This document shows positions 1 to 64,000 of a stretch of 64,000 bases of DNA, piece after piece. The DNA is taken from assembly GCA_947627365.1 (NCBI GenBank), contig CANQVT010000001.1, positions 1 through 64,000 on the forward strand, in the 5' to 3' direction. The first letter of the stretch is position 1, and every line of letters begins with the position of its first letter. A model generated the notes under the pieces. The model had not been told where the DNA came from. It worked only from the letters and a program-made list of their open reading frames with translations, and searched no databases. Position numbers and translations under genes: made by a program. This stretch comes from an uncultured Lachnospiraceae bacterium. Its GTDB lineage: Bacteria > Bacillota > Clostridia > Lachnospirales > Lachnospiraceae.

Positions 1-93
1 CCTCCTCAAAAATCAGCCCTTTTTTGAGCCCCCTGCTTGTCAGTAGTCAATTTGTCGACGAGTTTCGCAATTACCTAATACAGAGTAAGTATA

Positions 94-882
94 TCACACT
101 TTCTTCGCTGTGCATACCGCCTTTTTTCCTTTTCCGGTACATAAAACGACAAAAAATATAAATTGCACACCACTTTTTCTCAGAACGCGTCCGAGCTCGT
201 CCATCGTGCTCCCGGTTGTGTACACGTCATCCACCAGAAGCACACAGCGAAACGGTGAAAAACCTCCGCGCACAGCAAAACATCCTCGCAGATTTTTCAT
301 CCGCTCCTGTCTGTTGAGCGTCTTCTGAGGGCGAACCATGCGCGTACAGTACAAAAGGGTATTCTCCACCGGGATGCCGGTCAGCCTGCCGATCTCCTCT
401 GCAAGAAGCTCTGATTGGTTATAGCCGCGGCTGCGCCGCTTCCGTGGATACATCGGAACCGGAAGGATAGCCTCCGGCCTCCAACGCGGAAGATACTGCA
501 CAAGCACTCTGCTCATCGACTCTGCAAAAAATGGCACATACTCCCGTCGATTGGATGATTTCATGCGATATACAGAATGCCGCAGCGCTCCCGTATAGGT
601 AAACGCCGCGACACCTCGGTCATAATAATGAGCTTGCTTCTGACAGTCCTCACAGTATTCCTGTCCTTCGTCTCCGACTGGCTTGCCGCATTTCATGCAC
701 GCATTCTCCCCGACCCACGGCAAAGCTTTCACGCAGGATGGACAACAGCGCTTCCATCTTATGTCCAAAACCTCGTCGCAGATCGGACAGCGCGGAGGAT
801 AAAGAAGATTCAACAGCGCTTCCTTTCTTCTGGTATTCCTGGTATTCCTGGTATTCCTGATATTTCCTATATTCCTGTTCAA
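94..882 (-). CDS. comF: ComF family phosphoribosyltransferase-like protein
   Basis: The 262-residue product has an N-terminal zinc-ribbon region with CPIC, CPSC, CMKC and CEDC pairs, then a type I phosphoribosyltransferase fold with the PRPP loop VLLVDDVYTTGSTMDE near residues 215-230. This is the ComF layout; family members support DNA uptake and processing in competent bacteria. The start is TTG at 880-882, in a TTGA overlap with the recD2 stop, preceded by AGGAAAG, so translation is probably coupled to recD2. The first 18 residues are an unusual N-T-R repeat made by a 9-bp DNA repeat, and family similarity begins after it. Family call is firm; a role in competence here is inference. Confidence 0.9.
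   Translation of the reverse strand: MNRNIGNIRNTRNTRNTRRKEALLNLLYPPRCPICDEVLDIRWKRCCPSCVKALPWVGENACMKCGKPVGDEGQEYCEDCQKQAHYYDRGVAAFTYTGALRHSVYRMKSSNRREYVPFFAESMSRVLVQYLPRWRPEAILPVPMYPRKRRSRGYNQSELLAEEIGRLTGIPVENTLLYCTRMVRPQKTLNRQERMKNLRGCFAVRGGFSPFRCVLLVDDVYTTGSTMDELGRVLRKSGVQFIFFVVLCTGKGKKAVCTAKKV
831..878. repeat. 9-bp minisatellite inside the comF 5' end
   Basis: Three exact copies and two degenerate copies of GGTATTCCT lie head to tail. On the coding strand they give Asn-Thr-Arg-like tripeptides at the ComF N-terminus. The unit length is a multiple of three, so copy-number change would keep the frame. Confidence 0.85.
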
Positions 883-3110
883 TCGGTCTTTCCTGTTCTC
901 TCCCCCTGCGCCAACTCACAGATTCGTTCCGTCAGAGAAGTATAGCGTTTCTGTTCCATCGTGTTGTCGATCATCTGAGCAAACGTCTCCGGGTCTCCTA
1001 CAATCGTCACACATTTCCGCGCACGTGTCACGGCCGTGTACAGAAGGTTGCGATTCATCAGCATGCGTGGACCGCTCAGCAGAGGTATCACAACGGCCGG
1101 ATATTCGCTTCCCTGCGACTTATGAATCGTCACAGCATATGCAAGCTCCAGCTCCTCCAGCCCAGAATATGGATACTCCACTATGCGATGCTCATCGAAC
1201 TCGACGGTCACCCGCTCCGTGTGCAGGTTGATCTCCCGGATGATCCCCATATCTCCATTGAAGATTCCTTCACCCTTCTCGACCGGAATTCCGTAGCGGC
1301 CGCGTATCTCCCATTCGATCTGATAATTGTTTTTGATCTGCATGACCTTGTCACCCTCGCGGAAGATCTGCCCGCCATACTCATGCTCGCACTTCTCACG
1401 ATTCGGCGGATTCAGATACTCCTGCAGAATGCGATTCAGTCGTTCTACGCCAAGCAGCCCTTTGCGCATCGGCGTCAGCACCTGGATATCAAACGGCTCC
1501 GCGTCCACATAGCGCGGCAGTTTTTCCCTGATCAACTGAATTACAATGCTGATGATCACATTCGCGTCATACCGCTTCAGGAAGAAAAAGTCCCGGCTCT
1601 TGTTATCCAGCGCTACCTGTTCCCCCCGGTTGATGCGGTGTGCATTCACAACAATATCACTCTCTGACGCTTGCCGGAAAATCTTTGTCAGGCATACCAC
1701 AGGCACCTTTTCCGAATCAATAATATCCTTCAACACACTTCCGGGACCCACAGAAGGAAGCTGGTTTCGGTCTCCGACCATGATCAGGCGCGTCCCGACC
1801 GTAATTGCATCCAACAGCGCATGCATCAGGTGGATGTCTACCATTGACATCTCATCGATGATCACAACATCTGCCTCCAGAGGATCCTGTGCATTTTTCG
1901 AAAAGCTGACCGCATTCCCATCCTGCGCGCCCGAGATCTCCAGCATCCGATGAATCGTCCTCGCCTCATATCCGGTCGCCTCCGTCATCCGCTTTGCGGC
2001 ACGACCGGTCGGGGCAGCCAGAAGGATCTGCAGACCCTCCGACTCAAAATAAGAGATCAGTGTGTTGATCGTTGTCGTCTTTCCTGTACCCGGCCCTCCT
2101 GTGATCACGAGCAAGCCGCAGCGCACGGATTCGATCACCGCCTTTTTCTGCATCTCATCCAGATACGTGCCCGTCTCCTTCTCGATCTCGGCTATTTTCT
2201 TCTGGATCGTCGCTTCGTCAATCTCTCCGGTAATGTTGAGATCGCACAGCATACGTGCCGTGTCTAGTTCGGTGAAGTACGCAGACGCGCTGTACACTCG
2301 CTCCTGCTCCTCCCGTTTGATCACGATCTTTCGCTCGATCGACAAATCGATCAGATATTGATCAATGTTCTCGAGCGGCACACCAAGCAGCTCTCCTGCC
2401 CTCTGCATGAGCTGATCCTTCGGCAGAAAAATATGACCTTCTCCGCCGGCTTTTTTCAGAATATAAAAAACCGCACACTTCACGCGATACTCAGAATCCG
2501 CGCGGACTCCTGCCCGCATTGCAATCTCGTCCGCGATGCGAAAGCCTACGCCGTCAATATCCTCTGCAAGACGGTACGGATTCTCCTGCATTACCCGGTA
2601 AAGCTCCTGCCCATACTGCTGGTAGATCTTAGCTGCCAGCGTCGTCGTAATTCCGTACTGCTGCAGAAAGATCATCGCCTTACGCATGTCGCGCTTCTCG
2701 TATACCTGCTGCGCAATCTCGCGCGCTTTTTTCTCACTGATCCCTTTGATCTCCGCAAGACGCTCCGGCTCCTCCTCGATGATCCGTAGAGTGTCCTCCC
2801 GGAAATGTCTCACAATTCTGGCCGCAAGCGCAGCTCCGACGCCCTTGATCGCTCCAGAGCCCAGATAGCGCTCGACAGCCTCCTCATCCTCCGGCGTCTT
2901 GACCGTGCAGGTCTCAATTTTAAACTGCTCCCCATACGACGGGTGTGATATGTACTGTCCGCTCAGCTCGACCTTCTCTCCCTCACCGACGTAGGAGAGC
3001 GTCCCAACGCATGTAACTTCCTCATCGTCGACGGTCAGGACCATGACCGTATAGCCATTGTCGGCGTTGCGGAAAATAATATGGTCAATGTAACCTTCTA
3101 ATTTTTCCAT
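879..3110 (-). CDS. recD2: RecD2-type SF1B DNA helicase
   Basis: This 743-residue protein matches the RecD2/YrrC family: an N-terminal OB-like region, helix-hairpin-helix repeats around residues 84-200, then an SF1 helicase core with Walker A GGPGTGKTT at 338-346, Walker B VVIIDEMS and late motifs including YAVTIHKSQGSEYP. RecD2 is a 5'-3' helicase that works without RecBC in DNA repair and replication-fork processing. The ATG start follows GGAGGAGC. It is the upstream partner of comF, overlapping it by 4 bp. Length is typical and nothing is missing from the core. Confidence 0.95.
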   Translation of the reverse strand: MEKLEGYIDHIIFRNADNGYTVMVLTVDDEEVTCVGTLSYVGEGEKVELSGQYISHPSYGEQFKIETCTVKTPEDEEAVERYLGSGAIKGVGAALAARIVRHFREDTLRIIEEEPERLAEIKGISEKKAREIAQQVYEKRDMRKAMIFLQQYGITTTLAAKIYQQYGQELYRVMQENPYRLAEDIDGVGFRIADEIAMRAGVRADSEYRVKCAVFYILKKAGGEGHIFLPKDQLMQRAGELLGVPLENIDQYLIDLSIERKIVIKREEQERVYSASAYFTELDTARMLCDLNITGEIDEATIQKKIAEIEKETGTYLDEMQKKAVIESVRCGLLVITGGPGTGKTTTINTLISYFESEGLQILLAAPTGRAAKRMTEATGYEARTIHRMLEISGAQDGNAVSFSKNAQDPLEADVVIIDEMSMVDIHLMHALLDAITVGTRLIMVGDRNQLPSVGPGSVLKDIIDSEKVPVVCLTKIFRQASESDIVVNAHRINRGEQVALDNKSRDFFFLKRYDANVIISIVIQLIREKLPRYVDAEPFDIQVLTPMRKGLLGVERLNRILQEYLNPPNREKCEHEYGGQIFREGDKVMQIKNNYQIEWEIRGRYGIPVEKGEGIFNGDMGIIREINLHTERVTVEFDEHRIVEYPYSGLEELELAYAVTIHKSQGSEYPAVVIPLLSGPRMLMNRNLLYTAVTRARKCVTIVGDPETFAQMIDNTMEQKRYTSLTERICELAQGERTGKTD

Positions 3111-3177
3111 GCTCCTCCAAGTAAAATGATGGTGGTCTGACTTCGTGTATAGTTCACTACAAGTTTTTCATATTGGG

Positions 3178-3365
3178 TACCCGGACGCCCTGCACGGGCT
3201 TGCAATGTCAGGGCCGTGCGGAAGCGCCCCCTCACATTCGTTCAGCGGCATATCGTCGGAAAGCATTTGAGAACGCTTCGCGTTGCTTTCCGACTCCCGC
3301 TCGCGCTTAATCGGGCACGCAGCGGTGCATAAGCTCGCTTACGCTCACTAAGCACCGGCGGCCCT
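3178..3365 (+). repeat. Dispersed intergenic repeat, copy 1
   Basis: This segment matches the reverse complement of 36861-36974. Shared blocks, in order, are CCGGACGCCCT, CTCCCGCT, AGCGGTGCATAAGC and CTAAGCACCG-CGGCC. Copy 1 carries extra bases in the middle. Inside it, GGTGCATAAG and CTAAGCACC can pair around a GC-rich loop. No coding capacity is evident; it looks like a non-autonomous intergenic element. Confidence 0.75.
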
Positions 3366-3493
3366 CAATGATCTGCCCTGACACAGCAAGTCCCTTTTTC
3401 AGGGCTGTGTGTTGGCACGCGGCAGAGCATTTATACTCTTATATTCTTGCATTTTTGCAGAATAAATCAGCGAATTATGCGTCTGTCACAAAC

Positions 3494-3687
3494 AGCCGCA
3501 GGAAAGCCGGGTGTTGCCTGTCCGCGCGCAAACGATAGGCAGTTCGACGCAGGATTCACGAGCATAGCGACAGCTGTCGGAGCATGTCTGAGCGAAGCGA
3601 GTTTGCGTAGACAGCTGTCCATAGGCGGCGCAGCGAATCAAGGAGAACAACGTGTTTGCGGTGGACAGGCACATCGGCTCCTGCGGC
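3494..3687. repeat. Long imperfect foldback element
   Basis: The left arm (GCCGCAGGAAAGCCG, then GCCTGTCC, then ACAGCTGTC) is matched in inverted order by the right arm (GGACAGGC, then CGGCTCCTGCGGC). Each arm is roughly 80 bases with mismatches. The transcript of either strand would form one long hairpin. It sits just downstream of the MreB-family gene. A MITE-like origin is possible, but no target-site duplication was established. Confidence 0.65.
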
Positions 3688-3715
3688 GTCCGGGTTTTGT
3701 AAACTATAGACGAAT

Positions 3716-4714
3716 TTACTCCACAACCTTGCCATCTGAAGCCGTCAGCTCTACGAAGCGTCCGGTTCCGACCGCCACAACCGTCATCGGATCCTCCGCC
3801 GTCATCGTATTGATGCCGGTCCGCGCCTCGATCAATTCCTCCAGCCCGGAAAGCAGAGCTCCGCCACCTGTCAAAACGATCCCCCGGTCAACTACGTCGG
3901 CCGCAAGCTCCGGCGGTGTGCGCTCCAGCACGCTGTGCACCGCGTCGACGATCTGGCTTGTCACTTCCTTGAGCGCATCCCGCGTATCCTCGGAGGTGAC
4001 ACGAATCGTTTTCGGCAACCCGGTCACAATATCACGGCCTTTGACCTCCATCACCTTCGGCTCCGGTTTCTCAAACGCGGTGCCGATTGTGATCTTGATT
4101 TCCTCAGCCGTCTGCTCGCCGATCATCAGGCCGTATTTCTTGCGAACATATTTCACAATCGCATCGTCAAAATCATCGCCTGCCACCTTGAGCGAAGCGC
4201 TGACTACAATACCATCCAGTGAGATCACTGCCACGTCGCAGGTACCGCCGCCGATATCGACGATCATGTTCCCGCAGGGACGCGAGATATCGATCCCTGC
4301 TCCGATTGCAGCTGCGATCGGCTCCTCGATAATATGCACCTCCCTGGCTCCCGCCTGATAGGTCGCGTCCTCCACAGCCTTCTTCTCCACCTCAGTGACG
4401 CTGCTCGGCACACAGATGCTGACCCGCGGTTTGCGGAACGACATCCTGCCGATTGCCTTCTGAATAAAATACTTGAGCATCTGCTCCGTCACCGTGTAGT
4501 CCGAGATCACGCCCTTGCGCATCGGCCGGACGGCGACAATATTTCCCGGAGTCCTGCCGAGCATCAGCCGCGCCTCCTCGCCGATCGCTTTGATCTTATT
4601 CGTGTCCCTGTCGTACGCGACCACCGACGGCTCCTTCAGCACAACTCCCTTGCCCCTGACATATACTAAAATACTGGCTGTACCCAGATCGATTCCAACA
4701 TCCGTACCCGGCAT
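3716..4714 (-). CDS. mreB: MreB/Mbl family cell-shape protein
   Basis: The 332-residue product is a bacterial actin homolog: phosphate-1 loop DVGIDLGTAS at residues 5-14, phosphate-2 region MIVDIGGGTCDVAVIS near 150-165, and adenosine motif VLTGGGALLSGLEE near 285-300. MreB-family filaments lie under the membrane and guide lateral wall synthesis. The ATG is preceded by GGCAGGAG. There are no mreC/mreD genes next to it, so it stands alone and could equally be an Mbl or MreBH paralog. Length is typical. Confidence 0.93.
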   Translation of the reverse strand: MPGTDVGIDLGTASILVYVRGKGVVLKEPSVVAYDRDTNKIKAIGEEARLMLGRTPGNIVAVRPMRKGVISDYTVTEQMLKYFIQKAIGRMSFRKPRVSICVPSSVTEVEKKAVEDATYQAGAREVHIIEEPIAAAIGAGIDISRPCGNMIVDIGGGTCDVAVISLDGIVVSASLKVAGDDFDDAIVKYVRKKYGLMIGEQTAEEIKITIGTAFEKPEPKVMEVKGRDIVTGLPKTIRVTSEDTRDALKEVTSQIVDAVHSVLERTPPELAADVVDRGIVLTGGGALLSGLEELIEARTGINTMTAEDPMTVVAVGTGRFVELTASDGKVVE

Positions 4715-5096
4715 CGTCTCCTGCCCCTTTCGATTTCTTTGATTTATTCAGACTACAACCGGATCTGTTTCCAGATATCCGCTTTTGTCATGCTTTCATT
4801 ACAGAACCCGCGGGCGAATTCTGTAATATGTAGTATAATACAAAATCCCAGAAATGGAAATTCTTTTTTCCTTCGCAAGGATTTCTTAATTAATTTTCCT
4901 CTTTTTTTATAAAGTGAACATAATTTGAACACATTTATTTTCTAAACTGTATTCGTATCAACGAGGAGTTGATATATTTCATAACTCACACTTGGCAGCA
5001 CCCACACGCTGCCAAGTACTCCCTCAAACATTTTCAACCCAAATTTTTCTCTTTCCTGGAAAAGTCTGACTTCGGTCAGACTTTTTCCTTTGTCTT
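4715..5096. other. AT-rich spacer between the MreB-family gene and uvrA
   Basis: This 382-bp stretch is distinctly AT-rich in its middle (about 4830-4960) and has no gene. It holds a perfect 8-bp stem CTTGGCAG/CTGCCAAG at 4991-5016 without a following T-run, and the uvrA terminator at 5058-5086. The MreB-gene promoter should lie in the 4740-4960 part, but no close match to a consensus pair was found. Confidence 0.6.
5058..5086 (-). terminator. Rho-independent terminator after uvrA
   Basis: On the minus strand, AAAAAGTCTGAC, a CGAA tetraloop and GTCAGACTTTT form a perfect stem of 10 or more pairs ending in a short T tract. It begins about 10 bases past the uvrA stop. The stem is symmetric enough to act on the plus strand too. 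Confidence 0.85.
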
Positions 5097-7937
<2,841 letters not shown>

Positions 7938-8003
7938 ATGCTTCCCATTCTTTCTTCTGTCTTTTCTTATTTTACTTTTTATCTTTTATCATTTTCCCAC
8001 TTC

Positions 8004-9989
8004 TTAATCAAGCTCCTGCAGATGTTTTTTCAGCTCAATCATCCGGTCGCGCAGCTCGGCCGCCGCCTCGAAATTCAGCTCGGCCGCCGCCTTCTTCATC
8101 TGCTTCTGCACATCGGCGATCAGTTTCTCCAGCTCCTCGCGGCTCATCGACTCCGGATCCTTCTCCATCTGCAGTTCTTCCTTCGCGATCGACTTCGAAA
8201 TGCTGATCAGGTCGCGCACTGCCTTCTTGATCGTCTGCGGCGTGATGCCGTGCTCTTTGTTGTACTGCTCCTGCATCTCCCGACGGCGCTGCGTCTCGTC
8301 CAGCGCAATCTGCATCGACTCCGTAACCACATCCGCGTACATGATGACATGGCCCTGCGCGTTTCTGGCCGCGCGCCCGATCGTCTGAATCAGCGAGACC
8401 GACGAACGCAGAAAGCCCTCCTTGTCCGCGTCGAGGATCGCCACCAGCGAAATCTCCGGAATGTCCAGACCCTCGCGCAGAAGGTTGATGCCGACCAGCA
8501 CATCGAAGACATCCAGGCGCATGTCGCGGATGATCTCCGTGCGTTCCAGCGCGTCGATGTCCGAGTGCAGATAGCGCACGCGGATGCCGACCTCCTTCAT
8601 ATAATCCGTCAGGTCCTCCGCCATGCGCTTCGTCAGCGTCGTCACGAGCACCTTATTTCCCTCGGCGGTCTCCTTGTTGATCTCCCCGATCAGATCGTCG
8701 ATCTGCCCTTCGACCGGGCGCACCTCGACATATGGATCCAGCAGCCCGGTCGGCCGGATGATCTGCTCCGCCCGCAGCAGCTCGTGCTCCTCCTCGTACT
8801 CGCCCGGCGTCGCCGAGACAAACATCACCTGGTCGATCTTGCTCTCAAATTCTTCAAAATTCAACGGCCGGTTGTCCTTCGCAGAAGGCAGGCGGAAACC
8901 GTAATCCACGAGCGTCGTCTTGCGCGACTGGTCGCCCGCAAACATCCCGCGCACCTGTGGGATCGTCTTGTGCGACTCGTCGATGATCAACAGAAAATCG
9001 TCCCCAAAGTAATCAATCAGCGTGTGTGGCGTCGCCCCGGCCGGAAGCCCCGCCAGATGTCGCGAATAGTTCTCGATGCCGGAGCAGAACCCGGTCTCCC
9101 GCAGCATTTCGATATCATAGTTTGTCCGCTCGGCGATCCGCTGCGCCTCCAGCAGCTTGTCCTCGCTTTTGAAATACGCGACGCGCTCCGCCAGCTCCTC
9201 CTCGATCGCCTTCGCCGCCGCCAGGATCTTCTCCATCGGCACGACATAGTGCGACGCCGGGAACACCGCGATGAAATCCAGTCCCCTGCGGATCTCGCCG
9301 GTCAGCACGTCGATCTCCGTAATGCGGTCGATCTCGTCCCCGAAGAACTCCACCCGGTACGCGTAGTCGTCCGCGTCCGCCGGAAAGATCTCCAGCACGT
9401 CCCCGTGCACCCGGAACGTGCCGCGGTGGAAATCCATCTCATTCCGGTCGTATTGAATATCGATCAGCTTCCGCAACACCTCGTCCCGGTCGCGCTCCTG
9501 CCCCTGCCGCAGATACAGCACCAGATCCTTGTAGTCTTCCGGGCTGCCGATGCCATAAATGCAGGACACGCTTGACACAATGATGACGTCCCTGCGCTCC
9601 ACGAGCGACGCCGTCGCCGAGAGCCGCAGTTTGTCGATCTCATCGTTGATCGAGGAATCCTTCGCGATATAAGTATCCGAGGACGGCACATACGCCTCTG
9701 GCTGATAGTAGTCATAGTACGACACAAAATACTCCACCGCGTTCTCCGGGAAGAACTCCTTGAACTCCCCGTAGAGCTGCGCCGCGAGCGTCTTATTGTG
9801 CGCAAGTACCAAAGTCGGCTTATTCAGCGCCTGGATCACGTTCGCCATCGTGAACGTCTTGCCGGAGCCCGTCACGCCCAGCAAAGTCTGGCATTGATTG
9901 CCTTCTTTGAAGCCCTGGACCAGCTTTTCGATGGCCTGCGGCTGGTCGCCGGTGGGCTGGTATTCGCTGTGTAGTCTGAATTGATTCAT
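8004..9989 (-). CDS. uvrB: Excinuclease ABC subunit B
   Basis: This 661-residue helicase-like protein verifies damage handed over by UvrA and recruits UvrC. Visible features are Walker [11 protein letters not shown] near residue 40, the beta-hairpin region rich in tyrosines ([10 protein letters not shown]) near 95, helicase motifs IIDESH and IGRAARN, and the C-terminal UVR motif with [13 protein letters not shown] near 640. The ATG follows GAGGGATG. It is the promoter-proximal gene of the uvrB-uvrA pair. Confidence 0.98.
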
Positions 9990-10069
9990 AAATCATCCCT
10001 CATAATAGTTGATATTACCCAGCTTTAGAGAGTATAGCATAAAAAAATAAAAAAGTATAGACCTTTCCA

Positions 10070-10081
10070 GAACATTTGTTC
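10070..10081. promoter_or_regulatory. LexA-type SOS box upstream of uvrB
   Basis: The palindrome GAACATTTGTTC fits the Gram-positive LexA/DinR core GAAC-N4-GTTC exactly. It lies about 80 bases before the uvrB start. Candidate -10 elements (TATACT) follow on the minus strand. uvrBA is a classical SOS target, which supports the call. Confidence 0.75.
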
Positions 10082-10087
10082 TTTTAC

Positions 10088-10128
10088 AAAAAGCAGACCC
10101 GGTCTGTAAAATACAAACGGGGTCTGCG
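10088..10128 (-). terminator. Rho-independent terminator after hflC
   Basis: On the minus strand GCAGACCCCG pairs with CGGGTCTGC across a 16-base loop, followed by TTTTTG. It lies about 45 bases past the hflC stop and separates that operon from uvrB. Confidence 0.8.
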
Positions 10129-10170
10129 CAAAATCCATACAAAATCGCCTTCTACATTCAATGATTTCTC

Positions 10171-11058
10171 TCACTCCGCATATCCGCTGAAAATCTGCGC
10201 AATCGGAGAATCGGAGGAGAGCACGACCGTCTTGTCGCCCCCGGTCATGGACTCACGCAGTGCGTCGAGACTGCGCACGAAGGAGTAAAATTCGGTCTTG
10301 TCCTCGGTGTCGTACGCCTCAGAGAGAATGCGCATGTATTCCGCCTCGCCCTCCGCGATGAGAATCTCCGCCTGCTTTTTCGCCTCCGAGATGCTGATCG
10401 CGACCTCCTTGTCCGTCGTATTGCGGATCACCTGCGCCTCGGAATTTCCCTCAGCCGTGTAGGTCGCCGCGATGTTGTCGCGCTCGGAAATCATACGCTC
10501 GTAGACGGCTTCCTTGTTGTCGTCTGGCAGGTCGAGCTGCTTCGTCTCAAACATCATCAGTTCGATGCCGTACTGATCCATGTTGTCGTCGATCCGGCTC
10601 ATCACCAGCTCCGACAGCTCGCCGTCGCGGCTCGTGATGACCTCGTCCTGGTTCATGCTGCTAATCGCGTTCTTCAGGGCGTTGTACACCGCCGTGTTGA
10701 TACGGCCCTCCGCATTGACGACGGAGCCGTTCAATGTCTGCGCGAACTTCATCGGATCTGAGATGCGCCAGAGCACGTAGCTGTCCGTGATCATCGTCTT
10801 CTTGTCCCTCGTGATGACCTCAGACGGGACAAGGTCGTACAGCAGCGTCTCCTTCGGAAACGTATCCGTAGTCTGGATGAACGGAAGGCGGAAGCTTAAG
10901 CCCGGCTCGTCGAGCACCTTGCTGATACGTCCGAACTGGCGGATCAGGCGGTATTCGTTCTCCGCCGTCACTACGAAGGAGGAACACAGAATGGCGAGCA
11001 GGATCAGCACTGCAGCGATCATTACAAGCTGTTTCTTCTTTATCTGCTTCTTTTTCAC
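10171..11058 (-). CDS. hflC: HflC-like SPFH/Band 7 membrane protein
   Basis: The 295-residue product starts with a lysine-rich stretch and one membrane segment (about residues 11-30), followed by a prohibitin/SPFH domain and a helical tail with TAEGNSEAQVIRNTTDKEVAISISEAKKQA-type coiled coil, as in HflC. HflK and HflC form a membrane cage around FtsH that restrains its protease activity. The start is GTG at 11056-11058 after GGGGAG. It follows hflK by 13 bases, so the two are co-translated. No ftsH is nearby. Confidence 0.88.
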   Translation of the reverse strand: MKKKQIKKKQLVMIAAVLILLAILCSSFVVTAENEYRLIRQFGRISKVLDEPGLSFRLPFIQTTDTFPKETLLYDLVPSEVITRDKKTMITDSYVLWRISDPMKFAQTLNGSVVNAEGRINTAVYNALKNAISSMNQDEVITSRDGELSELVMSRIDDNMDQYGIELMMFETKQLDLPDDNKEAVYERMISERDNIAATYTAEGNSEAQVIRNTTDKEVAISISEAKKQAEILIAEGEAEYMRILSEAYDTEDKTEFYSFVRSLDALRESMTGGDKTVVLSSDSPIAQIFSGYAE

Positions 11059-11071
11059 CTGTCTCCCCTCC

Positions 11072-12046
11072 TCACTGTACGCCCGCAGCGCCCTGCTGCG
11101 TCGGCTCTTCTGTCTGAATCTCCGCGAACGGCTCCAGCGGCAGTACCTTTTGAACGCCGTCTCCGTCGTCGATGATCACCTTCAGATCCGGAAGCACGTC
11201 CTCCATCGCCTCGTAAAACATGCGCTGCTTCGTGACGACCGGATTCTTCTCATATTCCTCGTACATCGCCTTGAAGCGAGCCACCTGTGCCTCGGCCTCG
11301 TTGATACGTGTCTGCTTCTGCGCCTCCGCGTCCTTCACGATCTCGTCCGCCTCTGCCTCCGCCTTCGGCAGCTGCTCGTTGCGATATTTGTTTGCATTGT
11401 TCAAAGCAGTCTCCTTGCCCTGCTTCGCCGTCTCCACCGCCTTGAACGCCTGCATGATCTCCTCAGTCGGCGGCTCGGAATCCTGAATTGAAATGTTGAC
11501 AAGCGTCAGCCCGATGTCCTGCTTCTCCAGCTTCGCGAGGATCATCTCCTTGATCTGCGCCTGAATCTCCGACTTTCCCGTCGTCAGGACACTGTCCACG
11601 TCAAAGCTGCCGATCACCGTGCGGATGCTGCCCTGTGCGATGTTCTTCAGAATCTCCTCGGGAACCGCCGACGCGTAGAGATATTTCACCGGGTCAGAGA
11701 TCCGATACTCCACGAAGAAATCCACGTTGATGAAATTGTAATCCGACGTGATCATGACCGCCTCGTCTTCCTCGGTCGCGTTCGTCGCTAGGTCGTAGCC
11801 GATCGGGAAGCCCTGGATCGTCGTGTTGACCTTATGCACCTGCTGGATCAGCGGGAGCTTGAAATGCAGGCCTTTCTCGGACACGGTTTTCGCCTTTCCG
11901 AGTGTCACGACGACCGCCTCCTCCTGCTCCTCAATCTGATACCACATCCCGCGCCCCAGCCCGAACAGCACGAGCAGTATCACAACTACCGCCGCGATAA
12001 TACCGGAGCGCTTTGCGAGTTTCTTTTTATTAATCCTGTCTTCCAA
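11072..12046 (-). CDS. hflK: HflK-like SPFH/Band 7 membrane protein
   Basis: The 324-residue protein has one membrane helix (about residues 13-32), an SPFH domain beginning at the QIEEQEEAVVVTLGKAK region, and a charged coiled-coil tail from about 220. This matches HflK, the partner of HflC in the FtsH-modulating complex. The start is TTG at 12044-12046 with AGGAGGGA upstream. It lies 18 bases after upp in the same operon. Confidence 0.88.
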   Translation of the reverse strand: MEDRINKKKLAKRSGIIAAVVVILLVLFGLGRGMWYQIEEQEEAVVVTLGKAKTVSEKGLHFKLPLIQQVHKVNTTIQGFPIGYDLATNATEEDEAVMITSDYNFINVDFFVEYRISDPVKYLYASAVPEEILKNIAQGSIRTVIGSFDVDSVLTTGKSEIQAQIKEMILAKLEKQDIGLTLVNISIQDSEPPTEEIMQAFKAVETAKQGKETALNNANKYRNEQLPKAEAEADEIVKDAEAQKQTRINEAEAQVARFKAMYEEYEKNPVVTKQRMFYEAMEDVLPDLKVIIDDGDGVQKVLPLEPFAEIQTEEPTQQGAAGVQ

Positions 12047-12064
12047 ATCTGGATCCCTCCTTCG

Positions 12065-12694
12065 CTATTTCGTACCGAAAATGCGGTCTCCCGCATCGCC
12101 GAGTCCGGGCACGATATAGCCGTGCTCATTCAGCCGCTCATCCTTCGCGCCGATGTACAGATCGACGTCCGGGTGTTTCTCCTGCATAGCGGCGATTCCC
12201 TCCGGCGCGGCTATGATACACATGAAATGAATCTTCTTGATCCCTTTATCCTTCAGCATCTGGATCGCCGCCACGGCAGAGCCTCCCGTCGCCAGCATGG
12301 GATCCACTACAAAGACCTCACGCTCCCCGCAGTCGCCCGGCAGCTTGCAGTAATACTCGACCGGCTTCAGCGTCTGGGGATCGCGGTAGAGTCCGATGTG
12401 CCCCACCTTCGCGGACGGGATCATCGCCAGCATGCCGTCCACCATGCCGATCCCGGCCCGGAGGATCGGGATCACGGCAAGCTTCTTTCCCTGCAGCTCC
12501 TTCGCCGTCGTCTTGCAAATGGGCGTCTCGATCTCCACGTCCTGCAGCTTCAGATCTCTGGTCGCCTCATAGCACATGAGCATCGCAATCTCGCTGATAA
12601 TCTGGCGAAAATCCCGGGAGCCGGTCTCTTTTCTCCGGATGATCCCGATCTTGTGCTGAATCAGCGGGTGATCCATAACGGTAATTTTTGACAT
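12065..12694 (-). CDS. upp: Uracil phosphoribosyltransferase
   Basis: UPRTase converts uracil and PRPP to UMP in pyrimidine salvage. The 209-residue protein begins [15 protein letters not shown] and carries the PRPP-binding loop [11 protein letters not shown] and the uracil-binding C-terminal segment [17 protein letters not shown]. An upstream in-frame ATG at 12715 would add seven residues, but AAGGAGG lies inside that extension at the right distance from ATG 12694, so the shorter start is chosen. The preceding gene ends 18 bases upstream. Confidence 0.97.
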
Positions 12695-12711
12695 GACAAA
12701 TTCCTCCTTTT

Positions 12712-13602
12712 TCATGAGTGTAATTCGTTGCGCAGCTCCCTGATATAGCGCGGATCCGTGCCGCAGCAGCCGCCGACGATCTGCGCGCCTGCGTTGACCA
12801 GACGCAGCATGGACGCCGCAAACTGCTCCGGTCCCATGCTGTAATGCGCCATCCCCTGCTCGTCCATGGTCGGCATTCCGGCGTTCGGCTTCGCGATGAC
12901 CGGAATCCGCGCGACCGCCTTCATAGACGCCACCACAGACTCAAGCTGATCCGGCCCCACCGAGCAGTTCAGCCCGGCCGCAGCCGCGCCCATCTCCTGC
13001 AGCGTCTCCACCAGCTCAACCGCGTTGCCGCCGAACAGCGCGTTCCCATCCGCCTCCAGCGTCAGCGTACACATCACCGGAAGATCACAGACCGACTGCG
13101 CCGCGTCGAGAATCACCTGTGCCTCCTCGACGCTCATCAGCGTTTCTGCTCCGATTAGGTCAACGCCCGCGTCAGCAAGCACGCGAATCTGCTCACAATA
13201 TACCTCGTACAGTTCATGGTACGTGATATCCCCGCGCGGCTCCAACATCTTCCCTGTCGTAGTGACGTCCCCCGCCACGTATACACGACCGCCTGTCTTT
13301 GCCTCATCGACTGTTTTCCTCGTGAGTCTGACAAGCTCGGTATTCAGCCCCACAAGTCTGTCCTGCAACCCATGCATTGCCAGACTGATGCGATTGGCCG
13401 AGAAGGTCGGCGCGTAGATAATCCTGCTGCCCGCCTCCGCATACGCGCGCTGCAGCCTGACGATGATCTCCGGGTGCTCCAGCACCCACTGCTCCGTGCA
13501 TACGCCGACCGGCATCCCGGCCTTTCGCAGATTGGAACCTGTCGCGCCATCCATCAGGACAACGCCCTGCTCTGTTAATTCTTTGAATTCCTGTTTTGTC
13601 AT
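12712..13602 (-). CDS. Homocysteine S-methyltransferase family protein
   Basis: The 296-residue product is a stand-alone Hcy-binding TIM barrel. It has the start motif MDGATGSNL, the first zinc ligand in LNCSVGP (about residue 207) and the paired cysteines in GGCCGTDP (about 274). Such enzymes move a methyl group to homocysteine to make methionine, or serve as the first domain of cobalamin-dependent MetH. No cobalamin domain is attached here and no metF or metH lies alongside, so donor and physiological role are open. ATG follows GAGGG. Confidence 0.88.
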
Positions 13603-13619
13603 AATAAAACCCTCATTTG

Positions 13620-14117
13620 TCAGACTACCAGACTGTAGTTTTCAATGTCAAGAAACCGCCCGAATTTCATGCCGACCTCGCGGATCGTCCCGCAAAACGC
13701 AAAGCCGAAGCGCTTATGCAATCGAACGCTGGCCTCGTTGCCCGCCGTGATGACCGACACGACGGTGTGCGTGCGCTCGTCCCTGCGCGCCTCTGCAAGG
13801 ATCGCCTCCATCAGAGCGGTCGCGACGCCTTTCCGCCGGTCGCCCGGTGCAATGTAGACGGACAATTCCACCGTGCTTTTGTATGCTTCCTTCTCCCGGT
13901 AATCGGACAGGCTTGCGTAACCGGCGACATGTCCGTCTATCTCAGCCGCCAGCAGCGGATGATTCTCCACATTGTGCGCGTCAAACCACAGCTCCCATTG
14001 TGTCAGATCCTTTGGCTGCAGATCGAGCGTCGCCACCCCGTGCTCCACCTCATAATTATAGATGTCCAAAAGCGCCTGCAGATCTCTGCGCTCAGCTTTT
14101 CGTATTTTCAGATCCAA
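13620..14117 (-). CDS. GNAT family N-acetyltransferase (PAT-like)
   Basis: The 165-residue protein shows the GNAT fold: IRKAERRDLQALLDIYN at the N-terminus, acetyl-CoA loop VYIAPGDRRKGVATALM in the middle and RLHKRFGFAFCGTIREVG near the end. This pattern is closest to phosphinothricin/methionine sulfoximine acetyltransferases. The chosen start is TTG at 14115-14117, preceded by GAGGGAG; longer readings overlap sfp and add an arginine-rich stretch with no family similarity. The substrate cannot be read from sequence. Confidence 0.85.
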   Translation of the reverse strand: MDLKIRKAERRDLQALLDIYNYEVEHGVATLDLQPKDLTQWELWFDAHNVENHPLLAAEIDGHVAGYASLSDYREKEAYKSTVELSVYIAPGDRRKGVATALMEAILAEARRDERTHTVVSVITAGNEASVRLHKRFGFAFCGTIREVGMKFGRFLDIENYSLVV

Positions 14118-14145
14118 CTTTTCTCCCTCTTCCCCGGTCGATTTT

Positions 14146-14826
14146 TCATCTGCGCAGCGCCTCGCAGACCGCAAGCGTATAATTCTCCTGCTCACAGATC
14201 CCGCATTCCACAGAGTCGACCGTTCTGTAAACAAGTCTCCCCGGCTCTGTTTCAATCGGCAGCAGCGATACAAAATTCGCCTTGTCCATCCCGTAGCCGA
14301 GCCCGCGTCCGTCCTGCTTCACAAAGGCCTCCTTCAGAGACCACAAAAAGCGAAACTGCCTGATGCGAAGCTTGTCCTCCATCTGCGTAAGAAGCCTGTA
14401 TTCCTCCGGATGGCAAACTTTTTTGATTAAGCCGTCCTTCGGATGAAATTTCCGCTCCACATCGATCCCGACGGGCACTGTCCCGACAATGCAAGCGTAC
14501 GCCGTCCCGCAATGGCTGAGATTGAACTGTATCTCGGGATGCGCCGCGCTGTAGGGCTTTCCCTGCCCGTCACGCCGAATGTCAAGCTGCCCAAACGTAT
14601 ATCCAAACTGCTCCTCAACGACCTGTCCAAGCAGCAGCCAGGCAAGGACTCGCTGTCGGCTTACCTCCCATTTCCGGCCTTGCGTCCAGCCATCCGGAAG
14701 CTGCAGGGGCAATGTCTTCGCCTGCTCCTGCAGCGCGCGGTCGCCTGCCGGATCGCAGCTGTCCGCCTCAAGGCCGCCTATATATCCCGACTTATCATAT
14801 TCCCGCACGTAAATTTTACTGTTCAT
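14146..14826 (-). CDS. sfp: 4'-phosphopantetheinyl transferase (Sfp type)
   Basis: Sfp-type enzymes load phosphopantetheine from CoA onto acyl or peptidyl carrier proteins. Diagnostic motifs are FNLSHCG, VGIDVER (magnesium ligands) and the FLWSLKEAFVKQDGRGLG block. The start is uncertain: ATG 14826 gives 226 residues, while GTG 14862 adds twelve and overlaps the sigK stop as GTGA. A four-codon frame (14848-14834, MVYS) with a good binding site ends just before ATG 14826, so re-initiation is possible. No polyketide or peptide synthetase is nearby, so the target may be a housekeeping carrier protein. Confidence 0.88.
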   Translation of the reverse strand: MNSKIYVREYDKSGYIGGLEADSCDPAGDRALQEQAKTLPLQLPDGWTQGRKWEVSRQRVLAWLLLGQVVEEQFGYTFGQLDIRRDGQGKPYSAAHPEIQFNLSHCGTAYACIVGTVPVGIDVERKFHPKDGLIKKVCHPEEYRLLTQMEDKLRIRQFRFLWSLKEAFVKQDGRGLGYGMDKANFVSLLPIETEPGRLVYRTVDSVECGICEQENYTLAVCEALRR

Positions 14827-14858
14827 GCTTATGAGTATACCATCTTTTCTCTTTCCTG

Positions 14859-15497
14859 TCACCCTTCCAGATCATATCTGTGAAACTCCGCACGCAGTTT
14901 CTCCAGCGCCTTCTTCTCGATCCTCGACACATAGGAACGGCTGATCCCCAAAGACGCGGCGATCTCCCTCTGCGTCCGCTCCCTTTTTCCGCAAAGCCCA
15001 TAGCGTTCACAGATCACCTGAAGCTCGCGCTCGTCCAGCACATCCGCCAGACATTTTTGTAAATGCCGGATGTTCTTCTGCGTCTCGAGGTTCTCCACGA
15101 CGTCCACCGGCTCGCTCTCAAGCACATCCATGATCTGAAGCTCGCGCCCTTCCTGATCGATCCCGATCTTCTCGTACATAGATACCTCGCGCGTCAGCTT
15201 CTTGCGTGAACGGAGCATCATGAGCAGCTCGTTCTCGATGCAACGAGCCGCATACGTGGCCAGACGATTGTTTTTCTCACTGTCAAACGTCATCACAGCC
15301 TTGATCAGTCCAACGATCCCTATCGAGATCAGGTCGTCCGTATCATGCTCCGGCGCCTGATATTTTTTCGCGACATGCGCAACCAGCCTTAGATTGTGCT
15401 CGATCAGCAGATTCCGGGCTGCCGTATCTCCTCCCTTGTAACGTTCCAGATAATATTTCTCTTCCTCCGGAGAAAGCGGCTTTTTAAATGTTTTCAA
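14859..15497 (-). CDS. sigK: Sporulation sigma factor SigK
   Basis: The 212-residue sigma-70 family protein has region 2 with DDLISIGIVGLIKAVMTFD and region 4 with RTQREIAASLGISRSYVSRIEKKAL. The start KKPLSPEEEKYYLERYKGGD matches mature SigK, the late mother-cell sigma factor. There is no long pro-sequence, and the gene is not interrupted by a skin element. The start is TTG at 15495-15497 with GAGGTG upstream. SigE/SigF/SigG are related, but spacing and length fit SigK best. Its presence indicates endospore formation. Confidence 0.9.
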   Translation of the reverse strand: MKTFKKPLSPEEEKYYLERYKGGDTAARNLLIEHNLRLVAHVAKKYQAPEHDTDDLISIGIVGLIKAVMTFDSEKNNRLATYAARCIENELLMMLRSRKKLTREVSMYEKIGIDQEGRELQIMDVLESEPVDVVENLETQKNIRHLQKCLADVLDERELQVICERYGLCGKRERTQREIAASLGISRSYVSRIEKKALEKLRAEFHRYDLEG

Positions 15498-15556
15498 AAA
15501 AGCACCTCTAAGCGGTTTTATGATATCTTATGATACCAACCGCCCAAAAGTGCTTT
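15497..15556. promoter_or_regulatory. Nested inverted repeat at the sigK start
   Basis: AAAAGCAC and GTGCTTTT flank an inner pair GCGGTT/AACCGC, which itself encloses TATGATATCTTATGATA. The structure overlaps the sigK ribosome binding site, so folding could limit translation. Function is inference. Confidence 0.5.
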
Positions 15557-15571
15557 TCCACCATTTTATAT

Positions 15572-15606
15572 TTGTATGTCAGGAATGTCCGATTTAGGAC
15601 ATACAA
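15572..15606. promoter_or_regulatory. Inverted repeat between sigK and higA
   Basis: TTGTATGTC and GACATACAA, 17 bases apart, enclose a second pair ATGTCC/GGACAT. The half-site TATGTC/GACATA is also the core of the operator at 16317-16336 in the toxin-antitoxin promoter. It lies about 75-110 bases upstream of sigK. Confidence 0.5.
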
Positions 15607-15658
15607 TCTGCTATTTCCCGAGATACTCCGTACATCCACCGAAAGCAAACGAGACACT

Positions 15659-15946
15659 TCATCTCTGCGCCTTAGGAAGAAACTCCACCTTCAGACGCAT
15701 TCCAAGCCCCTCTGCCAGCCTCTTTAGCATATTCAGGCTGGGATTTCTCGTACCGTTCTCAATCCGACTGATGTCTGCCTGTGTGATCCCCGTCCTTCTG
15801 GCCAACTCCTCCTGTGTCATATTCTGCTGCTTTCTGGCGCCGATCATCGCGCGAATCACATCAAACTCCGGTTCAAGGGCATCGTATTCCCGACGCACCT
15901 CAGGATCATTCAGCAGTTCCTGTCTGAATTCTCTGAAATCACTCAT
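15659..15946 (-). CDS. higA: HigA-like Xre-family antitoxin
   Basis: The 95-residue protein has a helix-turn-helix domain at about residues 38-85 (TQEELARRTGITQADISRIENG...NMLKRLAEGLG), typical of HigA antitoxins that repress their own promoter. Its ATG overlaps the reading frame of the upstream toxin, as in normal higBA pairs, and it is preceded by GAGGAGGAAG. The antitoxin is intact while its toxin is frameshifted, so it may now act only as a repressor. Confidence 0.85.
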   Translation of the reverse strand: MSDFREFRQELLNDPEVRREYDALEPEFDVIRAMIGARKQQNMTQEELARRTGITQADISRIENGTRNPSLNMLKRLAEGLGMRLKVEFLPKAQR

Positions 15947-16294
15947 CTATCTTCCTCCTCTCATAATCCTTTCGATACTTCTTAGCCAACAGGATTTCGC
16001 TTCTCGGCGTCTTCTGCTGTTTCTTCGTAAAACCGTTTGTCAGTATTATCTTTTCCCTGATGAGAAAAAATACAGCACTCGAACAATATCTGATCCATGC
16101 TTTGCGCGAATCTCAAAAATGCCGCCATCCAGGTGTTCCGAATACGGAAATCTTGCGCCTGGGCCGTATTCCTCCAGTATATCAAAAATGCGGAGTAACT
16201 TCGCTTTCATCTTCGCATCCAGTGTCAGGATGAAATCTTTCGCAGGCTCCGCATAGTTCTCTTTCGTATAGAATTCAATAAAATACTTATCCAC
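15939..16294 (-). pseudogene. higB: HigB/RelE-type toxin, frameshifted
   Basis: From GTG 16294 (after AAAGG) the frame encodes a RelE-superfamily mRNA interferase: YFIEFYTKENYAEPAKDF, then GIFEIRAKHGSDIVRVLYFF. It then hits TAA just after a run of four A on the coding strand (16051-16054). One more base in that run restores the frame into IILTNGFTKKQQKTPRSEI and on to a TGA at 15939 that overlaps higA, the expected end of a HigB protein. The restored protein would have 118 residues. It reads as a one-base deletion, so the toxin should lack its C-terminal third. Confidence 0.85.
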
Positions 16295-16313
16295 TTTTTC
16301 CTTTCTTGCCTTG

Positions 16314-16342
16314 ATTATATGTCTTATCAGACATATTGTCAA
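16314..16342 (-). promoter_or_regulatory. Consensus promoter with embedded operator for higBA
   Basis: On the minus strand TTGACA and TATAAT are both perfect and separated by exactly 17 bases. The spacer is filled by the inverted repeat ATATGTCT-TATC-AGACATAT (16317-16336), an obvious binding site for the HigA-type repressor. Transcription would start about 12 bases before the GTG start of the toxin. Confidence 0.88.
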
Positions 16343-16475
16343 GGACTTTTTCTTTATATTACAACTTTTTTATATAATTTGCAACTTATTTTTTATTTTT
16401 ATTATTCTTAAATACAATAAAAGTTTTATATTTGTGAAAGAAATCAGGAACTTTTTCTACGCAAAATTTCCCGTC

Positions 16476-16515
16476 AAAAAGCGCCTTCGGACCTGCCGTC
16501 CGAAAGCGCCTTTTC
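16476..16515 (-). terminator. Terminator after livF (possibly bidirectional)
   Basis: GCGC(C)TTCGGAC and GTCCGAA(A)GCGC form a long stem around CTGCC, flanked by A5 on one side and T4 on the other, so it can act on both strands. It lies about 60 bases past livF. The rest of the AT-rich spacer 16343-16573 shows no gene. Confidence 0.85.
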
Positions 16516-16573
16516 TATTTTTACCCATTGGTCTGTCTGCGAAGTTCATCTCCGCACATCTTTGCATTTCCCA

Positions 16574-17272
16574 TCATTTCCCGAGATACGCTGCGCGCAC
16601 CTGCTCGTTCACCAAAAGCTCCGCCCCTGTTCCGGTCATCGTGATGCTGCCGGTCTCCATGACGTAGCCGACATCCGCTGTGCGCAGCGCCATATTCGCA
16701 TTCTGCTCAATCAACAGGATCGTCACGCCCTGCCTGTTGATCTCCTTGATGATGTCAAAAATTCCCTTCACGATCAACGGTGCAAGGCCGAGCGACGGCT
16801 CATCCATCATGATCAGCTTCGGCCGGCTCATCAGCGCGCGCGCGACCGCGAGCATCTGCTGCTCGCCGCCGGAGAGCGTGCCGCCCGGCTGCCAGTGACG
16901 CTCCTTCAGGCGCGGAAACAGGTCGTAAACCCAGTTCAGATCGTCGGTAAGGTTGTCCTTGCGCATGTAAGCGCCGATCTTCAGGTTCTCCAGCACGGTC
17001 AGATCCGGAAAGATCTTGCGACCCTCCGGGACGAGCGTGATGCCCTTCGCCACAATCTCGTTCGTGTCCTTGCCAGTGATGTTTTCGCCCATAAACTCGA
17101 TCGTCCCGGAAGCTGGCTTCACAAGTGAGACGATCGAGCGCAGCGTCGTAGATTTGCCTGCGCCGTTCGCGCCAATCAGCGTGACGATGCTCTTCTCCGG
17201 CACCTCAAAGCTGATCCCCTTGACGGCCTCAATGCCGCCGTAATTGACTTTCAGATCGTTTACCTTAAGCAT
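16574..17272 (-). CDS. livF: Branched-chain amino acid ABC transporter ATPase LivF
   Basis: The 232-residue ATPase has Walker A GANGAGKSTT near residue 37, signature LSGGEQQMLAVARAL near 136 and Walker B LIMMDEPSLGLAP. With LivG it powers uptake by the LivHM channel. ATG 17272 follows GGGGGTGAG; a GTG six bases upstream (17278) is the alternative. Either way it overlaps the end of livG. It is the last gene of the livKHMGF operon. Confidence 0.95.
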   Translation of the reverse strand: MLKVNDLKVNYGGIEAVKGISFEVPEKSIVTLIGANGAGKSTTLRSIVSLVKPASGTIEFMGENITGKDTNEIVAKGITLVPEGRKIFPDLTVLENLKIGAYMRKDNLTDDLNWVYDLFPRLKERHWQPGGTLSGGEQQMLAVARALMSRPKLIMMDEPSLGLAPLIVKGIFDIIKEINRQGVTILLIEQNANMALRTADVGYVMETGSITMTGTGAELLVNEQVRAAYLGK

Positions 17273-18107
17273 CCTCACTCACCCCCAGATAAGCGTCTAT
17301 GACCCGCTGATCGTTCTGGATTTCCTCCGGCGTTCCCTGCGCGAGCAGCTTGCCAAAATCCAGCACATACAGGCGATCCGAAATCTGCATGACCAAATCC
17401 ATGTGATGCTCAATGATGAAAATCGTCAGCTTATACTCGTCGCGGATCTGCCGGATAAAATCTGCCAGCTCCTGCGTCTCCTGCGGGTTCATGCCCGCGG
17501 CCGGCTCGTCGAGCAGCAGAAGCTTCGGCTCTGTCGCCAGCGCGCGCGCAATCTCGAGGCGGCGCTGAATGCCGTACGGCAGGGAGCCCGCGATCTCGTC
17601 CTTCAAATGGTCGAGGTGCTGCATTTTCAGAAGCTCCAGCGTCTCCTCGCGCATCCGCTTTTCCTCCGCGTGGTTCAGGCGGAACGTCGCGGTCAGCAAA
17701 TTCTGCTTCGCGCGCATGTGCTTCGCGATCAGAACGTTCTCAAACACGGTCATCGAAGAAAACAGACGGATATTCTGGAACGTGCGCGCGATCCCCGCTT
17801 TCGTGATCTTGTCCGGCGTCGGCACCACGCGCTTCGTGTATCTTCCGCCGTTCTCGCCGATGTAGGTCTTTTTCATCCTGCCGTGCGGATAGCTCTCCAC
17901 AAGCTCTTTTCCGTAAAACGACACCCGGCCGTTCGTCGGCTCGTACACGCCGGTGATGCAGTTGAACGCGGTCGTCTTCCCTGCGCCGTTCGGCCCGATC
18001 AACGCCACGATCTCGCCCTCGTTCACCTCGAGGGAAAGGTTGTCTACCGCCACCACGCCGCCGAATTGCATGGTGACGTCTTCTACCCGGAGGACATTCG
18101 TACTCAT
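17265..18107 (-). CDS. livG: Branched-chain amino acid ABC transporter ATPase LivG
   Basis: The 280-residue ATPase shows Walker A GPNGAGKTTAFN, a LivG-type insertion after it, and PYGIQRRLEIARALATEPKLLLLDEPAAGMN covering signature and Walker B; the degenerate signature is usual for LivG. It overlaps livM as ATGA at 18104-18107, so translation is coupled. Confidence 0.95.
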   Translation of the reverse strand: MSTNVLRVEDVTMQFGGVVAVDNLSLEVNEGEIVALIGPNGAGKTTAFNCITGVYEPTNGRVSFYGKELVESYPHGRMKKTYIGENGGRYTKRVVPTPDKITKAGIARTFQNIRLFSSMTVFENVLIAKHMRAKQNLLTATFRLNHAEEKRMREETLELLKMQHLDHLKDEIAGSLPYGIQRRLEIARALATEPKLLLLDEPAAGMNPQETQELADFIRQIRDEYKLTIFIIEHHMDLVMQISDRLYVLDFGKLLAQGTPEEIQNDQRVIDAYLGVSEDA

Positions 18108-19171
18108 GACTTTACCTCCTTCTTTTTACCCAGGTTCCTGAAGAACCTGCAGATCCCGTCAATCGAAAATTCGTGGTCTCCCATGATCCCCTTGCGGGCG
18201 AACAGCACGATCAACATGATGATGACGGAGAACACAACCTTGCGGAAGCCGGCGCGCAGGAAAGGCACCTTAAAGTTTCCGATCGTCATCTCGCTGTCCA
18301 GGAAGCGCAGCCACCACTCGGAGGACGCGATGAACAGAAACGACGCGATGCAGCTTCCGGTCACCGATCCGAGGCCGCCGATCACAACGATCAGCAGGAT
18401 CTCGTAAGTCATCGCTGACTTGAACGCCGCCGCCTGAATCGAGCCCTGATACATGGCGAGCAGACCGCCGCCGATCCCCGCGAAAAAGGAAGAAACACAG
18501 AAAGACATTCTCTTGTGCTTCGCCAGATTGATGCCCATCGCCTCCGCGGCGACCTCGTCGTCACGGATCGCGCGGAACGCGCGCCCGTAGGATGAATGGA
18601 TCATCAGCACAATGATCCCGATGCAGATCGCGGAAGCAATGAAAGGAAACAGCGTAGAATTAAACGTCGGGTATTTGCGCAGCATATTCGAACCGTTCGT
18701 GATCACGCCAAGCTTGTCCCACTGGAAGAACGCGCGGATAATCTCCGCAAAGCCGAGCGTCGCGATCGCCAGATAGTCGCTCTTCAGGCGGAGCACCGGA
18801 AGTCCGATCAGCCACGCAAACAGCAGCGCCGCAAGCCCGGAGGCCAGCAGTCCCACAAGCATCGGAACAGAAAAATTGATGATGCCGCCGTCAAAATACA
18901 TATATACCGAACCGCGCGCCTCCACCGGAATCGTCAGAACCGCGTACGCGTACGCTCCGACCAGCATAAAGCCCGCCTGTCCCAGCGAAAACAGTCCGGT
19001 GAAGCCGTTCAGCAGGTTCATGGACACCGCGACCAGCGAGTAGATGCAGCCCTTCTTCAGCACCATCAGCGCAATATGCGTCGGGGGAAGCTGTTTTTCA
19101 AGGATCACAATTGCGAGAATCGCCGCCAGAAGAAGCAGCGCCCCAAGGATCATATTTCTCTTTTTTCCCAT
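18104..19171 (-). CDS. livM: Branched-chain amino acid ABC permease LivM
   Basis: The 355-residue membrane protein has about nine hydrophobic segments and the LivM-type coupling region RAIRDDEVAAEAMGINLAKHK. It has a LivM-specific N-terminal extension and a longer basic C-tail (GKKKEVKS). ATG follows GGGGAGG. It pairs with LivH, whose stop lies 15 bases upstream. Confidence 0.94.
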   Translation of the reverse strand: MGKKRNMILGALLLLAAILAIVILEKQLPPTHIALMVLKKGCIYSLVAVSMNLLNGFTGLFSLGQAGFMLVGAYAYAVLTIPVEARGSVYMYFDGGIINFSVPMLVGLLASGLAALLFAWLIGLPVLRLKSDYLAIATLGFAEIIRAFFQWDKLGVITNGSNMLRKYPTFNSTLFPFIASAICIGIIVLMIHSSYGRAFRAIRDDEVAAEAMGINLAKHKRMSFCVSSFFAGIGGGLLAMYQGSIQAAAFKSAMTYEILLIVVIGGLGSVTGSCIASFLFIASSEWWLRFLDSEMTIGNFKVPFLRAGFRKVVFSVIIMLIVLFARKGIMGDHEFSIDGICRFFRNLGKKKEVKS

Positions 19172-19186
19172 AGATACCGCCTCCCC

Positions 19187-20071
19187 TCAGACCTTATCCG
19201 TCGCACCCTCGCCGAACAAACCGGTCGGCTTGACGATCAGGATGACGATCAAAAGCGCAAACGTGAACGCGTCCGAAAACGTCGTCCACCCGAGGCCCTT
19301 GATGATGTTTTCACAGATACCGATGATAAACGCGCCGATCACCGCGCCGGGGATCGAACCAATACCGCCGAACACAGCCGCGACAAACGCCTTCAATCCG
19401 GGCATCGCGCCGGAAGTCGGCACCACGGACGCGTAGTTTGTAAAATAAAGTACTGATCCGATCGCCGCCAGAAGCGAGCCGATCAGGAAGGTCATACTGA
19501 TGACATTGTCCACCTTGATCCCCATCAGGCGGCTCGTCTCGAAATCGTTCGCCGCCGCGCGCATGCCCATGCCGATCTTCGTGTGGTTGATCAACTGCAT
19601 CAGGGCAAACACGAGGATGATCGTCAAAATCGGCGTCACGACCGTCACCATCTTCGTGGTGGCCGACCCGATCTGAATCGTGTCAGAGATAAACGGGATG
19701 GCCGGATAAGTCTGCGCCAGGCCGCCCGTGACGTAAAGCGCCAGGTTCTGCAGCAGGTAGGACACGCCGATCGCGGAGATCATGACCGACATACGCGGCG
19801 CGTTCCGCAGCGGCTTGTACGCAACACGCTCCACTGCCAGTCCGAGCACGACCGTGACGATGAGCGTCAGCGGAATCGACACATACAGCGGCATCGTCGT
19901 TGTGGCATACACCGTCACGAGCGCCGCCACCATAAAGATATCGCCGTGCGCAAAGTTGATCAGCCTCAGAATACCGTAGACCATCGTGTAACCGATCGCG
20001 ATCAGGGCATACTGTCCGCCGACGGAAATCCCTGCCAGGAGATAAGGCAGGTTCTTGTTGATAAAATCCAT
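19187..20071 (-). CDS. livH: Branched-chain amino acid ABC permease LivH
   Basis: The 294-residue permease has about eight membrane segments, the LivH start LLAGISVGGQYALIAIGYTMVYGILRLINFAHG and the coupling loop MRAAANDFETSRLMGIKVDNVI. ATG 20071 is chosen because GGAAGGAG precedes it; an ATG at 20116 would add fifteen poorly conserved residues. It is separated from livK by 174 bases that include a terminator-like hairpin. Confidence 0.94.
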   Translation of the reverse strand: MDFINKNLPYLLAGISVGGQYALIAIGYTMVYGILRLINFAHGDIFMVAALVTVYATTTMPLYVSIPLTLIVTVVLGLAVERVAYKPLRNAPRMSVMISAIGVSYLLQNLALYVTGGLAQTYPAIPFISDTIQIGSATTKMVTVVTPILTIILVFALMQLINHTKIGMGMRAAANDFETSRLMGIKVDNVISMTFLIGSLLAAIGSVLYFTNYASVVPTSGAMPGLKAFVAAVFGGIGSIPGAVIGAFIIGICENIIKGLGWTTFSDAFTFALLIVILIVKPTGLFGEGATDKV

Positions 20072-20198
20072 ACCGGAACTCCTTCCTATATACTGATAGA
20101 AAATAGAATCCTGCATCTCTCATGCAACATCAGACTGTCAGATCAATTTGTCGTCTGCCATTGCATGGAGACCGGGCTTTTACAGTAAATAGTAAAGA

Positions 20199-20222
20199 AG
20201 AGGCTGCGTTTTTGCAGCCTCT
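20199..20222 (-). terminator. Attenuating hairpin between livK and livH
   Basis: AGAGGCTGC and GCAGCCTCT form a perfect 9-bp stem around six bases, followed by TCTTT on the minus strand. The T tract is weak, so partial read-through into livHMGF is expected; this is a common way to give more binding protein than membrane subunits. Confidence 0.75.
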
Positions 20223-20245
20223 CCTGCTCTGCTTTGTATGATTTC

Positions 20246-21406
20246 TTAGTTGACGCCCTGCTCTGCCACGAAATCCCAAGCAACTGTCTCGGTGTTCGCC
20301 TGCTTCACGTACGCAGTGTCGCGGATCGCGTCGCCGTTCTCGGACTCGAAAGCGATCTCGCCGGTAACGCCTGTGTAGGTCGTATCCCAGAGCGCTTCAT
20401 TGACCGCCGCCGGATCGGTGGAGCCGGCATTCTTCAGAGCCTCGAGAGCCGTGAAGTATGCGTCGTAGCCCATCGCCGTAACTGCCGCAACTGTATCGTC
20501 GCCGCCGTTGTTCGCGAGGTTCGTATCGTCCGCATTGATCCACTCCTTGATGCCGTTATCGAATTCCTCATTGCCGCCCTCCTGATAGAAGGTCGTCACA
20601 TAGATCTGTACATCCTTGCCTTCCGCCGCGTTCAGGATCACGTTGGAATCCCAGGTATCGCCGGCCAGAAGCGGAACCGTCACGCCCTGAGACGCAGCCG
20701 TATCGATGATCAGCTGAGCAGCCTCGGTGGAGGTCGGAGCAAAGATAACGTCCGCGCCCTCATTCACGGCAGTCGTGATGTAGGAAGTAAAGTCCGCGTT
20801 GCCCTCCGGGAACTGATCGGAGATCACCTCGCCGCCAAGAGCCTCAAACGCCTCGGTAAAGTAGTAGCCGAGTCCGCCCGAATAGTCGTTGCCGAGCTTC
20901 GTCAGAACGTATGCTTTTTTCGCCCCAAACTGATCTGCCGCGAAGTTCGCGAGAACTGTGCCCTGGAACGGATCCAGGAAGCAGATGCGGAAGTAGTGCG
21001 TGTTGCCCTCGGTCACCTGCGGGTTCGTGCATGTCACGCCAAGCACCGGAACGCCGGCCTGCGCGAATGTATCGGAAGCTGCCATTGCCGCGTCGGAACC
21101 ATATGTACCAAGCACGATCGACACGCCGCGGCCTGCAAGATCCGCCGCTGCAGTAGGAGCCTTCTCAGAGGACGACTCGTTATCAACGATCTCAAGCTGA
21201 ACCGTGTACTCCGTGCCGCCGATCTCAACCGTCGGGGCCACACTGTTCGCGTACTGGATACCAAGCGTCTCCTGCTTGCCGCCTGCGCCATTGTCGCCCG
21301 ACGCCGGCTCAAACACACCGATCTTCACAACGTCTTCCGCGGAAACGCTCATCGCCCCTGCGAAGCACATGGTCGCACACAATGCAAGTGCTGCTAATTT
21401 TTTCAT
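20246..21406 (-). CDS. livK: Branched-chain amino acid ABC substrate-binding protein
   Basis: The 386-residue product is a type I periplasmic-binding-fold receptor of the Leu/Ile/Val family: VKIGVFEPASGDNGAGGKQETLGIQYA near the N-terminus and GTYGSDAAMAASDTFAQAGVPVLGVT in the first lobe. ATG 21406 follows GGAGGG; reading further upstream adds a basic stretch without a binding site. The export signal (residues 1-23) ends SVSAED and looks like a type I signal, because neither cysteine in it sits in a canonical lipobox. Ligand preference within branched-chain amino acids is not readable. Confidence 0.93.
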   Translation of the reverse strand: MKKLAALALCATMCFAGAMSVSAEDVVKIGVFEPASGDNGAGGKQETLGIQYANSVAPTVEIGGTEYTVQLEIVDNESSSEKAPTAAADLAGRGVSIVLGTYGSDAAMAASDTFAQAGVPVLGVTCTNPQVTEGNTHYFRICFLDPFQGTVLANFAADQFGAKKAYVLTKLGNDYSGGLGYYFTEAFEALGGEVISDQFPEGNADFTSYITTAVNEGADVIFAPTSTEAAQLIIDTAASQGVTVPLLAGDTWDSNVILNAAEGKDVQIYVTTFYQEGGNEEFDNGIKEWINADDTNLANNGGDDTVAAVTAMGYDAYFTALEALKNAGSTDPAAVNEALWDTTYTGVTGEIAFESENGDAIRDTAYVKQANTETVAWDFVAEQGVN

Positions 21407-21489
21407 AATCTTTTCCCTCCTGTATTTCTTTTTTGTACGATTCGACCGCTTTTCTTTGATAAAACAGGAAAGCGCCCGAAACAAATCTT

Positions 21490-21518
21490 ATTTTAGCCCA
21501 ATTTTGTCCGTATTGCAA
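21490..21518 (-). promoter_or_regulatory. Predicted sigma-A promoter of livKHMGF
   Basis: On the minus strand TTGCAA and TAAAAT are spaced by 17 bases, about 84 bases ahead of the livK ATG. No operator-like repeat was noticed around it. Confidence 0.6.
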
Positions 21519-21558
21519 GGACTTTCGTCCGTTGTATGAAAAAAATACACGATTCCTA

Positions 21559-22815
21559 TCATAAAACGGACGGTCTGTCCTTCTCTTCGCGTCTCAGGAT
21601 ATCATACTCGTCTGCCGTGTCGCCGAGGTCGACCCACAGCTTCTGCTTCGCGTGCGGTGCGCTTTCCTGCGGATTGCCGTCCTCGTCGAAAATGCCCGCG
21701 ACCCGGACGCGGACGTTCCGGCCATCCGGCTTCATGATCTCAATCTCCTCGCCGACTGAAAATTTGTTGCGCTGCTCGAGCGCGTACAGGCCATCGCCGC
21801 GACGCACGCCGACCATGCCGAGATAGGTGTATTCTTTGACATACGTGCTCTCGCCGTAGATCTGCGCGTCCGCGCCGGGCTTGCCGTAGAAGAAGCCCGT
21901 CGTAAATTCGCGGTGCGTACAGCTTCCGATCTGCTCCCGGTACCAGCCCATGTTCTTCTCGTAAAGCGCCGGATCCTTATGGAAATCGTCGATCGCCTTC
22001 CGGTAGGTGCGCGCCACCGTCGCCACATAAAGCGCGGTCTTCATGCGTCCCTCGACCTTAAGGCTGTCGATCCCGGCCGCGATCATGTCCGGCAGGTGCT
22101 CCACCATACAGAGATCCTTGGAATTAAAAAGGAACGTGCCGCGGTCGTTCTCCTCGATCGGCAAATACTCGCCGGGGCGCGTCTCCTCGACCACCGCGTA
22201 CTTCCAGCGGCAGGGATGCGTGCACTCCCCCTGATTCGCGTCCCTGCCCGTGAAAAAATTGCTCAGCAGGCAGCGCCCCGAGTAGGAAATACACATCGCA
22301 CCATGCACAAAACTCTCAATCTCCATCTCCTGCGGAATGTTGTCCCGAATCTCGCGGATTTCCTTAAGAGAAAGCTCCCGTGCTGAGACGACGCGCTTCG
22401 CTCCGAGCCCCCACCAAAAACGGTAGGTCTCGTAGTTTGTGTTGTTCGCCTGCGTGCTGACATGGCGTTCGATCTCCGGACAGATCTGCTTCGCAAGCAT
22501 AAAAATTCCCGGATCCGCGATGATCAGCGCATCCGGGCGCAGTTCCCGTAATTCCTGAAGGTATGTCTTCACGCCCTCCAGATCGTAATTGTGCGCGAGG
22601 ATGTTGACCGTCACATGCACCTTCACTCCGTGCGCGTGCGCGAACGCGATCCCCTCCGCCATCTCTTCCATGGAAAAATTCTTCGCCTTGGCGCGCAGTC
22701 CGAACTCCTCGCCGCCGATGTACACGGCGTCCGCTCCGAAGATCACGGCGGTCTTGAGCACCTCGAGGCTGCTCGCCGGTATCAAAAGCTCCGGATGTCT
22801 TCCCGTTCCGTTCAT
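21559..22815 (-). CDS. Peptidase U32 family protein (TrhP/RlhA-like)
   Basis: The 418-residue protein has the U32 signature ESFVHGAMCISYSGRCLLS near residues 167-185 and further cysteines in GECTHPCRW that normally hold an iron-sulfur cluster, plus DSLKVEGRMKT. Despite the name, characterised relatives (TrhP, RlhA) hydroxylate tRNA or rRNA uridine/cytidine using prephenate. ATG follows GGAGGGG. It ends the operon that begins at ireB and lies 49 bases from trmR, itself a tRNA-modification gene, which supports an RNA-modification role. Confidence 0.9.
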   Translation of the reverse strand: MNGTGRHPELLIPASSLEVLKTAVIFGADAVYIGGEEFGLRAKAKNFSMEEMAEGIAFAHAHGVKVHVTVNILAHNYDLEGVKTYLQELRELRPDALIIADPGIFMLAKQICPEIERHVSTQANNTNYETYRFWWGLGAKRVVSARELSLKEIREIRDNIPQEMEIESFVHGAMCISYSGRCLLSNFFTGRDANQGECTHPCRWKYAVVEETRPGEYLPIEENDRGTFLFNSKDLCMVEHLPDMIAAGIDSLKVEGRMKTALYVATVARTYRKAIDDFHKDPALYEKNMGWYREQIGSCTHREFTTGFFYGKPGADAQIYGESTYVKEYTYLGMVGVRRGDGLYALEQRNKFSVGEEIEIMKPDGRNVRVRVAGIFDEDGNPQESAPHAKQKLWVDLGDTADEYDILRREEKDRPSVL

Positions 22816-22864
22816 TGCCCCTCCAAACTGTATGTCATTTACTCCGCATCCCGTTTATTTCATT

Positions 22865-23536
22865 TTATTTCTCAGTTGCAATTTGTATTTCATCCCTTAA
22901 TTTCACCGTCACCGCCGCGCCGTCACCGACCGCGACGATCGAGGTCAGCAGCCCCTCCATGTGCTTCAGCACGTACAGGTACTCGCGCATCCGCCTGTAG
23001 ATCGTGCGGTTCCTCCGCTCGACGGCATAATGCGACTCGATGATGTCCCCGTCCTGCAGTACGTTATCCGAGACGAGCACTCCGCCCGTGCGCAGCAGCC
23101 GCAGCGCCTCCGGCAAAAAATGAATGTACTGTCCCTTCGCCGCGTCCATGAAGATCAGGTCATACGACCCTGACAGACCGCGCATCACTTCGAGCGCGTC
23201 TCCCTCCAGAAGCGTGATCCGCTCCTCCACTCCCGCGGCGGCAAAATTCGCCCTCGCCTGCGGGATTCTCTTCTCATATTTCTCGATCGTCGTGATCCGG
23301 CAGTCCGGCGCGGTGTTCTGCGCCATCAAAAGCGCGGAAAAGCCGATGGCCGTCCCCACCTCCAGAATCCTCTTCGGAGCCTGCATCGCCAGCAGCACCT
23401 TCAGAAAGCTCTGCATGTCCTGCCGGATGATCGGGATCTCCTGCGCAGCCGCCTCGCGTTCCAGCTCGTCCAGAAACGCCCCGTTGCCGGTATCCAGAGA
23501 GTTGATGTAGACCGCCATCCGTTCGTCAATCACCAT
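22865..23536 (-). CDS. trmR: TrmR/YrrM-like O-methyltransferase
   Basis: The 223-residue SAM-dependent enzyme has motif I ILEVGTAIGFSALLMA, motif II ITTIEKYE and DLIFMDAAKGQY. In B. subtilis TrmR (YrrM) methylates 5-hydroxyuridine at tRNA position 34, the step after TrhP-type hydroxylation, and here a U32 gene directly follows. ATG 23536 is preceded by AAGGAT. The same frame extends 66 codons upstream through a triplicated repeat and the end of the YlbF gene, but that part has no family similarity. Confidence 0.87.
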   Translation of the reverse strand: MVIDERMAVYINSLDTGNGAFLDELEREAAAQEIPIIRQDMQSFLKVLLAMQAPKRILEVGTAIGFSALLMAQNTAPDCRITTIEKYEKRIPQARANFAAAGVEERITLLEGDALEVMRGLSGSYDLIFMDAAKGQYIHFLPEALRLLRTGGVLVSDNVLQDGDIIESHYAVERRNRTIYRRMREYLYVLKHMEGLLTSIVAVGDGAAVTVKLRDEIQIATEK

Positions 23537-23652
23537 CTGTATCCTTATCCTCTCCACTACATTGCTGTTCTTTTTTCCGTCCGGATCCTCTCCGCAGCGT
23601 CGCTGTCCTTTTTGCCTTCTAGATCCGGATCCTCTCCACCACGTCGTCGGAA
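23537..23652 (-). repeat. Three imperfect 38-44 bp direct repeats at the ylbF/trmR junction
   Basis: On the minus strand the block GTGGAGAGGATCCGGA...AAAAAGGACAGC is present once at the end of the ylbF-like gene, once in the spacer, and once degenerated just before the trmR start, where it supplies the binding site. It looks like tandem duplication of the 3' end of the upstream gene. Confidence 0.75.
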
Positions 23653-23984
23653 TCGAGATCGACCGCGCCGACGATCTCGCCCGTGATCTTCTGTACCATG
23701 CGGCACACCCGAAGCTCCGCGAGCAGAAATCCATTTACAAGCGGATTCTTCCGGAATTCCTCGTAATCGTTGCACAGGCGATTTTGCTCCTGATACATGT
23801 CTAGCAGCTCCTGCGAATTCTGCGTCTCGAACACATGCAGCCGGAAATCATTGATCTGCCTCCGCAACTCCGGCTCCTCCCGTACCTTGTCCCGCAGCTC
23901 ACAGAACTGACGGTACTCGTCGCTCTCGATGATGCACTGGATCAGGTCCTCGGTACATTTCTCCATCTTGGTCATACGCTTCAC
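23619..23984 (-). CDS. YlbF/YmcA family regulator
   Basis: The 121-residue all-helical protein matches the YlbF/YmcA (Com_YlbF) family: CIIESDEYRQFCELRDKVREEPELRRQINDFR and a second amphipathic helix. In B. subtilis these proteins form a complex that tunes RNase Y processing and development. Placement next to rnj, another RNA-decay gene, fits that role. The start may be GTG 23984 or ATG 23975; neither has a strong binding site. The C-terminus (VVERIRI) is the source of the repeat described at 23537-23652. Confidence 0.8.
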   Translation of the reverse strand: MKRMTKMEKCTEDLIQCIIESDEYRQFCELRDKVREEPELRRQINDFRLHVFETQNSQELLDMYQEQNRLCNDYEEFRKNPLVNGFLLAELRVCRMVQKITGEIVGAVDLDSDDVVERIRI

Positions 23985-24015
23985 TCTATTTCTTTTGCTA
24001 TGGTCTCTTTCCTTC

Positions 24016-25722
24016 TCATTCTACTTCCATGATGATCGGCAGGATCATCGGGCGGCGCTTCGTCCGCTTCCACAGGAAATCGCTGAGCGAATCCCGGATC
24101 GTATTCTTAATCTTTGCCCAGTCCGTCACATGGTGCGCATTGCAGGAATCCATCGCGTCCTCTACCACGCTGCGGGCCTCCTCCATCAGCTCCTCGGCCT
24201 CCCGCACGTACACGAACCCGCGCGACACGATGTCCGGCCCTGCAAGAATCTGCCCGGTGTGCCTCTCAAGCGTCAGCACCGCGATCACGATCCCGTCCTC
24301 CGCAAGGTGCTGGCGATCGCGCAGCACGATGTTGCCGACGTCGCCGACGCCAAGTCCGTCCACAAGGATTGCCCCAGTCTGCACATGATCGACGATCTTC
24401 GCGCTGTCCTCTCCGAGCTCCAGCACATCCCCGGTCTTCAGGATAAAAATATGGTCCTTATCGATGCCGAGTCCCTCGGCAAGCTCCGCCTGCGCCTTCA
24501 TGTGGCGGTACTCCCCGTGCACCGGGATCGAATACTGCGGCTTCACCAGGGAATAGATCAGCTTGATCTCCTCCTGGCAGGCATGTCCGGAGGTATGGGC
24601 GTTCTGGAAGATAACGTTCGCCCCCTTCATCGAGAGCTCGTTGATCACGTTCGACACGGCCTTCTCATTGCCCGGGATCGGATTTGAGCTGAAGATCACG
24701 GTGTCTCCCGGCTTGATACTGACCTTCTTGTGCATATCCGCCGCCATCCTCGAGAGCGCCGCCATCGACTCTCCCTGGCTTCCGGTCGTGATCAGCACCA
24801 TCTGCTCGTCGGGATAGTTCTTCATCTGCTCCAGGTCGATTAGCGTATTTTCCGGAATCGCGAGATAGCCGAGCTCCGAAGCGATCTGGATGATATTGAC
24901 CATGCTCCTGCCTTCCACCACGACCTTGCGCCCGTACTTGTGCGCGGAATTGATGATCTGCTGCACGCGGTCGACATTCGACGCGAAGGTCGCGATGATG
25001 ATCCTGTGGTTGCGGTGCTCTGCGAACAGGTTGTCAAACGTCCTGCCCACCGTGCGCTCCGAGGCCGTAAAGCCCGGGCGCTCCGCGTTCGTGCTGTCGC
25101 ACATCAGGGCCAGCACGCCCTTTTTGCCGAGCTCCGCAAAGCGCTGCAGGTCGATCGCATCGCCGAACACCGGCGTATAATCCACCTTGAAGTCCCCGGT
25201 GTGCACGATGATCCCGGCCGGCGAGTAGATCGCCAGCGCCACCGCGTCCGCGATGCTGTGGTTTGTCTTGATGAATTCGATTCGAAATTCTCCGAGGTTG
25301 ATCGACTGCCCCGGCCGCACGACCTTGCGCTTCGTCGTGCGCATCAGGTTGTGCTCCGTGAGCTTGCGCTCAATCAGGCCCATCGTCAGCTTCGTCGCGT
25401 ACAGGGGCGCGTTCAGCTCCATGAGCACATACGGCAGCGCGCCGATATGATCCTCGTGCCCGTGTGTGAACACGATGCCCTTTACCTTGTCAATGTTGTC
25501 CTTCAGATATGTGACGTCCGGGATCACGAGATCGATCCCGAGCATATCGTTCTCCGGGAACGCAAGTCCGCAGTCCACCACGATAATGCTGTCCTTGTAT
25601 TCAAACGCTGTCATATTCATTCCGATCAGGCCAAGTCCCCCGATCGGAATGATTTTTACCTTTTCACTTATCTTCTCATTTGTCTTATCTATGCTATTCT
25701 GATTTGTCTGTCTCTTCTTCAA
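24016..25722 (-). CDS. rnj: Ribonuclease J
   Basis: RNase J is a metallo-beta-lactamase/beta-CASP nuclease with 5' exonuclease and endonuclease activity, central to mRNA turnover in Firmicutes. The 568-residue protein has the zinc motif THGHEDH at about residues 86-92, beta-CASP motifs including TTGSQGE and HTSGHA, and the C-terminal RNase J domain. Translation starts at TTG 25720-25722 after GAGGTG. It sits mid-operon between DUF1292 and ylbF genes. Confidence 0.96.
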   Translation of the reverse strand: MKKRQTNQNSIDKTNEKISEKVKIIPIGGLGLIGMNMTAFEYKDSIIVVDCGLAFPENDMLGIDLVIPDVTYLKDNIDKVKGIVFTHGHEDHIGALPYVLMELNAPLYATKLTMGLIERKLTEHNLMRTTKRKVVRPGQSINLGEFRIEFIKTNHSIADAVALAIYSPAGIIVHTGDFKVDYTPVFGDAIDLQRFAELGKKGVLALMCDSTNAERPGFTASERTVGRTFDNLFAEHRNHRIIIATFASNVDRVQQIINSAHKYGRKVVVEGRSMVNIIQIASELGYLAIPENTLIDLEQMKNYPDEQMVLITTGSQGESMAALSRMAADMHKKVSIKPGDTVIFSSNPIPGNEKAVSNVINELSMKGANVIFQNAHTSGHACQEEIKLIYSLVKPQYSIPVHGEYRHMKAQAELAEGLGIDKDHIFILKTGDVLELGEDSAKIVDHVQTGAILVDGLGVGDVGNIVLRDRQHLAEDGIVIAVLTLERHTGQILAGPDIVSRGFVYVREAEELMEEARSVVEDAMDSCNAHHVTDWAKIKNTIRDSLSDFLWKRTKRRPMILPIIMEVE

Positions 25723-25742
25723 TCTGCACCTCTTATTCTTTC

Positions 25743-26006
25743 TCAGAGCTCGATATCCACATCCTCTAAAAGCTCTGCAAAAATCTTCGACACCGCTTCC
25801 AGTTCGTCGTCGTCCTCGACAAAGACATAGCGCGCCTCTTCCTCCCCATCCTTTGACAGGTCCTTCAGAATGTACGCGTCTGCCTCATCGTCTTCCGTCT
25901 CCGTGACCAGCAGATATGAAACCCCGCCGATCCGTGTTTCCTCCACCACAAAAAACCCGACGGTCTCCTCTTCGCCAACCGGGCAAAACTCTATTTTTTT
26001 ATTCAT
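25743..26006 (-). CDS. DUF1292 family protein
   Basis: The 87-residue acidic protein fits DUF1292 (YrzB-like), a small beta-rich family of unknown function often found between ruvX and downstream genes in Firmicutes. ATG 26006 follows GAGAGGGA and overlaps the end of ruvX. No catalytic motif is visible. Confidence 0.85.
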
Positions 26007-26436
26007 TCGTTTCCCTCTCACAGCTGTCGAGATATCCCTGCAGGATATACACGGCCGCTATCATATCTACGTATTCTTTTCGCTTCTCGCGGCGCACTCC
26101 ACTCTCGATCAACGCACGGTTCGCCGCCACCGTCGTCAACCGCTCATCCCACATCACCACCGGAAGACCCGTCCTTCGCTTCAGCGTCTCGCCGAACTCC
26201 AGCGTTTTCTGAGCGCGCTCTCCGATGGTATTGTTCATGTTCTTTGGATATCCCAGCACGATCCCGCTCACCTGATACTGCACGATCAGCTCTTCGATCC
26301 GGGCAAGCGTCCGCCGCAGCTTGTTCTCCTGCTCCCGCCTGATAATCTCCACGCCCTGCGCGGTAAGCCCAAGCGCATCGCTGACGGCCACTCCCACGGT
26401 CCTGGAACCGAAGTCCAGACCCATGATACGGCTCAC
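25999..26436 (-). CDS. ruvX: RuvX/YqgF Holliday-junction resolvase-like protein
   Basis: The 145-residue RNase H-fold protein has [17 protein letters not shown] at the N-terminus, [14 protein letters not shown] and [14 protein letters not shown], the YqgF signature. Family members act in 16S rRNA 5' maturation or as putative resolvases. The start is GTG 26434-26436, which overlaps the ireB stop as GTGA and follows GGGAGG; an ATG at 26454 has no good binding site. Confidence 0.93.
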
Positions 26437-26708
26437 TGTTCCTCCCGCTGCCATGATTTGTTCTTCACGTACTCCCTCAAAAGCTCCTCGACCAGCTCGT
26501 CCCTCTCAACCTTCATAATCAGGCTGCGTGCGTTGTTGTGACTGGTGATATAGGTCGGATCCCCCGACATGATATAACCCACGATCTGGTTCACCGGATT
26601 GTAGCCCTTCTCCTCCATCGCATTGTAGACTACCTCCAGCACCTTCTTCACGCGCGCTTCCGGATCTGTGTTGAAATTAAAGTATTGTGTGTTGTTGATA
26701 TCTGCCAT
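26433..26708 (-). CDS. ireB: IreB family regulatory phosphoprotein
   Basis: The 91-residue protein is a clear DUF965/IreB member: [20 protein letters not shown], the phosphothreonine-bearing N-terminus, then [30 protein letters not shown]. In Enterococcus IreB is a substrate of the PASTA kinase IreK and affects cephalosporin tolerance. ATG 26708 follows GTGAGGAT. It heads an operon running to the U32 gene. Confidence 0.94.
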
Positions 26709-26739
26709 ATCCTCACGTCCTTTAGTACCTTGTATTCCC

Positions 26740-26768
26740 ATTCTAATATAATTCGTAAAATAATTCAA
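26740..26768 (-). promoter_or_regulatory. Predicted sigma-A promoter of the ireB operon
   Basis: TTGAAT and TAGAAT are spaced by 17 bases on the minus strand, about 32 bases ahead of the ireB start, in an AT-rich gap after mtaB. Confidence 0.75.
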
Positions 26769-26808
26769 TCCCCTTCGAACAATTGTTTTCCGATTGTTTC
26801 CGACAGAA

Positions 26809-28260
26809 TTAAACGAAAAAACGGTAGAGATGAGGCTCCAGCTCCTCTCCGAGGACGCCCTCAAGCAGAACATTCTCGTAGTTTCGGTCCGCCAAGACCG
26901 CGGCGCGGATGTATTCCTTCGTGTAGCCGGTATAGTATTCCAGGTCTCCGACCGCACATTTCTCTTCAAAAAGAACGTCGACCTTCCGCCCTGCGTACAA
27001 TGCTTCAAACGCACGGCGGTTCTCCTCGCCGAGCGCGATCAGCCGCTCGCTGCGCTCACCCTTGACCTGCTCCGGAATCTGATCCGGCATCGCGGCCGCG
27101 CGGGTTCCCTGCCTTCTGGAATACTTGAAAATGTGCGTCTCATAGAGCCGGATCCGCTTCAGGAAGGCGACCGTCTCCTCAAATTCCTCCTGTGTCTCCC
27201 CCGGAAAGCCGACGATCACATCCGTCGTGAGGGCAGGATCGCGAAACGTCCTTCGCAAAAGGCTGCATTTTTCCTCGTACTCCCCGGCCGTGTAGCGGCG
27301 ATTCATGCGCTTCAGCGTGGCGTTGCAGCCGCTCTGCAGCGACAGATGGAAATGTGGACAGAATTTCGGCAGTTTCGCCAACGCTTCCGCAAATTCCTCC
27401 GTGACGATGCCGGGCTCCAGAGAGCCAAGCCGGATGCGCTCGATCCCATCCGTCTCATGGACGGCGCGGATCAGATCCAGCAGCGTCGTGTCGTGATCGC
27501 AGCCGTAGGAGCTCAAATGAATCCCGGTCAGCACGATCTCCTTACAGCCGTTTACCGCAAGCCTTTCCGCCTCGCGCACCACATCCTCCAGCGCGCGGCT
27601 GCGCACCCGTCCCCGCGCGTAGGGGATGATACAGTAGCTGCAGAACTGGTTGCAGCCGTCCTGCACCTTCATGTAGGCGCGCGTGTGCTCCTGCGTTTTC
27701 GACACATTCAGCGCTTCGAATTCCTTCGTGTGATTGATGTCGATCTTCTGCGTCCACATCCCGCTCGGACAGACGTCTCCACTCGACATTCGACCTTTGT
27801 CCGTGCCGTCCGCGCCGGCGCTCTTTCGCACGATTCCGACGTCCCCGACCCGCACCGCCTCAAACTCGCGCAGCGCCTCCACAATATTTTTCTTGCAGTT
27901 ATTGCCCAGCACGATGTCAATCGACGCGTCCAACCCGTCGGCTTCCTTTCCCTGCATGGGACCGTCTCCCGCCGTGCCGCGCGGCTCCCCGTCCTTTCCG
28001 GCAAAACGGGCAGTCTGCACATAGCAGCCGGCCGCCACGACGATCGCATCCGGATTCATCTTCTTCGCCCGGTGGAGCATCTGGCGCGACTTGCGATCCG
28101 CGATATTCGTCACTGTGCAGGTGTTGATCACGTACACATCAGCCCCCGGGGCAAACGGCACAATCTCGTATCCGGCCGCCTCAAGGAGCTGCCGCATCGC
28201 CTCCGTCTCATATGCGTTTACCTTACAGCCAAGGTTGTGAAGCGCAGCTTTTTTCCCCAT
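26809..28260 (-). CDS. mtaB: tRNA t6A37 methylthiotransferase MtaB
   Basis: MtaB is a radical-SAM methylthiotransferase that converts t6A to ms2t6A at tRNA position 37. The 483-residue protein has the N-terminal Fe-S domain (NLGCKVN, NTCTVT, AAGCYVQ), the radical-SAM motif [15 protein letters not shown] and a TRAM-like C-terminus. It is about 45 residues longer than usual: two glycine- and charge-rich insertions lie around residues 85-113 and 135-165. ATG follows GGGGTGG. Confidence 0.93.
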
Positions 28261-28302
28261 CCTGCCACCCCTTTGTTTTTTTCATCTTCTTCTGTTTTCA
28301 AC

Positions 28303-28331
28303 TTGACTTTTCGTCCCCTTACCGTTAAGAT
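28303..28331 (+). promoter_or_regulatory. Predicted promoter of the HPr-like gene
   Basis: TTGACT and TAAGAT are 17 bases apart, 36 bases ahead of the ATG at 28367. It fires away from the mtaB gene. Confidence 0.65.
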
Positions 28332-28366
28332 AATGGTATCAATTACTCATGCGGGGAGGATTACTT

Positions 28367-28597
28367 ATGAAAACAGTTCAGATATCCTTAAATTCAATCG
28401 ATAAAGTAAAATCTTTTGTAAACGACGTCACCAAGTTCGACAATGACTTCGACCTTGTCTCCGGCAGATACGTGATCGATGCAAAGTCCATCATGGGAAT
28501 CTTCAGCCTTGATCTGTCGAAGCCGATCGACCTCAATATCCATGCGGAGGATAATATGGACGAGGTTCTGAAGGTACTCGCTCCATATATCATCTAA
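28367..28597 (+). CDS. HPr-like protein lacking the active-site histidine
   Basis: The 76-residue product has the HPr fold pattern and the regulatory-serine motif DAKSIMGIFSLDLSKPIDL (Ser41, equivalent to HPr Ser46). The phosphotransfer site that should read HARPA is replaced by SIDKV, so it cannot carry phosphate from enzyme I. Crh of Bacillus also lacks this histidine but keeps the serine, so a regulatory role with CcpA or HPr kinase is possible, as is a diverged function. ATG 28367 follows GGGGAGG. It is one of only two plus-strand genes here and stands alone. Confidence 0.82.
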   Translation: MKTVQISLNSIDKVKSFVNDVTKFDNDFDLVSGRYVIDAKSIMGIFSLDLSKPIDLNIHAEDNMDEVLKVLAPYII

Positions 28598-28611
28598 GCA
28601 CGATCCTATCT

Positions 28612-28655
28612 CGGCTGCACAATGTTTTTACAGCCGCAGCCGGAAAAAGTTTTTT
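28612..28655 (+). terminator. Terminator after the HPr-like gene
   Basis: CGGCTGC and GCAGCCG pair around a 17-base loop and are followed by a T6 tract eight bases later. The spacing to the T tract is not ideal, so efficiency is uncertain. Confidence 0.5.
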
Positions 28656-28771
28656 ATTTCTGCCGCCTCCGGTTGCAGAAGTTTGATATGGGACTGTTAC
28701 CAAACAGCATTCATCCCGATCTCCGGATGTACTGTTTTGTAACGGTCCCTCTTTTTGTGCTGCTATATCAC

Positions 28772-29950
28772 CTACTCGATCAAAAGCACTTCCGTCGTCT
28801 CAAGCGCCGTGCGCATCAGCTCGTCGATCTTCTCTGCAAGCTTTGTCTCAGAGCGCTTGATAATGTTCACATTCGGCTTCGTGACCGGATGCTTCGCCAC
28901 AAAGATCGTACAGCAGTCCTCGAACGGCAGAATCGACGTCTCGAACGTATCGATCTTCTGCGCGATGTCGACAATCTCCTGCTTGTCGAAACCGATCAGC
29001 GGCCGGAACACCGGAATCGTACACACCTCGTTCGTCGCGGCGAGGCTTTGCATCGTCTGGCTCGCCACCTGGCCGAGGCTCTCGCCCGTCACCAGCGCGT
29101 GGGAATTCGTCTCGTCGGCAAAATGCTCGGCGATCCGCATCATATAGCGGCGCATGATGATCGTCAGTTCATCGTGCGGACACTTGTCGTAAATATAAAG
29201 CTGAATGTCCGTGAAATTCACGACATGCAGGCGGATCGGACCCGCGTACGCGGCAATGATCTTCGCAAGATCGATCACCTTCTGTTTCGCGCGTTCGCTC
29301 GTGTAGGGCGGCGCATGAAAATACACCGCGTCCAGGCAGACGCCGCGCTTGCTGATCATGTAGCCCGCCACCGGGCTGTCGATGCCTCCGGAGAGCAGCA
29401 ACATGGCCCGCCCGTTTGTCCCGACCGGCATGCCGCCCGGCCCCGGAATGACCTTCGAATAGATAAAGATCTCGTCGCGGATCTCCACGTACAGCTGCAG
29501 CTCCGGCTCGTGCACGTCCACGCGCATGTCCGGGAACGCTTCCAGAATGCGGCCGCCAAGCTCCGCGTTCGCCTCCATTGAGTCGATCGGAAAGCTCTTC
29601 TTCGGACGTCTCGTGAAAACCTTGAAGCTCTGATCGTGTCGGTCGTAGGTCTGCCTCAGAAACTCCACGACGTCGTCCCCAAGCTTCTGCACGCCTCCGT
29701 CCTCACACTTCATGACCGGGCAGATCCCGACGATACCGAACACCTTCTGCAGGGCCTCCACTGTCTCATCGTAATCGTAGCCCGGCTCGCAGTCGATATA
29801 GATACGTCCCTGCTCCTTGTACACATGGAAATCCCCTTCCACCCCCTTCAGCGCGTGGCAGATCTGCTTCACCAGCGCGTCTTCGAACAGATGCCGATTT
29901 TTCCCCTTGATCGCGATCTCTCCGTACTTGATCAGAAATGTCTGAAACAT
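28772..29950 (-). CDS. thiI: tRNA 4-thiouridine synthase ThiI
   Basis: ThiI thiolates U8 of tRNA and can supply sulfur for thiazole. The 392-residue protein has an N-terminal ferredoxin-like region, a THUMP domain and the adenylation PP-loop LLLSGGIDSPVAGYM near residue 185. It ends after the ATPase domain and lacks the rhodanese domain found in E. coli, as is normal in Firmicutes. ATG follows GGAGAG. The cysteine desulfurase gene lies 98 bases upstream and should be its sulfur donor. Confidence 0.96.
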   Translation of the reverse strand: MFQTFLIKYGEIAIKGKNRHLFEDALVKQICHALKGVEGDFHVYKEQGRIYIDCEPGYDYDETVEALQKVFGIVGICPVMKCEDGGVQKLGDDVVEFLRQTYDRHDQSFKVFTRRPKKSFPIDSMEANAELGGRILEAFPDMRVDVHEPELQLYVEIRDEIFIYSKVIPGPGGMPVGTNGRAMLLLSGGIDSPVAGYMISKRGVCLDAVYFHAPPYTSERAKQKVIDLAKIIAAYAGPIRLHVVNFTDIQLYIYDKCPHDELTIIMRRYMMRIAEHFADETNSHALVTGESLGQVASQTMQSLAATNEVCTIPVFRPLIGFDKQEIVDIAQKIDTFETSILPFEDCCTIFVAKHPVTKPNVNIIKRSETKLAEKIDELMRTALETTEVLLIE

Positions 29951-30048
29951 AAATATACTCTCCGTTTATGATGCCCAACCTCCTTACCGGATCTCGAGCA
30001 ATCATTTTCTTATATAAAATTTTCTATTCTTCAATATCACATCTTCGC

Positions 30049-31269
30049 TCAGTGCCGCGCGTACCGCGCAAGCACCGGAAGCAGCTCGCAAAGCGCTTCC
30101 AGACAATAGTCGATCTCCTCCTCCGTCGTGAAACGGCTGAAGCTGAAACGCAGCGTCGACTCCGCGAGCTCCTTTGGCAGATGAAGCTCCTTCAGCACGC
30201 CGCTGACCGGAACCTTCTTGTTCGTCGTGCAGGCCGAGCCGGCCGAGACGTAAATCCCCCGCTCCTCGAGCGCATGCAGCAACACCTCGCTGCGCACCCC
30301 CGGGAACGCCGCGCTCACGATATGCGGCGCGCTTTTATCTCCCTCCTCCGAGTGAATGACAATGCAAGGTTTCTGCGCATCCGGCTTCCCTGCCGTTTCG
30401 CCCCGTTTCACAGGCTCTGCGTCGCTTTTCGACAGAGTTTTCAGCCCGTCTATCATGCGTTTTTTCAGCTTCAGAAGCTGCTCTGTACTCTGCCCGAGCT
30501 GCGTGTACGCTTCCCTGGCCGCCTCCGCGAGCCCCGCCGCGCCTGGAACGTTGTCCGTGCCGGAACGCATCCCCTTCTGCTGTCCGCCACCGAGCATCAT
30601 CGGCTGCAGCTTTGTTTTCTCATTCACATACAAGAAGCCGACGCCCTTCGGCCCGTGGATCTTGTGCGCGCTGACCGAGAGCAGGTCCACGCCCAGCTTC
30701 TTCGGGCGAATCTCCAGCTTCCCGTAGGCCTGCACCGCGTCCACATGGAACAGCGTGCGCGGATTGTGCGCCTTAATCAGCTTGCCTGCCTCCGCGATCG
30801 GCTCGATCGTCCCGATCTCATTGTTGACATACATGATCGAGACTAGGATCGTCTCCTCACAGAGCGCTTCCTCCAGATCCCTGAGGTTGATGTGTCCTTT
30901 CGCGTCCACCGGAAGGTACGTTACGCGAAAGCCCTGTTTCTCCAGATACGCCATCGGCTCCAGCACCGCCGCGTGCTCAATCGCCGTCGTGATCAGGTGC
31001 ATGCCTGCGCGCCGGTTCGCCATCGCAGCACCGATGATCGCCCAGTTATTCGACTCTGTGGCGCCCGATGTAAAGTAGATCTCCTTCTCGCTGACTTTGA
31101 GCGTCGCAGCAAGCGTCTCGCGCGCCTCGCGCAGAATTCGCTCCGCCTCCACGCCTTTCCCGTGCTGCGACGAGGGATTCCCGTAATCCTCCGTCATCGC
31201 GCGCACGACGACGTCCCGCACTCCCTCGGTGCAGCGCGTCGTCGCCGAATTGTCCAGATATGCTTCCAT
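30049..31269 (-). CDS. Cysteine desulfurase (NifS/IscS type)
   Basis: This PLP enzyme takes sulfur from cysteine. The 406-residue protein has the PLP lysine in SVSAHKIHGPKG (Lys203) and the persulfide cysteine in GSACTTNKK (Cys347). A low-complexity insert at about 281-299 separates two core strands. ATG 31269 follows GAGGAGCGG, preferred over an upstream start at 31305. Next to thiI it most likely acts as the dedicated sulfur donor for tRNA thiolation, like NifZ in Bacillus. Confidence 0.94.
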   Translation of the reverse strand: MEAYLDNSATTRCTEGVRDVVVRAMTEDYGNPSSQHGKGVEAERILREARETLAATLKVSEKEIYFTSGATESNNWAIIGAAMANRRAGMHLITTAIEHAAVLEPMAYLEKQGFRVTYLPVDAKGHINLRDLEEALCEETILVSIMYVNNEIGTIEPIAEAGKLIKAHNPRTLFHVDAVQAYGKLEIRPKKLGVDLLSVSAHKIHGPKGVGFLYVNEKTKLQPMMLGGGQQKGMRSGTDNVPGAAGLAEAAREAYTQLGQSTEQLLKLKKRMIDGLKTLSKSDAEPVKRGETAGKPDAQKPCIVIHSEEGDKSAPHIVSAAFPGVRSEVLLHALEERGIYVSAGSACTTNKKVPVSGVLKELHLPKELAESTLRFSFSRFTTEEEIDYCLEALCELLPVLARYARH

Positions 31270-31445
31270 GTCCCGCTCCTCACTTAGTTCCGTCCGTACA
31301 GACAATATCCCGTCTTCGCCCGTACTTCCAAATCCGTCTTTTCTCCCCGCTTCCTCCGAAAATCAGGCGGTTCGCCGATATGCTATTGTACAGGAAATGT
31401 CAGGAGATTGCAAGCATCTTCGTCTCCGCGCGGATCCTTCTGGTA

Positions 31446-32219
31446 TCACGATCCTTCTTTCTCATACCGCACTTCCAGCGCGTCGATCAGCTGCTGGAAG
31501 GTATAGCTGCTGTAGTCAATGTCCCGAAGCTTTCCTGCGACGTCCGGAATCGCGAGATGCCAGAAATAGTACGGCGTATCATAGTAATCTACTTTCTCCA
31601 CCCCGTCCGTCTCCTGCCCTGCAAAGCTCAGAGATCTCGTCTCCGCCTCGTCTGTCCAGAACCCGCAGTATACCCGACTCCCATCCTCCATATCAATACT
31701 CAGCCCGAACGCGTCCTCCAGACTGAGAAAGCTCACCGCCGCGTCGTCGCAGTCATAGCTGTACATCTCGTCGCTGTTCAGGTCAATCCAGGTCGCAAAG
31801 ATACGATACGGCTGAGAATACCGCCCGTCCTGCTTATAGGAGAGAACAAATGAGGCAAAATCATTTTTCTTGTTATTCTCATTGACATAGGCATTGACCG
31901 CCAGATATCGCTCGTCATTCTCAAACGCCATGATCCTTTCTGCCGTGTCATATCCGTCAAAAAAAGTGCTGTCCTCGATCAGGCTTGTGTCCGCAGCCGC
32001 CTCCTCAGGCGTTGCATACCAGTTCAACTTTTCCTCGTCCGCAGGATTTTCAGAGTCCGTACCGGCATCCGCTGAGATGACAAGGCCCTGCGGAATCACA
32101 CTGATATCCGCCTTCGGCTTCATGATAATAAATAGGATCGACAGCAAAAAAATCGCCAGTGCAAAAACTACTAACATGATAAGCACTATCTTGATCACCG
32201 CTTTGACCTGCTGTTTCAT
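31446..32219 (-). CDS. Single-pass membrane protein of unknown function
   Basis: I do not recognise this gene. The 257-residue product has one strong N-terminal membrane helix (about residues 9-34) and an acidic outside domain rich in Tyr and Asp, with the stretch YYDTPYYFWHLAIPDVAGKLRDIDYSSYTFQQLIDALE near its end. ATG 32219 follows GGAAGGAGG. It is monocistronic between the desulfurase and an ABC operon. Confidence 0.75.
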   Translation of the reverse strand: MKQQVKAVIKIVLIMLVVFALAIFLLSILFIIMKPKADISVIPQGLVISADAGTDSENPADEEKLNWYATPEEAAADTSLIEDSTFFDGYDTAERIMAFENDERYLAVNAYVNENNKKNDFASFVLSYKQDGRYSQPYRIFATWIDLNSDEMYSYDCDDAAVSFLSLEDAFGLSIDMEDGSRVYCGFWTDEAETRSLSFAGQETDGVEKVDYYDTPYYFWHLAIPDVAGKLRDIDYSSYTFQQLIDALEVRYEKEGS

Positions 32220-32396
32220 GTTCTTCCTCCTTCCTGTGCCGGTCACACAGGCAAATCCATTCGCGCATCTCCGGTTTTCATAACAGATTCCCAAATCAGA
32301 TTTCCGTCTTTGTCATACGCTTTCCATGATTTTATATCTTAACATGGATCGCAGCGAATTGCAAACTATCAGGTTTTCCTCTCGCGGGTCTGCGCA

Positions 32397-32428
32397 TCAA
32401 AAAAGCAGATCGTCCGGAGACGATCTGC
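32397..32428 (-). terminator. Terminator of the polar amino acid ABC operon
   Basis: GCAGATCGTC and GACGATCTGC form a perfect 10-bp stem with a 4-base loop, followed by T6 on the minus strand. It lies about 45 bases past the binding-protein gene. Confidence 0.92.
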
Positions 32429-32471
32429 CGCTGCAGCAAGCTGCAAGATCTGTAAAAGTAAACGCGAGCGA

Positions 32472-33377
32472 TCACTCCGCCTCCGTGACCTCCTCAGCGG
32501 CGGTAAGCTCCGCCTCGGTCGCACCCTCGCTCTGAGGCTCTGTGGTCACTCCGCCTTCCACGACAAGGCTCTCCTCGTAGTCCATGCCGTAGGTATCCGC
32601 AAGCGTCGCCTCATACGCCGCATGGAAGAACTGCTCCTCGCCCAGCGCAGTAATCTCCTCGTTCAGCCAGTTCAGCAGAGATTCATTTCCCTTGGAAACG
32701 GCCGGAGCGATCGTGTCCTGGCTTCCGAGAGACGGGATCCCTACCGTGTAGCCCTCATTCTGAAGCGCGTAAGCGATGACCTCCGTGTTGTCGTTCGCCC
32801 AGCAGACGCCGTTGCCATTCTCCAGCGCGTTCTTCGCCGTCGCGTAGGAATCATACTTCTGCAGCTTCAGATCCGGATAGTTCTCGATCAGGTATGTCTC
32901 TGCAGTGGTTCCGGAGATCACGATCACCTGATCGTCCTCGCCGAGATCATCAAGGCTCTCGATCACGCGGGAGTCCGGTGAGACCACGCCGAGCGCAACG
33001 TTCATGTACGGCAACGCAAAATCCACCTGCTCCGCGCGCTCATCAGTGACAGTAAAGTTCGCCAGAATGATATCTACCTTGCCCGTCTGCAGATACTCGA
33101 CACGGTTCGCCGCCTCGGTGGAGACGAAATTGATCTCCACGCCAAGATCCTCGCCCAGACGGTTCGCCAGATAAATGTCGTAGCCCTGGTACTCGCCGTT
33201 CTCATCTACATAGCCGAACGGATTTTTGTCGGAGAAAACGCCGATATTGATCGTGCCGTCTTCTTTGATCTCATCCAGCGTGCGGTAGACCGCGTCGTCC
33301 GCGGAGACGCCAGTCGCCATGGAAAGGCCAAGTGCCAGTGAAAGGGTAACTGCTGCTGCTTTTCTCAATTTCTTCAT
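32472..33377 (-). CDS. Polar amino acid ABC transporter substrate-binding protein
   Basis: The 301-residue type II binding protein (SBP family 3) shows GTINIGVFSDKNPFGYVDENGEYQGYDI, the ligand-binding ILANFTVTDERAEQVDFALPY and a second lobe VISGTTAETYL. The signal peptide ends GVSADDA without a lipobox cysteine. A C-terminal acidic tail rich in Glu, Ala and Thr follows the fold from about 270. It is the last gene of its operon. Glutamate/glutamine or cystine are plausible ligands. Confidence 0.92.
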   Translation of the reverse strand: MKKLRKAAAVTLSLALGLSMATGVSADDAVYRTLDEIKEDGTINIGVFSDKNPFGYVDENGEYQGYDIYLANRLGEDLGVEINFVSTEAANRVEYLQTGKVDIILANFTVTDERAEQVDFALPYMNVALGVVSPDSRVIESLDDLGEDDQVIVISGTTAETYLIENYPDLKLQKYDSYATAKNALENGNGVCWANDNTEVIAYALQNEGYTVGIPSLGSQDTIAPAVSKGNESLLNWLNEEITALGEEQFFHAAYEATLADTYGMDYEESLVVEGGVTTEPQSEGATEAELTAAEEVTEAE

Positions 33378-33461
33378 AATACTTCACTCCTCTTTTTTTC
33401 TTAATGCATCTGCCCTGAGGATTCACGAAAGCAATCCGCTTCGTCCCGGACAGCTGTTGCT

Positions 33462-34229
33462 TCATTTACGGTCGTCCTGTTTTGCCTCCCGGTGGAATTC
33501 AAACATATTCAGGAACTTTTTCGCGCGCTCTGTCTTTGGGGCCTCAAAAAACTCATCCGGCGTCGCCTCCTCCAGGATCTTCCCGTCGTCGATAAAGATG
33601 ACTCGGTCGGCCACTGCGCGCGCAAACTGCATCTCGTGCGTGACGATGATCATGGTCCGTCCCTGGCGCGCCAGATCCAGCATCACGTCGAGCACCTCGC
33701 GCACCATCTCCGGGTCCAGCGCCGCCGTCACCTCGTCGAACAGCAGGATTTCCGGATGCATGCACAGCGCGCGCACGATCGCCACACGCTGCTTCTGACC
33801 GCCGGAGAGCTGTCTCGGATAGCTGTTCGCCTTCTCCTTCAGCCCGACGCGCTCCAGCCACTCGAGCGCTTCCTTTTTCACATCTTCCTTTCCGCGCTTC
33901 TGCACCTTCATCGGCGCGAGCAGGATATTGTCCAGCACCGTCAGATGCGGAAACAGCTCATAGCTCTGAAACACCATGCCGATCTTCTGCCGAAGCTCCG
34001 GGAGGTTCTTTCCCTTGTGCTCGACCGTCTCGCCCTCCAGCCGGATCGTGCCGCCCTGGATCGGCTCCAGCGCGTTGATACATCGAAGAAGCGTGCTCTT
34101 GCCGCAGCCGCTCGGACCGACGACCACCACAACCTCGCCCTGACGCACCGTCAGGCTGAGATCGTCGAAGATCAGCGCATCCCCGAAACGTTTTGTCAAA
34201 TGTTCTATTGTGAGCAGGGACTCTGCCAT
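33462..34229 (-). CDS. Polar amino acid ABC transporter ATPase
   Basis: The 255-residue ATPase has Walker [16 protein letters not shown], the Q-loop, signature [15 protein letters not shown] and Walker [17 protein letters not shown], the GlnQ-type pattern. ATG 34229 follows GGAGGTAGG, six bases after the permease stop. It energises the two permeases encoded just upstream. Confidence 0.94.
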
Positions 34230-34234
34230 CTTTC

Positions 34235-34909
34235 CTACCTCCACCGTTTTTCCAGATATTTCGCCAGCATACTGATCGGCCAGCAGGCGATAAAGTACAG
34301 CACCAGGACCGTCAGATACACGCCGAACGCCGCGTTCGGGCTCGCCATGCGGTTCGCCTCGATGATCTGCTGCGCGACCTTCAGCACCTCCACGACTCCG
34401 ATCATCAGGATCAGGCTCGTCGTTTTGATCATGCGCGTGATCAGATTGATCGACAGCGGGATCAGGCGGCGGATCGTCTGCGGAATAATGATGTACAGAT
34501 ACGTTTGCGCCTTTGTGAACCCCAGAGCCGCGCTGCTCTCGTATTGATGCACCGGTATGCTGATCAGCGCGCCGCGCACCAGGTCGCTCATCTCAGCCGT
34601 TCCCCAGAGCGTGAACACGATGATCGCGGACGCCTCCCCGGAGAGATCCCAGCCGAACGCCCTCGTCGTCCCGAAATAAACCAGAAACAGCAGTACCATC
34701 TGCGGCATGATGCGGATAATCTCCAGATAAAGCCGCAGAATCGCCTTTGTGACCGGATTCCTCCACGTCATGAGCGCGCCAAGCAGAATGCCGAGAGGAA
34801 TGCTGATGCACACCGAGATCAGGCTGATCTGGAGCGCCACTCCAAGTCCTCCCAGGATCCTGACCATATTTTTCCCTTTGAACAGTACCTCAAGCCCCAA
34901 ATCCGGCAT
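34235..34909 (-). CDS. Polar amino acid ABC transporter permease
   Basis: The 224-residue HisM-type permease has five hydrophobic segments and the EAA-like loop [34 protein letters not shown] follows GAGGAGG. It overlaps the upstream permease by 20 bases, so the pair is probably made in equal amounts as a heterodimer. Confidence 0.93.
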
Positions 34910-35579
34910 AGCGCAGCCTCCTCTCCAGCAGACTGCCCAGAAGCGAGATCGGCAGCAGGATCAAAAGATAAAATACAACCAGCAAAAACAGGCTCTCCGT
35001 CGTCTTATAATACAGACCGATCAGATCCTTCGCGGTAAACATCAGATCCATCAGGCTGATCGCGCTGAACACGCTCGTCTCCTTCAGAAGAAAGATCACA
35101 TTCGCCATAAACGCCGGAACGCTGATCGAGACCGCCTGCGGCAGGATCACATAGCGCATCGCCTGCGCGCCTGTCATGCCGAGACTCAGCGAGCTCTCCA
35201 GCTGGATCGGCTCGATCGCCTCAAGGCCGCTGCGGAACGCCTCCGCCATGTAGCTGCCGCCCAAAAACGCCAGCCCGATCACGCCGCACATCTCGGCGTC
35301 CGTCGGAATACCGATCTTCGGCAGACCATAGTAGATGAAAAACAGTTGTACCAGAAGCGGCGTATTTCTGCTGAATTCAATGTAGACGGCGACAATTGCC
35401 CGCAGCACCGGTACCTTGAAATATTGCACTGCGGAGCAGAGCAGGCCGACCACGATTGAAATCGCGATTCCCAGAAAGCCGATCCTCACCGTGAGGATCG
35501 CCGCATCTTGATACATCGGCAGATATTCCCGAATAAAAGCCCAGTCCGTAACAGACCCCTCCTTCTCCGGGTTTCCCAT
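34890..35579 (-). CDS. Polar amino acid ABC transporter permease, operon lead gene
   Basis: The 229-residue HisQ/M-type permease has the loop LESSLSLGMTGAQAMRYVILPQAVSISVPA and five membrane segments; NTPLLVQLFFIYYGLP is typical of the family. The start used is ATG 35579, but no strong binding site precedes it and GGAGGGG lies inside the coding region, so the exact start is unsure. Expression should come from the promoter at 35706-35734. Confidence 0.9.
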   Translation of the reverse strand: MGNPEKEGSVTDWAFIREYLPMYQDAAILTVRIGFLGIAISIVVGLLCSAVQYFKVPVLRAIVAVYIEFSRNTPLLVQLFFIYYGLPKIGIPTDAEMCGVIGLAFLGGSYMAEAFRSGLEAIEPIQLESSLSLGMTGAQAMRYVILPQAVSISVPAFMANVIFLLKETSVFSAISLMDLMFTAKDLIGLYYKTTESLFLLVVFYLLILLPISLLGSLLERRLRYAGFGA

Positions 35580-35705
35580 GCCACAACAAACGGGAGCTCC
35601 TGAGGGAATTCCAGTTCAACAGGAATCCAAGCCCCGGAAGTCCCGGCGCGATGAAAAACCCATACGCTATAATGTATGCTTCTCATCGTCTTGTTTGACG
35701 ATGCA

Positions 35706-35754
35706 ATCTTACTACTCAATCCCTACTTTGTCAATACCTACTTTTTCAATAGGA
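35706..35754 (-). promoter_or_regulatory. Promoter with 15-bp direct repeats, amino acid ABC operon
   Basis: On the minus strand TTGACA and TAAGAT are 17 bases apart (35706-35734). Two 15-bp direct repeats, TCAAT(c/a)CCTACTTT(g/t) on the plus strand at 35716-35730 and 35731-35745, plus a third partial TCAATAGG, cover the -35 region. CCTATT/AGTAGG also forms a dyad resembling Rrf2-type (CymR/IscR) operators. Regulator identity is inference. Confidence 0.75.
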
Positions 35755-35781
35755 AATATGTATTTTAATTTACATTCTCAT

Positions 35782-36618
35782 TTATCCGCGCTGCATATGC
35801 CCGCGATCTGTCCGCAGCGGTTCATTCATACTCCCGGTACGATATCCCTGCAAGTCGAGCGTAACGTAGGTAAAACCGTATTCCCGCAGCTTATCCGCGA
35901 TCTGCGCGCGCATCCCGTCCCCCGCGATTCGCCCGATCTCCTCCGGAGGCACTTCGATCCGCGCCAGCGTCCCATGCACACGCACGCGCAGCTGACGAAA
36001 TCCCAACCTCAGCAGTAATTGTTCCGCCCAATCGACCATGCGCAGCCGCTCCTCGTCGATCCTTTCCCCGTACACAAAGCGCGAGGCAAGGCAGGCGTAC
36101 GAAGGCTTCTCCCAGGTCGAAAGCCCGAGCTGCCGCGACAGCTCACGGATCTCAGCTTTATAAAGACCCGCTTCCTGTAGCGGGCTTCTCACGCCAAGCT
36201 CCCGCACCGCCTTCATACCAGGTCGATAATCGCCGGTGTCGTCCATGTTCGAGCCCTCGGCGACCGCCGCGAATCCGCAATCCTTCGCCGTCTGAAGAAT
36301 CCGCCCGAACAGCGCCCGCTTGCACAGATAGCAGCGGTTCGCCGGGTTCTCCCGGATTCCTTCGACGCTGAGAATGTCCTCCTCTATGCTGATCTGCCGG
36401 ATTCCCTTCTCCCTGCAAAAGGCCTCTGCCTCCCTGCCCTCTCTCTCCGGAAAAAAACAAGAACGGGCCGTCACCGCGACCGCTCTGTCCCCCAGCACGT
36501 CATACGCCGCTTTCAGCAAAAATGTGGAGTCTACGCCGCCTGAAAAGGCGACCGCCACGCTGCCCATCTCTCTTAATATAGCCTGAAGCTTCTCATGTTT
36601 CTCCTGAATCGTACTCAT
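35782..36618 (-). CDS. larE: LarE-type ATP-dependent sacrificial sulfur transferase
   Basis: LarE donates sulfur for the nickel-pincer cofactor of lactate racemase and related epimerases. The 278-residue protein has the PP-loop SGGVDST at 26-32 and cysteine 176 in SYACLASR, the same position as the sacrificial cysteine of the Lactiplantibacillus enzyme. RCYLCKRALF is also conserved. ATG 36618 follows GGGAGA. No larB, larC or larA lies in the window, so either they are elsewhere or this copy serves another sulfur transfer. Confidence 0.9.
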   Translation of the reverse strand: MSTIQEKHEKLQAILREMGSVAVAFSGGVDSTFLLKAAYDVLGDRAVAVTARSCFFPEREGREAEAFCREKGIRQISIEEDILSVEGIRENPANRCYLCKRALFGRILQTAKDCGFAAVAEGSNMDDTGDYRPGMKAVRELGVRSPLQEAGLYKAEIRELSRQLGLSTWEKPSYACLASRFVYGERIDEERLRMVDWAEQLLLRLGFRQLRVRVHGTLARIEVPPEEIGRIAGDGMRAQIADKLREYGFTYVTLDLQGYRTGSMNEPLRTDRGHMQRG

Positions 36619-36665
36619 ACTATTGTCTCCCGATTCTCTGAATTCCTGTTTAACAAACATCGGAC

Positions 36666-36785
36666 GGAATCGCACGGTACCCTTCCTGGGTATTTCCCGT
36701 CAAAACCGCAATATCGGCTTTTAAAAGGGAAAGCCGATATTGAACGGCTTTGTGCCGGAAAACACCCGGAAATCCCTGCGATTCC
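36666..36785. repeat. Foldback with perfect 13-bp core stem
   Basis: CAATATCGGCTTT (36709-36721) and its exact inverse (36730-36742) flank an 8-base loop. The arms continue outward with mismatches: GGAATCGCA...GGGTATTTCCCG on the left is mirrored by CGGAAAACACCC...TGCGATTCC on the right. Confidence 0.8.
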
Positions 36786-36860
36786 TGTTCATGAAATGCT
36801 GCTGCTTTTCGCATAATCAGCCCGTGCAGGTGATTGGCAATGCCTAAGGAAAACTCTGTG

Positions 36861-36974
36861 AGGCCGTCGGTGCTTAGCAAGCGTCAGCGCGCTTATGCAC
36901 CGCTACGTGTCCGAACGGAAGCGGGAGCGGGTTTCTCCGTGGCATTGACCAATCCCTATGAGGGCGTCCGGTAT
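36861..36974 (-). repeat. Dispersed intergenic repeat, copy 2
   Basis: In inverted orientation this matches 3178-3365: AGGCCGTCGGTGCTTAG, GCTTATGCACCGCT, AGCGGGAG and AGGGCGTCCGG correspond to blocks of copy 1 in reverse order. It is shorter because it lacks the central insertion. Confidence 0.75.
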
Positions 36975-37000
36975 ATCAAGTGAATTAAACAGGAACTCTG

Positions 37001-37993
37001 TTAAAGGCTTTCCGCGAAAAACTCGAGTATCTCCTCCCAATACCCCTCCTGAACGATGCTCGCGGAGTTGAATATCTCATGCTTCGTCCCCGGCACATGC
37101 ACCAGCCGCGCGAAAGTCTTTCCGTTTTGATTCACTTTTTCCGCGAAGCGCTCCTGCTCGCTGCCCCACACAAAACTGTCGTTCTCCGCCTGGAAGATCA
37201 GCAGCGGAGTCCCGATACGCTTCCAGCCCTCCGCCTGAAGATAGCGGTTCAAACTGACCGCCTCATGCAGCCAGCCGCACGACGCCGCGCTCATCTGATA
37301 AAGCGCCTCTTCATTTCTTCTTCTCTGGTAAAATTCAAAACGTTCCCGGCAGGTCGACGCACTATCCTCAAATGTCTCTTCCCCGTCAAACGCATGTCCA
37401 CCCGGAACATACTGCTTCGCCCGACCGATTCCGCAAAGCGCCCCGGCCAGAAGCTTCGCCAGGGGCCACGGTACCCCGGCTGTGAGAGGCCGGATCATCG
37501 GGGATGAGAGCACCGCCCGCGCAAACAGCTCAGGCTGTCTGGAAAGCGCGGCAGCCCCGACGCCTCCGCCCATCGAGTGGGCGTACAGAAACAGCGGCAG
37601 TCCCTTCTGCTCCTTCGCCGCTCTCTCCGCCACCGCGAGCAGATCCGCGACATAGCGTTCATAATGATCCACATGCACAAGCGACAGATCGTCAACCAGG
37701 CGGTAGCTGTGTCCGTGGCCGCAATGCTCCGGCACGTATACATGATATCCGTGCGTCAGAAAATACCAGACGACCTCCTGATACTTTTCCGCCGTCTCGG
37801 TAAAGCCGTGCGAGATAACCACAGTCCCCACAGGATCGTCTGCCAGATAGCGGACACAATACTGCCGCTTCCCCGGCTCGCGCTCCAGCCACAGCTCTTT
37901 TCTGCGCTGCGCGAGATACGGCAGCACCCGCTGCCGCATCTCCTCAAAATAAGTATCTTCACTCAGTACAAAGCCTTTTTCTTCCATATTCAT
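37001..37993 (-). CDS. Alpha/beta hydrolase, lysophospholipase-like
   Basis: The 330-residue serine hydrolase has VVISHGFTETAEKY (oxyanion region), EHCGHGHSYR, the nucleophile elbow YAHSMGGGVG near residue 145 and likely acid and histidine in FQAENDSFV and PGTKHEIF. This is the monoacylglycerol lipase/PldB pattern. No signal peptide is seen, so it should be cytoplasmic or membrane-peripheral. The ribosome binding site is weak; a second ATG lies two codons in. It trails the GPH transporter gene by 13 bases. Confidence 0.87.
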   Translation of the reverse strand: MNMEEKGFVLSEDTYFEEMRQRVLPYLAQRRKELWLEREPGKRQYCVRYLADDPVGTVVISHGFTETAEKYQEVVWYFLTHGYHVYVPEHCGHGHSYRLVDDLSLVHVDHYERYVADLLAVAERAAKEQKGLPLFLYAHSMGGGVGAAALSRQPELFARAVLSSPMIRPLTAGVPWPLAKLLAGALCGIGRAKQYVPGGHAFDGEETFEDSASTCRERFEFYQRRRNEEALYQMSAASCGWLHEAVSLNRYLQAEGWKRIGTPLLIFQAENDSFVWGSEQERFAEKVNQNGKTFARLVHVPGTKHEIFNSASIVQEGYWEEILEFFAESL

Positions 37994-38006
37994 TATTTAC
38001 TGCTCA

Positions 38007-39359
38007 TCATTCATTGATGATCTTATTGATCTTGATCTCATTGTAGGTCAGGAACACGATCCCGCCGAGCACGCAGAACGCCGCCGCGAGAAACGCGGTC
38101 ATGCGGTAGCCGGTCCCCGCAGCCGCTCCGACCGTGGACACCGCCGTGAACAGCAGCATCGAGACGCTCTGTCCCATCTTGAACGCGAAGGTGCGCGCCG
38201 CGTAGAACATGCCCTCACGGTTGCTGCCAGTCTGCTTCGCGTCGCTCTGCGCGATATCCGCCACGACCGCCTGCGGGAGAATACCGAAGATCGCCATTGG
38301 CAACGCCGCGGCCACGGTCAGCACCGCGCCTTGCACTTCCGCCGGGATGCCCGGAATCCTGCCCAGGAAGCCGGTGTAGAAATACGCCGCGCAAAAGATC
38401 ACGAACGCAAACGTGATCAACCTCTTTTTGCCGAGCTTCGGCGTCAACTTGTTGATCGGAATATAGAATACAAGAGAGATCGCCGTCATCCCCACAAAGT
38501 AAATCGTTGTCATCGTCTCCGGCAGCTTCAGAAGGCTCGTCACAAAGAAAGGAAGCCCCGTCTGGAACATCGTGATCGCGATCCAGTAGAGGATGTCGGA
38601 CGCCACGAACTTACGGAACTCGCCATTCTTAAACGTCGCCACGAGCGAGCCGAACGCGCCGTCCTGCGTCGGCACCGTGTTCACGTACTCCTTCTCTCTG
38701 ATCGCGATGACCGGCACCTGCATGCAGCAAAACGCGATGACCGCCATGCCCGTGAACGTCACGCGAATCGCATTCACCCTGCCAAACGCCGGGATAAACG
38801 CGCCCCAGATCATCGGCGCAAGATAAGCCACCGCCGTGCCCGCAATGTATGTGAACGAAATGACCGTCGAGATGTTCAGCCTCTCCTGCTGCGTGTGGCC
38901 GAGCTCCGAGATCAGCGCGTTGTACGGAGTGCAATACGCCGTGATCGACAGATAGTACGTCATCACCATCACAAACAAAAACGCCGCGTTGATCCAGCTG
39001 GTCTTATTAATCGGAGACCAGAAGACGAGCACCGTCGCGATCGACAGCGGGAACGACGCGTAGCGCAGAAACGGCATGCGCCTGCCCTTCGGCGAGGTGC
39101 AGCGATCCGACCACGACGCGATCAGCGGATCTGTGACCGCATCAAAGATGCGTCCGAACGCCGTGATCGCCCCGATCACCGTAAAGATCCCGAGGATCAC
39201 AAGGCCCTGCGGGATGAACAGCGTCTGCCCCTGACTGATCGCCGTCTCGTCCGGCTGGTAAAAATATACAAGCCAGTTCGAGATCAGTCCGGACATCAGC
39301 GACCAGCCGAGCTGGCCTGTCGCGAACGCCCAGATTTTAGCTGTTGACAGTTTCTTCAT
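38007..39359 (-). CDS. GPH family sugar:cation symporter
   Basis: The 450-residue carrier has 12 predicted membrane segments and the GPH (MelB-like) landmarks FGRIFDAVTDPLIASWSDR and KGRRMPFLRY. The family moves glycosides, pentosides or hexuronides with Na+ or H+. Substrate is not readable, but a nearby xylan island and the linked hydrolase make a plant-derived glycoside plausible. Its start lies inside the end of the GGDEF gene (23-base overlap), so the two are translationally linked. Confidence 0.9.
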   Translation of the reverse strand: MKKLSTAKIWAFATGQLGWSLMSGLISNWLVYFYQPDETAISQGQTLFIPQGLVILGIFTVIGAITAFGRIFDAVTDPLIASWSDRCTSPKGRRMPFLRYASFPLSIATVLVFWSPINKTSWINAAFLFVMVMTYYLSITAYCTPYNALISELGHTQQERLNISTVISFTYIAGTAVAYLAPMIWGAFIPAFGRVNAIRVTFTGMAVIAFCCMQVPVIAIREKEYVNTVPTQDGAFGSLVATFKNGEFRKFVASDILYWIAITMFQTGLPFFVTSLLKLPETMTTIYFVGMTAISLVFYIPINKLTPKLGKKRLITFAFVIFCAAYFYTGFLGRIPGIPAEVQGAVLTVAAALPMAIFGILPQAVVADIAQSDAKQTGSNREGMFYAARTFAFKMGQSVSMLLFTAVSTVGAAAGTGYRMTAFLAAAFCVLGGIVFLTYNEIKINKIINE

Positions 39360-41115
39360 AGCTCAATTTCCTCCCTGAATATAATTGGATCGGATCATTC
39401 GTCTGGAACACTCTTTCTGAGAAGATCCAGATCGTCTCATATTTCTCCTCCGTGTATTGCCCCATCTCCAGAATGCGCAACGACACATACTTGCCATCCA
39501 CTTTCTGGTAGATAAGCGAGAGGTCTCCCTGCGCCTCCGTGCGCAAGATCCGGGTCAGCTCCTCGTAGTCGATCATCCGCAGGAGTCCCGGCTGATACTC
39601 TTCCTTCACGTAACGATCAATGTACAACCGCATCGCCTTGCTGTAGCTATAATCTGCATCCTCCAGAAGCCTCAGGAAATACTCCGGTATGTAAATGTGC
39701 TGTATGGTGTCCTTTTTCAGATCCACAAAATAAACGCCCGCGTATTTGTCCGAGATCACGTCCAGAAAACGCTCCGCGTACTTCTTCGCCTCCAGCGTCT
39801 TTTCCAGCTCCTCATTCAGCACGCGCCGTCTGCGATCTCTTCCGTTCTCCCGGTAATAACGCTCCTTGTCTTTCCTCATGGCGAGCTCCGCCGCGACCAC
39901 GATCTTGTACGCGCCCAGCTCACAGGAGCCGTCCTCCACGCCGACAGAGATCTCGTAGTTGTCCTGCAGAAGCTCCCTGCGCACTTCGACCACAATGTGT
40001 TCCACGCTCTCCTTGGAAAGCTTCGTACTTAGCATGACAAACTCGTCGCCGCCGATGCGGTAGACCGTCTCCTCGGGGAAGAAACGCTTCAGCGCGTCGG
40101 CCACGCTGCACAGCATATCGTCGCCTTTCTCGTGACCCAGATGGTTGTTCAGCTCGTGGAGCCCGTTCACGTCTGCGTACATGCAGGCAAGATGTCCCTC
40201 GCCGTTCTTTGACAGCTCCTTCAGATCCTCATTGTACTTGTGACGGTTGAACAGTCTGGTCAGCGCATCCCGGTGATAGCCGTCAAGCAGCGCCTGCCGG
40301 TTGCGCATCTCCCTGAGGTGTTCGTCGTGAATATCCTTGATATACAGGATCAGAACCTGATTGTCGTCCTCGTACTCGATACTCGACATCAGCTCCATCT
40401 GCGCCCAGCGGTAGCTGTCCCCTATAAGCCTGCGGTAGCGACAGCTCTGCGTGCTGACGCTGTCCTCCTGGAATACTTTTCTCAGCCGCCCGGCGTCCGT
40501 GAACTCCCGATAGGCTTCCAGATCCTCCTCGTGGACATGCCCGGTCTCCGCAAATTCCCTCCACCAGTCTGTGATCCGGCTTAGCCGGTTCGTAAAGCGC
40601 GCTCTCTCGTACTCGCTCACCTTGATCACCTGAAAACTGTCTGTCGTCAGATTGATCTTCAGTATTTTGCTGTAGATCGCAGAGAGAGTGGAGAGCGCGT
40701 CGACCATCGTGATCGTATCGGAGTCCGCCTCGCGCCAGTAGAACACCACATTAGGATTCTCCCTGTCGCAATCCTCCGGCACTACAATTCCGAACGTGAC
40801 CCACATATAGCCGTCATGCACTTTTCTCTTATAGCTCTGGACAATCCTCCTGTCCCCGCTGAAGACGCGACCCTGCACGTACTCAGGATTCGCGAACTTC
40901 AGGTATTCTCCGACATACTCGGACAGGATGATCCCGTCGCTCACCTGCCTCTCAATGTAGTGATAGATGCTTGAGATGTTCTCATATCCCTCCTCGCGCA
41001 TCACAACGTCATACTTCATGAAGTCATACTCCCCCGTCATGACATTCACTCTGGCAAGCTTGAGGAAATTGTCCAGCAGGGTATTTTTCACAAAATCATA
41101 AATGCTGCTTCCCAT
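39337..41115 (-). CDS. GGDEF-domain protein with flanking sensor-like regions
   Basis: The 592-residue protein has a PAS-like region at about 130-270, a GGDEF domain at about 285-445 with the intact motif RIGGDEFVML (GGDEF 355-359), and a second PAS-like region at about 455-580. It has no membrane segment. An intact motif suggests active cyclic-di-GMP synthesis, though no inhibitory RxxD was confirmed. Start is uncertain: ATG 41115 is listed; a TTG at 41142 would add nine residues. It overlaps the GPH transporter gene. Confidence 0.87.
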   Translation of the reverse strand: MGSSIYDFVKNTLLDNFLKLARVNVMTGEYDFMKYDVVMREEGYENISSIYHYIERQVSDGIILSEYVGEYLKFANPEYVQGRVFSGDRRIVQSYKRKVHDGYMWVTFGIVVPEDCDRENPNVVFYWREADSDTITMVDALSTLSAIYSKILKINLTTDSFQVIKVSEYERARFTNRLSRITDWWREFAETGHVHEEDLEAYREFTDAGRLRKVFQEDSVSTQSCRYRRLIGDSYRWAQMELMSSIEYEDDNQVLILYIKDIHDEHLREMRNRQALLDGYHRDALTRLFNRHKYNEDLKELSKNGEGHLACMYADVNGLHELNNHLGHEKGDDMLCSVADALKRFFPEETVYRIGGDEFVMLSTKLSKESVEHIVVEVRRELLQDNYEISVGVEDGSCELGAYKIVVAAELAMRKDKERYYRENGRDRRRRVLNEELEKTLEAKKYAERFLDVISDKYAGVYFVDLKKDTIQHIYIPEYFLRLLEDADYSYSKAMRLYIDRYVKEEYQPGLLRMIDYEELTRILRTEAQGDLSLIYQKVDGKYVSLRILEMGQYTEEKYETIWIFSERVFQTNDPIQLYSGRKLSYEETVNS

Positions 41116-41275
41116 AATTTCATAAAACGCCCCAAATCTCAACTGATTTTACGTGCTATGAGCCGTGCAAACCTCGAAAATCTTCAAACGGCTCATGGCT
41201 TTCTTAAAGGATTATAGCACATTTATCCGAAAAGTCCATGCTCGAAATAATTTAAAAAAGAACCGTCCGTCCGCC

Positions 41276-41749
41276 TCACCGATCTTCTGCTTTGTCCGGT
41301 TTTCTTGTCTTCAAAGAATTCAACAATTTCTCCCGCAGGGATTCATAGCGCGCACGTTTTTCCTCCTTCGCGAAATGCACCTCGCGAAACTGCTCCGGGT
41401 TATCCTCATAGGACAGCGCCTCGGCGCCGAACTGCTCGCTCGTCAGATCAAACACGCAGTCCCCTACAACATTATAACAGTGAAAGCTCCCGCCCGGGCG
41501 CGGGATTCCGTGCACCTTGCCCCCGAAAATGTCCTGCGCCAAAAATGCCGTGATCGAGCATTGACCGAGCGTCCTGTTCTCCGGCGTCCAGTCCTGCCGC
41601 ATTCTGGGCGCGCAGGTGTCCGCGCACCAGATACCGGAGAGGATGTCATAGAGCTCCCGCGGATCTCTGATACTCTCGTATTCCGGAGATATGGGACGGA
41701 CGTCCGCCGTCTCCCAACCGTAAAAACGATACGACGTATTTTCGGACAT
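41276..41749 (-). CDS. YunG family protein
   Basis: The 157-residue protein resembles B. subtilis YunG: DILSGIWCADTCAPRM, then WTPENRTLGQCSITAFLAQDIFGG and CYNVVGDCVFDLTSEQF. The cysteine in GQCS, the histidine in FHCYN and the aspartate in FDLTSEQF resemble a cysteine-protease/transglutaminase-like core, but function is unknown. ATG 41749 is preceded by GGAGG. It lies between a WYL regulator and the GGDEF gene. Confidence 0.8.
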   Translation of the reverse strand: MSENTSYRFYGWETADVRPISPEYESIRDPRELYDILSGIWCADTCAPRMRQDWTPENRTLGQCSITAFLAQDIFGGKVHGIPRPGGSFHCYNVVGDCVFDLTSEQFGAEALSYEDNPEQFREVHFAKEEKRARYESLREKLLNSLKTRKPDKAEDR

Positions 41750-41801
41750 TTCTTCAGACCTCCATCTCTCTTCTGAACTTAGTTTTCTTTTCATCTGCAT
41801 T

Positions 41802-42785
41802 TTAATAGTTTCCGAGCACTTCCTGCAGGTATCTCCTGTACTCCTCGCGGACGTCCTCCGGGCCTTCGATCCGCACGCCGGGCCCAATCCCGGTCAGCCA
41901 GCCGAAAAACTGCGGACTCACCGACACAAGCACTCGAATCCGGAAATGCTCCTCGTCCACGGGGACAAGCCAGACGTCATGCCCGAAACGGTCGATCATG
42001 ATCCCGGCGAAATGCTTCCCGCACACGAGCGTCACTTCCTCGTCACGCCCTCCGTACATGCCGAAGGTCTTTTTCGCGAATTCGGCGAGATCGAAATTCC
42101 GGAAGCTCTCCTCGCCCTTGCGCTCCGTCTCCAGAATCTGCGTATACTGCATCTTGTCGACACGGTAATGGCGGATCTGTCCGGCGGTGTCGTCATACGC
42201 CACCAGATAGTAATTCTCATCGTCCCAGGTGAGCGCCCAGGGACTGACCACATAGCGGGCGCCGTCCCTCCTCAGATGGAATTTTTTCTGCATGGTCCAC
42301 TCCGCATACTGGAACGAAATCTCCCGGTTCTCATAGATCGCGTTGTGCACATAGTCTACGTTGTAGTAGATCGTCTCATTCTCGGCCTTCAGACGGTTCA
42401 CGATGAAGACCTGCTTCGAGAGGATCGCGGCGTCTGTCCTGCAGCAGAGCTTCTCCAGCTTCTTGATCAGCTCCCGCGACTTGCTCTCCGTGATGAACTT
42501 CGACGACTGCACCGCGTCAACCAGCAGCTTCAGCTCCGGCAGCTCAAACTCCCGCGCGCCGATATAGTAGCCGGGATTCTTCCCCTTCTTCTGCTGCACG
42601 TCCAACCCGTACCTCTCCAGTATCTCCATCTCCGCGTAGATCGTCCTTCGGTCCGTGCTGATGGAGTATTCCTGTTCGAGAATATCGCAGAGCTGGGACG
42701 CGTTCAGCATATGCGTATCGTCCGTGCGATCCAGCATAATGTCCATGAGATAGAGCGTGCGAAGCTTCTGATCCAGTGCCGCCAT
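41802..42785 (-). CDS. WYL-domain transcriptional regulator
   Basis: The 327-residue protein has an N-terminal winged HTH (TMLNASQLCDILEQEY-like, STDRRTIYAEMEILERYG at about 43-60), a WYL domain from about 140 with RYVVSPWALTWDDENYYLVAY, and a C-terminal WCX region. WYL proteins sense ligands, often nucleic acids or nucleotides, and control stress, defence or sugar genes. ATG follows AAAGGAC. The YunG gene 52 bases downstream may be its partner. Confidence 0.9.
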   Translation of the reverse strand: MAALDQKLRTLYLMDIMLDRTDDTHMLNASQLCDILEQEYSISTDRRTIYAEMEILERYGLDVQQKKGKNPGYYIGAREFELPELKLLVDAVQSSKFITESKSRELIKKLEKLCCRTDAAILSKQVFIVNRLKAENETIYYNVDYVHNAIYENREISFQYAEWTMQKKFHLRRDGARYVVSPWALTWDDENYYLVAYDDTAGQIRHYRVDKMQYTQILETERKGEESFRNFDLAEFAKKTFGMYGGRDEEVTLVCGKHFAGIMIDRFGHDVWLVPVDEEHFRIRVLVSVSPQFFGWLTGIGPGVRIEGPEDVREEYRRYLQEVLGNY

Positions 42786-42798
42786 AACAATTTGTCCT

Positions 42799-42916
42799 TT
42801 CTGTCGCTGACTTGCGAAGTCCGCCCTTGCAAGTCACATTCTGCTCCAGAACATTCTGTTCTGTCGCTGACTTGCGAAGTCCGCCCTTGCAAGCAAGCGG
42901 ACTTCTTGCAAGTCAC
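42799..42916. repeat. Two 35-bp direct repeats with hairpins upstream of the WYL gene
   Basis: A 35-base block beginning TTCTGTCGCTGACTTGCGAA occurs at 42799-42833 and identically at 42859-42893, a period of 60. Within each, GACTTGC can pair with GCAAGTC; in the second copy the stem extends to AAGTCCGC/GCGGACTT. They occupy the leader of the WYL mRNA. Confidence 0.85.
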
Positions 42917-42979
42917 ATTATAAAATAATATGGCGGATCCGGCAATCAGTTTTTGATCGCCAGATCCGCCGCTCACGTT

Positions 42980-43255
42980 TCAAAAATCAAACTTATCCGG
43001 ATCCAGACCCGCCTCCTCCAGCACGCCCCTTCTCTTAGCCGGATCCATGAATTCCAGTTCATCATAATCCAGCCCGGCGTCCGCGAACACATCGATGTCA
43101 TCATTGTCCGTATAGCCGACGAATCCCGAACTGACACGATTTTCGGTACTGCCATCGCAACCCGTCCGATCTATGACCTGGAACTGAATCGCCCGCTCAA
43201 ACAGGTCCAGATGGCCGTCGCCGTTAAAGTCAAACAGTCTGTCAAACGCAAACAT
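42980..43255 (-). CDS. Small acidic protein with one EF-hand-like loop
   Basis: The 91-residue protein starts MFAFDRLFDFNGDGHLDLFERA, an EF-hand-like D-x-N-x-D-G-x-L-D calcium loop, and is otherwise acidic with no membrane segment or signal. Family beyond that is not recognised. ATG 43255 shares its A with the stop of the 38-codon gene upstream (TGATG) and follows GGAGGAG. Confidence 0.75.
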   Translation of the reverse strand: MFAFDRLFDFNGDGHLDLFERAIQFQVIDRTGCDGSTENRVSSGFVGYTDNDDIDVFADAGLDYDELEFMDPAKRRGVLEEAGLDPDKFDF

Positions 43256-43371
43256 CACTGCTCCTCCTTCCCGCTCTCCAGATAGTCATAATAGTCAGCT
43301 TCGCTGGCAAACAGTATATATCTGCCCTCCACGTAACCCATGTAACCGTTTCCCGTTAAATATCCTTTCAT
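43255..43371 (-). CDS. 38-residue small protein
   Basis: The frame encodes MKGYLTGNGYMGYVEGRYIL and then FASEADYYDYLESGKEEQ. ATG 43371 is preceded by AAGGAGG at good distance, and the stop overlaps the start of the EF-hand-like gene as TGATG, so both should be co-translated. The tyrosine/glycine-rich sequence has no signal or membrane segment. I recognise no named family. Strong translation signals and overlap make it a probable real gene. Confidence 0.75.
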   Translation of the reverse strand: MKGYLTGNGYMGYVEGRYILFASEADYYDYLESGKEEQ

Positions 43372-43406
43372 TTGGCTTTCCTCCTTCAGCTTTTCATGTT
43401 CTCAGA

Positions 43407-43459
43407 TTTCTGATGGTTTTATCAGCTTTCTGATGATTTCAGTTTCTTGATGGTATCAG
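43407..43459 (-). repeat. Three 16-19 bp direct repeats upstream of the small-protein gene
   Basis: TTTCTGATGGTTTTATCAG, TTTCTGATGATTTCAG and TTTCTTGATGGTATCAG follow one another on the plus strand. Each has a CTGAT/ATCAG-like dyad. They lie 36-88 bases ahead of the 38-codon gene and could be repressor sites. Confidence 0.65.
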
Positions 43460-43505
43460 TTTACCTCAAATAGCTGTACAAAAATCCGCACATCCAAGAG
43501 CATGC

Positions 43506-43551
43506 AAAAGGCTGCCGGGAAATGTCAGACATCGACATTTCACGGCAGCCC
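43506..43551 (-). terminator. Terminator of the xylan operon
   Basis: GGCTGCCG, GAAATGTC and their inverses GACATTTC and CGGCAGCC form a 16-bp stem with one bulge, followed by TTTT on the minus strand. It lies 100 bases past the GH115 stop. Confidence 0.85.
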
Positions 43552-43649
43552 AGTCCGAGCTTTCCTCGTCGGAAGAACGCGCATGCTCAATTTCTCAAAT
43601 TCTAAGTAAAACAGATTTGTGACAGACACTGCAGGGCCAGAGGCATCCC

Positions 43650-46517
43650 TCAGACAATGTCGCCCGTGGACGCCTGCAGCTTTGCAGATGGTCCGAAATA
43701 CGAGGGTTTAAGGGTAATTCCTGCCTCACGGATCACCAGGCGCTCCAGCACCAGCCCCGCCTCGCGCGCAGAAACCACGATCTGATTCCGTCCGGTGCGC
43801 AGGGTGATCGGGATCTCGGCTACATGCTCCTGATCAAGCACCGCCTTCGACCATTCCCGGCAGCTGTTCTCGCCCCCACGGTAGCCCTCGCCCGCGATCA
43901 CCGCTGTCTGCGAAGCCTCCTCGTTGACCGACACGCCCAGGCGCAGCATTCCCCCGTAGACCAGAGGATTCGCCGGGGAAGTGTGCAGCGCCAGGATCGC
44001 CTCGCACGACTTCGGGCTTTCAATCTCATAATACAGGCAGGGAGCGTCTGCTTCCCCGGAAAAGGACGCTGTGACAGGGAAGACCTTCATCCCGGAGCCG
44101 AACTTTCCGTAATCTTCAAGCTTCTCAAAAGCGGCCTCCGCGCCTTCGTATCTTCCTGCTTCCCTACGGCTGCAGTTCGCAGCGTCGATCACGCAAAGCC
44201 CGCCTTGAAGTAGGAATGCGCCGTTCGGGTTCCTGACCGCTTTTCTTTTTTCAATCCGGAATAACAGCGGCACATACTCCTGTCCGGAGCTGATACTGCA
44301 GGAGACCTCCAGCTTTTCATCCGGAAATTCCTCCCTGCGCAACCGGACGCTGACTTCATCCGCCAGCTCTGTGCTTCCTTCCGTGGCGGAGAACTCCAGA
44401 TAGGGCGGAACATCGTCGATCTGCCAATGCAGGACGCCCTGCCCGCTGTTCGCGATCCGCAGCGTCACCTCATCCACTCCTTCATAGCAAAGATCCTCGA
44501 CTACAAGCGGCTTCGGGAAATACTGATTGGTATATATCTCACAGTCGTCCGCGCGCGACACGGTGAGACGCGGTTTTTCCGGAAGCGTGACCACATGGCA
44601 TACCGGATAGCGCCAGTCCTGCTCGTTCCAGTTCACGAAACCGATGTGCGCGGCCCGCTCCATGCCACGCCATTTGCCATCCCGAAACGCGGCCATCTGC
44701 TCCCCAAGCTCTTCATCTTTGCGGATGCATTCCTCCAGCTTTTCCCCGTATGTGTTGGCCAGAGCGATCCCCTGCGCGGCGTACAGGTGATTGAAGCCTG
44801 CGTACAGATGCATCTTCAGAAGGTTGGCGATCCCGGCCGCCGGATAATAAATCATGCTGAAATAGGCGTCGGCGCAGGGCGTGCCCGAAAGGCGCTCCCG
44901 CATGCGCTCATTCTCCTGCTCCAGACGATCCGCGCGCTGCAGCATCGTCCGTCCCTCATGATAGTGCGCCGGATGATAAACCCGGTCGTTGAGGGCTTCC
45001 GCACGGCGCAACCCATGCAGGCGCACGGACTCCTCCTGGATCCAGACGATCTCCCTGCAGACTTCCTTCGGCAGATAGGCTCCGAACAGCCGCCGGATCC
45101 ACCCCTGCGTATAGGCCAGCGTCTGCGGATAATGTCCCGTTCCCAGCCGCTCGAAATCATACGCCAGCTCCATGAAGTAGCCCAGCGAATACTCCTGGAA
45201 TTTCACGTCGCCCACATTCACGATCCAGAGCTCGCGCACCCCGTACTCGTACGCCTCCGTCATCTGCTCCCAGATATGCGTAAGCGGCGTGGAATTGACC
45301 CACTCGTAAGAGATCGGCGCGCCGTGATAATCGAGATGATAGTATATCCCGCAGCCGCCCCTGTGCTTCGTCTGCGGCAGCGCGCGCATGTGTCCGAAGT
45401 TGTCGTCGCTGAACAGCAGCGTCACATCCTCCAGCTCCGGAAAGCCCTGAAGTCCCTCCGACTGACCGTCTCCGAAATAGTATTCTTCCACCTCTTTGTA
45501 GATCGCAAAGAGCTGCGGGACAGAGCCTCTTTCCGACTCGATACAGTCCCGGATGATCCTGCGCTGCTGCGTGATGATCTCTTTGAGCTGACGCACGTTC
45601 TCATCGACAGACGATCCCTCCGCCAGCAGCTTGCTGTCGCGCTCTCCGCGCATTCCCACGGTCGGGAAAATGTTCTGATCCTTCACTCTCGTCAGACCAT
45701 CCTCCCAGAAGCGCAGCAGACCTTCCTTGTTTTTCGCGTAGTCCCAGTCCATTCCATATACGGAATCCTCGCCCTTGAACAGGGAAAACTCCTCGCCGGA
45801 GCGCATGCAGGGCTCGTGGTGCGACATCCCAATGTAGATCCCATATTCGGTCGCAAGCTCCATAGACTTAAGTCCGGGTCCGTCCAGTAAAAACGAGGAG
45901 GACCACATTGCAGGCCACAGATAGTTGCCTTTCATGCGCAGGAGGTACTCGAAAACCTTGTCGTACATCTCCGCTGTGAAGCCTCCGTAGTGATCCGTCG
46001 TCCAGTTGCCGAAGCAGGGCCACTCGTCGTTGATGAAAAAGCCGCGGTACTTCACGGACGGCTCCTTCGAGAGCATATTTTGCTCCGCCGTCAATGTGAC
46101 GCTCTCCCGAAACGGCGGCGTCACGTCTCCCCAGAAGCCCCAGGCGGTGACGCCAAGCAGCTCCGAGAGATGGAACATACCGTAGATCGTCCCGAGCTTA
46201 TCGCTGCCCAGGATAACAAGCCCTTCCTCCGCCGCCGGAATCGGACGCTCCGTGAGGATGAAACCATAGGCCTCCCATTTTCCCTCAAGCTCTAAAAGCT
46301 GAGGAATGCGTTCCTGAAGTTCTTTTGCGAACGCCCCGTTCCCTGCGGTGCCGACCAGGATCGCCTGCCTGCACGCCTCGCCGGGATCGCTCAGGATGCA
46401 GTTCGCGCCCGTCGTATCCCGAATATCCTTTGCTACCTTCTCCCAGACCCTGCGGATCCCTGCGTCCGCCTGCGGATCCAGGATCACATGGATCGTCTCT
46501 CCTCCTGAAAATCTCAC
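43650..46517 (-). CDS. GH115 xylan alpha-glucuronidase
   Basis: GH115 enzymes remove (4-O-methyl)glucuronic acid from glucuronoxylan and its oligosaccharides. The 955-residue protein has the family landmarks GSDKLGTIYGMFHLSELLGV, VKYRGFFINDEWPCFGNWT and YLWPAMWSSSF in the N-terminal and TIM-barrel domains and a C-terminal beta-rich region. No signal peptide is present, so it should act on imported oligosaccharides. Start is GTG 46517 in a GTGA overlap with the esterase gene; GTG 46487 is an alternative. It is the last gene of the xylanase operon. Confidence 0.93.
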   Translation of the reverse strand: MRFSGGETIHVILDPQADAGIRRVWEKVAKDIRDTTGANCILSDPGEACRQAILVGTAGNGAFAKELQERIPQLLELEGKWEAYGFILTERPIPAAEEGLVILGSDKLGTIYGMFHLSELLGVTAWGFWGDVTPPFRESVTLTAEQNMLSKEPSVKYRGFFINDEWPCFGNWTTDHYGGFTAEMYDKVFEYLLRMKGNYLWPAMWSSSFLLDGPGLKSMELATEYGIYIGMSHHEPCMRSGEEFSLFKGEDSVYGMDWDYAKNKEGLLRFWEDGLTRVKDQNIFPTVGMRGERDSKLLAEGSSVDENVRQLKEIITQQRRIIRDCIESERGSVPQLFAIYKEVEEYYFGDGQSEGLQGFPELEDVTLLFSDDNFGHMRALPQTKHRGGCGIYYHLDYHGAPISYEWVNSTPLTHIWEQMTEAYEYGVRELWIVNVGDVKFQEYSLGYFMELAYDFERLGTGHYPQTLAYTQGWIRRLFGAYLPKEVCREIVWIQEESVRLHGLRRAEALNDRVYHPAHYHEGRTMLQRADRLEQENERMRERLSGTPCADAYFSMIYYPAAGIANLLKMHLYAGFNHLYAAQGIALANTYGEKLEECIRKDEELGEQMAAFRDGKWRGMERAAHIGFVNWNEQDWRYPVCHVVTLPEKPRLTVSRADDCEIYTNQYFPKPLVVEDLCYEGVDEVTLRIANSGQGVLHWQIDDVPPYLEFSATEGSTELADEVSVRLRREEFPDEKLEVSCSISSGQEYVPLLFRIEKRKAVRNPNGAFLLQGGLCVIDAANCSRREAGRYEGAEAAFEKLEDYGKFGSGMKVFPVTASFSGEADAPCLYYEIESPKSCEAILALHTSPANPLVYGGMLRLGVSVNEEASQTAVIAGEGYRGGENSCREWSKAVLDQEHVAEIPITLRTGRNQIVVSAREAGLVLERLVIREAGITLKPSYFGPSAKLQASTGDIV

Positions 46518-48814
46518 CGCCGCCTACTCCTTTCCGACACTGTATTTTCCTGAAACACCTTATCAGTCTCCTGATCTTCCTTTTCTCTCCCCAGATGGAG
46601 TCGGAACGGCCCGACGCATAACCCGTTCTCCCCGTACAGGAGCAGCGATCCCGGCGCGCGGAACCATGCGTAGCGCACATACCTCGGGCAGGGAACTTTC
46701 TCAGAATGCAGGATCACACAGGTTCCGCCGCTGCACGCAGCTGACGCGGCAGCCCCTTGCTTGTCATTCTCCACGCTGTTCTCTGCGCCGTTCTCCACTC
46801 TGTTCTCTATGCCGTTCTCCACTCTGTTCTTTGCGCCGTTCTCCACGTTGTTCTCTACATCATCCTCCACGCGCACCAAAGCCGGATAGTATACCCCGTC
46901 TTCGCCGGCGAGCTCGAACAGGCGCGGATTGTTCGGTGCGTCCTGCATGGCCGGCCGCAGCCGCAGCTCCACCCGGCCGTCAAAGCGCAGGCGCACGCAG
47001 CCATCCGGCATAGTTTTCCTTCCGCCCGGCGCCAGCTCCCAGCCGCAAACCTTTGGCGCGCTCCACTCTGTCTTTTCTTTATAGATCATCGCCCGAGCAG
47101 CGTACGCGGCACGGGTCGCCACCGTCTTCTTGTCGCGCGGGTGCAGGTCGTTGTCCTCCCCCGCGTCCAGATTCACTGTGACGGCGACATCCTCCAGCCG
47201 TCCCGCCAGAGCCTGCGCTTCGCGGACCTGCGGCCACGCGTCGTCCGGCGCGACGTCCACGCCGCAGTTCGGCAGCTGCATCACGACGAACGGCAGACTC
47301 TCCTGCCTCCAGTGCTCCCTCCAGTCGCGGATCAGCCCCTCCAGAACGGCGTTATATGTCTGCGGGCGGCTGTCGTTGGACTCGCCCTGGTACCAGAGCG
47401 CGCCACGCACCCGATACGGCAGGCAGGGCGCTGTCATCCCGTGAAACAGACCGGTCGGCTTCCAGCTGATAAACGTCTGTCCCGGCGCTTCCCCGCAAAC
47501 CGCGCGCTGCTGATATTCCCACGCTCCCGCAAGCGACACGCGTGTCAACCTGCCTTCGCGCTCCGCAAGAGCCATGCGCACCAGACGGTCTACCGAATCG
47601 ATCCCTGCCGAAGCGTCCGCTCCATCCGCCCAAGTCTCCTGCGCTGAACCAGCCGCGTCATCCGCCCGAGTCTCCTGCGCTGAACCAGCCGCGCCATCTG
47701 CCCGAACTTTCTGCGCTGAGCTCTCATTTTCCCAGACGATCTCCAGCGGCTGTCCCGCCGTGCTGCGCCCCTCGCCGGTCCTGCAGACCAGCCGGATGAG
47801 TATCTCGTTCTCTCCTTCGTGCAGCAGTCCGGCCGGAACCAGGTAGCGCCGCGGCGGATAGCGGTAGCCGGTCTCGCCTATGCGGGTTCCATTGATGTAG
47901 ATCGTATCGCTGTCCACCAACGTCCCGAAGCGCAGCAAGCCTTCCCTTTGCAGGCAGTCGGACGGCGCGGAAAATGTCCGCCGCAGATGAATGCAGCCGC
48001 AGAATTTCTCCAGTCCCCAGTCCCGGACCTCTCCCGGAAGCACTGCCGGACGCCAGGGCGCATCCGCGCTCTCCTTCTCCTGACGGCGGATCTCCCGCTG
48101 CCAGTCTACTTCCGCGCGCATCTCCTGTCCGCCAAGCTTCCGGCAGAACGCTTCGTCTTTGTAGCGATCGGCTTCCTCAAGCGCCTCCGGCCACTCGCGC
48201 AGCCCTTCGCGGCTCATCCACGCCTCCGCGGGCGTTCCGCCAAGACTCAGGTTCATAATGCCGACCGGCACTTTTTTCACTCTGGCAAGCTCTTTTCCGA
48301 AAAAGTATACAAACGCGGAGATCTCAGGAAGTTTTTCCCCCGTGCATGTCCTCCACTCCGCCTGTACATGGTCCTCCCGCGGCCCGCGGAAGTCCCGGCA
48401 TTCCGTCACCTTGTACTCATGCACGTCCGGCGCGCCCCCGTCCCGGAATTCCTCCGGAAAGCGCTCGCACACTCTGCTCATCGGCAGCTCCATGTTGGAC
48501 TGTCCGGAGCAGACGAACACCTCGCCCACGTACACCTCGCGGATCACCGCTTCCTCTCCGCGGGAAGTCTCCACGCGCATGAGATACGGGCCTCCCGCCG
48601 GGGGCGTCTGCAGCCCGGCCTCAAAGCGGCCGCTTGCGTCCGCCTCTGTCTGCGCCCGGCGAGAAACAGTTTCCATTTCTTTTGCACCCGCACCCATGTC
48701 TGTCCCGATCACAATACAAAGCGTTTCCCCCGGATCGCACCAGCCCCATATCCTGCACTGATCGCCCTGCTGCAGCACACATCCATTGCTAAACAATCTG
48801 GGTAATCTCAGCAT
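46514..48814 (-). CDS. SGNH carbohydrate esterase (sialate O-acetylesterase-like)
   Basis: The 765-residue protein matches the sialate O-acetylesterase/CE20-like class: nucleophile block CSGQSNMELP (Ser106), GTPAEAWMS, an inserted beta-sandwich at about 235-375, and GALWYQGESN in the second half. Within a xylan operon it most likely removes acetyl groups from xylo-oligosaccharides. No signal peptide is evident, so action is probably cytoplasmic. Two low-complexity repeat tracts interrupt it (about residues 365-397 and 657-690). ATG 48814 follows GGAGGAG. It overlaps GH115 by 4 bases. Confidence 0.88.
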   Translation of the reverse strand: MLRLPRLFSNGCVLQQGDQCRIWGWCDPGETLCIVIGTDMGAGAKEMETVSRRAQTEADASGRFEAGLQTPPAGGPYLMRVETSRGEEAVIREVYVGEVFVCSGQSNMELPMSRVCERFPEEFRDGGAPDVHEYKVTECRDFRGPREDHVQAEWRTCTGEKLPEISAFVYFFGKELARVKKVPVGIMNLSLGGTPAEAWMSREGLREWPEALEEADRYKDEAFCRKLGGQEMRAEVDWQREIRRQEKESADAPWRPAVLPGEVRDWGLEKFCGCIHLRRTFSAPSDCLQREGLLRFGTLVDSDTIYINGTRIGETGYRYPPRRYLVPAGLLHEGENEILIRLVCRTGEGRSTAGQPLEIVWENESSAQKVRADGAAGSAQETRADDAAGSAQETWADGADASAGIDSVDRLVRMALAEREGRLTRVSLAGAWEYQQRAVCGEAPGQTFISWKPTGLFHGMTAPCLPYRVRGALWYQGESNDSRPQTYNAVLEGLIRDWREHWRQESLPFVVMQLPNCGVDVAPDDAWPQVREAQALAGRLEDVAVTVNLDAGEDNDLHPRDKKTVATRAAYAARAMIYKEKTEWSAPKVCGWELAPGGRKTMPDGCVRLRFDGRVELRLRPAMQDAPNNPRLFELAGEDGVYYPALVRVEDDVENNVENGAKNRVENGIENRVENGAENSVENDKQGAAASAACSGGTCVILHSEKVPCPRYVRYAWFRAPGSLLLYGENGLCVGPFRLHLGREKEDQETDKVFQENTVSERSRRR
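46775..46860. repeat. 24-bp tandem repeat in the esterase gene
   Basis: About three and a half copies of a 24-base unit beginning TGTTCTCT encode VENG/ENRV-type octapeptides. The unit is a multiple of three, so the frame is safe against expansion. Confidence 0.88.
47625..47720. repeat. 36-bp tandem repeat in the esterase gene
   Basis: Two nearly identical 36-base units (47625-47660 and 47661-47696) and a partial third encode a 12-residue GSAQETRADDAA-like repeat, a likely flexible linker after the inserted domain. Confidence 0.88.
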
Positions 48815-48914
48815 CTTTCCGCTCCTCCGTTTCCGTATTCTGTCCCGCACGGCCTCCGACGATCCGCGCACCCCGCGGTTGTCCTTTTTTCTCAGCCGTC
48901 ATTTCTCCATGTTT

Positions 48915-49883
48915 TCATTTCTTCGCGCCGTCGTTTCTCCACTCGCTTTTCCGCGGCGTGCTGACACTGATGATCTTGCTCTGCTGCAGGTTCAGCGTGA
49001 GCATCAGTCTACCCTCGTCCCTGCGCTCCGGCTTCATCAGATAATGAGCATACTTATCGATCAGCCCGAAAAGGTTGGCGGTACGCCCCTCGATCTTGAA
49101 GTTGTAAAAGCCCATCGGCACATATTTCTCGTAGACGTCGTCCGGCGAGATGAAGGTCGGGTAATCCTGGATCGTGTAGAAGGTATTCTTATCCCCGTAC
49201 GCGCATTGCCAACCCTTCATCGGAAGCTGCTTTCCCGGCGGCAGCTTCCGGTTTTTGAGCACGATCTCCTGCTGCTTCGCAATCGCCTTGTAATGGTCGC
49301 CGCGTCTCGGACAGTTCGGCACACAGCAGGCGTTCACCAGCACCTCGCAGCGCGCCTTATCCTTGATCTTCTCCAGAAGCTCAAACTGATTGTTCAGGTT
49401 GTAGTCGAGCACCACCAGATTGTAATCCTTCTCAAGCTCCTCGTTCAGGGCCTCAATCGTCCGGATCTCCTTGCAGGTGGAGCTGTTGATCTTGTAACCG
49501 GGATAGGTTTTCCGTATGTACTCCTCGAGCACAGACGAGACGACCAGTACCTCGTTCATGCCGTTGTCCGCCGTCTTCATGCAGAAGTTGCAGTATTCGT
49601 CCTTCAGATCACTCTCATGCAGCAGCGGGTTCGTGTAGGTATAACGGATCGGGATGCCCTGCGCGTTAATCGTGCGGATCACGTTCTGAATAAAGCCCGC
49701 ATCGCACTGGTCGCCGTTGCTGAACCGCCCGCCGTTCCAGCGCGAGGTGGGAAACTCGCCGAAAAACGACCCGATCTCCACGTCCGGGCGGAAGAACTCA
49801 GGATATTTTTTCATCATGCTGCACAGCATCATATTCAGCGGATAATTGAACCGCAGGCCGGGGAGATGGAATTTTATTTTCAT
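48915..49883 (-). CDS. Uncharacterized U32-like protein A in xylan operon
   Basis: I do not recognise a characterised family. The 322-residue protein and its paralog at 52292-53203 share HLPG at the start, SFFGEFPTSRWNGGR, DNGMNEVLV, LVVLDYNLN and VPNCPRR, and the FYNFKIEGR segment near residue 260, which recalls the LKIEGR motif of peptidase U32 proteins. Four cysteines align between the paralogs (98, 187, 191, 227) and could bind a 4Fe-4S cluster. No signal or membrane segment. ATG 49883 follows GGGAGG, one base after the xylanase stop. Function unknown. Confidence 0.75.
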   Translation of the reverse strand: MKIKFHLPGLRFNYPLNMMLCSMMKKYPEFFRPDVEIGSFFGEFPTSRWNGGRFSNGDQCDAGFIQNVIRTINAQGIPIRYTYTNPLLHESDLKDEYCNFCMKTADNGMNEVLVVSSVLEEYIRKTYPGYKINSSTCKEIRTIEALNEELEKDYNLVVLDYNLNNQFELLEKIKDKARCEVLVNACCVPNCPRRGDHYKAIAKQQEIVLKNRKLPPGKQLPMKGWQCAYGDKNTFYTIQDYPTFISPDDVYEKYVPMGFYNFKIEGRTANLFGLIDKYAHYLMKPERRDEGRLMLTLNLQQSKIISVSTPRKSEWRNDGAKK

Positions 49884-49884
49884 A

Positions 49885-51201
49885 TTATTTATTACCTCCC
49901 GCAAACGCATAGAACGCAGGCTTCTTCTCATAGTGCTCGTCGAAAAGAAGCGGACACTCGGGAAGCCCTGTGGTGTTGCCGCCGCCGACGTCGGAACGGC
50001 TCTGCAGCCAGGACAGATGATCCGCCGTCCCCCAGAAGGTGAGCGACGTGATGTTGACGCCCTCTTCCTTATCAGCCGACTTGAGCGCCCAGTAGATCGC
50101 GCCGTAGCGCTTTGCCTGCTCCTCAAACTCCTTCTCCTTCGACTCCGGACTGCCGTCGTAGTCCTCGCTCGCCTTCATGTCGAGTTCCGTCATCTGCACG
50201 TTGCCCACGACCTGCGCGTACATGCGGATCGCCATATCGATCTCCGAGTAGTTCGGCGAATCCATATTGTAATGTCCCTGCATACCCATCGCGTCGATGC
50301 GCGCGCCCTCGGTCGCCTTGACCGCGCGCAGAAGCTCCAGGATGCCCGCCATCTTCTGCCCGGAGCACTCATTGTAATCATTGTAATAGAGCTCCAGATC
50401 GGCCGGGGCGTACTTGTTCGCGTAGACAAAGGCGTTCAGAATGAACTCATTGCTCTGGTAGACATGCCACCAGCTCGAATTGTTCCCGTGCGTGTCGTTG
50501 GAGAGCGGTTCGTTCGGATTCTCATTGTCGGAACGATAAGTGCCCGTGGAATCGCTCACCGCCTCGTTCACCACATCCCAGCCGTAGAACAGGTCCTTAT
50601 ACTCGCTGTCCTCACCCGTAAAATGTGTCAGCACCGTGCGGATGTACCACTCCAGGCGCTTGTTCATCGTCTCCCTGTCCACGTAGGGCTTCTGCTTGTC
50701 ATAGTCCTCGTGGAAGAACCACTCCGGCGTCTGGGAGTGCCATACGAGCACATGCCCGCGGACCTTCAGCGCGTCGTCCGGATTTTTCTTATTCCACTGC
50801 AGGATCTTGTCCAGCATGTTCTCCGCCTTGTAAAAATTGATCTTCGGCACAGTGATCGTCTCGCCGTTCAGCTCGGCCTCCTCCGTGCCCGGACAGACGG
50901 CGTTGCTGTAATTGAAAAGCGCGTCGGGCTTCAGCTCGTTGCCAAGCGTCACGGCGTTGAAATGCGTCGTGATGATCTCCCACACCCTCCGGTTGTTGAT
51001 CTCCTGCCCCGTGACCGCCGCGCCGACATAACAGCCAAGCTCCTTAGATACGGCATCCTTCAAACGCACGTCCTCGACCTCCTCTTCCGTCTGCTGCTCC
51101 TTTGCAGCGCACACAGCACCACCCACAGCACCACCCGATACCAACACGGCCGCCGCCAGAAGCCATGCAGCCGCGCACAGATTTTTCTTCTTTCTGATCA
51201 T
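49885..51201 (-). CDS. GH10 endo-1,4-beta-xylanase
   Basis: The 438-residue secreted enzyme hydrolyses the xylan backbone. A signal peptide covers about residues 1-33. The GH10 barrel has VRGHVLVWHSQTPEWF, acid/base Glu213 in WDVVNEA and nucleophile Glu339 in TELD. A short insert follows at PESKEKEFEEQAKRY. There is no carbohydrate-binding module. ATG 51201 follows AGAGGAA. It is the lead gene of the operon xylanase - U32-like A - esterase - GH115 and is divergent from the AraC regulator. Confidence 0.96.
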   Translation of the reverse strand: MIRKKKNLCAAAWLLAAAVLVSGGAVGGAVCAAKEQQTEEEVEDVRLKDAVSKELGCYVGAAVTGQEINNRRVWEIITTHFNAVTLGNELKPDALFNYSNAVCPGTEEAELNGETITVPKINFYKAENMLDKILQWNKKNPDDALKVRGHVLVWHSQTPEWFFHEDYDKQKPYVDRETMNKRLEWYIRTVLTHFTGEDSEYKDLFYGWDVVNEAVSDSTGTYRSDNENPNEPLSNDTHGNNSSWWHVYQSNEFILNAFVYANKYAPADLELYYNDYNECSGQKMAGILELLRAVKATEGARIDAMGMQGHYNMDSPNYSEIDMAIRMYAQVVGNVQMTELDMKASEDYDGSPESKEKEFEEQAKRYGAIYWALKSADKEEGVNITSLTFWGTADHLSWLQSRSDVGGGNTTGLPECPLLFDEHYEKKPAFYAFAGGNK

Positions 51202-51307
51202 AGTCAATTCCTCTTGTGCTCCATTAAAATTTTACATTTTCCCAAATTCGTGATATAGTGATTAAAATTGTTGTAAGTGTCTGCCAAAGAACCGGAGGCG
51301 TATTCAT
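51202..51307. promoter_or_regulatory. Divergent xylanase/araC promoter region
   Basis: This 106-bp gap must hold the control sites for both directions. For the plus strand TTTACA and TATAGT are 17 bases apart (51231-51259). The AT-rich DNA between them and the xylanase start should carry the opposite promoter and AraC operator half-sites, but no clear direct repeat could be fixed by eye. Confidence 0.65.
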
Positions 51308-52246
51308 GTGAAAAACGAAAACATCGATTTTTATACAGCGAACAATGATTTCTCAGGTGAGCGCGTGATCAAAGAGAACCGTGAGATCGTACAGCATCAG
51401 GGAAGCGGCGCGATCCGCATCTGGTGCAACGATCTGGACGCTCCCTTTGACACACACTGGCACACGGATCTGGAGATCATCGTGCCCGCAGAAAACTGGT
51501 ACGACGTGGTCATCGGAGACGAAGCCTTCCACCTTCTGCCCGGCGATATCATGATCATCCCCTCAGGCGCGCTCCACTCTCTCACGGCCCCTGAGACAGG
51601 CACACGCTTTATCTATCTGTTCGACATCTCCTCCATCGCGTCCATTCACGGCTTTGCGGAGCTTTCTGCGCTACTCTCTTCTCCGCTGCACATCACGAAG
51701 GCGTCATACCCGCATATTTACGGCGACGCCGACCGGATACTCAGACAGATACGCACCGAATATTTCAGCAAAAGCCCGCTCTATGAGTTCTCCGTGTTCT
51801 CCCTGCTGATGAGCCTGTTCGTCATGCTCGGCAAGAACCATCTGAACAGTATGAACGCATTCTCCGGCACGCGTACCGGCAAGCAGCAGGAATATGTCAG
51901 CAAATTCAACAGCGTCATGGAGTACATTGACGAGCATTTCACGGAGGACATCCGCCTCGACGACGCGGCTGCCGCCACAGGCTTCAGCAAATATCATTTC
52001 TCAAGACTCTTCAAGCAGTACACAGGCTATACCTTCTGCAGCTATCTGCTCCGCCTGCGGATCAGGGCGGCGGAACAGCTTCTGGAGCAGCCCGGCCTCT
52101 CCATCGCGGAGATCGCCATGCGCTCCGGCTTCCCCAGCATTCCCACCTTCAACCGCGTGTTCCGCCAGCAGAAAAACTGCTCGCCGAGCGAATACCGCGA
52201 GAAGAACAATAAGCTCAATCCGCTCAGAGGCAAGAATAATCAGTGA
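51308..52246 (+). CDS. AraC-family regulator with cupin sensor
   Basis: The 312-residue regulator has an N-terminal cupin with THWHTDLEIIVP and LLPGDIMIIPSGALHSL, and a C-terminal AraC double HTH: AAATGFSKYHFSRLFKQYTGYTFCSYL and IAEIAMRSGFPSIPTFNRVFRQQKNCSPSEYR. It is divergent from the xylanase operon and is probably its sugar-responsive activator; it may also control the GH5/ABC part. The start is GTG 51308-51310 after GGAGG; the ATG two bases earlier is out of frame. Confidence 0.92.
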   Translation: MKNENIDFYTANNDFSGERVIKENREIVQHQGSGAIRIWCNDLDAPFDTHWHTDLEIIVPAENWYDVVIGDEAFHLLPGDIMIIPSGALHSLTAPETGTRFIYLFDISSIASIHGFAELSALLSSPLHITKASYPHIYGDADRILRQIRTEYFSKSPLYEFSVFSLLMSLFVMLGKNHLNSMNAFSGTRTGKQQEYVSKFNSVMEYIDEHFTEDIRLDDAAAATGFSKYHFSRLFKQYTGYTFCSYLLRLRIRAAEQLLEQPGLSIAEIAMRSGFPSIPTFNRVFRQQKNCSPSEYREKNNKLNPLRGKNNQ

Positions 52247-52291
52247 TCCCGCAAAAACGACAACGCACACGTAAGCAGAGTCCCTTCCTGC

Positions 52292-53203
52292 TTATCGCAG
52301 CCCCTTCTTTCGCAGCGCCGCAGTCTGAACCTGCTGCAACAGCCGGCTGATCTTCCCCTTGATGTACTCTCTGTCCTCATCCTTCACCAGAAAATACACA
52401 TACGATTCCAACAGATACTCGACCGGCATCCCTCGCCCGGCGATCTTGAAATTTACGAATCCCCTGTCGATGTAAGAGCCGATCTCCTCGTTGGAGATAA
52501 AGGCCGGCCGCGACTTGCACTCCGAGAATTTCCGGCTGCGCGAGCGGTTCGGGCAGGGGAAATTGGTCTCGGTGTCGAACTCCAGCTGAAGCTGCGACTG
52601 CTGGCGGTAATGCTCCGAGCGCTTCGGGCAGTTCGGATAGCATACCTCGTTTACCAGAAGCTCGATGCGTCCCGCGCAGGGCTCAAGCTGTGAGAGAACC
52701 TCCTCATTGTGGTTCAGGTCATAGTCGAGCACGACCAGACGGTAATCGCCCTTCAGCTCCTCCTTCAGCGCGGCCGGATCGATGATCCTTTTGGTCGTGG
52801 AGGAGATGATCGGGTAACGGGGATATTCCCGCCGGATGTAATCCTCGAGCGCCCGGGAATTCACGAGCACCTGATTCATGCCGTTGTCCCCGAGACGCAT
52901 GATGAGGTTGCAGTAGGTGTCGTACACATGCTTCTCCTCCAGGAGCGTGTTCGTCCAGGTGAAGCGCAGCGGCACGCCCCTGCTGTTGTAGAGCTTCAGC
53001 ACAGCCTCGATCTCCTGCTTTCCCGCGAAGCCGAGCACCGTGCGCCCGCCGTTCCAGATCGCGCCCGGGAACGTCCCGTACACAGAGCCGATCCGGTAGC
53101 CGTCGCGAAATTTATCGGGATAATCCCTCATCAGGTTGAGTATGGCCTGGTTCAGCAGCCGGAAGCTGCAGAAGCCGGGCAAATGCCAGTAAACTTCTCT
53201 CAT
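52292..53203 (-). CDS. Uncharacterized U32-like protein B
   Basis: This 303-residue paralog of the gene at 48915-49883 shares RFTWTNTLLEE, DTYCNL, DNGMNQVLV, LVVLDYDLNHN, VNEVCYPNCPKRSEHY and FVNFKIAGR. Cysteines 98, 188, 192 and 217 or 229 correspond to those of protein A. There is no signal peptide. ATG follows AGGAGAA. It lies 33 bases downstream of the GH5 gene in the same direction, so each paralog is paired with one glycanase gene. Function unknown. Confidence 0.75.
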   Translation of the reverse strand: MREVYWHLPGFCSFRLLNQAILNLMRDYPDKFRDGYRIGSVYGTFPGAIWNGGRTVLGFAGKQEIEAVLKLYNSRGVPLRFTWTNTLLEEKHVYDTYCNLIMRLGDNGMNQVLVNSRALEDYIRREYPRYPIISSTTKRIIDPAALKEELKGDYRLVVLDYDLNHNEEVLSQLEPCAGRIELLVNEVCYPNCPKRSEHYRQQSQLQLEFDTETNFPCPNRSRSRKFSECKSRPAFISNEEIGSYIDRGFVNFKIAGRGMPVEYLLESYVYFLVKDEDREYIKGKISRLLQQVQTAALRKKGLR

Positions 53204-53236
53204 CCGGGTATTCTCCTAATTTAGTCTCTTCGTTGT

Positions 53237-54598
53237 CTACTGCGGAGGCTGATCCGAAGCCTTCTGCGAGTTCTCGATCAGCGCGTCCGCGATCTCCTGC
53301 GAATACCAGCTGCAGTTTTTCCGGTCAAAGATCCCGAACTTCTCGCCGCTGCCGCTGTAGTTGCCGTTATCCCACCAGATACATTTGATCCCGGAGCCGT
53401 TCATGACCTCCATGTAGTCGGCAAGCCATTTCAGGACCTGCTCCGTATTCTCCACCTCGTTGCCGTCCGCGTCCTTGTAAGTCTTGTGAACCGCGCCGAA
53501 CTCCGTGACGATAACCGGGATATCCTTGCTCAGAAAATGCCGCTTGAGCAGATCGACGTTTGAGATGATGTCCTTCTTAAGTGTGCCGTTCCACTCGTTG
53601 ACGCTCTGTCCCTCCGGCTCATAGGTGAAAAAGTATGGCGTATAGAGATGCGCCGACACCATCACATACGGATCCTCAGGCACCTCGAGCTGCTGGACGC
53701 TGCTGTAGGTCACGGAATTCCCGTAAGGGCAGATGATCAGGCTTCTCGTCTCGTTGTTTCCGCCCGCGGCGCGCACCGTATCCACAAAAGCCTTGTTCAG
53801 CTCATTCACGATCGCGCGCTCCTCGTCGGTGCCGCCCGACCATTCCTGCGCGCTCCCCTTGGTCCTCGGCTCGTTCATCCCTTCAAACAGCAGATGGTAA
53901 TCATAGTCCGCGAAGCGCTCGGAGATCTGCGCCCAGATCGCCGTGAGCTCCGCCTCGATCTCTTCTGCGTTCTCCGGCTGCGGGATCAGCCAGAAATCCG
54001 GCTCATGGTGCGTATCGATAATGACGAACATCCCTTCGTCGTACGCGTAATCCACAACCTCCGCCACACGGTCGAGCCATTCGCTGTCGATCGTGTAATC
54101 CGGCGCTTCCCCGACGCTCTGCGCCCAGGTGACCGGAATGCGCAGCGTGTTGAAGCCCTGCGCGCGCACGGCGTCGATCATCTCCTTCGTGGTCTTCGGA
54201 TTGCCCCAGTAGGTCTCGTTGCCCATCACAGACGACGCGCCCCATGCGTCGAACGTGTTTCCCAGATTCCAGCCGACGTTCATCTGCGCGAGTACCTCCG
54301 CCGCTGTCGGCACAGCCGCGTCTTCCCCGGAGTCCGTCAGTTCCTCGTCTTCTTCTACGGAAACCACCGATATATCCGCATCCTCCGGGAAGACCTCCAC
54401 TACCTCGTCCCCCGTCCCGGAGGACGGCAGCACCTCGATCACATCCCCGGAGGCCCCGTCCTCCGTCTCGGAAACCGCAACTACCTCGACCACGTCCCCG
54501 GAGGCCGCCGCGTTCTCATCCGCCTGACAAAATCCCGGGACAGCCGCCGACGCCAGCACCGCAACAACCGATAAAGCCAATAGTCTTCTTTTTTTCAT
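53237..54598 (-). CDS. GH5 family endoglycanase (cellulase-like)
   Basis: The 453-residue secreted enzyme has a signal peptide (about 1-26), an acidic linker at 30-95 containing three S/T-GD-V-EV repeats, and a GH5 barrel with NVGWNLGNTFDAWG, acid/base Glu243 in GMNEPR and nucleophile Glu366 in VTEFGAV. Endo-beta-1,4-glucanase is most likely; xyloglucanase or mannanase cannot be excluded. ATG 54598 follows AAGGAG. It comes after the sugar-binding protein gene and a strong terminator-like hairpin. Confidence 0.92.
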   Translation of the reverse strand: MKKRRLLALSVVAVLASAAVPGFCQADENAAASGDVVEVVAVSETEDGASGDVIEVLPSSGTGDEVVEVFPEDADISVVSVEEDEELTDSGEDAAVPTAAEVLAQMNVGWNLGNTFDAWGASSVMGNETYWGNPKTTKEMIDAVRAQGFNTLRIPVTWAQSVGEAPDYTIDSEWLDRVAEVVDYAYDEGMFVIIDTHHEPDFWLIPQPENAEEIEAELTAIWAQISERFADYDYHLLFEGMNEPRTKGSAQEWSGGTDEERAIVNELNKAFVDTVRAAGGNNETRSLIICPYGNSVTYSSVQQLEVPEDPYVMVSAHLYTPYFFTYEPEGQSVNEWNGTLKKDIISNVDLLKRHFLSKDIPVIVTEFGAVHKTYKDADGNEVENTEQVLKWLADYMEVMNGSGIKCIWWDNGNYSGSGEKFGIFDRKNCSWYSQEIADALIENSQKASDQPPQ

Positions 54599-54687
54599 AA
54601 TACACTTCTCCTTCGAACCATGTTTTCGGCGGCTCCGCGGCGAACGCACGGCTCCCGCCCGAACAATTTTATCTGCATCCTATTGCA

Positions 54688-54713
54688 AAAGAGGGGGAGC
54701 ATTCCCCCTCTTT
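54688..54713 (-). terminator. Terminator after the sugar-binding protein gene
   Basis: AAAGAGGGGGA and TCCCCCTCTTT form an 11-bp stem with a 4-base loop, followed by TTTTGC on the minus strand. It separates the ABC operon from GH5, allowing at most partial read-through. Confidence 0.88.
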
Positions 54714-54791
54714 CGATGATAGCATACTTTCGATGTTCAGGCAAGCACTCACGCTTACTCAGCCGCAAGTGCTTCGGCCTGGTCTGAATAA

Positions 54792-56243
54792 TTACTCAGC
54801 CGCCGCCTCAGTTTCCGCAGCAGTCGTCTCTGCCTCGGTCTCTACCGGCATCACATCCGAATCGCCGTTCGCGTAATCCAGATAACCCTGCCACAGGTTT
54901 CTCACAGCCTCAGCCGCCGCTGCAGGAGGATTGTCCGCGTTCACGTTCCACAGGAACTGCTCGCCGTAGGACAGACCCGGGATCATGTCATGGTAGGTGG
55001 TGAAGCCGTTGCTGCAGAGGATCTCGATCGTCTCGTCCACGGACTCCATGTCACGGAAGGTGTCATAGTAGCCGCTGAGTCTGTCGTTGTAATCCTCGTA
55101 GCCCGGCACCAGATCGGTGTAAGCGTCAAGCGCGAACGCGATCTTCCATGCCTTCTCCTCGTCGTAGCACGCCGGGATCGCATAGATGTTGTCGGTGTAA
55201 ACGTTTGTGTAGTAATCCGCGCTCGGTCCGATCGGGAAGCAGACGAAACCGAAGTCGTCTTCCATATCCTTCAGCTCGTTCGCCGCAAGGTAAGCCTGGC
55301 CAACCATGAACGCCGCGTCGCCAGCCGGGAAGGAGGTCTTCCACCAATCCCACTCAGCGCCTTCCGGCTTGTAGTTGTACTTCGCCATCATGTCAAGCGC
55401 CCAGTTCAGAGCCGTCAGAGTCTCCTCGGACTCGGTCTTGTTCACATACTTGCCGTCTTCCATGCCGATGAACTCACCATTGTTGGACCACACGGCCTCA
55501 TTCTTCATCTCGGACTCATCCGATACCATCGCCCAGCGGTCGATCACGCCGTCGTTGTCCGTATCCGCATTGATCTGCTCGCAGACCTCCTCAAACTTAT
55601 CCCAGGTCCACTCGCCGTCTCTCTGCCACTGGTAGATGTCGTCCGGGTTGATGCCGGCCTCCTCGACCAGTCTCTTGTTGAAATACATGCCTCCGCGCGG
55701 CTCAGGGATCGCCGGGCTGCAGCCGTAGATCGCGTCGCCCTTCGTGCAGAGCTCATGCACGCCGTTTCTCGTCCACTTCTCCTCCGAGAAGTCCAGGCAG
55801 TCCAGAGTAGACAGGTCATACATCAGGCCGCTCGCCATAGCGGAAACGAACTCCGGGCCGGATCTCAGGATCCATACGTAGTTCTCATCATCGCCGCCCG
55901 ACGTCACGTAGTTGAGGTAATCCTCCGGCGTGGAACCCCAGTCGCTGATCGCGATCTGCTTGATGCTGAAGTTGTAGGTCTCCTGCACCCAGTCGATGTA
56001 GTCCAGACGCGCCTCGCCGTAGTCGTCCGTCGCCTCCGGCTCCTCGCCTGTGCTCCACCAGTCGCGGATCACGATCTCCATGCCGCCGAGATCATAGACG
56101 TTGCCGTCCTCGTCGGTGAGCGCCACATAGCCGTCATCACCGGCGCCTTCGTCTGCCATCGAGACAGTGCCGCCCATCATGCTTGCCGCCACCGCTGCGG
56201 CCATGGAAGCCGTCAATACTCTGTTTAAGGTTTTTCTTTTCAT
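54792..56243 (-). CDS. Sugar ABC transporter substrate-binding protein
   Basis: The 483-residue family 1 binding protein has GMEIVIRDWW at the start of the fold, PEPRGGMYFNKRLVEEAGI and FPAGDAAFMVGQ. The signal peptide (about 1-30) ends VSMADEG and has no cysteine, so it is not a lipoprotein by sequence. A Glu/Ala/Thr-rich tail ends the protein. ATG follows AAAGGAGGATG. With permeases at 56295 and 57295 it forms one importer; no ATPase is in the window, so a shared MsmK-type ATPase is likely. Oligosaccharides from xylan or glucan are the probable ligand. Confidence 0.9.
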   Translation of the reverse strand: MKRKTLNRVLTASMAAAVAASMMGGTVSMADEGAGDDGYVALTDEDGNVYDLGGMEIVIRDWWSTGEEPEATDDYGEARLDYIDWVQETYNFSIKQIAISDWGSTPEDYLNYVTSGGDDENYVWILRSGPEFVSAMASGLMYDLSTLDCLDFSEEKWTRNGVHELCTKGDAIYGCSPAIPEPRGGMYFNKRLVEEAGINPDDIYQWQRDGEWTWDKFEEVCEQINADTDNDGVIDRWAMVSDESEMKNEAVWSNNGEFIGMEDGKYVNKTESEETLTALNWALDMMAKYNYKPEGAEWDWWKTSFPAGDAAFMVGQAYLAANELKDMEDDFGFVCFPIGPSADYYTNVYTDNIYAIPACYDEEKAWKIAFALDAYTDLVPGYEDYNDRLSGYYDTFRDMESVDETIEILCSNGFTTYHDMIPGLSYGEQFLWNVNADNPPAAAAEAVRNLWQGYLDYANGDSDVMPVETEAETTAAETEAAAE

Positions 56244-56266
56244 GTTTCATCCTCCTTTTAAAATGT

Positions 56267-56289
56267 ATATATAACACGGTGTTATATAT
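56267..56289. promoter_or_regulatory. Perfect 23-bp palindrome before the binding-protein gene
   Basis: ATATATAACAC and GTGTTATATAT flank a single central G. It lies between the permease stop and the binding-protein ribosome binding site. It may be an mRNA hairpin that stabilises or separates the binding-protein message, or a repressor operator. Confidence 0.8.
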
Positions 56290-56294
56290 CAAAT

Positions 56295-57302
56295 TCACAT
56301 TTTAATTCCTGAACTGCTGATGCTCTCCACGAAGCCCTTCTGCGCGAAGAGGTACAGGATCAGCAGCGGTATGATCACCATCAGCGTGCCGGTCGATACG
56401 ATACAGTTCGTGTAGCCCACCGAGGCGCCGCCCGGTATCTTTAAGGTGTTCACGACCCAGGCGTCCATCCGGTCCGCCACGACCGCGAGCTCCTTGGCGA
56501 GCAGGCTGATGTTGCCCAGGAACATCTTGGAATAGAAATTGTCCGTCCACTGCCACACGAAAGAGAACAGGAAGCAGGACGTCAGGATCGGCTTCGCGTC
56601 CGGAAGCATGATGCGCACGAAGGTCTTCAGCGTGCCGCAGCCGTCCACGTAGGCCGCCTCCTCAAGCTCCTTCGGGATGTTCCGGAAGAACTGCCGTATC
56701 ATGTAGATATACAGGCCGCTCTTCAAGCCCATGCAGCCCGCGCTCATCAGATAGTACGGAAGCACCGAACCGCGAAGGTTGACGGCCTCTCCCGTCAGCG
56801 CCTTGAAGATCCCGAAGATATCAAAGTAACGGAAATGCAGGTGCAGCGACGTGGAGATCGTCTGCGGCGGGATCACGATCACAAGGATGACGCAGGCAAA
56901 CCAGAAGTTCTTGAACGGGAAATTGAACCGCGCGAAGCCGTAGCCCACCAGCGTGCTCACCGCGATCTGCAGCAGCGCGATCGTCAGCGAAACAAGGATC
57001 GTATTGACAAGCGACTTCCCGTAGCTCATAAACTGCGCCGTCAGCTGATAGTTCGCCGTCGTAAAGTGCTCCGGGATGGAGATGACCATCGGATTGTACA
57101 GATCGCGCTCCTCCATGAAGCTCACAGAGATCTTCATCAGGATCGGCTGCAGGATCAGAAAGCACATCCCGAACAGAAGCACCGCGCGGGCGATCTTAAA
57201 CGCAATATCGGATATCGTCCTCTTTAAAAGGTAGCCCCCGGACAGCTTATTTCGTTCCCAGAAGCCTTTCTTCGCCGGCTTCGCTGCCTTGCCTTTAGTC
57301 AT
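56295..57302 (-). CDS. Carbohydrate ABC permease, LplC type
   Basis: The 335-residue membrane protein has six segments and the MalG-family coupling loop ELEEAAYVDGCGTLKTFVRIMLPDAKP. A basic N-tail (TKGKAAKPAKKGFWERNK) precedes the first helix. It overlaps the partner permease gene by 8 bases. Confidence 0.94.
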   Translation of the reverse strand: MTKGKAAKPAKKGFWERNKLSGGYLLKRTISDIAFKIARAVLLFGMCFLILQPILMKISVSFMEERDLYNPMVISIPEHFTTANYQLTAQFMSYGKSLVNTILVSLTIALLQIAVSTLVGYGFARFNFPFKNFWFACVILVIVIPPQTISTSLHLHFRYFDIFGIFKALTGEAVNLRGSVLPYYLMSAGCMGLKSGLYIYMIRQFFRNIPKELEEAAYVDGCGTLKTFVRIMLPDAKPILTSCFLFSFVWQWTDNFYSKMFLGNISLLAKELAVVADRMDAWVVNTLKIPGGASVGYTNCIVSTGTLMVIIPLLILYLFAQKGFVESISSSGIKM

Positions 57303-58200
57303 AATAGTATACCCCCTTCGAGATGATCAGCGAGGTGATGCCTATGATGGCGAGTATCACTACAAAGTAGACCCAGGACATCGCCGAGGCAAAGCCGTAA
57401 TTGATGTAGGCGATCATCTGCTCGCTGATCTTCTCGATCAGCTCATTGTCAGACCGCATACAGAAATCCACGATCGTGTAGACCCAGTTCACCAGGAACA
57501 GCGGGCTCACCATCGGGAAGGTGATCTTCCAGAAGCTCTCCCACGCCGTACAGCCCTCGATGGACGCCGCCTCGTACATGCTGTCGGAGATCGTCTGCAG
57601 CCCGGAGAGGAAGATGATGATCTGGATGCCCGAAGCGATCGCGACGTCGTAGATGCCGTCCACGATATCAAACACGACCTCGAAGGCCCGGACGCCCACG
57701 CCCGAGGTCATCAGGATCGTCTGCAGGGTATCGCTCACGCTCGACACATTGGTCGTCTCCTCCACCATGCTCTGCACGCTCGCGAGCAGCGCGTTGTCCG
57801 TCTCCACGCCGAGGATCACGCCCGACGAGAGGATCACGGGAAGAAAGAAGATCGCGCGCACCAGCGCCCTGCCCTTGAATTTCTGGTTGAGGATCAGCGC
57901 CACGAAGAAGCTGAACACCATGATCGCAACGGCGTTGATGCACATCCTCGAGATCTCCTCCACCAGCAGCCGGTTGAACTCGGTGTCGACCGTGAAGGCC
58001 TGTATGTAATTGTCCAGACCGATATAGGAATTCGTGATACCCTGCGGGCTCACCTGCACATTGCAGAAGCTCATGTAGAGCGACTGGCACAGTGGAACCA
58101 CCATAAAGGCCAGAAAGCCTATGATAAACGGCGAGATAAACAGGTATCCCGATATCGCCTTTCTCCTCTCAAGCCCTGCGTATTTTTTGCGCTTCTTCAT
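57295..58200 (-). CDS. Carbohydrate ABC permease, UgpA/MalF type
   Basis: The 301-residue permease has KAISGYLFISPFIIGFLAF at the first helix and the coupling loop MYEAASIEGCTAWESFWKITFPMVSP. A periplasm-facing insert at about 130-190 is longer than usual. ATG 58200 follows AAGGAT; a TTG two codons upstream is less likely. It is the heterodimer partner of the permease at 56295. Confidence 0.94.
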   Translation of the reverse strand: MKKRKKYAGLERRKAISGYLFISPFIIGFLAFMVVPLCQSLYMSFCNVQVSPQGITNSYIGLDNYIQAFTVDTEFNRLLVEEISRMCINAVAIMVFSFFVALILNQKFKGRALVRAIFFLPVILSSGVILGVETDNALLASVQSMVEETTNVSSVSDTLQTILMTSGVGVRAFEVVFDIVDGIYDVAIASGIQIIIFLSGLQTISDSMYEAASIEGCTAWESFWKITFPMVSPLFLVNWVYTIVDFCMRSDNELIEKISEQMIAYINYGFASAMSWVYFVVILAIIGITSLIISKGVYYYD

Positions 58201-58267
58201 AGTCAAGATCCTTTCTCTTCGAACATCTGAATGCCGCTGTCCACTCTGTGGCCCGCGGCCGGAACCG

Positions 58268-60829
58268 TCATCTCACGACCAGATAGTCCCTCGCCGGAAG
58301 CGTCTCTCCGTCCGGCGTCTTTGCCTCGTCGTAGCCATAGTTCACGTACACCTTCGTCCCGTCCTCGTACTCCGTGCAGGAGAGCGTCTCCGAAAGCTTC
58401 TCGTGTCCGGTCATCTTCTGGCTGAAGGTGTGGCCGAGCTCGCTGTCGTAGCGCTTGTAGATCTCCATCAGACGGTCGTGCCAGGTATCGTACTCCGCTC
58501 CGAAATATTCCGTATAGAGCGTGTTCTGCAGGGTAAACGCGGACTCATCCATCAGGGTGAACGCAAGCCCCGCGCCGTACTCGGCTGACAGAAGCAGCTC
58601 CTCCTCTTCATTCTGCGTCAGGTTCAGCGGCTCGCCGGTGTAATCCACATAGCCGTGCAGCGCCATCTGGTAGACGGGAACGTAGGCGTCGAGGATCGTG
58701 TAGTCCGAGCCGCGCAGGTTCATGTTCGTCACGATGTCGCTGTGCGCCACGGCGTAATTGTTGCCCATGTTGATCATGATCTTTTTGCCGCCGTCCCGGA
58801 TCTCCGCCATCTGCTCTACCTGAGCGTTGAGCTCACTCTGCCTGGACACGGGAGTCTTTTTATTGAAATCGGAACTCAGGTCGACGCCGATGTCCTCGAA
58901 GGAGACGTTCGCGCCATATTTGTCCGCCGCGCTCACAAGCTTGTCGACCATCTTCGGGATCAGCGAAGCCTTGAGCAGATAATGCGGCTCCTGTCCTTCC
59001 CTGTCCGCGTATGTAACCGTGCTGTACGGATGGATCTCCGCCACCTTCTTGCTCGCGAGCCGCGCCGCCTGCGTGAAGGTGAGGAAACCGTCGAGAATGC
59101 CGCTGTCGTACGCGTAATTGGTGATTCCGTTCAGGTACAGATCCACGCCGTTCTCCTTCGCGAAGGAGGCGAGCTCCTTCAGATCCTTCTTTCCGCCCAG
59201 ATCCGATATGACCTTCACCTTGTTCAGGATCTTCTGCTGCACGCCGCCGTTGAACCAGCCGGACAGCTTCACGCTCATATTCCCGACGCCTTCCTCCAGA
59301 AGATCGCCGATGATGTCTTTCGCCTCGTCGAAGGTGGTGAGCGGCAGCGGCCTCGATACCGGGACGCCCGCGACCTGTCTCACCTTATCCACGGCGCCGA
59401 CGATCTCGACCACCGTCGGGGTCTGCGCGTCGTCCTTCTCCGCGAAGAGCTCTCCGAACTCGCTCTGCAGATAGCTCCGGTAGGTCGCGGCCATATCCGC
59501 GTAGCTGTCGGATTCGAGGAAATAATAGCTCAGCACGAGCGGCTCCTGCGGGAGCGCGTCCTCGTACATGTAGATCTTGCTTTCATAGCGGTCGCCCATC
59601 TCGTACACCTCTCTGTGGAGCATGGTATACTGGGCCGACACCGAGTTGTAGCTGGTGGTCTTTCCGCTGATGTCCGCGTTGATGCCCGCGTAGGGCGCGC
59701 CGTCCTCAAGCACACAGAGAAAGGAGGAACCCTCGTGCGCAATTCCAAACGCGTTGAAGTAGGTGTTCGTCTCATGCACGACCGCGTCTCTGTACTGCGC
59801 GTAATCCCAGCCGTACAGATTTGCGTAGTAGCTGTTCTGCGCCACCTTTCCGTTGTTGAAATTGATGAGCGCGCCGCCGCCCTCGGGCACCAGCATATAG
59901 CCCTCGTCTTCCGTGCTTCCGGCACCGAAGTAGGGAAGAACGGTCAGATAGTAGATCGGGTAGCTCTCGCGGTACTCGATCTCCTCCATCGGAACCTCTA
60001 CCGTCAGCTTATTGCCATCCAGACGGTAGACGACGTTTACGTTGAATACGGGAAGCTCGGAGGCTTCGCCCTCCTCCGATTCACCCATGTCCGCGAGGTA
60101 ATCCTCGTAGGTATAACCCGCCTTTTCAAACTCCTCGGCGATCATGCGCTTTACGTTGTCGCTCGCCTTATCCCTCAGGACGTACAGGGGTTCGTCCGCA
60201 AGCCCCGGATACAACTCAAGCAGCTCTTCCTTGTTGTCCCTCCTGCCGAGATTGTTGATGTCGTACTTCTTATAATAGCCCCGTACCTTTTTGGCCTTAC
60301 TCGAGTCCATGTTGGCGGTCAGCTCATCCATCCGCTCCACGGACAGGGTCGTCGGGATCACAAAGGTCTCCTCGAATTTGCCGATCGAGTAGTATACTTT
60401 TATATAGTCCTCACCCTGCTCGATCTCGTAGGTGCCCGCGTCGATGCTGTAGTCAAAATTGTTGAACAGGGTATCCACGCCGTCCGTCGTGCTGTAGGTG
60501 AGCAGCAGCGTAGATTTCAGCTGAGATTTGTCCAGCTTGAGCGCCAGCGGATCCTTGTCTGCCTCCGGCGGATTGGAGTACCACACCTTGTCATTCTTCT
60601 TATCCGTCACAGTGAACTGCGTGGTGTCCGGATCCATCTCAAAGAGAAGGTCGTCGTTCTCCAGAACGGCCGTCTTCACATCGCCCGAATAGGTCTTTGT
60701 CTCGATCACCTGCGGCTCTTCCTCCGCCGGCTTGTAAAACTTCATAACCAGTGCGACTGCAAGGATGAGCGCCAGAACGATGACCGGCCCCGCCATTTTT
60801 TTGATTATCTTTCCTATCGAAGACTTCAT
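58268..60829 (-). CDS. Membrane-anchored DUF5696 protein
   Basis: The 853-residue protein has one N-terminal membrane helix (about 13-30) and a large outside part. The pattern (GAGSTEDEGYMLVPEGGGALINFNNGK, then a barrel-like half with VKLSGWFNGGVQQKILNKV and GANVSFEDIGVDLSSDFNKK) fits DUF5696, a family that resembles glycoside hydrolases but lacks a proven activity. ATG follows GGAGAGACAGGAT. It sits upstream of the sugar permeases and downstream of YIP1 and NHL genes, so a role at the surface in sugar capture or cleavage is inferred. Confidence 0.8.
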   Translation of the reverse strand: MKSSIGKIIKKMAGPVIVLALILAVALVMKFYKPAEEEPQVIETKTYSGDVKTAVLENDDLLFEMDPDTTQFTVTDKKNDKVWYSNPPEADKDPLALKLDKSQLKSTLLLTYSTTDGVDTLFNNFDYSIDAGTYEIEQGEDYIKVYYSIGKFEETFVIPTTLSVERMDELTANMDSSKAKKVRGYYKKYDINNLGRRDNKEELLELYPGLADEPLYVLRDKASDNVKRMIAEEFEKAGYTYEDYLADMGESEEGEASELPVFNVNVVYRLDGNKLTVEVPMEEIEYRESYPIYYLTVLPYFGAGSTEDEGYMLVPEGGGALINFNNGKVAQNSYYANLYGWDYAQYRDAVVHETNTYFNAFGIAHEGSSFLCVLEDGAPYAGINADISGKTTSYNSVSAQYTMLHREVYEMGDRYESKIYMYEDALPQEPLVLSYYFLESDSYADMAATYRSYLQSEFGELFAEKDDAQTPTVVEIVGAVDKVRQVAGVPVSRPLPLTTFDEAKDIIGDLLEEGVGNMSVKLSGWFNGGVQQKILNKVKVISDLGGKKDLKELASFAKENGVDLYLNGITNYAYDSGILDGFLTFTQAARLASKKVAEIHPYSTVTYADREGQEPHYLLKASLIPKMVDKLVSAADKYGANVSFEDIGVDLSSDFNKKTPVSRQSELNAQVEQMAEIRDGGKKIMINMGNNYAVAHSDIVTNMNLRGSDYTILDAYVPVYQMALHGYVDYTGEPLNLTQNEEEELLLSAEYGAGLAFTLMDESAFTLQNTLYTEYFGAEYDTWHDRLMEIYKRYDSELGHTFSQKMTGHEKLSETLSCTEYEDGTKVYVNYGYDEAKTPDGETLPARDYLVVR

Positions 60830-60913
60830 ATCCTGTCTCTCCTAACTATCCAGCCTCTTCGCTGTCCCTAATCTGTACATGCCCACGGATCGCGCTTTGC
60901 TTCCGCACCGGCA

Positions 60914-61570
60914 TCATATCCGGAATAGAATCTCCTTGCCGATCGAGATAAAGTACGCCACGCCCTGGCTGATCATGCTGAAGAACAGCAGGAGGATGAA
61001 GATCATCACAAGCATACCGAACCCGGTCGCAATGACGGCCACGATCGTCTGACTCATCTTGTACTCGTGGATCTGCGACATGGCGACCAGGATCAGCGCC
61101 GCCGCCCACACAAGCGAGAGCGCGCTTAAGACCACGTAGAACTCCGCCTCGTCCACCGTCACAAAATGGCTGAAGATGATCAGCGGGAACTGGATCAGCG
61201 GATATGGGGTCATCCCGTAGCAGGTCGCCATGTACACCTGCGAAAGCCTTCCCTTTCCGTCAAACAGCGTAGTCAGTCCCCAGTTACAGATGGTCCACAG
61301 CCCGAGCGGAAACACAACGCTCGCGATATACAGGAAAATATTGATCTCCGGCCAGTACACCCTTATGAAGATGAAGCTCGTAAACTGAAGCTTCAGGATC
61401 CGCGCCAGCAGCGTGAGGATCAGGATCGTATTCGCGGCCGCGATGCTTCCCCGCTTCTCGTGCGTCAGATCCCAGAAACCGTCAAACGGATGGGTGATGC
61501 AGTAGAGCGAAAACTTCAGGGAGCTTATGTAATTTTGAAATTTTTCTTTTCTTTTCGCTGAAGCTGTCAT
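60914..61570 (-). CDS. YIP1 family membrane protein
   Basis: The 218-residue protein has five hydrophobic segments and YIP1-domain features: FSLYCITHPFDGFWDLTHEKRGS, GLWTICNWGLTTLFDGKG and MTPYPLIQFPL. Bacterial YIP1 proteins have no known function. ATG 61570 overlaps the NHL gene stop as ATGA and follows GGAGG, so the two are coupled. Confidence 0.85.
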   Translation of the reverse strand: MTASAKRKEKFQNYISSLKFSLYCITHPFDGFWDLTHEKRGSIAAANTILILTLLARILKLQFTSFIFIRVYWPEINIFLYIASVVFPLGLWTICNWGLTTLFDGKGRLSQVYMATCYGMTPYPLIQFPLIIFSHFVTVDEAEFYVVLSALSLVWAAALILVAMSQIHEYKMSQTIVAVIATGFGMLVMIFILLLFFSMISQGVAYFISIGKEILFRI

Positions 61571-63114
61571 TGCTGCCTCCCATCTCCTGCTTCGGGATTT
61601 CCGATCATTCCTGGCTTAAAGATGTCCGCCCGGTCGATCTCCTGTTTGGTCTTACGGATCCTGCCGACCAGAAGCGGCACAGTAAGCAGAAGCAAGACGA
61701 TCACTATGATCGGAACAATGTGATCCTCAACCCACTCTTTCCGGTACTGCTTGTATGCCTTGGAATAATTGTCCTCGTCGTATTTCAGCCGGAAATAATC
61801 CATCGCCTCATGATATTTCTTCTGCCTCAGAAGCGAACGGCCGATGCCGATATATGCCATGTCGTAGTTGCCGTTTAAGTCCATGACCGACTGCCAGCTC
61901 TCTCCCGACTCCTCGTAGAAGCCGTCCTGGAACTGCTCGATCGCGTCAAAGATCAGACTGCCGTACTCGGTAGGCGTGAACAGCGTGATGCTGCAGTCCA
62001 GCGCGTCAAGCACCAGCAGATCGTGCCCCATATGCTCGATAGCCGCGGGCTGCTTGAAGTATCCGTTCATGCTTCCGTTGCCGCCGAAGCAGTACAGCAT
62101 CCTGCCCTGGTCGTCATACGCGAAAAGTCTGCCGCGCATCCGGTCAAGGCCGATATACACGTCGTTGTCCATCGCCGTGATATCTGTGAAAAGCGAAGGT
62201 CCCGAGTAGCCGCCGCCCGACCCGATATACAGATCGCCCGCCACCGGCCATTCGCCGTTGCGCACGAGGATATCGCTCCCGAGCATATTCAGCCTGCGGA
62301 TCGGCGTCGCCGAGCCTGCGTCGACCTCCTCCTCGCTCACGTTCGAGGTGCAGGCGTAGATGAAGCCCTCGTAATCCATATAGATATTGTCGTACTCCGT
62401 GGGGACGAAGTTCTCCATCTTCGCCCTCTGCTCCTGTGTCGCCAGGCGCTTCCAGATATAGTCGATCCAGTCGTAGGTGACGGGCGTCGCGCCGATGTAG
62501 CCGGCAAACGTGCCGTCGTTCTCGTATTTGAGCAGGCCCTTGTTGACGTTGGTCGCGATGCAGTAGACCCTGCCCGCCGTATCGACCGCAAGCTTCGTCG
62601 GGATAAAGCTGATCGACTGATCGAAGGTCACGTCGTCCGGCTTCGTGAATTCCATGATATAGTTGGCGTCCATGTCCAGCTTCACCACACGGTTGTTGTT
62701 CATATCCGCCACATACATACAGCCGTCCTCGCCGATCGCCACATCCGTCGGGGAGTTGAAGGACTTCACGTCCGTATCGCCCTGGATGCTGTCGATCTGG
62801 CGCACAAGCCTGATCGTATCTGTATCGTCTCTCTCAAACTCGAGGATGCGGTTGTTGCCCGTGTCGCACACATAGATGTATTTTCCCGACACAAACATCC
62901 CCTGCGGCGAGCTCAGCTTCACGTCCAGACCGAGCTCCTCCGACGTAAGCACATCTACCGTCTCGTAGGCGTCCGGCGAATACTGTACGTCGCCCCAGTA
63001 ATCATAGCAGTAGGTATATCCCTTCTCCGCATGAGCCGTCATTCCCATCGCGCCAAGCGCGAACACCGCCGCGCCGAGCACCGGCCCTAAGACCTTTTTC
63101 GTCCTTCTTCTCAT
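61567..63114 (-). CDS. NHL-repeat protein with C-terminal membrane anchor
   Basis: The 515-residue protein has a signal peptide (about 1-29), six or so NHL/beta-propeller blades (such as SPQGMFVSGKYIYVCDTGNNRILEF and SPTDVAIGEDGCMYVADMNNNRVVKL), a TPR-like pair around AYIGIGRSLLRQKKYHEAMDYF, one membrane helix near 460-480 and a short cytoplasmic tail. The propeller is thus displayed outside. ATG 63114 follows GAGGTG; a TTG at 63129 is possible. It lies 16 bases after a sugar permease gene. Confidence 0.83.
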   Translation of the reverse strand: MRRRTKKVLGPVLGAAVFALGAMGMTAHAEKGYTYCYDYWGDVQYSPDAYETVDVLTSEELGLDVKLSSPQGMFVSGKYIYVCDTGNNRILEFERDDTDTIRLVRQIDSIQGDTDVKSFNSPTDVAIGEDGCMYVADMNNNRVVKLDMDANYIMEFTKPDDVTFDQSISFIPTKLAVDTAGRVYCIATNVNKGLLKYENDGTFAGYIGATPVTYDWIDYIWKRLATQEQRAKMENFVPTEYDNIYMDYEGFIYACTSNVSEEEVDAGSATPIRRLNMLGSDILVRNGEWPVAGDLYIGSGGGYSGPSLFTDITAMDNDVYIGLDRMRGRLFAYDDQGRMLYCFGGNGSMNGYFKQPAAIEHMGHDLLVLDALDCSITLFTPTEYGSLIFDAIEQFQDGFYEESGESWQSVMDLNGNYDMAYIGIGRSLLRQKKYHEAMDYFRLKYDEDNYSKAYKQYRKEWVEDHIVPIIVIVLLLLTVPLLVGRIRKTKQEIDRADIFKPGMIGNPEAGDGRQQ

Positions 63115-63130
63115 ATGACACCTCGCCAAA

Positions 63131-64000
63131 TTAATCCTTCAAGCCGGAGCTTGCCATCGTCTCCAGGATCTGACTCTCGGAGAGTACAAAAATCAGGATC
63201 GGAACGATCATGACGACCACGAGCACTGCCGCGGCCTGCCCGGTCCTCGCGATACCGCCGCTCTGGATCTGCTGCAGCGCGTACACGAGCGTCTTGCGCT
63301 CCTCCGAATAGATAAAGGTCGCCGCCTTGTTGTTCCAGAGTGCCTGTACCTGGAAAATAATCAGCGTCATCCATGCGGGCTTTACGTTCGGCATCACGAT
63401 CCGCGAGAATACTCTCCACTCGCTCGCTCCGTCGATCTTCGCCGCCTCGATCAGCGCCGTCGGAAGTCCCTCCATGAACTGCTTCATCAGGAAAAGCCCG
63501 ATCGGCGACGCGAACGCCGGAATGATGATCGCCCAGTAGGTATCGACCCAGCCCAGCGCGTTGATAATCAGATAGTTCGGGATCGCCGTGACGTATCCGC
63601 TGAACATGATCGCCACGGTAACCAGCTTGAAAAATGTATTTCCGCCGGGAAAATCATATTTCGCCAGCACGAACGCGCCCATCGAAGCCACGATCAGATG
63701 CCCGACCGTGCCGACAAAGGTGATAAACACCGTATTGAACAGGTAGCGGGAGAACGTCACCCAGGATTTCCCCATCGTCACGAACAGATCCGAGAAGTTG
63801 TCGAGCGTCGGATTGATCGCGAAGATCTTCGGCGGGAACATGAACAGTTCATCCAGAGGCTTCAGCGCGCTGTTCACGGCGTACACGATCGGGAATACCA
63901 TCAGGCCTCCCATGAACGCCAGGAACAGGTACAGCGCCAGGTCTCCGAAAATGGAACGGTTCGGCTTTCTCCTCCGGATCAGCTTCTTGTGATATACGGT
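63131..64000 (-). CDS. Carbohydrate ABC permease (5' end beyond window)
   Basis: The visible 289 codons remain open to the window edge, reading TVYHKKLIRRRKPNRSIFGD before the first membrane segment, so the start lies beyond 64000. It is an LplC/MalG-type permease with coupling loop ALIEAAKIDGASEWRVFSRIVMPNVKP. It is a second, distinct member of this type in the locus; a MalF-type partner is expected further upstream. Confidence 0.9.
   Translation of the reverse strand, partial: TVYHKKLIRRRKPNRSIFGDLALYLFLAFMGGLMVFPIVYAVNSALKPLDELFMFPPKIFAINPTLDNFSDLFVTMGKSWVTFSRYLFNTVFITFVGTVGHLIVASMGAFVLAKYDFPGGNTFFKLVTVAIMFSGYVTAIPNYLIINALGWVDTYWAIIIPAFASPIGLFLMKQFMEGLPTALIEAAKIDGASEWRVFSRIVMPNVKPAWMTLIIFQVQALWNNKAATFIYSEERKTLVYALQQIQSGGIARTGQAAAVLVVVMIVPILIFVLSESQILETMASSGLKD

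Follow-up and report, generated by a model that had tools for sequence, protein, structure and literature searches.

Two paralogous, divergent U32-like proteins encoded in a xylan importer locus of an uncultured Lachnospiraceae bacterium

The window analysed here is a stretch of 64,000 nucleotides from an uncultured Lachnospiraceae bacterium (contig CANQVT010000001.1 of assembly GCA_947627365.1). Its genes for glycan breakdown and sugar uptake (Table 1) include an importer operon, encoding a solute-binding protein (SBP), permeases, and DUF5696, Yip1-domain and NHL-repeat proteins, that sits upstream of a GH5 glycanase gene. Gene content suggests that this region is a xylan locus. It resembles clostridial xylan ABC-importer loci, which likewise combine an SBP, permeases, DUF5696, an AraC regulator, GH10, GH43, GH115, and esterases. 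Two further genes in this setting, designated A and B, encode U32-like proteins, and no description of such a pair in a clostridial xylan importer locus was evident in the open-licence literature, as judged from search listings.

Table 1. Genes A and B and their neighbours, in window coordinates
Feature	Position	Strand	Description
GH115 alpha-glucuronidase	43650..46517	-	Downstream of A; Pfam PF15979, E 6.6e-116
SASA-type carbohydrate esterase	46514..48871	-	Downstream of A; Pfam PF03629
Gene A	48915..49883	-	U32-like, divergent TIM-barrel protein (predicted); 322 aa; Cys 98, 187, 191, 227; E180; FKIEGR
GH10 xylanase	49885..51207	-	Pfam PF00331, E 2.7e-69; signal peptide by eye
AraC-type regulator	51308..52246	+	Divergent, between GH10 and B; Pfam HTH_18
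Gene B	52292..53203	-	Paralog of A; 303 aa; Cys 98, 188, 192, 217
GH5 glycanase	53237..54649	-	Pfam PF00150, E 1.8e-65; signal peptide by eye
ABC importer solute-binding protein (SBP)	54792..56243	-	Pfam scan
ABC importer permease	56295..57302	-	Same cluster as the Pfam-confirmed permease at 63131; conserved in operon
ABC importer permease (putative)	57295..58206	-	Assigned from position and operon conservation
DUF5696 protein	58268..60829	-	Importer operon; Pfam PF18952, E 1.7e-195
Yip1-domain membrane protein	60914..61570	-	Importer operon; Pfam scan
NHL-repeat protein	61567..63129	-	Importer operon; Pfam scan
BPD_transp_1 permease	63131..63913	-	Operon head; start may lie past the window edge; Pfam scan

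A preliminary description of this DNA had proposed that A and B are related open reading frames, each placed behind a glycanase gene. Both are indeed present on the minus strand, with 323 and 304 codons including the stop, and they are paralogous (121 identities over 308 positions, 39%; E 2e-70). No further match was found in the source genome, which is about 85% complete. The spacing given earlier is likewise correct, with one base between the end of GH10 (49885) and the start of A (49883) and 33 bases between the end of GH5 (53237) and the start of B (53203), and the Pfam families agree with the enzyme names. Stretches resembling ribosome-binding sites, GGGAGGT and TTAGGAGAA, were read by eye upstream of A and B. 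Both proteins are predicted to be cytoplasmic, as a signal peptide is absent by eye. The nearest named match of A, among the matches listed, belongs to an uncultured Lachnospiraceae bacterium and shares 98% identity; the isolate name attached to it, Lapin, is the French word for rabbit and may indicate that the host was one.

The U32 kinship of A surfaced by profile–profile and fold comparison. The AlphaFold model of A is a confident TIM barrel, and among solved structures Mk0906 (PDB 5d88), a U32 protein, ranks first in each of two comparisons with it; aldolases, an epimerase, and GH84 enzymes follow as weaker fold matches. Mk0906, the U32 domain of a Methanopyrus kandleri protein, is 9% identical to A and appears as an uncharacterised U32 member in the available text of a recent review (PMC11574389). 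Pfam PF01136 gives 14.1 and 16.0 bits for the two window proteins, under the curated cut-off of 22.4 bits. PDB sequence searches with A alone and with a 31-row profile returned no U32 chain among the matches listed, and hhalign with UbiV alone gave no match (0.3%). The UbiU and UbiV models NF047963 and NF047965 are absent among the listed A/B matches, from which most matches with E >0.1 had been filtered out. The U32 likeness proposed earlier is nonetheless borne out, with sequence profile, fold, and motifs in agreement and a U32 protein, rather than a member of an unrelated family, as the best fold match of A.

Clear U32 proteins are also encoded in the source genome, one TrhP-like and located in the window, the other a long-frame protein of the RlhA kind; A and B exist beside these genes, not in place of them. 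TrhP and RlhA, which act in prephenate-dependent RNA hydroxylation, share with A and B the TIM-barrel superfamily, a KIEGR-type C-terminal motif, and, putatively, the residues E162 and C170 of TrhP. They are, however, longer (453 and 653 residues versus 322 and 303), and A and B have neither their C-terminal domain nor the CX6CX15CX3C motif of U32 oxidases.

Cysteine conservation is pronounced across the family. C98, C187, and C191 (A numbering) occur in 90/90 A rows and 42/42 B rows, C227 is kept in 86/90 A rows, and 39/42 B rows carry a cysteine 29 residues past C188; 2 of the 134 family rows, both from locus L097, are left out of these counts for unknown residues. Of the four aligned cysteines described previously, the positions C98, C187/188, and C191/192 stand, while the pairing of C227 with C229 does not, since the alignment sets C227 of A opposite C217 of B (in FPCPNR); C229 is an extra cysteine common among B proteins. 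The set is thus kept across A and B homologs, and the FKI-GR motif is found in both proteins. The spacing in A is C98-x88-C187-x3-C191-x35-C227. E180 and C187 are conserved and align with E162 and C170 of TrhP, one residue closer together than in that protein, in which E162 is reported to be essential (PMC6599085, excerpted text). The corresponding cysteines are C169, C176, C193, and C232 in UbiU and C39, C180, C193, and C197 in UbiV, each protein holding one 4Fe-4S cluster within a heterodimer (PMC6747719, excerpted text). On alignment, the A/B set is a third arrangement beside these two, and it shares with UbiV the presence of one ligand cysteine, putative for A and B, in the N-terminal half.

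In a phylogenetic tree of 93 of 183 rows, 15 of them B rows, a branch with support 100/99 separates A, B, and their two sibling groups (C and D) from TrhP, UbiU, RlhA, and a set of distant relatives; the tree tool itself warns that the positions of the long U32 and distant-relative branches may be wrong. B forms a single group (100/99), and A is not one clade. Judged from sequence and the structural model, A and B stand apart as a branch of their own within the U32 superfamily. At E ≤ 0.001, matches of any kind occur in 55 of the 200 genomes sampled from the GTDB family and in 11 of 398 sampled from the phylum. Group C, found in 36 of the 55 carrier genomes on sorting by hand, is more common than any other branch; a check of its loci for common neighbours found none, which marks it as an orphan gene. 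In the conservation alignment the group C label also covers two sequences from other groups, L044 (D) and L190 (A). As a sibling control, 27 group C loci and one D locus (L044) were surveyed, and a xylan or importer setting was found in 1 of the 28, by virtue of a GH43-like match of 35%.

The neighbourhood of A is quite different. The survey covered the best 80 relatives of A, with more relatives beyond; near kin are over-represented in it and near-identical genomes are included. A is directly followed by B in 34 of these 80 loci, with a gap of at most 27 bases in 28 of the 34. In a further eight, A and B share the locus but are separated by genes for glycan enzymes, regulators, or transporters. 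Importer or xylan-enzyme genes are present in all 42 loci with a separate B gene, a figure that is partly circular because sampling was anchored on A. The remaining 38 loci divide into 12 in a xylan or importer setting, four of which (L110, L136, L137, L139) depend on a single match of 27–34% identity, and 26 elsewhere. Counted among the 38 is L094, in which one 677-residue open reading frame in an importer operon comprises A followed by B; this fusion, seen once in one metagenome assembly, may reflect a sequencing error in a stop codon. Settings of A without xylan genes include GdpP-L9-DnaB genes, a GTPase with a TPR protein, and, in L140, NadA with a HydE-cluster radical SAM gene.

Across the best 80 loci, importer SBP homologs are found in 41, GH43 (first type) in 21, GH10 in 16, GH5 in 9, and GH115 in 4, and in 27 cases A or B immediately follows an SBP homolog. 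The order GH5-B-AraC-GH10-A was seen, among the loci mapped, in the window and in three members of the same genus only (L207–L209, two of which recur as the copies L061 and L062). The assignment of one glycanase to each paralog in the preliminary description is not supported: with GH10 and GH5 this infrequent while the A-B tandem and importer recur, the pairing of GH10 with A and of GH5 with B is local. Its broader claim, a tie to polysaccharide use, is sustained by the neighbourhood search, which found glycan genes near A and B and a real link to xylan (42/42 loci with a separate B versus 1/28 for the siblings). What recurs across loci is the A-B tandem, with genes for a sugar ABC importer and xylan enzymes next to it.

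A search anchored on B gives a similar result. Among 397 family genomes, nine have a B-type gene (at least 55% identity); all nine also have A, on the same contig in eight, and xylan or importer genes lie nearby in 8 of the 9 B-anchored loci, one of them by a 28% GH10 match. By hand tally, 13 of the 20 A loci from the 200- and 397-genome searches have xylan or importer genes, with three resting on one match of 28–35% and some enzyme labels being weak (25–37% identity). Over 40 loci, the divergence of A and B is correlated at about 0.74–0.75. The A-SBP and B-SBP values (both 0.69) are nearly as high, so this correlation points to co-inheritance rather than contact.

At the level of whole genomes, A (50% identity or more) is carried by 7 of the 200 sampled genomes of the GTDB family, the window's own genome included. 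Without correction for kinship, GH10 is found in 7/7 A genomes versus 29/193 others, GH115 in 7/7 versus 32/193, and the two together in 7/7 versus 12/193; GH67 shows only a weak tie (3/7 versus 15/193). No such excess is seen among group C carriers (GH10 in 5/36, GH115 in 6/36). Even where A lies outside a recognisable xylan locus (genomes G073, G089, and G115), GH10 and GH115 are present in the genome. Near one of the three G115 copies of A there is, as an exception, a 35% GH5-like match. Relatives of the importer SBP occur without A or B in G144 (55% identity) and G134 (42%); the importer therefore works without them, and the idea that it needs the A-B pair was rejected.

Profile searches also reach longer proteins of 355–429 residues (E 8e-15 to 1e-23), which fall outside the A/B/C/D clade in the 93-row tree. 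Four of them, from three genomes, lie in a cassette that encodes a SPASM radical SAM protein, the U32-like protein, a Tyr/Asn/Trp-rich protein, and a second radical SAM protein; the best NCBIfam matches of the SPASM protein are peptide and sulfatase maturases, all under their cut-offs. L181 has two distant relatives in tandem and an NRPS condensation protein by Pfam. L183, L184, and L185 have NRPS-like or DAHP-synthase-like neighbours by eye, L183 and L184 being NRPS-type, and in L182 the genes around the distant relative encode UbiA, a polyprenyl synthase, and radical SAM proteins. For three distant relatives from NRPS-type clusters, TrhP ranks first among the NCBIfam matches, although far under the cut-off (E 9e-4 to 0.014). 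A cysteine at column 98 is found in 0/10 distant relatives, two of which have one five residues on, and 8/10 have an added C-terminal cysteine quartet. From these NRPS, RiPP-like, and prenyl settings, the wider branch would seem to consist of anaerobic tailoring enzymes, which matches the O2-independent hydroxylation known in the superfamily.

Among the closest known systems are UbiU and UbiV, the anaerobic ubiquinone hydroxylases of Escherichia coli. Like A and B, these are side-by-side U32-superfamily paralogs with four conserved cysteines each, a conserved Glu in the U32 motif, and an anaerobic setting. They differ from A and B in cysteine spacing, and the conserved neighbours of A and B include no quinone genes. 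The adjacency of UbiU and UbiV is matched by the directly adjacent A-B loci and the L094 fusion; in the window, the pair is split by GH10 and the AraC-type gene.

By this analogy, and with slightly better than an even chance of being right, A and B are an O2-independent, UbiU/UbiV-like Fe-S oxidase pair that serves xylan use. The proposal starts from what is observed, namely, the genes, the fold of A, the U32 homology, the conserved Cys and Glu residues, the A-B pairing with its one fusion, and the link to xylan loci. Each protein would hold one [4Fe-4S] cluster on Cys98, Cys187, and Cys191 (numbered as in A) and on a cysteine in the 217–227 loop, and the two would act as a heterodimeric module of the UbiU-UbiV kind. 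A complex of this sort fits the adjacency, the short gaps, the fusion, the absence of B without A in nine genomes, and the correlated divergence. Activation of the xylan importer operon would lead to production of the module, which would carry out an O2-independent oxidation in the form of hydroxyl transfer. Prephenate is a possible donor, and the target would be a compound that xylan uptake either supplies or requires. Candidate substrates are the non-sugar decorations of xylan, namely ferulate and the 4-O-methyl group on glucuronate. Such chemistry could extend beyond xylan, since in the 26 A loci counted elsewhere above no nearby xylan or importer gene was found.

Several other explanations share parts of this evidence. 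A and B might mature cytoplasm-made proteins, such as the SBP or the secreted glycanases, before export: the cassettes that join distant relatives to a SPASM radical SAM protein and a Tyr/Asn/Trp-rich protein, the NRPS-type clusters (L181, L183, and L184), and the position of A or B directly after the SBP gene all favour this. The relatives concerned are, however, far off, outside the A/B/C/D clade, and devoid of the column-98 cysteine; another of them keeps company with UbiA and polyprenyl synthase, which speaks of small molecules; and the GH families beside A and B vary among loci, which leaves no constant protein substrate save perhaps the SBP. Maturation is thus unlikely. Nor does it seem at all probable that A and B are a metal-site sensor or a zinc-binding, non-redox TIM barrel of xylan metabolism, such as a sugar-phosphate lyase or epimerase. 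Four cysteines can hold zinc, and the spacing in A, which differs from CX6CX15CX3C, UbiU, and UbiV alike, tells against the Fe-S reading and leaves room for zinc. The xylan link is strong, and the weaker fold matches of A include aldolases, an epimerase, and GH84 enzymes. Yet U32 tops both structure comparisons, and the C-terminal quartet of the distant relatives would suit an Fe-S cluster better.

RNA is hydroxylated by the best-studied U32 proteins (PMC6599085, excerpted text), and TrhP is the best, if far sub-threshold, NCBIfam match of the three NRPS-cluster relatives. It is very unlikely, though, that A and B are extra RNA hydroxylases of the TrhP/RlhA type, given that the genome already has both kinds of clear U32 protein and that an importer and glycanase operon is an odd home for a tRNA enzyme. 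The loci of A without xylan genes would also suit a general U32-like protein that merely hitchhikes in gut fibre degraders, unconnected to xylan chemistry. Little credence can be given to this explanation, since A and B remain in xylan loci through rearrangements (8 of the 42 loci have them apart) and the sibling branches have neither the xylan setting nor, for group C, the GH10 excess.

For the oxidase pair, a more specific role can be framed, although in so definite a form it is a long shot: A-B would be the first O2-independent Fe-S oxidase in polysaccharide breakdown, acting, for example, in the cytoplasmic oxidative O-demethylation of GH115-freed 4-O-methylglucuronate via methyl hydroxylation or in the oxidation of esterase-freed hydroxycinnamates. 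GH115 in all seven sampled A genomes fits the methylglucuronate idea but would be expected of any glucuronoxylan user. Aerobes demethylate methylated sugars with monooxygenases, and A-B demethylation, if true, would be the anaerobic counterpart of that route. The open-licence papers listed on U32 with xylan, gut, or polysaccharide included no report of such a pair, and those listed on DUF5696 with xylan or on 4-O-methylglucuronate demethylation included nothing pointing to one.

In the available text of a 2024 review of gut-microbe U32 oxidases, the characterised roles are ubiquinone and RNA modification, and the enzymes are presented as a young class whose oxygen chemistry and cluster role are still open (PMC11574389). 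A xylan-tied U32 branch in anaerobes would bring that oxygen chemistry into fibre digestion. The pair, its cysteine set, and its operon make the question of substrate directly testable, and the occurrence of a matched pair of probable Fe-S enzymes in the xylan-uptake clusters of gut bacteria suggests an oxygen-free chemical step in fibre digestion.

Downstream of the A-B tandem of U32-like paralogs, many xylan loci encode an FtsX-type permease, two HlyD/lipoyl-like proteins, and ATPases. Loci with this permease set (cluster c11) make up 19 of the 80 best relatives of A, and the matches of the two proteins beside the permease to HlyD/lipoyl domains are weak. The set is possibly an export system belonging to the same regulon as the A-B xylan loci. 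In L094, a locus from another genome, A and B form one reading frame within the importer operon, which reflects either a fusion that exists in nature or an error of assembly.

Coordinates of U32-like genes and their neighbors
Sequence	Positions	Feature
L032	11512-19533	FtsX-type permease set, example
L094	9923-11956	single ORF, 677 residues, A then B
L181	9190-11414	two tandem U32-like proteins adjoining a condensation-domain protein, NRPS-type cluster
window	21559-22815	TrhP-like U32 protein (NCBIfam TrhP, E 3.8e-116, under the model's equivalog cut-off)
window	58268-63129	DUF5696, Yip1, and NHL proteins that accompany the importer operon

In four Ruminococcus/Oscillospiraceae records, NadA-type and HydE-type genes directly precede tandem A-type genes; these calls rest on Pfam and TIGR03956 (E 1.4e-169), respectively, in L137 and on clustering in L136, L139, and L140.

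Among the distant, longer relatives, the U32-like protein of L182 is accompanied by genes for a UbiA prenyltransferase, a polyprenyl synthase, and radical SAM proteins, possibly an anaerobic pathway to prenylated aromatics. L172, L173, L180, and L186-L189 present a cassette that combines a U32-like protein of 395-400 aa with a Tyr/Asn/Trp-rich protein and two radical SAM proteins, one of them of the SPASM type. The cassette occurs twice in genome G425 and looks like an undescribed system that modifies a peptide or protein.
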